A stretch of DNA of 32,986 nt. Source: Bacilli bacterium (GTDB taxonomy: Bacteria; Bacillota_I; Bacilli_A; RFN20; CAG-826). The notes under the pieces were generated by a model. It worked only from the letters and a program-made list of their open reading frames with translations, was not told the DNA's origin and did no database searches. The stretch is taken from assembly GCA_024408295.1 (NCBI GenBank), contig JAKSVE010000011.1, forward strand, positions 1 through 32,986, written 5' to 3'. Made by a program: the position numbers and the translations under genes. Shown one piece after another: positions 1 through 32,986 of this stretch; within the stretch, counting starts at the first letter, position 1, and every line of letters starts with the position of its first letter.

Positions 1-781
1 TATCGCCATCTTCGTCTCCTAAATATGCTTTAATAACTTCTTCGTTTGATAAGGCTTCTTCAACCTTACCTGATGTTAAGACCTGTCCGAAATTCAAAAC
101 GGTAACTTCATCGCACACGCCAGAAACAAGTTTCATATCGTGCTCGATTAAAAGTATAGTCATGTCAAATCTATCGCGAACTAGTCTAATCGTGTTCATC
201 AATTCCTGAGTCTCTTCTGGGTTCATGCCTGCAGCAGGCTCATCTAATAATAGAATCTTTGGGTTTGTTGCTAGGGCTCTAGCAATCTCTAGTTTTCTTT
301 GTTTTCCATAAGGAAGAGAAGAGGCTAGCTCTTTTCTTTCTCCATATAGACCAAAGACCTTCAAGAGTTCCTTGGCCTCATCTCGCATTTTCTTCTCATT
401 GTCGAAGTAGTGTTTCGTGTGGAAGAAGGACTGAAAGATGTTGACTTTGTATTCTGGTCTAGAGCTCATTGACACCATGACGTTATGGATAACGGACATG
501 TTGTTGAACAATCTGATGTTCTGGAAGGTTCTGCTGACTCCTGCTCTAGCGATTTCCTTCTGAGGCAACCCAGTAATGTCCTTATCACCTAAGAAACATT
601 TGCCAGAGGTTGGCTTATAAACACCTGTGATGATGTTGAAAGCGGTGGTCTTTCCGGCACCATTTGGGCCGATAAGTCCGTAAATCTCATTCTTTTTGAT
701 GTCGATATTAAAGTTCTGCACCGCTTTTAATCCTCCGAATTGAATGGAGAGATCTTCAGTTTTCAATATTGTTTCTGACAT
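1..781 (-). CDS. livG: Branched-chain amino acid ABC transporter ATP-binding protein LivG (3' end outside window)
   Basis: ATPase subunit of a LivJHMGF-type importer; it hydrolyses ATP on the cytoplasmic face to drive uptake of Leu/Ile/Val. Reading from ATG at 781, the Walker A motif GPNGAGKTT lies near residue 40, an ABC signature LPYGKQRKLEIARAL near residue 155, and Walker B ILLLDEPAAGMNP near residue 175, followed by a typical LivG C-terminal helix. About 260 codons are present, close to the usual 255-260 residues, so only a few C-terminal residues and the stop should be missing beyond position 1. The start is one base after the livM stop and uses an SD (GGAGAG) inside the livM end, implying translational coupling. 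livF would be expected next, outside the window. Confidence 0.93.
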   Translation of the reverse strand, partial: MSETILKTEDLSIQFGGLKAVQNFNIDIKKNEIYGLIGPNGAGKTTAFNIITGVYKPTSGKCFLGDKDITGLPQKEIARAGVSRTFQNIRLFNNMSVIHNVMVSMSSRPEYKVNIFQSFFHTKHYFDNEKKMRDEAKELLKVFGLYGERKELASSLPYGKQRKLEIARALATNPKILLLDEPAAGMNPEETQELMNTIRLVRDRFDMTILLIEHDMKLVSGVCDEVTVLNFGQVLTSGKVEEALSNEEVIKAYLGDEDGD

Positions 782-782
782 A

Positions 783-2012
783 TTAATTCTCTCCTTTCCA
801 TTCGTCTCCATCATTTGATGGCAAGACATCTGTGGTCACGATTGCATCCATAGGAATCTTGGTTGGTATCTTGCTCCAGTCTGCACCATATGATGGGTCT
901 GGCATTCCCTTTTCTGGGTCTTCTGAATCCTTTGGTTTAACTATCTTGGCCTTGATTGCGTTGAATGCGTTTCTGAGATTATATTTTTCGCGGAAGCGCT
1001 TCAAGAATGGAGCGTTGTTATAGATGACAACAATGATTAACACCATTGCGTAGATGACGTTCTTTAAAGCTGCTAAGTCACCGCTTAATACGCTCTGTAA
1101 TCTGTTGTTCAACAGTGCGACGACTATGGCGGCGATGATTGATCCCTCGAGGTTACCCATGCCGCCTAAGACAACGATGACAAGGATGTTGTTGATGGAG
1201 TAGTTGTAGTCGAATTTCGCAGCCGCAAATGTAGCCTGAGAGACGCCGAATAAGACGCCTGCAACACCTGCGATGAAAGCAGAGAGGACGAAGACGAATA
1301 TCTTGTAGAAGACAACATTGACGCCCATTGCTTTAGCAGCGATTTCATTATCGCGGATTGCCATGATGTTTCTTCCGTGTGGAGATCTAAGCAAGTTTCT
1401 GATCATGACGATGAAGAGAAGCGCCACGGCGAATATGATGATGTATAACCACTTATAGTCGAAACGGAAATCGTGGATGATTCCAGTGGTGCTCCAGACA
1501 GGAGAACCCTTCTTATTGGTGATTGATTGGATATCGATGTTCTGGAAGAAGACTTTGACGATCTCACCGAACGCCAATGTGACGATGGCGAGGTAGTCTC
1601 CTTTTAGACGAAGTGCCGGCAATGAGATTATGAATCCGAACACTGCGGCTATAGTACCGCCAACAATCATGGATATGAATAGAGCTATCACAGCAGGGAA
1701 TCCTTTCTGTGAAGCAAGTGAATTCAAGACGACTTGCTGGAAGAACATTCCAGTGAATGCGCCGATGGACATGAATCCTGCATGTCCTAGCGACAGCTCG
1801 CCTAAGAATCCGACGACAAGAGAAAGCGATATGACAATGACGATTGTATATCCGATCTGCTCGAATAATTGATATGTTGATGCTTTTGGAAGATCTGTGA
1901 TAGAAAGTACTAGTCCAATAGCAATAAACACTGCAAAAAGCGTGTAAACCCAATAATTTCTAATTGTTAACCCCTTCTTAAAATAGGAGAAATAAGTTCT
2001 TTTTTCGCTCAT
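783..2012 (-). CDS. livM: Branched-chain amino acid ABC transporter permease LivM
   Basis: Second integral-membrane permease of the branched-chain amino acid importer, 409 residues. Many hydrophobic helices are visible. The central part carries the family pattern around GDYLAIVTLAFGEIVKVFF (about residues 138-156) and SPHGRNIMAIRDNEIAAKAMGVN (about 210-232), typical of the LivM/BPD_transp_2 family. After the last membrane helix there is an unusually long, charged C-terminal tail of roughly 65 residues rich in Lys, Asp and Pro; I do not know its role. The start overlaps the livH stop by four bases (ATGA), so the two permeases are translationally coupled. LivH versus LivM is assigned from length and motif. 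Confidence 0.92.
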   Translation of the reverse strand: MSEKRTYFSYFKKGLTIRNYWVYTLFAVFIAIGLVLSITDLPKASTYQLFEQIGYTIVIVISLSLVVGFLGELSLGHAGFMSIGAFTGMFFQQVVLNSLASQKGFPAVIALFISMIVGGTIAAVFGFIISLPALRLKGDYLAIVTLAFGEIVKVFFQNIDIQSITNKKGSPVWSTTGIIHDFRFDYKWLYIIIFAVALLFIVMIRNLLRSPHGRNIMAIRDNEIAAKAMGVNVVFYKIFVFVLSAFIAGVAGVLFGVSQATFAAAKFDYNYSINNILVIVVLGGMGNLEGSIIAAIVVALLNNRLQSVLSGDLAALKNVIYAMVLIIVVIYNNAPFLKRFREKYNLRNAFNAIKAKIVKPKDSEDPEKGMPDPSYGADWSKIPTKIPMDAIVTTDVLPSNDGDEWKGEN

Positions 2013-2872
2013 ACTTTCTCCCTCTTTGTCTTTCCTAATAAGCCGCTTGGCCTGATTAAAAGGATGATAACTAATATTGCGAACTCAACAGCCATCGTAT
2101 AGCTTTGGAGTCCTGGTATTGAGTCACAGAAAGTCTCGATGAGACCCATGATGATGCCGCCAATCATCGCGCCTGGAATAGAACCGATGCCACCGATGAC
2201 AGCTGCGCTAAATGCCTTGATTCCTGGCAATGATCCCATCGTGTATGTGACCAATGGTGTTTTCATAAGCCAGAATACTGCAGCAACCGCAGCAAGCGAG
2301 CTGCCGATTGCGAATGTGACCATGATGACGAAGTTGACGTTGATGCCCATCAACTGAGCTGCGCCTCTATCTTCTGAGACAGCACGCATGGCTTTTCCGA
2401 TCTTTGTGTAGTTGATGAACAACACAAGGGCAACCATCAATGCTGTTGCAACGCCCAATGTGATAAGAGCGGTGGCGGTTGGATTTCCTTGCAGTGAAGG
2501 GAATAAAACGACGTTCTTAGGTGCGGAGCTAAACGCGAGATACACGATTGACTCCATCAAATAAGAGACGCCGATTGCGGTAATGAGAATTGCAAGAGGA
2601 GATGAACCTCTTAAAGGTCGATATGCCGCTTTCTCGATTCCGATGCCAAGAAGCGTGCAGAAAATGATGGCTATGACGATGCAAAGCCAAACTGGCATGC
2701 CTGCCAACATGAAAGTGACAAATGCTGAGTACGCTCCGACCATGATGATGTCGCCGTGTGCAAAATTAAGCATTTTGGCGATGCCGTAAACCATAGTGTA
2801 TCCAAGAGCGATAAGCGCATAAACGCCACCAAGTGCAAGCGCGCCTAATGCTAGAGTCCAAAAATCAGACAT
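2009..2872 (-). CDS. livH: Branched-chain amino acid ABC transporter permease LivH
   Basis: First membrane permease of the importer, 287 residues. The N-terminus runs straight into a hydrophobic helix (LALGALALGGVYALIALGYT), followed by the LivH hallmark MLNFAHGDIIMVGAY near residues 34-48. Further motifs are GIEKAAYRPLRG near 77-88, and GIGSIPGAMIGGIIMGLIE in the C-terminal third, all typical of this permease family. It forms a heterodimer with LivM. The start at 2872 has an SD-like AGGACGTGAGG just upstream. The gene follows livJ after an intercistronic hairpin and overlaps livM at its end. Confidence 0.93.
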   Translation of the reverse strand: MSDFWTLALGALALGGVYALIALGYTMVYGIAKMLNFAHGDIIMVGAYSAFVTFMLAGMPVWLCIVIAIIFCTLLGIGIEKAAYRPLRGSSPLAILITAIGVSYLMESIVYLAFSSAPKNVVLFPSLQGNPTATALITLGVATALMVALVLFINYTKIGKAMRAVSEDRGAAQLMGINVNFVIMVTFAIGSSLAAVAAVFWLMKTPLVTYTMGSLPGIKAFSAAVIGGIGSIPGAMIGGIIMGLIETFCDSIPGLQSYTMAVEFAILVIILLIRPSGLLGKTKREKV

Positions 2873-2907
2873 ACCTCACGTCCTTTCTAACCAATTAAAT
2901 AAAGCGA

Positions 2908-2941
2908 GAAAGGTGACCAATTGGTTAATGGTCACCTTTTC
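2908..2941 (-). terminator. Intercistronic hairpin between livJ and livH
   Basis: Twelve-base inverted repeat: GAAAGGTGACCA at 2908-2919 and TGGTCACCTTT starting at 2929. Read on the minus strand it follows the livJ stop, with only a broken T run behind it. It probably works as a partial terminator or an mRNA-stabilising 3' end that keeps binding-protein levels above permease levels, a common arrangement in ABC operons; that role is inferred. Confidence 0.6.
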
Positions 2942-2956
2942 TTGGTTTTAATCGAA

Positions 2957-4123
2957 TTAGCTATGAACGCGGTTTGGGTTGATTTCGTATTCGATTGGAG
3001 ACTTATCAACGGTCTTGTCTGATGCCCATTTGATATTAGAGCCCGTGACTCCGCTATATGTATATGTCTTGATCTCTTCTGTTAAGATCGCATTGAGGTC
3101 TTTTGCAGAGATATTCATCTCGATCTTATTGCCCTTTGCCTCGTAGTTCTTCATCATGCCATAGATTGCGTAGACACAGTCATAAGCAGATGCAGCGAAC
3201 TGGTTGAGTGAATCTGGATCGTATTTTGAGTTATATGCATCGACAAAAGTCTTCGTTGCTGTATCAGTTGAAGCTGAGTTGAAGTGTGAAAGCATTGAGA
3301 TCTTCTGTGGGAATGAGTTGACGTCGAATCCCTTGACGCCATCGATTCCATCAAGTCCGTCACCGCCGAAGAAGACTGCATTATCTGCGATCTTGCCCTG
3401 TGCTGCGCGAATGAATGTCGTTGCTGGTGTGTAGTAGATTGGAAGGAAGACCAAGTCACATTCCTTCAATGTGTTGACCTGTCCATCGAAGCTTGCGGTC
3501 TGGTCATCTGTGAATGATGCCTCTGCTGTGATGTTGTCTTTTCCTAATTCCTTAACAAAGTTGTCGTAGATTCCCTTTGAGTAATCCTGCGTTGAGTTAT
3601 ATAAGACGCCAACTTTCTTATCTTTATAGTATTCTTTGATGTATTTAGCAGCTGCCTTACCCTGACCTGAGTCTGAGAAGCACATCTGATAGACGCCAGC
3701 CTTATAGACGGCATCAGCTGTAGCGGATGGTGTTAACATGAAGACTTCATTCTCTGCTCCGCCCTCGGCAAAAGAGACGCATGCACCTGACGTGACGCAG
3801 CCAAGTGAGACCTGCATTCCGCTTTCGTAGAGTGTGTTGAAGTTCTGAGCGGCTAATTCTCCGTCGCCCTGGTCATCTTTTCCTGTGAACTGGAACTGGA
3901 GACCGTCTGCTCCCTCTTTCGCGTTGATTTCATCAACTGCCATCTGTGCCGCATATTTTACGCCTGTGCCGTAAATTGCGTATGCTCCTGTCAATGGACC
4001 GGAGTTACCGATCATAATGGCTTTGTTGTTGGCCGCGTAATTCTTTCCTCCACATGCTGCGAGGAGAGCTACTGATGAGAAGGCCAAGACAGAAGCAGCT
4101 AATTTTTTGAGTGTGTTTTTCAT
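2957..4123 (-). CDS. livJ: Branched-chain amino acid ABC transporter substrate-binding lipoprotein LivJ
   Basis: Extracytoplasmic binding protein, 388 residues, tethered to the outer face of the membrane. The N-terminus is a lipoprotein signal peptide: basic MKNTLKK, a hydrophobic stretch, and lipobox LLAAC with the lipidated Cys at residue 24. The mature part has the type I periplasmic-binding-protein (Leu/Ile/Val-binding) pattern: GPLTGAYAIYGTG near residue 42, AAQMAVDEINAKEG near 62, and SATADAVYKAGVYQMCFSD near 133. The start is supported by a strong SD, AAGGAGG, nine bases upstream. It is the first gene after the T-box leader, so its expression should respond to aminoacylation of the cognate tRNA. 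Confidence 0.94.
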   Translation of the reverse strand: MKNTLKKLAASVLAFSSVALLAACGGKNYAANNKAIMIGNSGPLTGAYAIYGTGVKYAAQMAVDEINAKEGADGLQFQFTGKDDQGDGELAAQNFNTLYESGMQVSLGCVTSGACVSFAEGGAENEVFMLTPSATADAVYKAGVYQMCFSDSGQGKAAAKYIKEYYKDKKVGVLYNSTQDYSKGIYDNFVKELGKDNITAEASFTDDQTASFDGQVNTLKECDLVFLPIYYTPATTFIRAAQGKIADNAVFFGGDGLDGIDGVKGFDVNSFPQKISMLSHFNSASTDTATKTFVDAYNSKYDPDSLNQFAASAYDCVYAIYGMMKNYEAKGNKIEMNISAKDLNAILTEEIKTYTYSGVTGSNIKWASDKTVDKSPIEYEINPNRVHS

Positions 4124-4140
4124 AATTGCTATTCCTCCTT

Positions 4141-4350
4141 GAAAATTCGACTCCTCTTAGTAGATTAAGAGACAGGTCTAAGATCCCTGTGGTACCACTC
4201 TTATTGTCACGGTTGTGACCACTCTTTGTATAGCTATAACGGGCTGCCCGTCTGGTATTACTTTCTATGATTTCACCCAGCCGCTCATTTAGTGAGATCC
4301 TTGCACCTATACACCAGCCCTTTTCAGCTACCGGGCCTCTCTCTTCGTGC
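4141..4350 (-). promoter_or_regulatory. T-box leader, probable tRNA-Ile specificity, upstream of liv operon
   Basis: On the minus strand this leader contains the T-box core GAGTGGTACC (4191-4200), preceded by a long structured Stem I region. A second copy-like GAGTGGTCAC lies just upstream of the core. The segment CTCTTA (minus 4171-4166) can pair either with upstream TAAGAG (minus 4203-4198), forming an antiterminator that presents the TGG bulge, or with downstream TAAGAGG, forming the competing hairpin. In the expected specifier position the sequence GTGAA-ATC-A appears, with ATC at 4269-4271, an isoleucine codon followed by a purine. That fits a branched-chain amino acid importer. The competing hairpin has only a weak T run (ATTTTC) before the livJ SD, so termination versus translational control is open. 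Confidence 0.82.
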
Positions 4351-4436
4351 TAGTTGTGCAAAAACATGTCCAAATTCAATCGCGTTGTATTTTTATTTAA
4401 AAGGAATCGCACCATATTTCAATGACTAGTTTTACA

Positions 4437-4464
4437 AATTTAATAAAAGCGTTTTCATTGTCAA
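4437..4464 (-). promoter_or_regulatory. Predicted sigma-A promoter of liv operon with cre-like spacer
   Basis: On the minus strand TTGACA (4459-4464) is followed after 16 bases by TAAATT (4437-4442). The spacer is almost entirely filled by TGAAAACGCTTTTA (4444-4457), which matches the CcpA cre pattern TGWAANCGNTNWCA except for one base near its end. A repressor bound there would block the promoter. Other TTGACA-like hexamers lie between 4488 and 4527 on the plus strand but lead to no gene. Confidence 0.5.
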
Positions 4465-4555
4465 AAAAAGCGATTAAATGCATATTTTTGACAAATTTCA
4501 ATAATTATTTTCATTAAATTTTGACAATATTTTTCTTCATTTTGCAAAACACGAT

Positions 4556-4584
4556 GAAAGAAAAGGGAGTTACGAATAACTCCC
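4556..4584 (-). terminator. Intrinsic terminator after gltD
   Basis: Perfect eight-base stem GGGAGTTA (4565-4572) with loop CGAA and TAACTCCC (4577-4584). On the minus strand it lies about 20 bases after the gltD stop and is followed by CTTTTCTTTC. Confidence 0.85.
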
Positions 4585-4605
4585 GGTTGATTTGCTTGTC
4601 TAAGA

Positions 4606-6033
4606 CTATTTTCCTGTTTTGTGCTTAGCGATTATTGCATCAGCACAGTCGATACCGTCTTTAATCGCTGTTACAACTAAGGACTGACCGTTCTTCATAT
4701 CTCCGCATACCGAAACGTTGTCTCCGTATTCGAATCCGTTGAGTTTGATGCGGTGATTTGTAGCGTTGAAGTTATATAACTTAATGTCTTCCTCACTAGT
4801 TCCGAGGAAGCCCATCGAGATTATCAAATAATCGCATGGAAGATATTTTTCGCTATTTTCAATATCTGCGAACTTGCCGTTTATAAATTCGACTTTCTTG
4901 ATGTATACACCTTCGATGCGATCGGTTCCAACTATCTTGCTGATTGTTGTCTGGTATTTTCTAACATCGTATCCAAGCGTTGCGTTTGCTTCTTCGATTC
5001 CATAGTCGGTTTTCTTCTTGTTTGGGAAGTTAGGCCATGGAAGAGTGTTCTCTAGTGGTGGCTCTTTCATTATTTCCAACTCATATACTGACTTTGCACC
5101 TAATCTAATAGAAGTGGCGACACAATCATTTCCGGTGTCTCCGCCTCCGACAACGATGATGTTCTTGCCTTCCATATTGTATGTGAAGTCCTTCTCGTCT
5201 AAGAGGTTGCGTGTTGTTTCTTTCAAGAAGTCGACAGCGTAGACCACTCCGCTTAAAGATACGTTTTCAAGATTCAATGTTCTTGGTTGTGATGTGCCAC
5301 AGCAGAAGATTATCTCATCATAAGTCTCTTTGAGTTTCTCTAATGGATAGTCTTTTCCGATGTAAGTGTTGTTGACGAAGATGATGCCTTCCTCTGATAA
5401 CAGTTTGATTCTTCTCTCGATGATTGATTTTTCAATCTTCATATTAGGAATGCCGTACATTAAGAGTCCACCAAATCTGTCCTCTTTTTCGAATACAGTG
5501 ACGAAATAGCCTTCATCATTAAGTCTTTTTGCACAGGCAAGTCCACTTGGACCGGATCCGATTATGGCGGCCTTCAACCCATTTCTCTTAATATGTCTAT
5601 TTGGCTTGATGCATCCATTCTTAAAAGCGTTCTCGATGATGAACAACTCGTTAGCCTTGACACCGACTGCCTCGTAGTTGATGGAACAAGAACAAGCAGC
5701 TTCGCATAAAGCAGGGCACACCCTTCCGGTAAATTCCGGGAATGGGGCAACGGCAACCAGTCTTTTGTAAGCTTCTTCATATAATCCAAGATACACAAGA
5801 TGGTTGGTCTCAGGGATGAGATTTGATAATGGGCAACCTACGTTTCTTCCATTGAATTTCATTGCGGACTGACAGAAAGGAACTCCGCAGTTCATGCATC
5901 TAGCAGCCTGTTCTTTTTGTGTTTTCTCGTCAAATTCCGCGTGGAATTCAGCGAAATCCTTTATTCTTTCATCTATTGGTCTAGAGGGTTTGTTAACTCT
6001 AGAATATTCCATGAATCCTGTTGGTTTTCCCAT
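4606..6033 (-). CDS. gltD: Glutamate synthase (NADPH) small subunit GltD
   Basis: Electron-input subunit of glutamate synthase; it passes reducing equivalents from NAD(P)H through FAD and Fe-S clusters to GltB. The 475-residue product has an N-terminal cluster region with RCMNCGVPFCQ and GRVCPALCEAACS cysteines. An FAD dinucleotide fold follows at IIGSGPSGLACAKRL (about residue 150), and a second nucleotide fold at IIVVGGGDTGNDCVATS (about residue 290). I chose the ATG at 6033 (MGKPTGFMEY). It has a GGAGGG SD inside the end of gltB and begins one base after the gltB stop. The reading frame stays open 45 codons further upstream, but that stretch lies inside gltB and is low-complexity. Last gene of the operon, followed by a terminator. 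Confidence 0.95.
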   Translation of the reverse strand: MGKPTGFMEYSRVNKPSRPIDERIKDFAEFHAEFDEKTQKEQAARCMNCGVPFCQSAMKFNGRNVGCPLSNLIPETNHLVYLGLYEEAYKRLVAVAPFPEFTGRVCPALCEAACSCSINYEAVGVKANELFIIENAFKNGCIKPNRHIKRNGLKAAIIGSGPSGLACAKRLNDEGYFVTVFEKEDRFGGLLMYGIPNMKIEKSIIERRIKLLSEEGIIFVNNTYIGKDYPLEKLKETYDEIIFCCGTSQPRTLNLENVSLSGVVYAVDFLKETTRNLLDEKDFTYNMEGKNIIVVGGGDTGNDCVATSIRLGAKSVYELEIMKEPPLENTLPWPNFPNKKKTDYGIEEANATLGYDVRKYQTTISKIVGTDRIEGVYIKKVEFINGKFADIENSEKYLPCDYLIISMGFLGTSEEDIKLYNFNATNHRIKLNGFEYGDNVSVCGDMKNGQSLVVTAIKDGIDCADAIIAKHKTGK

Positions 6034-6034
6034 A

Positions 6035-9000
6035 TTACTTTCCCTCCATGAATTTTGTGAATCCTGACATCTCAGGGTTTGGATCGCCGGCTTCTTTGAA
6101 TTGCTCGATGAAGGAGACGATCTTGGCGTAGTCGTTAGGCAAGACCTTGAAGAACTGATTCTTATCAAAGTTCAGCTGGATGTCTCTGACATATTTAGAA
6201 TTCGTATTGTCTATATGCTTCTGGATCATATCTTTCACAATAACCTCATCCTTCTCATCAAGCGGGAGAATTGATGATAGTTCTGTGTTGACGTTTACCT
6301 TGTTGTGCAAGCCGTAGATGTAGGCCACGCCTCCTGACATACCAGCTCCGAAGTTTCTTCCGATATTTCCAAGGATAAGAGTGGTGCCGCCTGTCATGTA
6401 TTCGCAACCGTGCTGTCCGCAGCCTAAAGCGACGACTTTAGCTCCGGAGTTTCTGATCGCGAATCTTTCTCCAGCGATACCTTCAAGGTAACATTCGCCA
6501 TCGGTCGCGCCATATAAGGCAACGTTACCGCAGATGATATTTGCTTCTGGCTTAAATGATGATTTTTTGGATGGTATGACGATGATTTTGCCTCCGCATA
6601 AGGATTTACCTAAATAGTCATTTGCGTCGCCTGTAACAACGATTTTAATTCCCTTGGTTAAGAATGCTCCAAATGAGTTACCGGCATTACCTTTGCAGGA
6701 TATGATAATTGAGTCTTCGCTCAATCCATCTTTCCCGTATAACTTTGTTATTTCGTTTGAAAGCATTGTGCCGAATGCACGGTTGACGTTAGAGATTTCC
6801 AAGTCGATCTTCTTGGACATCTTGCCTTCCATAGCTTCTTTACATAAAGGCAAGAGAACACGGCTATCGACGGTTCCGCTTAAGTCGTTTTGCTTATACG
6901 CCTTAAAGGTTGCGTCCTTGTTTAAGACTTGTGCGTTGAATAAAAGCTTATCGACATTGAGCTTATCTTTATATTCGTCTTTTAGCGAAAGGAGTTCTGA
7001 ATGGCCGACCATCTCGTCGATTGTCCTGAATCCGAGAAGAGACATGTATTCTCTTAATTCAGTTGCGATGAACTTCATGAAATTCATGACATATTCAGGC
7101 TTTCCTTTGAAATTCTTAATTAAATTCTCATCTTGAGTTGCAATACCCATTGGACATGTGTTGAGGTTGCACACTCTCATCATGATACATCCCATGGCGA
7201 TGAGTGGTCCGGTTGCGAAACCAAATTCCTCAGCACCTAGCAAGATTGCGATTGCAACATCTCTACCTGTTAAGAGCTTGCCGTCTGTTTCAACACGGAC
7301 ACGGTCTCTTAAACCATTCATAACAAGTGTCTGATGTGTTTCTGCAAGTCCGATTTCCCATGGGATGCCGGCGTTATAGATTGATGTACGTGGTGATGCA
7401 CCGGTACCTCCATCGTATCCGGAGATAAGGATGGTATTGGCTCCCGCTTTAACAACACCTGCGCTGATAGTTCCAATTCCGGATTCGGCAACTAACTTGA
7501 CCGAGATTCTTGCATCTCGATTTGCGTTCTTCAAATCGAAAATCAACTGAGCGAGGTCTTCGATTGAATAGATGTCGTGGTGTGGTGGTGGGGAGATAAG
7601 GCTGACACCTGGAGTTGAATGTCTTGCTTTAGCAATCCAAGGATAGACCTTTCCGCCAGGAAGTTGTCCGCCTTCTCCAGGCTTAGCACCCTGTGCCATC
7701 TTGATTTGGATTTCTTTAGCGTTGGTTAAATATTCGATGGTGACGCCAAATCTACCTGATGCAACCTGTTTGATAGCGGAACATCTATTTACTTCTTCGG
7801 TGTTGCCATAGTATCTATCGCGATCTTCGCCGCCTTCACCGGTATTTGATTTAGCGTGCAACCTATTCATGGCTATTGCCATACATTCATGTGCGCTCTT
7901 GGAGATTGAACCATATGACATAGCGCCTGTTTTGAAACGTTGGACGATTGATTCAACGCTCTCGACTTCATCAAGAGATATAGGCGATGCGTAGTTGAGT
8001 TTAAGAGTGTCTCTGATGTTTATTACCTTATCCTCAAGCAATGATGAGAATAGCTTATATTCCTGATAATCGCCGGTTTTGCAGGCATTTTGCAGGTGAA
8101 TGACGGTTAAAGGGTCATAGATGTGGTCGTGGTTGTTCTTTCTATAGCCATGCAAACCTGTTGAAAGGAGGATATCATCTTTTCTTGCTAGAGCCTTCTT
8201 GTATAAAGAGATTGTGTTTGCTTCGATCTCCTTGATGCCGATGCCGCCTAAAGAGGCTGGTGTATTGGTGAAGTACTGATTGACGAACGCGTCGTTTAAG
8301 CCGATACATTCGAAAATCTGAGCACCTAGATATGACTGGATGGTTGAGATACCCATCTTGGATGTAATCTTTGTGATTGATTTTGTGACGGTATCAACAT
8401 AGTTGCACAATGCGGTTTTGGCATCCACTTTGATGTATCCACGTTTAATGTATTGTTCGATGGTTTCGTACACCAAGTATGGATAAATAGCGTTCACGCC
8501 ATATCCGATGAGTGTGGCGTAGTGATGGATCTCTCTAGGTTCTCCTGCCTCTAAGACGATCGAGACGTGTGTTCTCTTGGAACATCTTATCAAATGCTGG
8601 TGGACAGCACTTGAAACGAGAAGTGAAGGGATGGCAATGCCGTTTTGGTTGCGGTCCGAAAGAATGAGGATTGAAGCTCCTGAGTTAATCTTTATGTCAC
8701 ACTCGATGAAGATTCTTTCTAATGCCTCTGACATCGACTCCTTTTCGTGGTCGTAGCAGATGGAGATGACATCGACTTTTATCTTCTTTGTGCTATAGAG
8801 TTTTTTAACCTTGTAGAACTGCTCTTTAGTGAGGATTGGCGAAGATAATCTAACTCTTTTTGCGTTTGCACTTGTTGGATTTAGCATATTGCCTTCGCTT
8901 CCGAGGTACACAGCACTAGACATGACGATGCTTTCTCTTATGGAGTCGATTGGTGGGTTTGTAACCTGAGCAAATCTTTGCTTAAAGAACTGGAAGAGGT

Positions 9001-10513
9001 TGAATTCCTTCTTCATTAAGACCGCGAGAGGGATGTCGTTACCCATCGCGACTAATTTTTCTTTTCCTTCCGATGCGATTGGGAGTATGCCCTCCATCAA
9101 TTCATCGTACGCGTATCCATATTTATTTTGTAAGAAATTGATGTCATATTCCGCCTTGGTCTCTTTTTCTTTTGGCAAGTCATCGATATTGATGATGCTC
9201 TCATTCCATTTTTTATACGGCTTAAGAGAAGCGTAATATTTCTTGATTTCATCATTTGAGATGATTCTTCCTGATTCCGTATCAACCAAAAGAATCTTGC
9301 CTGGTTCAAGTCTTCTCTTCTCTAGGATGTTGTCCTCTTCAATTGGGAGAGAACCCGTTTCGGAGAAGAGGATTAGATAATCGTCTTTTGTTACATAGTA
9401 TCTTGATGGTCTAAGGCCGTTTCTATCTAAAGATGCGCCGACCTTTGTGCCATCGGAGAAGATGATTGATGCCGGTCCATCCCAAGGTTCCTGGAATGTT
9501 GAATTGAACTGATAGAACGCCTTAAGATCTTCATCCATCGATTCATCCTTTTCCCATGGCTCTGGAATCATCATCATGATGGTTTCTTCAAGCGGTCTTC
9601 CATTGAGGTACATGAACTCAAGGAAGTTATCGAACATCGATGAGTCTGAGGATTCTTTTAAAATGATTGGTCTAACTTTCTCTAAATCTTCTTTGAAATG
9701 ATCTGATTTGAACAAACCTTCTCTTGCTTTGATGGAGTTGACGTTGCCTCTGATGGTGTTGATTTCGCCGTTGTGGCATAAGAAACGGTATGGGTGTGCT
9801 CTATCCCAGCTTGGGAATGTGTTGGTCGAGAAACGTGAGTGGACCAAAGCGATAGCGGTTTCCACTTTTGTGTCTTTCAAATCTAGATAGAAATCCTGAA
9901 CCTGGGTGGACACAAGCATGCCCTTATAGACGATGGTCTTGGATGAGAAGGAGCAGAAATACAGCTTTGAGTTAACTTTAAGGGCTCTTGACTCGATGAC
10001 TCTGCGTGCAATGTAGAGTTTTCTTTCGAAATCGATGCCGGCTTCAATGCCTTCTGGACGTTCAACAAACAATTGCTCCATGCATGGCATTGTCTTCAAA
10101 GCAGTTTTACCGATTCCGTATGTGTCATAAGGGATTCTTCTATAACCAAGAATCTTGATTCCTTCTTCCTCCATGACTTTGGCAATGAGTTCTTTTTCCT
10201 TCTCTCTTAAGCTCTCGTTTGGAGATAAGAATAGCTGACCAACTGCGTAGTCATATTCATTAGGAAGCTCGAAGCCCAAAATCTGGTTGCGGAAGAATTT
10301 GTCAGGAATCTGGAAAAGAATGCCCGCTCCATCACCTGAATTATCTTCTGCACCCGTGCCGCCTCTATGCTCTAAATGGATGAGGATGTTGAGAGCGTCT
10401 TTGATGGTCTTGTGAGATCTGATTCCTTTTATCTGAGCGATTGCGCCGATACCGCAGGCATCGTGTTCGTAACTTGGATCGTATAATCCTTGCTTTGCTG
10501 GATAATCTAACAT
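6035..10513 (-). CDS. gltB: Glutamate synthase large subunit GltB
   Basis: Converts glutamine plus 2-oxoglutarate to two glutamates, the second half of the GS-GOGAT cycle. At 1492 residues it is full length. It starts with a short propeptide and HDACGIG, giving Cys20 as the N-terminal nucleophile of the class II glutaminase domain (about residues 20-410). A central domain follows, then the FMN/2-oxoglutarate barrel with SGYDGGTGASPRTS near residue 1040 and the 3Fe-4S cysteines in MRVCNLNTCPMG near 1120. The C-terminal glycine-repeat beta-helix contains GNAGNSFGAFL and GDANDYLGKSLCGGKI. The start has a strong SD (AGGAGG). It is preceded eleven bases away by the ANTAR regulator and coupled to gltD. 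No frameshift is seen. Confidence 0.97.
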   Translation of the reverse strand: MLDYPAKQGLYDPSYEHDACGIGAIAQIKGIRSHKTIKDALNILIHLEHRGGTGAEDNSGDGAGILFQIPDKFFRNQILGFELPNEYDYAVGQLFLSPNESLREKEKELIAKVMEEEGIKILGYRRIPYDTYGIGKTALKTMPCMEQLFVERPEGIEAGIDFERKLYIARRVIESRALKVNSKLYFCSFSSKTIVYKGMLVSTQVQDFYLDLKDTKVETAIALVHSRFSTNTFPSWDRAHPYRFLCHNGEINTIRGNVNSIKAREGLFKSDHFKEDLEKVRPIILKESSDSSMFDNFLEFMYLNGRPLEETIMMMIPEPWEKDESMDEDLKAFYQFNSTFQEPWDGPASIIFSDGTKVGASLDRNGLRPSRYYVTKDDYLILFSETGSLPIEEDNILEKRRLEPGKILLVDTESGRIISNDEIKKYYASLKPYKKWNESIINIDDLPKEKETKAEYDINFLQNKYGYAYDELMEGILPIASEGKEKLVAMGNDIPLAVLMKKEFNLFQFFKQRFAQVTNPPIDSIRESIVMSSAVYLGSEGNMLNPTSANAKRVRLSSPILTKEQFYKVKKLYSTKKIKVDVISICYDHEKESMSEALERIFIECDIKINSGASILILSDRNQNGIAIPSLLVSSAVHQHLIRCSKRTHVSIVLEAGEPREIHHYATLIGYGVNAIYPYLVYETIEQYIKRGYIKVDAKTALCNYVDTVTKSITKITSKMGISTIQSYLGAQIFECIGLNDAFVNQYFTNTPASLGGIGIKEIEANTISLYKKALARKDDILLSTGLHGYRKNNHDHIYDPLTVIHLQNACKTGDYQEYKLFSSLLEDKVINIRDTLKLNYASPISLDEVESVESIVQRFKTGAMSYGSISKSAHECMAIAMNRLHAKSNTGEGGEDRDRYYGNTEEVNRCSAIKQVASGRFGVTIEYLTNAKEIQIKMAQGAKPGEGGQLPGGKVYPWIAKARHSTPGVSLISPPPHHDIYSIEDLAQLIFDLKNANRDARISVKLVAESGIGTISAGVVKAGANTILISGYDGGTGASPRTSIYNAGIPWEIGLAETHQTLVMNGLRDRVRVETDGKLLTGRDVAIAILLGAEEFGFATGPLIAMGCIMMRVCNLNTCPMGIATQDENLIKNFKGKPEYVMNFMKFIATELREYMSLLGFRTIDEMVGHSELLSLKDEYKDKLNVDKLLFNAQVLNKDATFKAYKQNDLSGTVDSRVLLPLCKEAMEGKMSKKIDLEISNVNRAFGTMLSNEITKLYGKDGLSEDSIIISCKGNAGNSFGAFLTKGIKIVVTGDANDYLGKSLCGGKIIVIPSKKSSFKPEANIICGNVALYGATDGECYLEGIAGERFAIRNSGAKVVALGCGQHGCEYMTGGTTLILGNIGRNFGAGMSGGVAYIYGLHNKVNVNTELSSILPLDEKDEVIVKDMIQKHIDNTNSKYVRDIQLNFDKNQFFKVLPNDYAKIVSFIEQFKEAGDPNPEMSGFTKFMEGK

Positions 10514-10524
10514 GTTGAGCCTCC

Positions 10525-11121
10525 TTAGTTTTTGTATTCAACGATGATTGATTGTGCCGCTTCCTTTTTGGTCATGCGTTCATTCATCGCTTTTCTTTCA
10601 ATGATGTGATGCGCCTCATCTTCGCTGATGGACCTACGCTTCATCAGTATGATTTTGGCTTCGTTTACTAGCTGTATTTCTTTTATCTTTTCCTTTAATG
10701 ACACCTCAGATGAGGAGCGTTTCTTGAGGCTTGCTAGCTTTTGCCTGGTCAGACATAAGATTTTCAATGATTGTGTGAACAACGAAGAAGGAGTTGGTTT
10801 TGCAAGGGTAATGATGCCTAACTCGTTTGTTTTATCGAACAATTCATCGTATTGATCCGATTTTGCGAGAAGGATGATTCCAACTTCGTGCTGATCGTTT
10901 ATTTCTAGAGCCAGATTTAATCCTGATTCATGCTCTAGAGGGGCGTTGATGATGACGACATCAAAATGCCTCTCAAGCAGCAGACGTCTAGCGTTCATTG
11001 GATCGCTAGTGATTGTCGGCGTGTTGATTTGAGGGTTATCTATTAGATTTTTAGTTATGGCCTGCGTGATGCTCTGATGTGAACAGATTATCAGCACGTC
11101 ATATCTGACCTCTTTAAGCAT
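10525..11121 (-). CDS. ANTAR-domain antitermination regulator with pseudo-receiver (NitR/GlnR-like)
   Basis: A 198-residue two-domain protein. Residues 5-120 look like a response-regulator receiver (VLIIC..., FDVVIINAPLEHESG, IILLAKSD, LAKPTPSS), but Asn59 sits where the phosphorylatable Asp should be. The acidic pair after the first strand is replaced by Cys-Ser, so classical phosphorylation is unlikely. Residues 125-140 form a coiled linker. Residues 141-195 match the ANTAR RNA-binding domain (VNEAKIILMKRRSISEDEAHHIIERKA...KKEAAQSII). ANTAR proteins bind nascent RNA and prevent termination. A related regulator lies between glnA and glutamate synthase genes in Clostridium saccharobutylicum, the same order as here. 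SD GGAG precedes the start. The likely targets are the two leader terminators at 12072-12126 and 12322-12368; this is inference. Confidence 0.88.
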   Translation of the reverse strand: MLKEVRYDVLIICSHQSITQAITKNLIDNPQINTPTITSDPMNARRLLLERHFDVVIINAPLEHESGLNLALEINDQHEVGIILLAKSDQYDELFDKTNELGIITLAKPTPSSLFTQSLKILCLTRQKLASLKKRSSSEVSLKEKIKEIQLVNEAKIILMKRRSISEDEAHHIIERKAMNERMTKKEAAQSIIVEYKN

Positions 11122-11139
11122 TACTCGTCTCCAGATTTT

Positions 11140-12057
11140 TTATTTTCCTGATATTGTTTTTAAGATATCGCTATATAGCATGTAGAAATTTGAGGAGTAG
11201 GCGATTCCTTTGATTGTGATATTTCCCTCACACTCAACCGTGTTCTCAAATGATGCGGATTGGTTTGTAAGATATTTTCTGATTGTTTCGAATCCAGCTT
11301 TTAGGTTGTTATAGTATTCGATTGTCTTTTCGCCTGGATTTGAGATGCCGATGACTTGGATTGAAGGGGCTTCGTTTTCAATTGGTGAGGAGGAGAAGTC
11401 TGCTTCTAGTCCGTTCATTGCTGCCATAGTCTTGGTAACAGATTCGAATGTGATTGAATTCTCGGCTGCGTTTAAAGCGGTGGTTGGCGATAAGCAGATT
11501 GCGTTTTGTCCAGGACCAATCGCGTGGAATGATCCGCAGGTCTCAATCTCCATCTCTAAGAGGTTAAGACAAATGTCTCTTCTTATCTTTTCGCCTTTAT
11601 CTAGCGGAGCGATATCCATCAATGATGCTTTGTCGTATGGGATCTTGGTGTTATTGCCTTCATCATCAAGTTTGAAAGCGTAGAACTCGAAACGCTGGAA
11701 GAAGTGGATGTTATCTAATCCTGTTTCTTCAACTGTATTCTTGAGTTCTTTTCTTGGTGATAGTAGATCGTTAGCTGAGATATCGCAGAACATTCTGATG
11801 ACTCGTCCCTGAGAAGGTCTCCACGGAAGAAGCGATATGGTGTTTGGGTCTGGATATAGAGTAATTTTCTTTGCCTTTTCATATCCTGAGATAGAAGTGG
11901 AATCAATCTTGAAACCCTCATCGAATGCCTTTGACAATTCGTTAGGCATGATTGAGATGTTCTTCTGATTACCATTCAAATCACAGAACACTAGACGTAT
12001 GAATTTAACGTCCTCTTCGTTTACGTAAGCTAAGACATCATTCTTTGTGTATTTCAT
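11140..12057 (-). CDS. Catalytically dead, C-terminally truncated glutamine synthetase-like protein
   Basis: First gene of the gltBD operon, 305 residues against about 440 for type I glutamine synthetase. The N-terminal half aligns to GSI throughout: MKYTKNDVLAYVNEEDVKFIRLVFCD, FKIDSTSISGY, TLYPDPNTISLLPW, FEFYAFKLDDEG, MDIAPLDKGEKIRRDICLNLLEME. Key metal and substrate ligands are lost. The first Glu of GPEPEF is Arg122 (only Glu124 remains), HHEVAPGQHE has become FHAIGPGQNA (Ala179, Asn185, Ala186), and the FGVNGSGMH motif is replaced. The C-terminal active-site half is absent, and only about 60 unrelated-looking residues follow. The frame is open, the SD (GGAGG) is good, and the ANTAR gene begins right after it. 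It therefore looks like a maintained gene, perhaps a glutamine or nucleotide sensor or a partner of GS or of the ANTAR protein. Function unknown. Confidence 0.88.
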   Translation of the reverse strand: MKYTKNDVLAYVNEEDVKFIRLVFCDLNGNQKNISIMPNELSKAFDEGFKIDSTSISGYEKAKKITLYPDPNTISLLPWRPSQGRVIRMFCDISANDLLSPRKELKNTVEETGLDNIHFFQRFEFYAFKLDDEGNNTKIPYDKASLMDIAPLDKGEKIRRDICLNLLEMEIETCGSFHAIGPGQNAICLSPTTALNAAENSITFESVTKTMAAMNGLEADFSSSPIENEAPSIQVIGISNPGEKTIEYYNNLKAGFETIRKYLTNQSASFENTVECEGNITIKGIAYSSNFYMLYSDILKTISGK

Positions 12058-12071
12058 ATTTGCTTACCTCC

Positions 12072-12126
12072 AAAAAATAAAAAACAGGCGCTCAAAGGGT
12101 GCAAAAACCCTGATCGTGAACGCCTT
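12072..12126 (-). terminator. Leader terminator (attenuator) of the GS-like/ANTAR/gltBD operon
   Basis: On the minus strand, AAGGCGTTCA (from 12126) pairs with TGAGCGCC (ending at 12087). Inside is a second stem AGGGT / ACCCT closed by a six-base loop TTTTGC, with a five-base bulge between the stems. It is followed at once by GTTTTTTATTTTTT and then the SD of the GS-like gene. No gene lies upstream on this strand, so the hairpin can only act on this operon's own leader. Confidence 0.85.
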
Positions 12127-12171
12127 TGTTCCCCTCTATATTACCATGAATGCATAGATAAATTCCATAGT

Positions 12172-12201
12172 ATATTACATAGTAATAAAGCGAATTGCTA
12201 A
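12172..12201 (-). promoter_or_regulatory. Possible promoter of the GS-like/ANTAR/gltBD operon
   Basis: Weak hexamers TTAGCA (12196-12201) and TAATAT (12172-12177) with an 18-base spacer, four of six matches each. This would start a leader of about 107 bases that contains a small hairpin (12144-12157) and the terminator at 12072-12126. Confidence 0.35.
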
Positions 12202-12253
12202 ATTTTATAAAATATTTATATTTTATATTCTCTGCGTTTTTTCTTTTTTTATG

Positions 12254-12267
12254 TGAAAGTGCTTACA
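12254..12267. promoter_or_regulatory. Candidate operator TGAAAGTGCTTACA upstream of glnN
   Basis: Imperfect palindrome twelve bases upstream of the glnN -35 box, in the divergent glnN/gltB region. It differs from the CcpA cre pattern by one base. Closely related sites lie at 24132, 24176 and 25982. Its centre lies 43.5 bases before the -10 box, the same distance as at the purE promoter. Confidence 0.45.
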
Positions 12268-12279
12268 CCTTTTGAGTTG

Positions 12280-12309
12280 TTGACAACCCTTTTCTTGTCC
12301 CCCTAAAAT
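12280..12309 (+). promoter_or_regulatory. Sigma-A promoter of glnN-amt
   Basis: Consensus TTGACA (12280-12285), an 18-base spacer, and TAAAAT (12304-12309). The -35 region sits in the small palindrome GTTGACAAC. Transcription should start near 12316, just before the leader terminator. Confidence 0.75.
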
Positions 12310-12321
12310 GTTGGCACATAA

Positions 12322-12368
12322 GGCAATGGGGCCACTATGTATTTGCATAGGCCTCATTGCCCTTTTTT
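12322..12368 (+). terminator. Leader terminator (attenuator) of glnN
   Basis: GGCAATGGGGCC (12322-12333) pairs with GGCCTCATTGCC (12350-12361) through twelve pairs including one G-T. An inner TATG/CATA stem carries the hexaloop TATTTG (12340-12345). Six T residues follow (12363-12368). The hairpin lies between the promoter and the glnN SD, with no gene upstream on this strand, so it should attenuate glnN-amt transcription unless antitermination occurs. It is also why the glnN start must be downstream of it. Confidence 0.9.
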
Positions 12369-12388
12369 CGTTAATAGGAGAAGAAAAA

Positions 12389-14473
12389 ATGAAACAAGTT
12401 CAGGACTACTTCGGTTGTAACGTCTTCAATGACAAAGAGATGAAGATGAGATTGTCATCAGATGTTTACAAGAAACTCAAGAAGACAATCATTGATGGAA
12501 AGGAACTCGACATCAGCGTCGCTAACTCAGTTGCTCAGGCAATGAAGGAATGGGCGATCGAAAAAGGAGCCACACACTACACGCACTGGTTCCAGCCAAT
12601 GACAGGTATTACCGCAGAAAAGCATGACGGTTTCATCTCTCCAGAAGATGACTCAAGAGTCATCATGGAATTCAAGGGAAAGGAATTGGTCAAGGGTGAG
12701 CCAGACGCATCATCATTCCCAAGCGGTGGCTTAAGAGCAACATGCGAGGCAAGAGGATATACAGCATGGGACCCAACCAGCTTTGCATTCATCAAAGGTA
12801 AGACATTATGCATTCCAACCGCCTTCTGTTCATATGGCGGTGAGGCACTCGATAAGAAGACACCTCTTTTAAGATCCATGCAGGCTTTGAATAAGCAGGC
12901 AGTAAGAGTTGCAAAGCTCTTCTCAAGCGAGGTTGAAACTGTTAGAACAACAGTCGGACCAGAACAGGAATATTTCTTGGTCGACAAGGAAATCTACAAC
13001 AAGCGCAAGGACTTGATCTATACAGGCAGAACAGTCTTCGGCGCTCTCCCTCCAAAAGGCCAGGAATTAGATGATCACTATTTCGGCGCTATCAAGCCAA
13101 GAGTCCAGGAATTCATGGATGAACTCAACGAAGAACTTTGGAAATTGGGCATCTTAGCAAAGACAGAACACAATGAAGTTGCACCTGCTCAGCACGAGCT
13201 TGCCCCAATCTTCTCAACAACAAATATCGCTGCAGATCACAACCAAATCACCATGGAAATCATGAAAAAAGTTGCTGATAAGCATGGTTTAGTGTGCCTT
13301 TTGCACGAAAAACCATTCAAGGGAGTCAATGGTTCAGGTAAGCATAACAACTGGTCAATCTCAACAAATACAGGCGTTAACTTACTAGAACCAGGCGACA
13401 CACCAGCAGAAAACGCACAGTTCCTCTTGTTCTTGGTTTCTGTCATCAAGGCAGTCGATGACTATCAGGACTTATTAAGAATTTCAGTTGCTTCAGCAAA
13501 CAACGATTTCCGTTTAGGCGCTAACGAAGCACCTCCAGCAATCATCTCAATCTTCCTTGGAAGCGAATTACAGGCTGTCCTCGATTCAATCGAAACAGAC
13601 ACACCTCTTGAGAAGCATGGTAAGTCATTCTTAAGAATCGGCGCTGATGTCTTACCTCCATTACCAAAAGACACAACAGACAGAAATAGAACATCACCAT
13701 TTGCTTTCACCGGAAACAAGTTTGAGTTCAGAGCTCTTGGTTCATCTGATTCAATCAGCTGCGCAAATATCATGCTCAATACAGCGGTTGCAGAATCACT
13801 CAGACAGTTTGCTGATGAATTAGAAGGCGCATCTGATTTCAACGCAGCTTTAAACGCTCTCATCAAAAAGACCATCGTCGAACACAAGCGTATCATCTTC
13901 AACGGCAACGGATACGATGATTCATGGATCGAAGAAGCATCAAAGAGAGGCTTACTCAACTTGAAGTCAACCCCAGAGGCTCTTCCATATTACCTTGCTG
14001 CAAAGAACGTTAAGCTCTTCACATCACACGACGTCTATACAGAAAGCGAGATCAACGCTAGATACTTAATTGGTCAGGAACACTATTCAAAGGTCGTCAA
14101 CATCGAAGCATTAACCGTTGTTGATATGCTCGACAAGGATTATTTGCCAGCAATTTCCAGCTATTCCAAGAAATTGGTCGATGCTGCAATCGCTAAGGCA
14201 TCCGTTGGAATTCCTGCAGATTATGAATTAGAAACCGCAAAGATCCTATCTAGTGGTTTAAGCGAAGCAATCGCTTGCGAGAAGGAACTCAAGGCTGCAA
14301 TCGCTGAGGCTCAGGCAGAAGAGAATCCAGAGAAGAAGTCAATGTTATACAGAAACAGTGTCTTGGTTCTCATGGAGAAAGTCAGAAACATCATCGATAC
14401 ATTAGAAGGCAGCGTTGAAGAATCTGCATGGCCAGTTCCAAGCTACGGCGACTTATTATACGGCGTTAGATAA
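12389..14473 (+). CDS. glnN: Glutamine synthetase type III (GSIII)
   Basis: Makes glutamine from glutamate, ammonia and ATP. The 694-residue length and motifs are those of the GSIII family: [11 protein letters not shown] near residue 190, [18 protein letters not shown] near 260, [14 protein letters not shown] near 310, [20 protein letters not shown] near 372, and [23 protein letters not shown] near 430. All active-site motifs are intact, so this is the working synthetase of the region, in contrast to the dead GSI-like protein encoded divergently. I use ATG 12389 ([10 protein letters not shown]), preceded by AGGAG at 12376-12380. The frame stays open 27 codons further upstream to 12308, but that stretch encodes the leader terminator. 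Codon use is strongly biased to C-ending codons, as expected for high expression. It is followed 23 bases later by amt. Confidence 0.95.
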
Positions 14474-14496
14474 TCTACGCCCGGAAGGAGAGAATT

Positions 14497-16254
14497 ATGG
14501 GTTTTGAAATTTGGTTTCTTATAGGCGCCGCATTCGTCTTCTTCATGCAGGCTGGCTTTGCAATGGTAGAGACAGGCTTTACTAGAGCAAAGAACGCCGG
14601 AAATATCATCATGAAGAACTTGATGGACTTCTGTATCGGAACAGTGGTCTTCACACTTCTCGGCGCTGGACTTATGTTAGGTGAAGATGCTTTGGGTGGA
14701 TTTATCGGACTTCCAACAATGAACATTTTCACCGACTTCACAAACTTTGATTGGTCAAACTTTGTTTTCAACCTTGTCTTCTGTGCAACAGCAGCAACAA
14801 TCGTCTCTGGCTCAATGGCAGAGAGAACAAAGTTCCTCTCATACTGCGTCTACTCAGCTGTTATCTCATTGGTCGTTTATCCAATCGAGGCTCACTGGGT
14901 TTGGGGCTCTGGCTGGCTTTCACAGTTAGGCTTCATTGACTTTGCTGGATCAGCAGCAATTCACTCTGTTGGCGGTATCGTCGCCCTTATCGGTGCTATC
15001 ATGGTTGGACCAAGACTTGGTAAGTACGTAAGGGATAAAGAAACAGGAAAAGTCACTAAAATCAATGCAATTCAAGGCCATTCTATCACTTTAGGTGCAT
15101 TGGGATGCTTCATTCTCTGGTTTGGATGGTATGGCTTTAACGGCGCTGCAGCAAAAGATCTTTCACAGCTTGGTATGATTTTTGCAACAACCACAATCGC
15201 TCCATCAGTAGCAACTGTTGCAACACTCTTATATACATGGATTAAGAATGGTAAGCCTGATGTCTCCATGTGTTTAAATGCTGGCCTTGCCGGTTTAGTT
15301 GGCATCACTGCTGGCTGTTCAAACGTCGACTGCATCGGCGCTACAATCATCGGTTTAGTCTCAGGCTTATTATGCACAATATCAGTTGAAGTCTTGGATA
15401 CAAAACTCCATATCGATGACCCAGTCGGTGCTGTTTCCGTTCACTTTGTGAATGGTGTTTGGGGCACAATCGCTGCAGGCTTGTTCTCAACATCAACTGC
15501 AATCGTTGGAGTTGATGCAACTAATAATCCGGTCTTTGCAGCAGATGGACCAATCTATGCTTTGATCCATGGCACATCATTCGGAGATGGTATGTCCGTC
15601 TTAGGAATCCAGGCATTAGGTATCTTGACTATTCTTGCATGGGCAGGAATCACAATGTTCTTAACCTTCTTCGTGATCAAAAAGACAATCGGATTAAGAG
15701 CATCTGCAGAAGAAGAAATCAAGGGTCTTGATGTCACTGAGCACGGCTTAGTCTCTGCTTATGATGGCTTCGCAATGGTTCCTGAACATCTTGACTACGG
15801 ACCAGAAGCAATTGCAGTTACAGGAGATGTCCCTGCATCTGAAGCGATTGAAGTAAACGTCATGCCTAATGTTGATAATATCCAGCCTGGTGATAAGACA
15901 ATCACAAAGGTTGAGATCATCACGAAGGAAAGAATGCTTGAGCCATTGAAGAACGCTTTGATGGAAATCGGCATCACTGGCATGACAGTCTCCCACGTTA
16001 TGGGATGCGGCATCCAGAAGGGCGCTCCTGAGTTCTATCGTGGAGTTAAGGTTGAACCAACTTTGCTTCCAAAAATTCAGGTTGAAGTCGTCATTGGAGA
16101 AATCGCACCATCCAAAGTTGTTGAGGCAGCTAGGAAAGTTCTCTACACCGGACACGTTGGAGACGGAAAGATCTTCATCTACAATGTGCTTGATGTTGTT
16201 AAGGTGAGAACCGGAGAAACAGGTGTAGCTGCATTAGTCGGCGACAATTCATAA
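14497..16254 (+). CDS. amt: Ammonium transporter fused to a C-terminal PII (GlnB/GlnK) domain
   Basis: A 585-residue membrane protein. Residues 1-410 are an Amt/MEP channel: FVFFMQAGFAMVETGFTRAKNAGNI in the first helix, YPIEAHWVWGSGWL near residue 128, and the two pore histidines in SAAIHSVGG (near 153) and DDPVGAVSVHFVNGVWGT (near 315). After an acidic linker, residues 470-580 form a complete PII domain: ITKVEIITKERMLEPLKNAL, then a T-loop region QKGAPEFYRGVKVEPTLLPK that keeps the tyrosine of FYRG, then EVVIGE and a GDGKIFIYNVLDVVKVRTGE end. PII proteins normally plug Amt as separate trimers in response to ATP/ADP and 2-oxoglutarate; here sensor and channel are one chain. SD GGAAGGAG precedes the start. 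Co-transcribed with glnN. Confidence 0.93.
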   Translation: MGFEIWFLIGAAFVFFMQAGFAMVETGFTRAKNAGNIIMKNLMDFCIGTVVFTLLGAGLMLGEDALGGFIGLPTMNIFTDFTNFDWSNFVFNLVFCATAATIVSGSMAERTKFLSYCVYSAVISLVVYPIEAHWVWGSGWLSQLGFIDFAGSAAIHSVGGIVALIGAIMVGPRLGKYVRDKETGKVTKINAIQGHSITLGALGCFILWFGWYGFNGAAAKDLSQLGMIFATTTIAPSVATVATLLYTWIKNGKPDVSMCLNAGLAGLVGITAGCSNVDCIGATIIGLVSGLLCTISVEVLDTKLHIDDPVGAVSVHFVNGVWGTIAAGLFSTSTAIVGVDATNNPVFAADGPIYALIHGTSFGDGMSVLGIQALGILTILAWAGITMFLTFFVIKKTIGLRASAEEEIKGLDVTEHGLVSAYDGFAMVPEHLDYGPEAIAVTGDVPASEAIEVNVMPNVDNIQPGDKTITKVEIITKERMLEPLKNALMEIGITGMTVSHVMGCGIQKGAPEFYRGVKVEPTLLPKIQVEVVIGEIAPSKVVEAARKVLYTGHVGDGKIFIYNVLDVVKVRTGETGVAALVGDNS

Positions 16255-16263
16255 AAAACCAAA

Positions 16264-16302
16264 AAAAGTGCTCCAGCAAGACCATCGAGTTGGAGCGCTT
16301 TT
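16264..16302 (+). terminator. Terminator hairpin between amt and purF
   Basis: AAAGTGCTCCA (16265-16275) pairs with TGGAGCGCTTT (16291-16301), extended by two more pairs, with a T run TTTTG behind. No convincing promoter lies between it and purF, so purF may depend on readthrough. Confidence 0.75.
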
Positions 16303-16328
16303 GCCTAATAAGCAAAGAGGAATGTAAT

Positions 16329-17714
16329 ATGAGTGATATCTTTAATACATTACATGAAGAATGTGGAGTATTTGGAGTATTCAATGTTGAAAAGGCTTCA
16401 GAACTAGCATATTTCGGTTTGCACGCTTTGCAACACCGCGGACAAGAAGGATGCGGAATGGTTGTGAGCGAACAAGGCAAAATGAGTGTTAGAAAAGGAG
16501 AAGGACTCATTACAGAAATCTTTAGAAGTGCATCATCGCTTCCGGTAGGCGAAAATGCCATCGGACACGTTAGATACTCGACAGCAGGAGGCGGAGGCAT
16601 CGCGAATGTTCAACCATTCCTCTTCCACCACAAAAGCGGTGACTTCGCCCTTGCCCATAATGGAAACATCGTTAACGCCAAAGACGTTAAGGAGTTTCTA
16701 GAAGATAGAGGTAGCATATTCCAGTCCACATCGGATTCGGAGATACTCGCCCATCTATTGATAACCACACGTGGTAAAACTAGATTAGACACAGTAGCGC
16801 ATTCGTTAAAGATATTGGAAGGAGGATTCTCTTTCCTGATTCTAACCGATGAGACATTGTATGCTTGTAGAGATAAAAATGGCTTAAGACCTCTATCCTT
16901 GGCAAAATACGGAGATGGGTACATCGTTGCATCAGAAACCTGCGCAATTGATGCGATTGGAGCGGAATTTATAAGGGATATTCTCCCAGGAGAGGTCATT
17001 GCGATCTCGAAAAGCGGAATTGAGTCTTGCTTCTATTCCGAAAACAACAAGCACAATATGTGCGCCATGGAATATATCTATTTTGCTCGTCCAGACTCCG
17101 ATATTGAAGGAGTGAACTGCCATTATTTCCGTAAGCAAAGTGGAATTGCGTTGGCAAGGACTAAACCAGTTGATGCGGATATCGTCATCGGAGTCCCTGA
17201 TTCTAGCTTATCTGCCGCAATAGGATATGCAGAAGAAGCTCACATACCTTTCGAGACGGGATTGCTCAAAAACAAATATATCGGAAGAACTTTCATCCAG
17301 CCATCTCAGGAATTGCGAGAGAAGGCGGTTAAAATGAAACTCTCAGTCATTAAATCAATCGTTAAGGATAAGAGAATTATTCTAATCGATGATTCGATTG
17401 TTAGAGGCACGACATCTAGGAAGATTGTTTCCGCACTTAAAGAGGCTGGCGCAAAAGAAGTGCATGTTAGAATCGCCTCCCCAGAAATAGCTCATCCATG
17501 TTTCTATGGCGTTGACATCTCTTCGTATGATGAATTGATCAGCGCTAATAACACGGTTGAAGAGGTACGAGAGAAAATTGGGGCGGATTCATTGGCCTTT
17601 TTGCCGGTAGAAGAACTCTACAACATCTCGAAGAGAACGGGCCTCTGCACGGCTTGTTTCATTGGTAAATATCCTACCGAGATTTACTCGATTATCAAGA
17701 ATAGGAAGCAGTAA
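16329..17714 (+). CDS. purF: Amidophosphoribosyltransferase PurF
   Basis: First committed step of purine synthesis: PRPP plus glutamine gives phosphoribosylamine. The 461-residue product starts with an 11-residue propeptide and then CGVFGVFN, giving Cys12 as the N-terminal nucleophile of the class II glutaminase domain. LQHRGQEGCGM and NGNIVN follow. The PRPP-binding loop is IILIDDSIVRGTTS near residue 353. The four Fe-S cysteines of the Bacillus-type enzyme are visible: NMCAMEYIYFARPD, HPCFYGVD and TGLCTACF. ATG 16329 has SD AGAGGA; a start 13 codons upstream would lie inside the terminator stem. Placement right after glnN-amt couples a glutamine consumer to glutamine supply. Confidence 0.95.
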   Translation: MSDIFNTLHEECGVFGVFNVEKASELAYFGLHALQHRGQEGCGMVVSEQGKMSVRKGEGLITEIFRSASSLPVGENAIGHVRYSTAGGGGIANVQPFLFHHKSGDFALAHNGNIVNAKDVKEFLEDRGSIFQSTSDSEILAHLLITTRGKTRLDTVAHSLKILEGGFSFLILTDETLYACRDKNGLRPLSLAKYGDGYIVASETCAIDAIGAEFIRDILPGEVIAISKSGIESCFYSENNKHNMCAMEYIYFARPDSDIEGVNCHYFRKQSGIALARTKPVDADIVIGVPDSSLSAAIGYAEEAHIPFETGLLKNKYIGRTFIQPSQELREKAVKMKLSVIKSIVKDKRIILIDDSIVRGTTSRKIVSALKEAGAKEVHVRIASPEIAHPCFYGVDISSYDELISANNTVEEVREKIGADSLAFLPVEELYNISKRTGLCTACFIGKYPTEIYSIIKNRKQ

Positions 17715-17717
17715 AAG

Positions 17718-17754
17718 AAAAGACATCCATTCCGGATTGGGGTGGATGTCTTTT
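17718..17754 (+). terminator. Terminator after purF
   Basis: Perfect twelve-base inverted repeat AAAAGACATCCA (17718-17729) and TGGATGTCTTTT (17743-17754), four bases after the purF stop. Because A and T tracts flank it symmetrically it could also act on the minus strand. Confidence 0.88.
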
Positions 17755-17803
17755 AATGCTTATCTGCTCTTCTTTGAAACTGTTTTTGATGTGTCTATGA
17801 GAT

Positions 17804-17841
17804 AAAAGCCTCACCGAAATATCGTAAATCGATGAGGCTTT
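17804..17841 (-). terminator. Terminator after the phosphatase lipoprotein gene
   Basis: AAAGCCTCA (17805-17813) and TGAGGCTTT (17833-17841) form a nine-base stem just after the stop codon on the minus strand, followed there by TTTTATC. An inner ATCG/CGAT pair shortens the loop. Confidence 0.8.
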
Positions 17842-17846
17842 CATGG

Positions 17847-19499
17847 TTACTCTGGAAGAACTGCTACCTGAGAAATCTGGAGATTGTCAACGAGTGCTTC
17901 GATTGTAATCGTGCTTTCACCCGGTGAGAGTTCGACGTCTGAGAGTTCAACTGGGATCCAGTAATCTCCAACGAGTCCGAGGCATGGAGAGACATTTCTC
18001 CAACCAATTGCAACGTCGTTTGATAATACCTGTTCTCCTCCGTCGACTTTAGCCTTAAGGATAGTTGAGAGCTTTGCGGTATGTGTTCCTGAAGCGAGTT
18101 TGACGTTAGCAAATAACTTGCCCTTAACTCCATCTTCGAGGTCGTATGTGAATGTTGCTTCCTGATTCTTTGCAAGTTTGACGTATGCTGATGGGTCTCT
18201 GACTGCTGTCTGAGTTGATGCTGCAGCTGGAGCGGTTGCCTTTGATGCGTCAATGACGTTTGCAGGATGTTCATTGCCTGTGACCTTGTCACCATCTGTT
18301 AAAACATCGATGATTGTGTCGAGCTTCTCTGTTGAAACACCGATTGTTGATAAGAAGTTATAGACCTTGTTGTGGAAATTTTCTCCTGGCCAAGACATCA
18401 ACGATTCGACATATGCTCTTGTTGAGTCTTCGTTTGTCTGGTTGACGTATGTTGTCTTACCGATGTTTCCGAAGTTGGAGAACATGTAATCTTTGTAGAT
18501 GTCATCGAGTGAGACACCGAGTAATCCGTTGACGAGAAGTGCAACTGCGCCAGTCCTATCCGTACCGATTCTGCAGTGGAAATCGATTGGATAGTTATCT
18601 CTATCACCTAAAACATCAAAGACTTTTCTTAATGGTTCGATGTTTCTGTAGATGAGGTTCTTTCCGTCCTGATATGCCCATGGGCAGAAGACGTAGTCAA
18701 CTCCAGGGATTTCAGAGACTGTTGTTGCGGTTGCAAATGTTGATTCACCGCCGGTTCCCTGTGGGCCGCCTCTTAATTCAATTTCTTTTTTGAGGCCCCA
18801 TGATTCAACGACCTTTCTTCCTTCGTCGGTGATTTTCTTTTTGTCCATGTTGTAGTCTGCGAATGAGGATGTGCGGTAGAGCAATCCATATTTGAATGTG
18901 CCGCCACCTGCAAGAGGCGTACCACCCATGTCACGGCAGTTTGTGATGCCGTCGACATGCCAGTTGCGGATTGTGCCATATAAGCCATCTCCGATGCTCA
19001 AATCGAGTTCTACAGGATAGTAGTCAGATAAATCCTCTGATCCATCTTCATAGATTCCCTTAACCTGGTAGTAGTGGGTGCCTGGAGCAAGATTGTAAAT
19101 CTGGATGCTCTTTTCTTTTCCTGACTCATAGATTGTTGGATTCTTGAAGTCGTAGTTGCTGTAGATTGCAACCTCGTAGTGGTCGAAACCATCGTTCTCT
19201 TCGTTTTCCCATTCGAGCTTTAATGGTTCTGGTGATGAGAGGTTTGATTTTCCATCTGCCAACACTGCAGCCTCAGCCTGAGTCATCTGAGCCAATTCTT
19301 CGCCTGACTTCGATAAGAATGCCTTCTGTTTCTCTGTGTAAAGAGACTGTGGTTCATCGAATGTGGTAACCGTTGTGATGGTTGGATCCTCAACCTTAGG
19401 AATCTCAATCTTTGATTCTGAACTTGTCTTGCTTCCGCCGCATGCGATAAGAGCGCTGACGGAGATGCATAACAAGAGCAATTGTTTTGTCTTTTTCAT
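17847..19499 (-). CDS. Lipid-anchored extracellular dual-specificity/tyrosine-type phosphatase
   Basis: A 550-residue lipoprotein with signal peptide and lipobox LIAC (Cys20). Residues 85-170 look like a fibronectin III-type beta-sandwich (LKLEWENEENDGFDHYEVAIYS ... NLAPGTHYYQVKGIYEDG). Residues 180-400 are a phosphatase of the IphP/Y_phosphatase3 type: ITNCRDMGG near 187, LLYRTSSF, and the P-loop HCRIGTDRTG near 309, a CX5R motif with catalytic Cys and Arg present. Residues 425-550 form a third, beta-rich module ending VDNLQISQVAVLPE, perhaps a binding domain. The substrate is unknown; related secreted enzymes act on phosphoproteins, phosphoinositides or sugar phosphates. The SD is GGGAA. 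It is oriented against its purine neighbours and has its own promoter and terminator. Confidence 0.82.
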   Translation of the reverse strand: MKKTKQLLLLCISVSALIACGGSKTSSESKIEIPKVEDPTITTVTTFDEPQSLYTEKQKAFLSKSGEELAQMTQAEAAVLADGKSNLSSPEPLKLEWENEENDGFDHYEVAIYSNYDFKNPTIYESGKEKSIQIYNLAPGTHYYQVKGIYEDGSEDLSDYYPVELDLSIGDGLYGTIRNWHVDGITNCRDMGGTPLAGGGTFKYGLLYRTSSFADYNMDKKKITDEGRKVVESWGLKKEIELRGGPQGTGGESTFATATTVSEIPGVDYVFCPWAYQDGKNLIYRNIEPLRKVFDVLGDRDNYPIDFHCRIGTDRTGAVALLVNGLLGVSLDDIYKDYMFSNFGNIGKTTYVNQTNEDSTRAYVESLMSWPGENFHNKVYNFLSTIGVSTEKLDTIIDVLTDGDKVTGNEHPANVIDASKATAPAAASTQTAVRDPSAYVKLAKNQEATFTYDLEDGVKGKLFANVKLASGTHTAKLSTILKAKVDGGEQVLSNDVAIGWRNVSPCLGLVGDYWIPVELSDVELSPGESTITIEALVDNLQISQVAVLPE

Positions 19500-19543
19500 A
19501 TATCTTTGTTTCCCTTTCGTGGATATAAGTGACGTTATTATGC

Positions 19544-19571
19544 ATTAAACAACAGCCTTAAAAGTTGACAA
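19544..19571 (-). promoter_or_regulatory. Predicted promoter of the phosphatase lipoprotein gene
   Basis: On the minus strand TTGTCA (19566-19571), a 16-base spacer, then TTTAAT (19544-19549), about 45 bases before the start codon. Confidence 0.45.
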
Positions 19572-19617
19572 TTTTGCTATTTTAACCCGACAATCACCGG
19601 TAAAACGCGCGACAAAT

Positions 19618-19634
19618 ATATCCAAGATGGATAT
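19618..19634. repeat. Inverted repeat ATATCC-N5-GGATAT in divergent intergenic region
   Basis: Perfect six-base inverted repeat with a five-base spacer between the two divergent lipoprotein genes. It has no T run and may be an operator. Confidence 0.35.
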
Positions 19635-19696
19635 TGTATGGATTCGTAGGGTCATATATGCAATACTTATCCAAGCTATCAAGGAGGTATGAAAAT

Positions 19697-20380
19697 ATGA
19701 AAAATATTATCGCGTTTGTAGTTGCTTCTTTCCTCCTTGCCGGGTGTTCAACACCATCAATATCATCAGGTGATGTCTCTTCGAATCCCACATCCTCGAA
19801 CAAGGTTTCAAAAACGTATGCCCCAATTTCATATAACTCAGAAGAAGCTGAAGAAGATATCCTTTGCGCTCATCAGTTCAATAAAATCGCAGACGGCATA
19901 GACCATGATGTCATGGAATGTGAATATTGCGGCGCAAAGTGTTTTTCTAAGCCATTCAGCACCGATGAAGAGTATGTGACATTAGGGAAGAATGAGAGCA
20001 GGAGTTGGACATTCACCCTCGAAAATCCGATTACCGCAGACATTTGGTTCAAAGCCGCAATCGGTGGAGGAGACTTGAACAACTCATTCTTCTCCGACAG
20101 CAATCTAGTCGATCCATCAATAGAGGAAGATAAATTCGAATCAAATCCAGAGAACAACGGAATCCAGAGAGTAAATATCTACGTCAACGGTAAGGACACA
20201 CCAATCACAGACAAAGGATATAGAGAACTTGCCATTTATTCAGGAAGCTGCTGGTTCGCAATCTCCTCAAAGATAAAGTTCGATGCAGGAGTGAACACCA
20301 TCGAATTGAAGACTCACGACAAACTTAGATACCACGCAATCCACAGCGAAGACGTAAGATTGGTGTATTTCGATAAATAA
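19697..20380 (+). CDS. Small lipoprotein of unknown function with a beta-sandwich-like C-terminal domain
   Basis: A 227-residue lipoprotein: MKNIIAFVVASFLLAGC has a lipobox with Cys17. A Ser/Pro-rich linker follows, then a short cysteine cluster (CAHQFN ... CEYCGAKC, about residues 56-76) that could bind a metal. The C-terminal domain (about 85-227) begins TLGKNESRSWTFTLENP and ends with an INTIEL-type strand pair (FDAGVNTIELKTHD ... VRLVYFDK). Its pattern resembles the last module of the divergently encoded phosphatase (KNQEATFTYDLED). I do not recognise a family. The start at 19697 has SD AAGGAGG and gives a proper signal peptide; the frame is open 21 codons upstream but without SD. The stop overlaps the next start (TAATG). 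Confidence 0.75.
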   Translation: MKNIIAFVVASFLLAGCSTPSISSGDVSSNPTSSNKVSKTYAPISYNSEEAEEDILCAHQFNKIADGIDHDVMECEYCGAKCFSKPFSTDEEYVTLGKNESRSWTFTLENPITADIWFKAAIGGGDLNNSFFSDSNLVDPSIEEDKFESNPENNGIQRVNIYVNGKDTPITDKGYRELAIYSGSCWFAISSKIKFDAGVNTIELKTHDKLRYHAIHSEDVRLVYFDK

Positions 20381-21321
20381 TGAAGATCTATTTCGCTCCG
20401 CTAGAGAGCATAACTAATTACAGATATAGAAAGCATTATGATGCTCATTTTCGCGGTGTTGATAGATATTATATACCATTCCTTTCCCCAAATGATCACT
20501 CCTTAACCAATAGAGACAGAAACGAAATAAAGAAAGAGAATAACCTTCTGAATAAAGAAGTGGTGCCTCAGATAATCAGCAACGATGCTGAGGAGACATT
20601 GTGGTTAATCAATGAATTAAAAGACCTCGGGTTTAAAGAAGTGAACCTCAACTTTGGCTGCCCATCTGGCACGGTTGTTTCCAAGGGACGTGGCTCAGGC
20701 ATGCTTAAAGATCTTGGCAAAATGCGGGTATATTTAAGCAAAATCTTCGCAAAAAGCCCACTTCCTATATCAATTAAGACAAGAATTGGATATCAAAGTG
20801 AGGATGAATTCTCCTCGATATTAGAAGTCTATAATGAGTTTCCTATCAAGGAGCTGATTATCCATCCAAGGACAACGAAGGAGATGTATAAAGGGCCACT
20901 CCATTTAAATGTATTTGATGGCCTAGATAAGAAGACATCTATACCGGTCGTTTATAACGGAGAAATCAAAAACAAGAATGACATCGAGTTTATCTCGGCT
21001 AGATATCCTTGGATCAACGCCGTCATGATCGGAAGAGGGCTTCTTGAATATCCTGATATGCTAGAGGCATCTAGTAAGGACAACATAAAGGATTTCATCC
21101 TGTCGCTATCTAACGAATATATAAAAGATATAGGCTGGGGCAACGCCTCATACCCTATCAAGGAGATGTGGTCATATCTAATTCATAGGTTTGTTATCGA
21201 CACATCGTTAAAGAAGAAGTTGTTCAAAGAGAAGAACAAAGACACATTCTTCCAATACGTTGATGAGGTGTTTGAAACATCATCCTTGAAGACCTCTTTT
21301 AGCAACGGAATTATGATGTAA
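20380..21321 (+). CDS. tRNA-dihydrouridine synthase family flavoenzyme
   Basis: A 313-residue Dus-family protein that reduces uridines in the tRNA D-loop using FMN and NADPH. It begins IYFAPLESITNYRYR, the usual Dus first strand. The catalytic motif VNLNFGCPSGTVVSKGRGSGML (about residues 89-110) has the proton-donor Cys. Further motifs are PISIKTRIGY near 130, LIIHPRTTKEMYKG near 165, and the FMN phosphate site AVMIGRGLLEYPDM near 214. It starts at the overlapping TAATG of the preceding lipoprotein gene, so it is translationally coupled to it. Codon use is richer in A/T-ending codons than in the neighbouring pur genes. Which uridine it targets cannot be told from sequence alone. Confidence 0.9.
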   Translation: MKIYFAPLESITNYRYRKHYDAHFRGVDRYYIPFLSPNDHSLTNRDRNEIKKENNLLNKEVVPQIISNDAEETLWLINELKDLGFKEVNLNFGCPSGTVVSKGRGSGMLKDLGKMRVYLSKIFAKSPLPISIKTRIGYQSEDEFSSILEVYNEFPIKELIIHPRTTKEMYKGPLHLNVFDGLDKKTSIPVVYNGEIKNKNDIEFISARYPWINAVMIGRGLLEYPDMLEASSKDNIKDFILSLSNEYIKDIGWGNASYPIKEMWSYLIHRFVIDTSLKKKLFKEKNKDTFFQYVDEVFETSSLKTSFSNGIMM

Positions 21322-21365
21322 CCGCTTATAGAAAAGAACAATGTCATTGTATGAAATGTTGGCAT

Positions 21366-21371
21366 TATAAT
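21366..21371 (+). promoter_or_regulatory. -10 element TATAAT of probable purC promoter
   Basis: A perfect TATAAT lies 30 bases before the purC start. The region 17-18 bases upstream (TGTCAT) is a poor -35 box, suggesting an activated or weak promoter. Confidence 0.4.
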
Positions 21372-21400
21372 ATGGATGAAAATCAAACGGGGAAATAACA

Positions 21401-22258
21401 ATGAAACCAATCAAAGAAGGCAAAGTCAGAGAAATCTACGACAATGGTGATAGTTTAATCATGGTCGCAACAGACCGCATCAGCTGCTTCGACGTCATTC
21501 TTCATAACGAAGTCACAAAGAAGGGCAAGGTTCTTACACAGATGTCAAAATTCTGGTTCGATTTAACAAGCGACATCTGCAAGAATCACATGATCTCAGT
21601 CGATGTTAAGGATATGCCAGAATTCTTCCAGAACGATAAGTTCGAAGGCAGGTCAATGATGTGCAAGAAGCTCACAATGCTTCCAATCGAGTGCATCGTC
21701 CGTGGATACATCACAGGTTCAGGCTGGGCAAGCTACAAGAAGAATGGCACAGTCTGTGGCATCACACTTCCAGAGGGTTTAGTTGAGTCAGACAAGCTCC
21801 CAGAACCTATCTACACACCATCAACAAAGGCAGAAATCGGAGACCACGACGAAAACATCAGCTTCGAGCGTTCTGTTGAAGTTCTCGAAAGAGATTTCCC
21901 TGGCAAAGGTTTGGAATACGCAACAAAGCTCAAGGATTACACAATCGCACTTTACAAGAAGTGCGCAGACTATGCTCTTACAAAAGGCATCATCATCGCT
22001 GATACAAAGTTCGAATTCGGCCTTGATGAAAATGGCGATGTCATCGTTGCAGATGAGATGCTCACACCAGACTCATCACGTTTCTGGCCAGCAGATACAT
22101 ATGTCCCAGGACAGTCGCAGCCATCATTTGACAAGCAGTTCGCTAGAGACTGGCTCAAGTCAAACGAACATGGCTGGACACTTCCAACCGAGATCGTTGA
22201 TAAGACCATCGCAAAGTATCTTCAGGGATATAAGCTCCTTACAGGAGAAGATTTATAA
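21401..22258 (+). CDS. purC: Phosphoribosylaminoimidazole-succinocarboxamide (SAICAR) synthase PurC
   Basis: Joins CAIR and aspartate with ATP. 285 residues. Motifs are KPIKEGKVREIYDNGDSLIMVATDRISCFDV at the start, the family signature LPIECIVRGYITGSGWASYKKNGTVCGI near residue 95, and FEFGLDENGDVIVADEMLTPDSSRFW near 204. The length and C-terminal extension fit the longer SAICAR synthetases rather than the short Bacillus type of about 240 residues. SD GGGGA is upstream. It is monocistronic: its own -10 element precedes it and a terminator starts 12 bases after the stop, well apart from the main purE operon. Confidence 0.95.
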   Translation: MKPIKEGKVREIYDNGDSLIMVATDRISCFDVILHNEVTKKGKVLTQMSKFWFDLTSDICKNHMISVDVKDMPEFFQNDKFEGRSMMCKKLTMLPIECIVRGYITGSGWASYKKNGTVCGITLPEGLVESDKLPEPIYTPSTKAEIGDHDENISFERSVEVLERDFPGKGLEYATKLKDYTIALYKKCADYALTKGIIIADTKFEFGLDENGDVIVADEMLTPDSSRFWPADTYVPGQSQPSFDKQFARDWLKSNEHGWTLPTEIVDKTIAKYLQGYKLLTGEDL

Positions 22259-22270
22259 TCAACTAAGATT

Positions 22271-22293
22271 AACCGGCTTGACCGGTTTTTCTT
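22271..22293 (+). terminator. Terminator after purC
   Basis: AACCGG (22271-22276), loop CTTGA, CCGGTT (22282-22287), then TTTCTT. Confidence 0.85.
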
Positions 22294-22310
22294 ATTGCTG
22301 AAAAGGACTG

Positions 22311-22430
22311 ATGGATTCTGCTCCACCAGCCCAGTCGGACCTCCCCTCCGTTCCGGCTAGCGCCCTTGACTTTGTCGGAGCCTTGGGCTACTATAAAGAT
22401 GCTTTTTTTAGATCTCTCCCACCTCATTGA
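22311..22430 (+). CDS. Possible 39-codon ORF in GC-rich block (doubtful)
   Basis: An ATG with AAAGGA a few bases upstream opens a 39-residue frame (Ala/Pro/Ser-rich start, then GALGYYKDAFFRSLPPH) that stops within the terminator stem at 22411-22448. No recognised homology, and the SD spacing is short. It may be a chance frame over an RNA element. The DNA is clearly more GC-rich than the flanking genes. Confidence 0.25.
   Translation: MDSAPPAQSDLPSVPASALDFVGALGYYKDAFFRSLPPH
22366..22394 (+). promoter_or_regulatory. Predicted plus-strand promoter facing the small peptide gene
   Basis: TTGACT (22366-22371), a 17-base spacer, then TACTAT (22389-22394), with an overlapping alternative TATAAA at 22392-22397. 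It would make a short RNA of about 45 bases ending at the terminator at 22411-22448, transcribed towards the minus-strand peptide gene. Confidence 0.4.
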
Positions 22431-22448
22431 GGCAGGGAGATCTTTTTA
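22411..22448 (+). terminator. Plus-strand terminator in the small-peptide locus
   Basis: TCTCCC (22415-22420) pairs with GGGAGA (22435-22440), with an inner CTC/GAG pair, followed by TCTTTTTATT. The T run is only on the plus-strand side. It sits immediately downstream of the 3' end of the minus-strand peptide gene. Confidence 0.75.
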
Positions 22449-22453
22449 TTCTC

Positions 22454-22525
22454 CTACTTTCGCTTGTTGCGGGTGAGGATGATTAGGATGATAGCCAGGG
22501 CCATGAAGGCCAGGATGTCGCCCAT
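22454..22525 (-). CDS. 23-residue hydrophobic peptide with basic tail, type I toxin-like
   Basis: A short frame from ATG at 22525: MGDILAFMALAIILIILT followed by RNKRK and stop. One hydrophobic helix of about 15 residues and a basic C-terminal tail is the layout of small membrane peptides such as type I toxins, though I cannot match it to a named family. SD-like AAAGGAA lies upstream. The frame overlaps a second ORF (22483-22572) that has a stronger SD, so translation may be coupled as in mok/hok. A minus-strand promoter lies at 22613-22642 and a convergent plus-strand promoter at 22366-22394. Expression is unproven. Confidence 0.45.
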   Translation of the reverse strand: MGDILAFMALAIILIILTRNKRK

Positions 22526-22572
22526 CGCACGTTCCTTTCCGGGGAAGGTCCTTGGATTGCTGCCTTTGACAT
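22483..22572 (-). CDS. 29-codon upstream ORF overlapping the hydrophobic peptide (possible coupling leader)
   Basis: ATG at 22572 has an excellent SD (TAGGAGG, 22580-22586 on the plus coordinates) and opens a 29-residue Ser/Trp/Pro-rich frame starting MSKAAIQGPSPERNVR. It runs through the start of the 23-residue peptide in another frame. The product looks unlike a real protein, so its value may be to bring ribosomes to the second start. Confidence 0.3.
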   Translation of the reverse strand: MSKAAIQGPSPERNVRWATSWPSWPWLSS

Positions 22573-22612
22573 AACAGGTCCTCCTACTAATACATAGGGG
22601 CGAAATCGCGAT

Positions 22613-22642
22613 TTTTTACCAACGAGTTTTGATTTGCGTCAA
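22613..22642 (-). promoter_or_regulatory. Predicted promoter of the small-peptide locus
   Basis: On the minus strand TTGACG (22637-22642), an 18-base spacer, then TAAAAA (22613-22618). The -35 box directly abuts the T run of the terminator for the PurF-like gene. Confidence 0.4.
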
Positions 22643-22683
22643 AAAAAACGCCATTTTGCAGGTATTTCTAGCAATTTGGCGTT
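22641..22683 (-). terminator. Terminator after the PurF-like gene
   Basis: AACGCCA/TGGCGTT stem (22647-22653 with 22677-22683) plus an inner TTGC/GCAA pair, followed on the minus strand by eight T residues. Confidence 0.9.
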
Positions 22684-22691
22684 AATTTTCT

Positions 22692-24098
22692 TTATTCTTT
22701 TCCGTCCCAGCAATATGTGCAGAGCTTTTCAGGATCGATTTCGCAAGCTTCTTTGAGATCATCCAATCTGTTGAATTGGAGTGATGTGAAGTGGAGTTCT
22801 TTGCGGATGTATTCGACCATGTTTGCGTATTCTTTTGAGTCTGGGTCAACGTATCTAGCAATTGTCTCAGGGTCTGTGTTTCCTTCAAGGAACATGATTG
22901 CCTTTCTAGCGATCAATTCCATTTCTGAGGTCGATCTTGAGAAGTTGAGGTATTTGCAGCCGTAGACAAGTGGTGGGCAAGCTGAACGAACGTGGACTTC
23001 TGAAGCGCCTGATGAATAGAGGAACTCGGTTGTTTCTCTCATCTGAGTGCCTCTGACGATTGAGTCATCGATGAGCATCAATCTCTTTCCTTCGATCAAA
23101 TCGTGGATAGGGATTAATTTCATGTGAGCGATGAGGTTGCGTTTCTCCTGCATGGTTGGCATGAATGAACGTGGCCATGTAGGTGTGTATTTGACGAATG
23201 GTCTCTGGAATGGGATTCCTGATTCGTTTGCATATCCGACTGCGTGAGCGATACCTGAGTCTGGGATGCCTGCGATTGAATCTGGTCTAACAGTATCTCT
23301 TTTGGCGATCATCTTTCCGCAGGTGCATCTCATCTTTTCAACTGAGAGACCTTCATAGCTTGCTGATGGATAGCCGTAGTAGATCCACAAGAATGTGCAG
23401 ATTCTCATCTTATTGCCTGGAGCGGCTAGCTGTTTGACTTCGCCCTCTTTGGTTAAGACGACGATTTCGCCTGGGCCTAATTCCTTATATAACGTGTATC
23501 CGAGATTCAAGAATGCGAATGATTCGAATGTGACGCATAAGTCTCCGTCTTCTTTCTTTCCGATGACGGCAGGTGTTCTTCCATATTTGTCTCTTGAGAC
23601 ATAGATTCCTCTGTTGTTCATGAGGACGATGGTCATTGATCCATCGATTATCTCCTGAGCATACTGGAGACCTTCGATGAGGTTCTTTTTCTGGTTGATG
23701 ATTGAGGCAACGAGCTCAGTGATGTTGATATCTCCACCTGACATCTCTAAGAAATGTGAGTTATTTGCGAGGAATTTCTCTTCGATTTCCTTAACGTTGT
23801 TAACTTTACCAACGCAGGTGATTGCGTATGTGCCTAAGTGTGATCTGATGATTAATGGCTGTGGGTCATAGTCTGAGATGCAGCCAATACCCATCTGGCC
23901 TTTCATCTCGAGGACATCTTTTTCGAACTTGGTTCTGAATGGAGAGTTCTCGATGTTGTGGATGGCTCTAGAGATGCCGTTAGGTGTAACGATAGCCATT
24001 CCTCCTCTTCTAGTGCCCAAGTGTGAGTGATAGTCAATGCCAAAGAACAAGTCAAAAACACAATCGTTTTTGCTGACAACTCCGAAAAATCCGCCCAT
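22692..24098 (-). CDS. PurF-like amidophosphoribosyltransferase paralogue lacking the N-terminal catalytic cysteine
   Basis: A 468-residue homologue of PurF with both halves present. The N-terminal glutaminase-like domain begins MGGFFGVVS where active enzymes have a Cys at the exposed N-terminus (CGVFGV in the purF product of this window); no Cys is available at or near the start, so glutamine hydrolysis by the usual mechanism is not expected. The PRPP loop LMLIDDSIVRGTQM (about residue 345) is intact, as are the positions of the four Fe-S cysteines: RICTFLWIYYG, PLVYGCKYL, KLCTYCWDG. It may use free ammonia or another amine donor, or regulate purF. ATG 24098 has SD AGAGGAA. It has its own -10 box TATAAT (24146-24151) and terminator. 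Confidence 0.88.
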   Translation of the reverse strand: MGGFFGVVSKNDCVFDLFFGIDYHSHLGTRRGGMAIVTPNGISRAIHNIENSPFRTKFEKDVLEMKGQMGIGCISDYDPQPLIIRSHLGTYAITCVGKVNNVKEIEEKFLANNSHFLEMSGGDINITELVASIINQKKNLIEGLQYAQEIIDGSMTIVLMNNRGIYVSRDKYGRTPAVIGKKEDGDLCVTFESFAFLNLGYTLYKELGPGEIVVLTKEGEVKQLAAPGNKMRICTFLWIYYGYPSASYEGLSVEKMRCTCGKMIAKRDTVRPDSIAGIPDSGIAHAVGYANESGIPFQRPFVKYTPTWPRSFMPTMQEKRNLIAHMKLIPIHDLIEGKRLMLIDDSIVRGTQMRETTEFLYSSGASEVHVRSACPPLVYGCKYLNFSRSTSEMELIARKAIMFLEGNTDPETIARYVDPDSKEYANMVEYIRKELHFTSLQFNRLDDLKEACEIDPEKLCTYCWDGKE

Positions 24099-24131
24099 AG
24101 TGTATTCCTCTTTTGTAGATGTATGTACCGG

Positions 24132-24145
24132 TCTAGTACTTTCAA
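24132..24145. promoter_or_regulatory. Candidate operator near the start of the PurF-like transcript
   Basis: On the minus strand TTGAAAGTACTAGA, an imperfect match to the TGAAAG-YR-CTTTCA palindrome. It is located just downstream of the -10 box TATAAT (24146-24151) of the PurF-like gene, so it would overlap the transcription start. Confidence 0.35.
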
Positions 24146-24175
24146 ATTATATTGATTATTTGCACGCATTTTATA

Positions 24176-24189
24176 TAAAAGTGCTTTCA
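24176..24189. promoter_or_regulatory. Candidate operator in the PurF-like/ACT divergent region
   Basis: TAAAAGTGCTTTCA, close to the palindrome found before glnN and purE, 45 bases centre-to-centre from the site at 24132. An extended -10 element TGGTATACT (24231-24239) for the ACT gene lies downstream. Confidence 0.4.
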
Positions 24190-24283
24190 TCTTTAAAATG
24201 CCTTCATTGAGTTTTTATAACGAGTGTGTATGGTATACTTAAGAACAATAAACTCTATGGTTAATGTCTAAGAAGGAGCACTT

Positions 24284-24553
24284 ATGAAAGCAATCATCTC
24301 AGTAGTTGGAAAAGATACAGTCGGCATTTTGGCCGCAGTCGCAACCAAGTGTGCAGACTACAAAGTCAACATCAATGATGTCAATCAGACCATCATCGAC
24401 CAGTATTTCACTATGTACATGGTCGTTGGACTCGACGAATTAACCATCCCATTCACTCAGTTCGTAGATGAAATCCAGGCAGTCGGAAAAGAGAAGAACC
24501 TCAAGATTGACTGCATGCACGAAGACATCTTCAACATGATGCATAAAATCTAG
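24284..24553 (+). CDS. ACT-domain protein, UPF0237 family
   Basis: An 89-residue single ACT domain (MKAIISVVGKDTVGILAAVATKCADYKVNINDVNQTI...). ACT domains bind small ligands such as amino acids and often regulate metabolic enzymes; this family's ligand is not established. SD AAGGAG lies upstream. It is followed ten bases later by a UPF0210/DUF711 gene, and this pairing is seen widely in bacteria, implying joint function. Promoter: extended -10 TGGTATACT. Confidence 0.88.
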   Translation: MKAIISVVGKDTVGILAAVATKCADYKVNINDVNQTIIDQYFTMYMVVGLDELTIPFTQFVDEIQAVGKEKNLKIDCMHEDIFNMMHKI

Positions 24554-24563
24554 GTGACGAACG

Positions 24564-25925
24564 ATGATTAACAACAGAAACGAGATAGTGGAAACTATCC
24601 GCATGATTCAAGAAGAGAACCTTGATGTAAGAACCATCACCATGGGTATCTCCTTGATCGATTGCATGGACACCGACATCAATCGCTCATGCGAGAAGAT
24701 ATATAATAAGGTGTATAAGTACGCTAAAGACTTGGTCAAAGTAGGAAACGAAATCTCCAAGAAATACGGTATTCCTATAGTCAATAAGAGAGTCTCCGTC
24801 ACTCCAATCGCTATGCTTGTTGGAGTCTCAGGAGGAGATCCAGTTTTATACGCAAAAACCTTGGATAAAGTTGCAAAAGACATCGGAATCGACTTCATTG
24901 GAGGATACTCCGCTCTTGTCCAGAAAGGCTTTGCCCCAGGCGATAGAGAGCTCATCGATTCAATCCCTAGGGCCCTCAATGAAACGTCATTCGTCTGCTC
25001 ATCTGTCAACGTCGGATCAACCCGTGCGGGCATCAATCTTGACGCTGTTAAAATCATGGGCGAAAAGGTTAGAGAAGCAGCAGAACTATCTAAAGATAGA
25101 GAATGCATCGCAGCATCAAAAATGGTCGTCTTCTGCAACGCGGTTGAGGACAACCCATTCATGGCTGGAGCATTCCATGGAGTTGGTGAGGCTGATTGCA
25201 TCATCAACGTCGGAGTCTCAGGTCCAGGCGTTGTTAGAGCCGCTATTGCAAAAACACCAAAAGACGCATCAATCTCAGAGATTGCAGATGTCATCAAGAA
25301 GACTGCATTCAAAGTCACGAGAATGGGTCAGTTAGTCGGCGTTGAAGCTTCTAAAATGCTCGGCGTTGAGTTCGGTATCGTCGACCTCTCATTAGCACCA
25401 ACCCCGGCGGTTGGAGACTCAGTTGCCCACATCCTTGAAGAAATGGGCTTAGAGCAGTGCGGAGGAGTTGGAACAACCGCCTGTTTAGCTATCCTCAATG
25501 ACGCAGTCAAGAAAGGCGGAGTCATGGCTTCTTCACGTGTCGGTGGATTATCTGGAGCCTTCATCCCAGTATCTGAAGATGCCGGAATGATAGACGCTAC
25601 TGAATCCGGTGCGTTATGCATTGAGAAATTAGAAGCGATGACCGCTGTTTGCTCAGTCGGTTTAGATATGATCGTCATCCCTGGAGATACACCAGCGGAA
25701 GTGATTTCTGCATTAATTGCAGACGAAGCTGCAATCGGCATGATCAACTGCAAGACAACCGCAGTTAGAGTCATCCCTGCAATTGGAAGAAAAGAAGGGG
25801 AGAGACTAAACTTTGGAGGCCTTCTTGGATACGGTCCAATCATGCCTATCAGAAAGCTCTCGCCAAAGACCTTCATCGACCGCGGTGGACAGATTCCTGC
25901 ACCATTAAATTCACTTAAAAACTAA
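24564..25925 (+). CDS. UPF0210/DUF711 family protein (PFL-like fold)
   Basis: A 453-residue full-length member of the UPF0210 (DUF711) family, recognised from [25 protein letters not shown] at the start, [12 protein letters not shown] near residue 79, [17 protein letters not shown] near 145, [12 protein letters not shown] near 216, [20 protein letters not shown] near 272, and a Gly-rich end. Structures in the family are described as related to the pyruvate formate-lyase/glycyl-radical barrel, but no enzymatic reaction is established. It is transcribed with the ACT protein, which probably senses a ligand for it. Position beside the purine operon is suggestive only. It ends before a terminator. 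Confidence 0.88.
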
Positions 25926-25930
25926 AATCG

Positions 25931-25970
25931 TAAGCCTCCGGTTATAGACCAAATCGGAGGTTTTCATTTT
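25931..25970 (+). terminator. Terminator after the DUF711 gene
   Basis: CCTCCG (25935-25940) and CGGAGG (25955-25960) with an inner GGTT/GACC-like pairing, followed by TTTTCATTTTT. Confidence 0.82.
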
Positions 25971-25981
25971 TCTTATTAAAA

Positions 25982-25993
25982 GAAAGTACTTTC
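25982..25993. promoter_or_regulatory. Perfect palindrome GAAAGTACTTTC upstream of the purE operon promoter
   Basis: Perfect twelve-base palindrome, 14 bases upstream of the -35 box at 26008. Its centre is 43.5 bases before the -10 box, the same as the related site at glnN. It is the cleanest copy of the motif family in the window. Confidence 0.5.
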
Positions 25994-26007
25994 AACAGCT
26001 CTTGCGA

Positions 26008-26036
26008 TTGAATAAGTTATATAAAATTGATAAATT
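26008..26036 (+). promoter_or_regulatory. Predicted promoter of the purEMNOBHD operon
   Basis: TTGAAT (26008-26013), a 17-base spacer, then TAAATT (26031-26036), placing the start near 26043, just before the ZTP aptamer. Confidence 0.5.
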
Positions 26037-26057
26037 TATATAGCTGATTAACAAAAG

Positions 26058-26139
26058 ATTATTGTGACTGGCGGTAAGATGCGAAGTGACGCAATGAAGC
26101 AATAATTATGCAGCAAACATCGTCGACCGCCTGGGCACA
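26058..26139 (+). promoter_or_regulatory. ZTP riboswitch (pfl motif)
   Basis: The two conserved blocks of the pfl/ZTP aptamer are present in order: GTGACTGGCG (26064-26073) and CCGCCTGGGCA (26127-26137), about 50 bases apart, with a variable stem between. The riboswitch senses ZMP/ZTP (AICAR nucleotides), which build up when 10-formyl-tetrahydrofolate is short, and turns on folate and purine genes. Here it leads straight into purE and the operon that contains the AICAR transformylase, the enzyme that consumes ZMP. Confidence 0.9.
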
Positions 26140-26190
26140 CTATCTAGAATTGATCTTTATCAACTTCTATTAGCGTGTCTTTTTATTTTC
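26135..26190 (+). terminator. Terminator (expression platform) of the ZTP riboswitch
   Basis: TAGAATTGAT (26145-26154) pairs with ATCAAcTTCTA (26159-26169) around loop CTTT, with outer ACAC/GTGT pairing (26136-26139 with 26175-26178), followed by a T run (26180-26189). The outer stem starts at the last conserved aptamer bases, so ligand binding would compete with termination. Confidence 0.75.
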
Positions 26191-26208
26191 TAAGAGAGGA
26201 AAACAAGG

Positions 26209-26703
26209 ATGAAAAAAGTCGGAATCGTCATGGGAAGCGCAAGCGACCTCCCAATTCTCAAGAAGTCATTTGAGATGCTCGACACCTTAGGCGTGCCATA
26301 TGAAGCACACGTCTACTCAGCTCACAGAACACCAACTGAGGCTGCAGAATTCGCTTCAAATGCAAAGGCAAACGGATTCGGAGTAATCATTGCAGCAGCA
26401 GGTATGGCAGCTCACTTAGCAGGTGCAATCGCAGCTAGGACCACACTCCCAGTCATCGGCATCCCATGCAAGAGCACAAACCTCGACGGTATGGATGCTC
26501 TCCTATCAACAGTCATGATGCCATCTGGTATCCCTGTTGCAACAGTGGCAATCGACGGAGCAAAGAATGCTGCAATCCTCGCAGCTGAAATCATTGCCTT
26601 GGGCGATGATGAATTAGCAGCAAAATTAGTCGCTCTTAAAGAAAAAGACGCAAAAGCAGCTTTAGAAAAAGATGCTGAAATCGCAAAAGAATTCAATAAA
26701 TAA
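26209..26703 (+). CDS. purE: N5-carboxyaminoimidazole ribonucleotide mutase PurE
   Basis: Class I PurE, 164 residues: converts N5-CAIR to CAIR. Motifs [17 protein letters not shown] at the start, VYSAHRTP near residue 38, [25 protein letters not shown] near 63, and [24 protein letters not shown] near 104. A class I enzyme needs PurK to supply N5-CAIR, but no purK is in this window. The C-terminus ends in an alanine/lysine-rich helix slightly longer than usual. SD GAGAGGA is upstream. It is the first gene behind the ZTP riboswitch. Confidence 0.95.
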
Positions 26704-26717
26704 ACTGGAGAATCACT

Positions 26718-27770
26718 ATGAACAAGAATTCCAAATCAGAATCATACGCAGCAGCCGGCGTTGATATCACAGCAGGCTACAAAGCAGTCGAATTGATGAA
26801 GGCCCACATCGCAAGAACCATCGTTCAGTCCAAACCAGACGACATCGGTGGATTCGGTGGACTCTTCACCCTCGACCTCACAGGCTACAAGAACCCAATC
26901 TTAGTCTCAGGCACCGACGGCGTTGGCACTAAGTTAAAGATGGCTTTCTTGATGGACAAGCACAACACAGTTGGTATCGACTGTGTCGCTATGTGTGTCA
27001 ACGATGTCATTTGCTGTGGCGCTAAGCCTCTCTTCTTCCTTGACTACATCGCATGTGGCAAGAACGTTCCAGAAAAGATCGCAGACATCGTCTCAGGTAT
27101 CTGTGATGGATGCGTTATGGCACATTCAGAATTAGTCGGCGGAGAAACAGCAGAAATGCCAGGATTCTACCCAGTTGACGAATATGACCTTGCAGGTTTC
27201 TCAGTCGGAATCGTTGATAAGGACAAAGTCATCGACAACAAGAAGATGGCAGTAGGGGATGTCATGATCGCTCTCCCATCATCAGGTGTTCACTCAAACG
27301 GCTTCTCACTCGTTAGAAAAGTCTTCGATGTTGAGAATTGCGACATCAAATCACCACTTGAAGCATTAGGCGGAAAGTCACTTGGAGAAACCCTCCTCAC
27401 ACCTACAAAGATCTATGTTAAGCCAGTATTAGCATTATTGGACGAAGTCGAAGTCAAGGGCATCTCCCATATCACCGGTGGAGGCTTCTATGAGAATATG
27501 CCTCGTTCAATCCCAGATGGATTAAAGGTCGTCATCAAGAAAGAAGACGTCAAGATTCTTCCAATCTTCAAGCTTCTCCAGGAAACAGGCAACATCCCAG
27601 AAAGAGATATGTTCAACACATTCAACATGGGTGTTGGCATGTCCATCATCGTCAAAGCTGAAGACGTCGAGAAATCACTCTCAATCTTAAAGGCTCATGG
27701 AGAAGATGCATACGTCATCGGACATATCGAAGCATCTGACTCAGACGAGAAGATCAACATCAACTTATAA
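26718..27770 (+). CDS. purM: Phosphoribosylformylglycinamidine cyclo-ligase (AIR synthase) PurM
   Basis: ATP-dependent closure of FGAM to AIR. 350 residues with [20 protein letters not shown] at the N-terminus, [34 protein letters not shown] near residue 43, [23 protein letters not shown] near 92, [14 protein letters not shown] near 139, and [13 protein letters not shown] near 253, all AIR synthase signatures. It lies 14 bases after purE with SD CTGGAG, and ten bases before purN. Confidence 0.96.
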
Positions 27771-27780
27771 GGTACACACT

Positions 27781-28395
27781 ATGGCTAAGAAAATTGCAAA
27801 CATCGCAGTTCTAGTATCAGGAGGCGGCACCAACTTGCAGGCAATCCTCGATGCGATTGATAATGGCATCATCACATCAGGCAAGGTCACGTTGGTCGTT
27901 GCCAACAAGAGTGGGGTCTACTCTTTAGAAAGAGCGAAGAACCACAACATCGAATCCCTTGTCCTTCTCAAGAAACAGCTAGGAGGACAAGAAGCCTTCG
28001 AGGACGCTTTGATAGCTGCGTTAAAAGAACATGACATCGACTTGATTGTTCTTGCAGGTTTCTTAGCTATTTTAAGTGAGAGATTCACCTCACTTTATAG
28101 AAACAGAATCATCAACGTTCACCCATCGCTCATCCCATCATTCTGCGGGAATGGCTATTACGGATTAAAAGTCCACGAAGCCGCCCTCAATTATGGAGTC
28201 AAGGTGACCGGAGCAACCGTTCACTTCGTCAACGAAGTCACGGACGGAGGAAAGATAATCCTGCAGAAAGCCGTTGAAATCCAGGATGGCGACACGCCTG
28301 AAATCTTGCAAAGAAGAGTCATGGAACAGGCAGAATGGATAATTCTTCCAAAAGCAGTCGAAATCGTCTCAAAACAATTAATGGAGGATAAATAA
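27781..28395 (+). CDS. purN: Phosphoribosylglycinamide formyltransferase PurN
   Basis: Transfers a formyl group from 10-formyl-THF to GAR. 204 residues: IAVLVSGGGTNLQAILDAI near residue 7, LAGFLAILSERF near 87, and the catalytic region IINVHPSLIPSFCGNGYYG near 106 with the Asn and His, then VHFVNEVTDGGKIILQK with the Asp near 147. I use ATG 27781 (MAKKIANIAVLV), ten bases after the purM stop. The frame is open 28 codons further upstream, but that lies inside purM. The SD is weak (AAGGT), suggesting coupling to purM. One base separates its stop from the next start. Confidence 0.94.
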   Translation: MAKKIANIAVLVSGGGTNLQAILDAIDNGIITSGKVTLVVANKSGVYSLERAKNHNIESLVLLKKQLGGQEAFEDALIAALKEHDIDLIVLAGFLAILSERFTSLYRNRIINVHPSLIPSFCGNGYYGLKVHEAALNYGVKVTGATVHFVNEVTDGGKIILQKAVEIQDGDTPEILQRRVMEQAEWIILPKAVEIVSKQLMEDK

Positions 28396-28396
28396 G

Positions 28397-29116
28397 ATGA
28401 ATATCTACAACATCAACAACATCAAAGAGCTTATCAAGGACAACCCATATGTCGGACGTGGCATCATCATCGGCAAGACCGAAGATGGCTCAAAGGCAGC
28501 ATTTGCCTACTTCATCATGGGAAGAAGCGAGAATTCCCGCAACAGAGTCTTCACCTTCAAGGACAACGTCTTATACACCGAACCATTCGATGTATCAAAG
28601 GTCCAGGATCCTTCATTAATCATCTACGCAGCAGTTAGAGACATCGACAACAAGATGATCGTCACAAACGGCGACCAAACCGACACCATCTACGAAGGCT
28701 ATAAGGCTGGCAAGTGCATGCATGGCTCATTAAAGGCACGTGAATTCGAACCAGACCATCCAAACCTCACACCACGTATCTCTGGCGTCCTCACATTCAA
28801 CGACAACGATTTCACATACGAGATGTCAATCCTCAAGAGCGCAGATGCAGCAGGTAGCGCATGCAACAGATACCTCTTCTCATACAATGCTCTCCCAGGA
28901 CTCGGACACTTCATCCACACATACGTAACAGATGGAAACCCAATCCCAACCTTCCAGGGCGAGCCTGAAAGAGTGGCAATCCCTAACGATATCGATGAAT
29001 TCACCAACGATATCTGGACTGGATTAAACGAAAACAACAAGATCTCCCTCTACGTGAGATACATCGACCTCAAGACAAACGAGATCGAAACAAGATTAAT
29101 CAACAAAAACAAATAA
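28397..29116 (+). CDS. purO: IMP cyclohydrolase, archaeal-type PurO family
   Basis: A 239-residue protein of the PurO/IMP_cyclohyd family, which closes FAICAR to IMP, the last step of the pathway. Recognised from YVGRGIIIGKTEDGSKAAFAYFIMGRSENSRNRVF (about residues 17-51), HPNLTPRISGVL near 120, and SACNRYLFSYNALPGLGHFIHTYV near 154. This family was first described in archaea and replaces the N-terminal cyclohydrolase half of bifunctional PurH. That fits the operon, where the purH gene lacks precisely that half. SD GGAGG (28383-28387) lies at the end of purN. It is one base after purN and ten before purB. Confidence 0.9.
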   Translation: MNIYNINNIKELIKDNPYVGRGIIIGKTEDGSKAAFAYFIMGRSENSRNRVFTFKDNVLYTEPFDVSKVQDPSLIIYAAVRDIDNKMIVTNGDQTDTIYEGYKAGKCMHGSLKAREFEPDHPNLTPRISGVLTFNDNDFTYEMSILKSADAAGSACNRYLFSYNALPGLGHFIHTYVTDGNPIPTFQGEPERVAIPNDIDEFTNDIWTGLNENNKISLYVRYIDLKTNEIETRLINKNK

Positions 29117-29126
29117 GGAGATAGAC

Positions 29127-30560
29127 ATGGAAGAGAGAAATTCATACATTTCACCATTCTCAACCCGCTACGCAAGCAAGGAGATGCAGTACGTATTCTC
29201 CAACGACTTCAAGTTCCAGACATGGAGAAGACTTTGGGTCTCACTTGCAAAAAGCGAGAAGAAGCTTGGACTCGACATCACAGACGAGCAGGTAGCAGAG
29301 CTCGAAGCTCACATCACCGACATCAACTACGAAGTCGCAGAAGAAAGAGAAAGAATCGTTAGACATGACGTCATGTCACACGTCTACGCTTATGGACAGC
29401 AGTGCCCTAAAGCAGCAGGCATCATCCATTTAGGCGCCACAAGCTGCTATGTCGGAGACAACACCGATGTCATCATCCTCAAAGAAGCATCAAAAATCGT
29501 CTTAGCTAAAGCTACACAAGTCTTAAAGAACCTCAAGGCATTCGCCCTTAAGTACAAGGATATGCCATGTTTAGCCTATACACACCTCCAGCCAGCTCAG
29601 TTAACAACAGTGGGCAAGAGAGCAACCCTTTGGATGAATGAGCTTGTCATGGATATCGAAAACCTCGTCTATCAGATGGACAACCTCAAGCTCTTGGGCC
29701 AGAAGGGCACAACAGGCACCCAGGCATCATTCATGGACTTATTCGCAGGAGATGAGAATAAGGTCAAAGAATTAGAGAAATTAATCGCAAACGACATGGG
29801 ATTCGAATCATGCGTCCCAGTCTCAGGCCAGACATATTCTAGAAAAGTCGATAGCTATTTCCTCTCAGTCCTTTCAGGAATCGCTCAGTCAGCATATAAG
29901 TTCTCAAATGACTTACGAATCCTTCAGTCATTCGAAGAAGTGGAAGAGCCATTCGAAAAGACACAGATTGGAAGCTCCGCAATGCCATACAAGAGAAACC
30001 CAATGAGATCAGAACGTATCTCATCTTTAGCTCGTTATGTAATCGTTGATTCAATCAACCCAGGATTGACCGCAGGAACACAGTGGTTCGAAAGAACACT
30101 TGATGACTCCGCAAACAAGAGAATCTCCGTCTCAGAAGCCTTCCTTGCAGTCGATTCAATCCTCAATATCTACATCAATATCTCTTCAAATCTCGTCGTT
30201 TATGAAAACGTCGTTAGAAGAAGAGTCATGGAAAAACTCCCATTCATGGCAACCGAGAACATCATGATGGAAGCTGTTAAGAGAGGTGGAAACCGTCAGG
30301 AACTCCACGAAGCCTTAAGAGTCCATTCACAGGCTGCCGCTTATGAGGTAAAGATGAACGGAAAGAAGAACGATCTCATCGATAGAATCGTCGCCGACCC
30401 TCTCTTCAACCTCAACAAGGAAGACATCGAAAAGGAATTAGACCCAGCTAAGTACACAGGACGTGCACCATCCCAGGTCGTCGAATTCCTCGAGAGTGTT
30501 GTCGACCCAATCTTAGATAAGTATCAGAGTGAAGAAATCACCGCTGAATTAAAGGTATAA
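29127..30560 (+). CDS. purB: Adenylosuccinate lyase PurB
   Basis: Cleaves fumarate from SAICAR (giving AICAR) and from adenylosuccinate (giving AMP). 477 residues of the fumarase/aspartase superfamily: HDVMSHVYAYGQQCPKAAGIIHLGATSCYVGDNTD near residue 75 with the catalytic His region, THLQPAQLTTVGKRA near 152, and the signature GSSAMPYKRNPMRSERISSL near 282. The sequence is nearer the longer lyases shared with eukaryotes than the short Bacillus type of about 430 residues. SD AAGGAG is upstream. Confidence 0.95.
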   Translation: MEERNSYISPFSTRYASKEMQYVFSNDFKFQTWRRLWVSLAKSEKKLGLDITDEQVAELEAHITDINYEVAEERERIVRHDVMSHVYAYGQQCPKAAGIIHLGATSCYVGDNTDVIILKEASKIVLAKATQVLKNLKAFALKYKDMPCLAYTHLQPAQLTTVGKRATLWMNELVMDIENLVYQMDNLKLLGQKGTTGTQASFMDLFAGDENKVKELEKLIANDMGFESCVPVSGQTYSRKVDSYFLSVLSGIAQSAYKFSNDLRILQSFEEVEEPFEKTQIGSSAMPYKRNPMRSERISSLARYVIVDSINPGLTAGTQWFERTLDDSANKRISVSEAFLAVDSILNIYINISSNLVVYENVVRRRVMEKLPFMATENIMMEAVKRGGNRQELHEALRVHSQAAAYEVKMNGKKNDLIDRIVADPLFNLNKEDIEKELDPAKYTGRAPSQVVEFLESVVDPILDKYQSEEITAELKV

Positions 30561-30577
30561 ACAAAGGAGAAACCACA

Positions 30578-31762
30578 ATGAAAGAATTCGAATTAAAGTA
30601 CGGTTGCAACCCTAACCAGAAGCCATCAAAGATCTATATGGCAGATGGTTCAGAATTACCAATCGAAATCCTCAATGGCCGCCCAGGATACATCAACTTC
30701 TTAGACGCTTTCAACTCATACCAGTTGGTCAAGGAATTGAAAGAGGCTCTTGGATATGTCGCATGTGCATCATTCAAGCACGTTTCTCCAACTTCAGCCG
30801 CAATCGGCTTACCTCTTGATGCAAAGCTCAAGAAGGCATGCTTCGTCGATGACGTTGCTGGATTAGACGAATCACCAGTCGCATGTGCATACGCTCGTGC
30901 AAGAGGCACAGACAGAATGTGCTCATTCGGTGACTGGGTCGCTTTCTCAGACACAGTCGATAAGACAGCAGCCCTCATGATCAAGAGAGAAGTATCAGAT
31001 GGCATCATCGCTCCAGATTACACAGAAGAAGCCTTAGAAATCCTCAAAGCCAAGAGAAACGGCACATATAACGTCGTCAAGATCGACCCTAACTATGTTC
31101 CAGCAGAGAAAGAGACAAAGCAGGTCTATGGCATCTCATTCGAACAGGGAAGAAATAACTTCAAAATCAATAGAGAACTCCTCTCAAACATCGTCACAAA
31201 GAACAAAGAGCTCCCAGAATCAGCAGTTCAGGACTTAATCATCGCTCTCATCACCCTCAAATACACACAGTCAAACTCAGTTTGCTATGCATACCATGGC
31301 CAGGCAATCGGCGTTGGAGCTGGACAGCAGTCAAGAATTCACTGCACACGCTTAGCAGGAACTAAGGCAGATACATGGTTCCTCCGCCAGCACGAGAAGG
31401 TCTTAAACCTCCCATTCCTCCCAACAGTCAAGAGACCAGATAGAGATAACGTCATCGATGGTTATATCAACCAGAACGAAGAAGATGTCTGCGCAGATGG
31501 AATCTGGCAGAAATACTTCTCAGTTCAGCCAGAGAGATTCACTCTTGAAGAGCAAAAGGCATATTTAGCAACAATCACCGGAGTATCCCTCGGATCAGAC
31601 GCATTCTTCCCATTCTTCGATAACATTGAAAGAGCAAAGAAGTCAGGCGTCTCATACATCGCAGAACCTGGAGGTTCAATTAGAGATGACTTAGTCATCG
31701 ACTGCGCTGATAAGTACAACATGGTCATGGCCTTTACAGGAATGCGCTTATTCCACCATTAA
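30578..31762 (+). CDS. purH: Stand-alone AICAR transformylase (PurH C-terminal domain only)
   Basis: Formylates AICAR (ZMP) with 10-formyl-THF to FAICAR. The 394-residue product begins directly in the transformylase domain (LKYGCNPNQKPSKIYM) and contains the catalytic Lys67-His68 in ASFKHVSPTSAAIG. AYHGQAIGVGAGQQSRIHCTRLAG follows near 235, and the end is MAFTGMRLFHH. The roughly 190-residue MGS-like IMP cyclohydrolase domain of normal bifunctional PurH is missing. The start has a good SD (AAAGGAG), so this is a genuine single-domain form. The missing activity is supplied by purO two genes upstream. Its substrate ZMP is the precursor of the ligand sensed by the operon's riboswitch. Confidence 0.94.
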   Translation: MKEFELKYGCNPNQKPSKIYMADGSELPIEILNGRPGYINFLDAFNSYQLVKELKEALGYVACASFKHVSPTSAAIGLPLDAKLKKACFVDDVAGLDESPVACAYARARGTDRMCSFGDWVAFSDTVDKTAALMIKREVSDGIIAPDYTEEALEILKAKRNGTYNVVKIDPNYVPAEKETKQVYGISFEQGRNNFKINRELLSNIVTKNKELPESAVQDLIIALITLKYTQSNSVCYAYHGQAIGVGAGQQSRIHCTRLAGTKADTWFLRQHEKVLNLPFLPTVKRPDRDNVIDGYINQNEEDVCADGIWQKYFSVQPERFTLEEQKAYLATITGVSLGSDAFFPFFDNIERAKKSGVSYIAEPGGSIRDDLVIDCADKYNMVMAFTGMRLFHH

Positions 31763-31776
31763 TCAGGTAACGAACA

Positions 31777-32986
31777 ATGAAAATCTTAGTAGTAGGTTCT
31801 GGCGGAAGAGAACACGCCATAATCAAAAAAATCAAAGAGAACAAAGATGTTGAAGCAATCTATGCCTATCCAGGAAATGGTGGCATGAAAGATGACGCAA
31901 TCCTTGTCCCTGGCTCCGCAACAGATGTTGAAGGAGTAGTTAACTTTGCAAAATCCAATTCAATTGACTATGTAGTTGTCACCCCAGACGATCCACTAGT
32001 CCTTGGAATGGTCGATGCATTAGAAGCAGTGGGCATCCCATGCTTTGGCCCAAGAGGCAATGCCGCAATAATCGAAGGAAGCAAAGTCTTCTCAAAGAAC
32101 TTGATGAAGAAGTATGGCATCCCAACCGCAGCATATGAGGTTTTCGATGATGTAAATAAGGCCCTTGCATATGTTGAGACATGTCCAATCCCAACAGTTA
32201 TCAAGGCTGATGGCTTAGCATTAGGAAAAGGCGTAGTTATCGCAATGACGAGAGACGAAGCTAAACAAGCTGTCATCTCCTGCATGAGCGATCACCAGTT
32301 CGGCAAATCAGGCGACCACATCGTCATCGAGGAATTCCTTGAAGGACCAGAGGTCTCCGTCCTTTCATTTACAGATGGCAACGTTGTTGTTCCGATGATT
32401 TCATCAATGGACCACAAGCGTGCACACGATAACGACGAAGGCTTAAATACCGGAGGCATGGGGACAGTGGCTCCAAACCCATATTACACAAGCGATGTTG
32501 CAAGTGTTTGCATGGAGAAAATCTTCCTCCCAACCATCAATGCGATGAAAGAAGAAGGAAGAACATTCAAAGGCTGCTTGTATTTCGGACTCATGATCAC
32601 AAAAGATGGACCAAAAGTCATTGAATACAACTGCAGATTCGGAGATCCAGAAACTCAAGTCGTCTTACCTCTTTTAGAGAGTGATTTATTAACCATTATG
32701 ATGGCAACCACCAACGGAACCCTCAATGCTACTGAGGTTAAGTTCTCATCAAAATCCGCTTGCTGCGTCATCATGGCATCAAATGGCTACCCAACCCATT
32801 ATGAGAAGGGATTTGAAATCACCTGTGAGCCAAGCGTCAAGGACGACATCTATTTCGCAGGCGCTGCAATTAAAGATGGCAAATTAGTCACAAACGGTGG
32901 ACGTGTCTTAGGCGTCACCTCAATTGCCGACGATCTAAAGTCCGCAATCGCATTATCTTATGAAAAAGTGGGCAAAATCCACTTCG
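31777..32986 (+). CDS. purD: Phosphoribosylamine-glycine ligase PurD (3' end outside window)
   Basis: ATP-grasp enzyme making GAR from phosphoribosylamine and glycine. From ATG 31777, 403 codons are present of the usual 415-425. Motifs KILVVGSGGREHAI at the start, YPGNGGM near residue 28, FGPRGNAAIIEGSKVFSKNLMKKYGIP near 90, the ATP-grasp core VIKADGLALGKGVVIA near 142, NTGGMGTVAPNPYY near 224, and VIEYNCRFGDPETQVVLPLL near 286. It ends at the window edge at EKVGKIHF, which normally lies about 15 residues before the C-terminus. The SD is weak (CAGGTAA). Last visible gene of the purE operon. Confidence 0.95.
   Translation, partial: MKILVVGSGGREHAIIKKIKENKDVEAIYAYPGNGGMKDDAILVPGSATDVEGVVNFAKSNSIDYVVVTPDDPLVLGMVDALEAVGIPCFGPRGNAAIIEGSKVFSKNLMKKYGIPTAAYEVFDDVNKALAYVETCPIPTVIKADGLALGKGVVIAMTRDEAKQAVISCMSDHQFGKSGDHIVIEEFLEGPEVSVLSFTDGNVVVPMISSMDHKRAHDNDEGLNTGGMGTVAPNPYYTSDVASVCMEKIFLPTINAMKEEGRTFKGCLYFGLMITKDGPKVIEYNCRFGDPETQVVLPLLESDLLTIMMATTNGTLNATEVKFSSKSACCVIMASNGYPTHYEKGFEITCEPSVKDDIYFAGAAIKDGKLVTNGGRVLGVTSIADDLKSAIALSYEKVGKIHF

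What the first reader, a model, noticed from the sequence alone, without database searches (positions are those of the whole stretch)
11140..12057. Dead glutamine synthetase retained as first gene of the glutamate synthase operon
Seen: the N-terminal 220 residues follow GSI closely, but the metal and substrate motifs are destroyed (GPEPEF to QRFEF, HHEVAPGQHE to FHAIGPGQNA, the VNGSGMH loop lost) and the C-terminal half of the active site is gone. The frame is open, the SD is good, and the gene heads an operon with an ANTAR regulator and gltBD. Known: the order glnA-ANTAR regulator-glutamate synthase occurs in Clostridium saccharobutylicum with a real glnA. Inference: an ancestral glnA was replaced by glnN and its remnant became a sensor or scaffold, perhaps reporting glutamine to the ANTAR protein or capping a GS complex. 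I know of no described function for such a truncated pseudo-enzyme.
Basis: partly seen in the sequence, partly recalled or inferred. Interest (0 to 1): 0.85.

Follow-up and report, generated by a model that had tools for sequence, protein, structure and literature searches.

The report
Dead glutamine synthetase beside RNA antiterminator
A gut bacterium keeps a pruned, enzymatically dead glutamine synthetase next to an RNA-binding antiterminator gene, and a survey of relatives shows the same pairing in many Clostridia, which suggests that an enzyme was turned step by step into a dedicated part of the nitrogen switch.

Summary
Window 11140-12057 (minus, 305 aa) is a glutamine-synthetase-type-I (GSI) protein that has lost the metal and substrate residues and heads psGS-ANTAR-gltB-gltD. 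It is pruned rather than truncated: the predicted model (pLDDT 92.7) overlays GSI over 302 of 305 residues, with active-site loops and the C-terminal tail cut out. It is not private decay. Three congeners carry it in the same place (48-63% identity, dN/dS about 0.16), and in 37 genomes of the genus ANTAR occurs in exactly those four. Its closest kin are ~402-aa GSI-like proteins of Clostridia, with ANTAR directly downstream in 69 of 77 loci. None of 73 keeps the catalytic flap glutamate; the rooted tree reads full-length GSI+ANTAR, then 402 aa, then the Bacilli copies (355, 305). All 77 ANTAR partners have a receiver without its phospho-aspartate, so their input cannot be ordinary phosphorylation. 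Both divergent operons (psGS and glnN/GSIII) start with an ANTAR-type hexaloop overlapping a terminator; across 1.77 Mb such elements number 54 with A1/G4 loops against 0-5 for every other loop class. Best reading: psGS is a non-catalytic partner of the ANTAR antiterminator controlling ammonium assimilation. The protein-protein step is inferred, not shown.

The parts
11140..12057 (-). psGS: 305-aa pruned, catalytically dead GSI homologue
10525..11121 (-). ANTAR antiterminator with pseudo-receiver (Asn in place of the phospho-Asp)
6035..10513 (-). gltB, glutamate synthase large subunit
4606..6033 (-). gltD-type small subunit (start inferred)
12118..12131 (-). ANTAR-type hexaloop hairpin GAAC[AAAGGC]GTTC in the psGS leader; identical in four species
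12078..12125 (-). intrinsic terminator overlapping the hexaloop (stem 12125-12086, then U tract), mutually exclusive with it
12138..12143 (-). probable -10 box TAATAT, 6 nt before the hexaloop hairpin
   Evidence: by eye and by comparison with congeners
12322..12333 (+). hexaloop hairpin GGC[AATGGG]GCC in the glnN leader
12322..12369 (+). intrinsic terminator containing that hexaloop (stem 12322-12361, then U tract)
12280..12309 (+). probable glnN promoter TTGACA-18-TAAAAT
   Evidence: read
12390..14473 (+). glnN, type III glutamine synthetase (the only active-type GS found in this incomplete genome)
14497..16254 (+). ammonium transporter fused to a PII domain

Best explanation
psGS is a pseudoenzyme that works as the regulatory partner of the ANTAR antiterminator encoded directly after it. 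SHOWN by sequence: the catalytic site is destroyed, the GS fold is kept (predicted), the gene is conserved and stays beside ANTAR, the ANTAR receiver cannot be phosphorylated at the usual Asp, and both divergent operons (psGS-ANTAR-gltBD and glnN-amt/PII) begin with an A1/G4 hexaloop overlapping a terminator. INFERRED: when nitrogen is short, ANTAR binds the hexaloop, blocks the terminator and switches on GSIII, Amt and glutamate synthase; when nitrogen is ample, the GS-like partner binds the pseudo-receiver and holds ANTAR inactive, as AmiC holds AmiR and NasS holds NasT. Because psGS and ANTAR lie in an antiterminated operon, this gives negative feedback. In the 402-aa Clostridial forms the glutamate/ATP pocket largely remains, so they may sense glutamate or glutamine directly; in the window copy the pocket is gone, so it would act as a fixed brake or relay a signal from another protein (GSIII or the Amt-PII domain).
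For: ANTAR and psGS co-occur in exactly 4 of 37 genus genomes and ANTAR in 4 of 279 of the order. In loci fetched by GS similarity alone, ANTAR lies directly downstream in 69 of 77 Clostridial loci and in all 29 loci with downstream sequence of a class-wide sample. 77 of 77 ANTARs lack the phospho-Asp (73 Asn, 4 Ser) and the first acidic residue. Graded loss with ANTAR kept throughout: R62 lost but E304 kept in nearly all full-length forms, E304 to K/T in 72 of 73 short forms (gap in one), metal and substrate residues lost in the four Bacilli copies; the tree needs only the minimum number of changes. 20 of 20 tested short-GS genomes carry GSIII, only 1 a full-length GSI. Purifying selection. 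Hexaloop-terminator elements: 54 A..G against 0-5 for 15 other loop classes; exactly two in the window, in the two divergent leaders. Co-divergence of GS-like and ANTAR proteins r = 0.88 (not corrected for phylogeny). Literature: in C. thermocellum the ANTAR gene Clo1313_2030 adjoins GSI Clo1313_2031 in the glutamate synthase cluster (PMC4676874; PMC9888227), and a paper cited there by title reports that deleting type I GS 'deregulates nitrogen metabolism' (PMID 28400329).
Against: No binding, expression or genetic data for any short form. No ligand pocket remains in the window copy, so what it could sense is unknown. Adjacency also fits simple co-transcription with a different job. The Bacilli copies evolve faster than gltB (dN/dS 0.16 against 0.04), mostly in the pruned C-terminal half (0.38). 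I did not see the C. thermocellum sequence, so its stage in the series is unknown. ANTAR antitermination described so far uses two hexaloops; only one is found here.
Confidence: 0.62

Rival explanations
1. psGS modulates GSIII (or another enzyme) directly, as a subunit or inhibitor, and sits with ANTAR only because they are co-transcribed.
For: Short-GS genomes nearly always carry GSIII; glnN is divergently adjacent in the window, G153 and several Clostridia.
Against: The constant neighbour is ANTAR, not glnN: in G159 the divergent gene is amt, and in many Clostridia GSIII lies elsewhere. No known hetero-oligomer of GSI-type and GSIII-type subunits (own knowledge).
Confidence: 0.13
2. The 402-aa forms are still active ligases for another amine, and the window copy is a late derivative in which that activity is being lost.
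For: 402-aa forms keep E189, H245, R298 and R335 in 72 of 73; GS-like ligases for other amines differ at the ammonium site (own knowledge).
Against: E134 is Gln in 16, E333 Gln in 16 and E196 Lys in 10 of 73, so metal ligands are not held; the gene sits in ammonium-assimilation operons beside ANTAR; the window copy lacks all but one metal ligand.
Confidence: 0.12
3. In the window's genus psGS is a slowly decaying passenger of a transferred operon and only ANTAR still works.
For: Shrinkage 402 to 355 to 305 aa, faster evolution than gltB, C-terminal half least conserved.
Against: Four species with intact frames; dN/dS 0.11 over residues 1-230; third codon positions differ 50% against 16-26% at the first two; confident compact fold.
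Confidence: 0.1

Closest known systems
GlnA, type I glutamine synthetase
   Same: fold over 302 of 305 residues (Z 34.2, rmsd 1.9 to P. polymyxa GS); Pfam Gln-synt_N and Gln-synt_C
   Different: no working metal or substrate site, catalytic loops and C-terminal thong removed, below the GlnA equivalog score
glnA-nitR cluster of Clostridium saccharobutylicum (NitR, ANTAR)
   Same: ANTAR protein controlling GS/GOGAT genes by antitermination under nitrogen limitation (PMC6316151)
AmiC-AmiR and NasS-NasT
   Same: ANTAR protein with a receiver controlled by a non-kinase ligand-binding partner (PMC3369936, PMC3795266); pseudo-receiver as in AmiR
   Different: the partners there have ligand-binding-protein folds; here a glutamine synthetase fold
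GS-GlnR / GS-TnrA of Bacilli
   Same: glutamine synthetase used as the nitrogen sensor for a regulator (PMC9249791)
   Different: the E flap, R62 and thong helices that bind GlnR are exactly what is lost here, and the regulator binds RNA
EutV dual-hexaloop ANTAR switch
   Same: hexaloop with A1 and G4 mutually exclusive with a terminator (PMC3369931)
   Different: one hexaloop at the 5' end of the transcript, no upstream partner hairpin

Membership tests
type I glutamine synthetase (GlnA) | GS fold (beta-grasp plus catalytic barrel) | tested here: met
type I glutamine synthetase (GlnA) | metal ligands E132, E134, E189, E196, H245, E333 (B. subtilis numbers) | tested here: not met
   only E134 kept in the window copy; alignment of 93 proteins
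type I glutamine synthetase (GlnA) | score over the GlnA equivalog cut-off (429 bits) | tested here: not met
   109 bits; 402-aa relatives 201-349 bits
ANTAR antiterminators | C-terminal ANTAR domain after a receiver-like domain | tested here: met
ANTAR antiterminators | target RNA: hexaloop with A1 and G4 mutually exclusive with a terminator | tested here: met
ANTAR antiterminators (EutV type) | two hexaloops, P1 and P2 | tested here: not met
   no A1/G4 hairpin in the 45 nt upstream of any of 67 elements
ANTAR antiterminators (EutV type) | phosphorylatable receiver Asp | tested here: not met
   Asn 73, Ser 4 of 77
sensor-ANTAR pairs (AmiC-AmiR, NasS-NasT) | sensor gene adjacent to an ANTAR gene | tested here: met
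sensor-ANTAR pairs (AmiC-AmiR, NasS-NasT) | physical complex released by ligand | not testable with these tools
   needs protein biochemistry
GS-GlnR/TnrA sensing | E flap, R62 and C-terminal thong that bind the regulator | tested here: not met
pseudogene | no selective constraint | tested here: not met
   dN/dS about 0.16, four intact frames

The most novel reading that the evidence does not exclude
A widespread lineage of glutamine synthetases in Clostridia was converted from enzyme to dedicated ANTAR-partner sensor, leaving catalysis to GSIII; intermediate stages survive, and in one Bacilli genus even the ligand pocket was discarded, leaving a bare scaffold that controls a single-hexaloop antitermination regulon for ammonium assimilation.
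Probability: 0.5. Interest if true: 0.85.

Novelty: new variant of a known kind. Interest (0 to 1): 0.74.

Why it matters
What signal reaches the many ANTAR proteins whose receiver cannot be phosphorylated is, as far as I know, open for clostridial nitrogen control. This gives a concrete candidate, a GS-derived pseudoenzyme, with a preserved evolutionary series from full-length GSI to bare scaffold, and a defined set of target leaders (GSIII, Amt, glutamate synthase). It would also mean that part of the genes annotated 'type I glutamine synthetase' in gut and rumen Clostridia are regulators, not enzymes: about 19 of 196 sampled class genomes carry the short form (my count). It offers a regulatory reading of the reported C. 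thermocellum deletion.

Tried and rejected
Single-protein scan of genome contigs and a viral-contig scan found nothing. Rfam at permissive threshold gave only chance matches, no ANTAR family. A dual-hexaloop scan of the leaders was at chance level (2 of 81 against 1.6 shuffled), so the dual model was dropped for the single-hexaloop model. The 14-mer motif alone is not a good regulon detector: with one mismatch it appears in ANTAR-less genomes too. Sequencing error hiding a full GS: rejected (G201). Local decay of the genus's own glnA: rejected, own-order GSI is 32-38% identical while Clostridial short forms reach about 50% over the first 230 residues. A first pass over loci L153-L182 ignored strand and was redone (then 96). 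VIA-align rows for the ANTAR model cover only the receiver part, so its ANTAR domain rests on Pfam.

Full report
OBSERVATION. The minus-strand ORF 11140-12057 encodes 305 aa with an ATG start and matches Gln-synt_N and Gln-synt_C and solved GSI structures over residues 2-226 (E 1e-41). It heads psGS-ANTAR-gltB-gltD and faces glnN (GSIII) and an Amt-PII fusion on the other strand. The genome held (1.02 Mb, about 64% complete) has no Gln-synt_C match other than GSIII and this gene.

ANATOMY OF THE PROTEIN. On an alignment with 16 full-length GSI, the window copy keeps only E134 of the six metal ligands and has lost R298, E304, R316 and R335 (B. subtilis numbers, assigned by motif). It is internally pruned: the loop after NGSGMH and the R-loop/E-flap stretch are removed, but strands and helices after residue 230 still align with GSI. 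The AlphaFold2 model (28 sequences) has mean pLDDT 92.7 and pTM 0.91; it overlays P. polymyxa GS over 302 residues at 1.9 A, Z 34.2, spanning GS residues 1-355.

IS IT CONSERVED? A family-wide search gave two congeners, G153 (357 aa) and G159 (355 aa); a genus-wide profile search added G201 (306 aa). All four have the order psGS-ANTAR-gltB. Among 37 genus genomes ANTAR occurs in exactly these four, and in 4 of 279 of the order; if independent, the chance of that overlap is 1 in 66,045, but one acquisition may explain all four. NG86 dN/dS between the window and G201 is 0.16 (0.11 for residues 1-230, 0.38 after), against 0.04 for gltB; dS is near saturation, so the numbers are rough, but differences at codon positions 1, 2, 3 (0.29, 0.20, 0.51) show purifying selection directly.

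THE WIDER FAMILY. A profile scan of genome contigs brought 80 loci, three of them the Bacilli congeners and 77 mostly Clostridia. Their GS-like ORFs are about 402 aa, and ANTAR follows within about 330 bp in 69 of 77, three of the exceptions being cut by contig or locus ends. In 73 of them the flap glutamate E304 is Lys in 65, Thr in 7, a gap in 1; R62 is lost in all; E189, H245, R298 and R335 are kept in 72; E134 is Gln in 16, E333 Gln in 16, E196 Lys in 10. Twenty of 20 such genomes carry GSIII, one a full-length GSI. In the loci read in detail they lie at the end of a split, ferredoxin-type glutamate synthase operon (L078, L089).

THE SERIES. In a class-wide sample of 196 genomes the 30 best matches include full-length 430-439-aa GSI with ANTAR directly behind. 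These have lost R62 but, with one exception (L169, Arg), keep E304, and most keep the C-terminal thong; the ~402-aa forms have lost E304, about 10 residues of the 246-297 loop and the thong (L182 is cut by the contig end). Rooted on ordinary GSI, the tree orders them GSI, full-length+ANTAR, short, Bacilli, with the minimum of three changes; a larger tree nests the four Bacilli copies beside a short form (99/97), with long branches that call for caution. I read this as one loss of catalysis in an ANTAR-linked GSI lineage, then transfer to this Bacilli genus and further pruning.

THE ANTAR PARTNER. All 77 ANTARs lack the phospho-Asp (73 Asn, 4 Ser) and have Ser or Cys at the first acidic position; the receiver fold is kept. 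AmiR likewise has a non-phosphorylated pseudo-receiver controlled by AmiC (PMC3369936), and NasS holds NasT (PMC3795266). This makes a protein partner the likely input, and the GS-like protein is the constant neighbour.

THE RNA SWITCH. The psGS leader in all four species holds GAAC[AAAGGC]GTTC, whose loop and 3' stem are also the 5' arm of a terminator. ANTAR targets are hexaloops with A at 1 and G at 4 (PMC3369931). A scan of 1.77 Mb for hexaloop hairpins overlapping a terminator gave 54 elements with A1/G4 and 0-5 for each of the other 15 loop classes. They precede short-GS, glnN, amt and glutamate synthase genes. In the window there are two, one in each divergent leader. In most elements a promoter -10 box lies 6-13 nt before the hairpin and no second A1/G4 hairpin exists upstream (0 of 67). 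EutV binds a single hexaloop but needed two for antitermination (PMC8934654), so a one-hairpin switch is a departure that needs testing.

MECHANISM. Proposed: ANTAR free = terminators blocked, GSIII, Amt and glutamate synthase made; ANTAR held by the GS-like partner = off. The direction rests on NitR being an inducer under nitrogen limitation (PMC6316151) and on the report that deleting the ANTAR-neighbouring type I GS of C. thermocellum deregulates nitrogen metabolism (title of PMID 28400329, cited in PMC9888227 and PMC5887222; the paper itself was not available). The loss of the flap and thong that bind GlnR and TnrA in Bacilli (PMC9249791) means the interface must differ; the N-terminal beta-grasp domain and core are the best conserved parts between window and short forms (0.54 and 0.47 against 0.13 for the pruned part) and are my candidate surface (inference).

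LIMITS. No experiment supports the psGS-ANTAR contact. The window copy has no ligand pocket. Element detection required a stem and a terminator by design; only the loop letters are an unbiased test. The literature library holds no paper on a short GS paired with ANTAR that my ten searches could find; subscription papers are not covered.

Noticed in passing
window 22692-24098 (-): A PurF-like/GATase_7 protein that starts MGGFFGVV, without the N-terminal Cys nucleophile, in a purine cluster that also has a normal purF (16290-17714): possibly a second dead amidotransferase.
   Followed up: partly
window 17847-19499 (-): Lipoprotein-like ORF with a Y_phosphatase3 domain.
   Followed up: no
window 1-4123 (-): Transporter-like genes with a Peripla_BP_6 binding protein (2957-4123) downstream of gltD on the same strand; could belong to the nitrogen regulon, but no hexaloop element was found there.
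   Followed up: partly
L137 1852-3063 and 6030-7259: Two short-GS genes in one locus, only one of them next to ANTAR; similar doubling in G296.
   Followed up: no
G204:C14:775-788 (L057): An exact GAACAAAGGCGTTC in a congener without ANTAR or psGS; unexplained, may be chance.
   Followed up: no
L101, L102, L113, L121, L133, L137, L139, about 90-230 bp upstream of the short-GS gene: Two hexaloop-terminator elements in series in one leader, possibly a two-step gate.
   Followed up: no

Follow-up and report, generated by a model that had tools for sequence, protein, structure and literature searches.

The window, by which we mean the whole stretch of 32,986 nucleotides analyzed here, is an entire contig from a small genome recovered incompletely, with 1.02 Mb spread over 40 contigs and a completeness of 64%. 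Two operons diverge from a point near position 12200, with glnN and amt on the plus strand and a glutamine synthetase (GS)-like open reading frame (ORF), an ANTAR gene, gltB, and gltD on the minus strand. The features that we located are as follows, with the bases of six-base loops (hexaloops) enclosed in square brackets.

4606..6168, minus strand: gltD, glutamate synthase small subunit (domain search; called start, the real one probably lying further downstream)
6035..10513, minus strand: gltB, glutamate synthase large subunit (domain search)
10525..11121, minus strand: ANTAR regulator (PF03861), with a receiver that lacks the phospho-acceptor Asp
11140..12057, minus strand: GS-like ORF, a decayed homolog of class-I glutamine synthetase and candidate sensor or partner (domain search, comparison)
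12079..12125, minus strand: intrinsic terminator, stem at about 12125-12086, T6 at 12084-12079 (folding)
12118..12131, minus strand: putative antiterminator (P2-like) hairpin GAAC[AAAGGC]GTTC, loop 12127-12122 with A1 and G4 (alternative fold)
12138..12143, minus strand: probable -10 box of the GS-like/ANTAR/gltBD operon, TGG-TAATAT, an extended -10 with a weak -35 (sequence)
12254..12267, no strand: cre-like inverted repeat TGAAAGTGCTTACA, between both promoters (sequence)
12280..12309, plus strand: glnN-amt promoter TTGACA-18-TAAAAT (11/12 consensus matches), predicted start at about 12316
12316..12340, plus strand: putative antiterminator (P2-like) hairpin GGC[AATGGG]GCC at 12322-12333, loop 12325-12330 with A1 and G4 (alternative fold)
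12322..12368, plus strand: intrinsic terminator, stem 12322-12361, T6 at 12363-12368 (folding)
12389..14473, plus strand: glnN, glutamine synthetase type III (GSIII; PF12437, PF18318, PF00120)
14497..16254, plus strand: amt, ammonium transporter whose C-terminus carries a fused P-II domain (PF00909, PF00543)

The inverted repeat between the promoters resembles the cre consensus. A similar element is present in three orthologous regions, and it possibly places the locus under a separate, CcpA-type carbon control.

Promoters and terminators of the two leaders

An earlier note on this DNA, made from the sequence alone, had proposed that both operons carry a strong intrinsic terminator between the promoter and the first gene, and that there is no upstream gene for either hairpin to end. 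Both points were confirmed. Folding of the plus terminator gave an MFE of -25.7 kcal/mol (shuffle z -5.35, with 0/200 shuffles equally good), and the minus terminator reached -19.2 kcal/mol (z -4.37, 0/200), a longer fragment of the minus leader being less extreme (z -2.21, 6/200). Because the genes diverge, neither hairpin terminates an upstream gene; both sit just 5′ of the ribosome-binding site of the first gene. A simple terminator scanner run on the window listed neither leader hairpin.

The three further genus members with ANTAR also keep the glnN-amt promoter. For the minus leader of the window, automatic promoter scoring favors a weak site 42 nt upstream. Orthologs of this minus promoter read TTTACA-16-TAATAT or TATTAT and lie 6-7 nt 5′ of the hairpin.

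Hexaloop hairpins within the terminator arms

The loops bound by ANTAR proteins have six bases, with A at position 1 and G at position 4, and the P2 loop is usually buried in a terminator, according to published descriptions (PMC3369931, PMC3369936, PMC8934654). The earlier note had pointed to the loops TATTTG and TTTTGC, which violate this rule, and had suggested that recognition may be new or the signal may lie elsewhere. These loops are present as described, but they are members of the terminator fold rather than recognition loops, and we rejected them as the recognition signal: TATTTG is kept only in a close relative (G036) and differs in two others (G026 and G034). The idea of a new recognition mode is not supported, as the putative recognition loops, which lie in an alternative fold, obey the A1/G4 rule.

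Each hexaloop hairpin takes up the 5′ arm of its terminator, and the two folds are mutually exclusive in both window leaders. Two of the published properties of ANTAR targets are thus found in these leaders, namely an A1/G4 hexaloop on a stem of at least 3 bp and a P2 that overlaps the 5′ arm of the terminator. When the 5′ prefix of a leader was folded alone, the hexaloop hairpin formed in 9/9 leaders folded, and when the hexaloop fold was imposed on a full leader, the base of the terminator was lost. Without ligand, the terminator is predicted at -25.9 kcal/mol compared to -9.7 kcal/mol for the antiterminator in the plus leader, and at -20.9 compared to -10.4 kcal/mol in the minus leader. The terminator is far more stable, which counts against our model, so a protein would have to act within the time window of transcription.

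The plus hexaloop stem is extended by ACATA (12316-12320) pairing with TATGT (12336-12340); counting against our model, the stem proper is only 3 bp long and is followed by an internal loop. The same leader has an additional 3-bp hexaloop, CAT[AAGGCA]ATG, that is missing from relatives. An A1/G4 hexaloop stem such as those observed arises in 0.6-4.3% of per-leader shuffles, so single leaders are suggestive and it is the comparative evidence that carries the case.

Conservation within the genus and order

ANTAR domains occur in 4/279 genomes of the order, and 4/4 of these genomes share the divergent locus, including a leader of each type. In the orthologous regions of the three other genus genomes, the terminator and the hexaloop are kept in both leaders, which brings the alternative hexaloops to 8/8 leaders of the four ANTAR-bearing members. 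In one of these genomes (G034), the divergent gene is amt instead of glnN. Among the records named through the ANTAR alignment, three close relatives are uncultured metagenome-assembled genomes (MAGs; two from horse feces, and UBA1744), and a fourth related locus comes from an Anaeroplasma sp. MAG.

The minus hairpin GAAC[AAAGGC]GTTC does not differ by a single base among the genus members with ANTAR (4/4), and the remainder of the minus leader diverges. Its exact motif, GAACAAAGGCGTTC, is present in 6/37 genus genomes: the four with ANTAR and two with chance matches, one of them in coding sequence and neither with T5 after it. The plus hairpin varies among genus members in its outer stem and in its loop, always within the A1/G4 rule, reading AGGC[AACGAG]GCCT in G026, AGGC[AATGAG]GCCT in G034, and GGC[AATGGG]GCC in G036. 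The G036 hairpin is without most of the outer stem, which counts against the model. In genus members without ANTAR, several GSIII orthologs lie directly behind another gene and have no leader (L028, L030, L031, L032).

The ANTAR and GS-like proteins

The ORF at 10525-11121 is a genuine ANTAR protein, as the earlier note had read it (PF03861, E 1.3e-13). Its ANTAR domain scores 50.9 bits against a cut-off of 27.3, and we aligned it with the EutV, AmiR, NasR, and Rv1626 structures. With residues matched by hand, the equivalents of the EutV RNA contacts K149, E160, M172, N173, and R175 are kept in the window protein, and four others are replaced (R142 to I, K147 to E, R168 to E, and R177 to T), which counts against the model. 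The position of EutV Y164, another contact, is also changed, being His in 15/15 aligned members, as it is in AmiR. The phospho-acceptor Asp of the receiver is absent (VVIINAPL in the window; N or S in other genus members), suggesting that kinase control of ANTAR activity is unlikely. Some ANTAR homologs of the class have an Asp at about this position.

The GS-like ORF matches class-I GS over residues 1-226, and a single Glu is left of 13 catalytic landmark positions (Glu, His, Arg). Nearly all catalytic positions are still present in most class-level GS-like homologs, but very few survive in the window clade. In a tree with an arbitrary root and two very long rows, one long, fully supported branch parts true GlnA from all GS-like proteins. 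Close homologs, with 48-64% identity to the window protein, occur in the other three of the four ANTAR genomes; the other 14 matches among 61 genomes have 31-38% identity (13 in GlnA-length frames, the last in a frame of 240 aa that abuts a contig end). A first scan of named genomes gave no match to the GS-like protein. Retention of this gene beside the regulator while its active site decays would fit a regulatory role, and the co-transcribed GS-like protein is a plausible sensor for ANTAR by analogy with known systems.

Single-hexaloop leaders across the class

The ANTAR alignment search identified ANTAR relatives in 51/395 genomes of the class. At the best-matching loci, the ANTAR gene is usually found 3′ of the GS-like gene, among gltB, gltD, asnB, pyrG, purF, amt, or GSIII genes. 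We count 36 single-hexaloop leaders in 19 genomes, located before glnN, amt, GOGAT, GS-like/ANTAR genes, and pyrG. This tally is made up of 32 leaders, two more in genomes added later (2/2 of which carry the element), and two with 3-bp stems, including the window plus leader, that miss the automatic 4-bp criterion and were entered by hand. The leader of the ANTAR-encoding operon itself has the element in 14/16 loci examined (our own tally). The exceptions, which count against the model, are G301 and G556, where the operon of the GS-like/ANTAR pair has no recognizable hexaloop in its own leader.

Some loci have individual arrangements. G301 has a single-hexaloop attenuator before pyrG (CTP synthase), directly 3′ of the ANTAR gene (L103, 7206, plus strand), and G556 has tandem single-hexaloop attenuators before amt, with one terminator each (L105, about 4907 and about 4842, minus strand). 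In G450, an ANTAR gene has an attenuator leader, and the GS-like position is occupied by about 340 nt without an ORF (L100, 7439-7798, minus strand).

Enrichment, covariation, and genome scan

We applied one rule set to each of the 16 loop classes defined by letters 1 and 4 and counted unique attenuator-like structures in 301 kb of ANTAR loci, which partly overlap, with duplicates dropped by sequence. The A1/G4 class contained 32 structures compared to 2 to 8 in each other class (the remaining 15 averaged 4.8). Since we selected for A1 and G4, their invariance by itself is not evidence. With a C-G closing pair and A2 added, neither of which was among the selection criteria, A1/G4 retained 25 structures compared to 3 for the other classes combined. 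The A1/G4, C-G-closed, A2 class had 0 members in the 113 kb that surround GS genes in relatives lacking a locus of this kind.

The stems also covary. Across 20 distinct hairpins, 97.5% of cells are paired, a percentage favored by the hairpins having been picked for pairing. There are 28 double changes, compared to 7.7 in shuffled and at most 6 in slid alignments, and the covariation score is 0.82 compared to 0.31; some of the hairpins share ancestry, so the figures from shuffling should not be read as probabilities.

A promoter-linked scan of 14 ANTAR genomes returned 57 matches compared to 13 for the reversed pattern, and the same scan of 14 genomes without ANTAR returned 4 matches compared to 4. 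Of the 57 matches, 19 are attenuator-like, all before nitrogen or glutamine-using genes or purA; these include one place counted twice and one purA leader (in G521) that is borderline owing to a bulge. Another 36 were rejected on reading, having a stem below 3 bp or no overlapping terminator, and two were left unread. Many of the rejected matches contain CAAGGAGG, a ribosome-binding-site look-alike.

One hexaloop or two

According to PMC8934654, the current model is that antitermination by ANTAR proteins needs two hexaloops at a fixed spacing whereas binding needs one, and its authors ask for more work on single-hexaloop sites. For EutV, loss of P1 or a longer P1-P2 linker is described as abolishing antitermination (PMC3369931, PMC8934654), and 20 additional nt in the linker abolished it in vitro in the latter study, which counts against our model. 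The published genome searches of PMC3369931 and PMC8164766 demanded two hairpins, so a single-hexaloop class would have been missed. The expression "single hexaloop" was used with ANTAR in one paper only in the largely open-access literature searched.

A P1, taken as a C-G-closed A1/G4 hexaloop on at least 4 bp within 50 nt upstream, was found in 0/32 leaders, whereas the same search code found the pair in 6/6 dual controls, the glnA leaders of family f18. Furthermore, the hairpin follows the end of the -10 box by 6-15 nt in 20/22 leaders with a well-scoring promoter, such that the RNA would start at or near the hairpin, with no room for P1. Both results speak against the leaders being canonical dual-hexaloop targets whose P1 was missed through a further-upstream start or an atypical P1. 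The weak minus promoter of the window, with the better-scoring site upstream of it, and the 22-44 nt that separate the -10 box from the hairpin in a few leaders speak for this explanation, and on balance we consider it unlikely.

Several candidates for a second hexaloop were rejected. For the plus leaders of G026 and G034, a search of the preceding 80 nt found A1/G4 hexaloops with stems of 4 bp or longer nowhere but in the cre-like box, which lies above the promoter. Two further weak upstream hexaloops (L025 plus and L103) are T-A closed. The tandem amt leader of G556 consists of two attenuators with one terminator each. A dimer spanning the two divergent nascent RNAs was rejected as a general mechanism, since a divergent partner is absent for many class-level leaders; in addition, Walshe et al. 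argue against ANTAR binding in trans.

The f18 leaders have a P1 of AGAC[AANGRN]GTCT (5/6) or GGAC[AAGGAA]GTCC (1/6), a linker of 27-35 nt, and a P2 over the terminator. Given that EutV does not tolerate a longer linker, they also deviate from the EutV rule. These dual-hexaloop ANTAR leaders with unusually long linkers (L073, L074, L077, L078, L081, L085) lie between an ANTAR gene and a full-length glnA. By eye, the f19 glnA leaders have a P1 and a possible P2. At L080, L091, L210, L211, and L213, hairpins spaced by about 90 nt and bearing AANGRN loops lie apparently within the f19 ANTAR coding sequence and may represent coding conservation.

Proposed mechanism and alternatives

Sequence and comparison provide the folds, the promoters, the covariation, the conservation, and the phyletic link to ANTAR. 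From these we infer binding, antitermination, and sensing, with low nitrogen or glutamine as the signal. In the reading that we consider probable, the leaders act as transcription attenuators that can adopt either of two exclusive folds, and ANTAR binding to a single hexaloop permits readthrough. By default, the nascent leader would form the intrinsic terminator, and RNA polymerase would halt before the first gene. Under a shortage of nitrogen, probably of glutamine, active ANTAR would bind the early-forming A1/G4 hexaloop hairpin in the first ~25 nt of the RNA; the bound hairpin would sequester the 5′ arm of the terminator, blocking it, and the polymerase would continue. One hexaloop per terminator would suffice, unlike in published ANTAR targets. 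In this way, one regulator would raise GSIII and Amt-PII from the plus strand and GOGAT, the GS-like protein, and ANTAR itself from the minus strand. The likeliest input to ANTAR would be the GS-like protein, by analogy with AmiC-AmiR and NasS-NasT.

The earlier note had already suggested that the regulator relieves both attenuators and couples GSIII/Amt to GOGAT and to its own synthesis. That both leaders look like such attenuators gains support from the conserved, exclusive A1/G4 hexaloops, the co-occurrence with ANTAR in the genus, and the same element on the same kinds of genes class-wide; the suggestion that the loops break the ANTAR rule is not supported. We class the leader RNA as an ANTAR-target-like variant that lies outside the published dual-hexaloop definition. 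More tentatively, and with somewhat less than even confidence, we propose a class-wide nitrogen regulon in which a GS-derived pseudoenzyme would sense nitrogen and set ANTAR without phosphorylation, with antitermination via a single hexaloop at the RNA 5′ end.

It is quite improbable that these are plain attenuators under other control, be it by an RNA-binding protein other than ANTAR, a ligand-binding RNA, or translation of the leader. Many systems use leader terminators, and we infer the link between ANTAR and RNA here; however, the Rfam families all fall below threshold in the leaders (no family at the gathering threshold and three sub-threshold chance matches), and the predicted leaders begin at the hairpin, which leaves space for neither an aptamer nor a leader peptide. 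The loop, with its A1 and G4, fits the ANTAR rule, and within the genus its distribution follows that of ANTAR. Very improbable, too, is that the inverted repeats are DNA operators, i.e., repressor sites at the transcription start, with terminators that merely trim readthrough: GAAC-N6-GTTC is a perfect inverted repeat adjoining the -10 box, a frequent operator position, and a cre-like repeat also lies between the promoters, but an operator should keep its arms, whereas here the arms vary (GAAC, GGC, CGAC, GCAC, AAGC, AGAC, TAGC) and stay paired through compensatory changes, and it is the asymmetric loop AANGRN that is conserved. In the listed leaders, this loop is on the sense strand and within the 5′ arm of the terminator.

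Relation to known systems

As proposed attenuators read through with the aid of ANTAR, the leaders described here resemble the eut leaders of Enterococcus faecalis, which share the ANTAR protein (EutV), A1/G4 six-base loops, and a P2-like hairpin over the terminator 5′ arm. They differ in having one hexaloop, at the extreme 5′ end of the RNA, and the regulator differs from EutV in its receiver without the phospho-acceptor Asp, its GS-like rather than kinase partner, and the replacement of R142, K147, R168, and R177. AmiC-AmiR and NasS-NasT likewise have an ANTAR protein without kinase control that is encoded beside a non-kinase partner, and AmiR shares the His at the EutV Y164 position. In contrast to these pairs, the putative sensor here is a GS homolog and not of the periplasmic-binding type, the targets are glnN, amt, and GOGAT, and the hexaloop is single. 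The glnA leaders 3′ of ANTAR genes in the same class (families f18, f19, and f14) share the loop consensus, C-G closing pair, terminator overlap, and a nitrogen gene, with f18 departing from the window leaders in its two hexaloops before a full-length glnA.

In the glnA-glnR-gltAB locus of Clostridium saccharobutylicum, the ANTAR regulator GlnR adjoins GS and GOGAT genes, as in the window. The gene order is different, and the GS is functional there, whereas the GS-like protein here is decayed. We found no description of a GS-based sensor for ANTAR control in the largely open-access literature searched.

If true, the proposed GS-pseudoenzyme regulon would be natural evidence against a general dual-hexaloop requirement. 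The leaders are short natural constructs, for which the dual glnA leaders of the same class are ready comparators. The locus would also supply a nitrogen-control circuit for uncultured small-genome gut Bacilli, as well as an instance of a GS homolog that stays next to a regulator as its active site decays.

Elsewhere in the window, a ZMP/ZTP riboswitch (RF01750, 45.7 bits) lies at 26054-26143 on the plus strand, 5′ of apparent purine genes, and appears ordinary.
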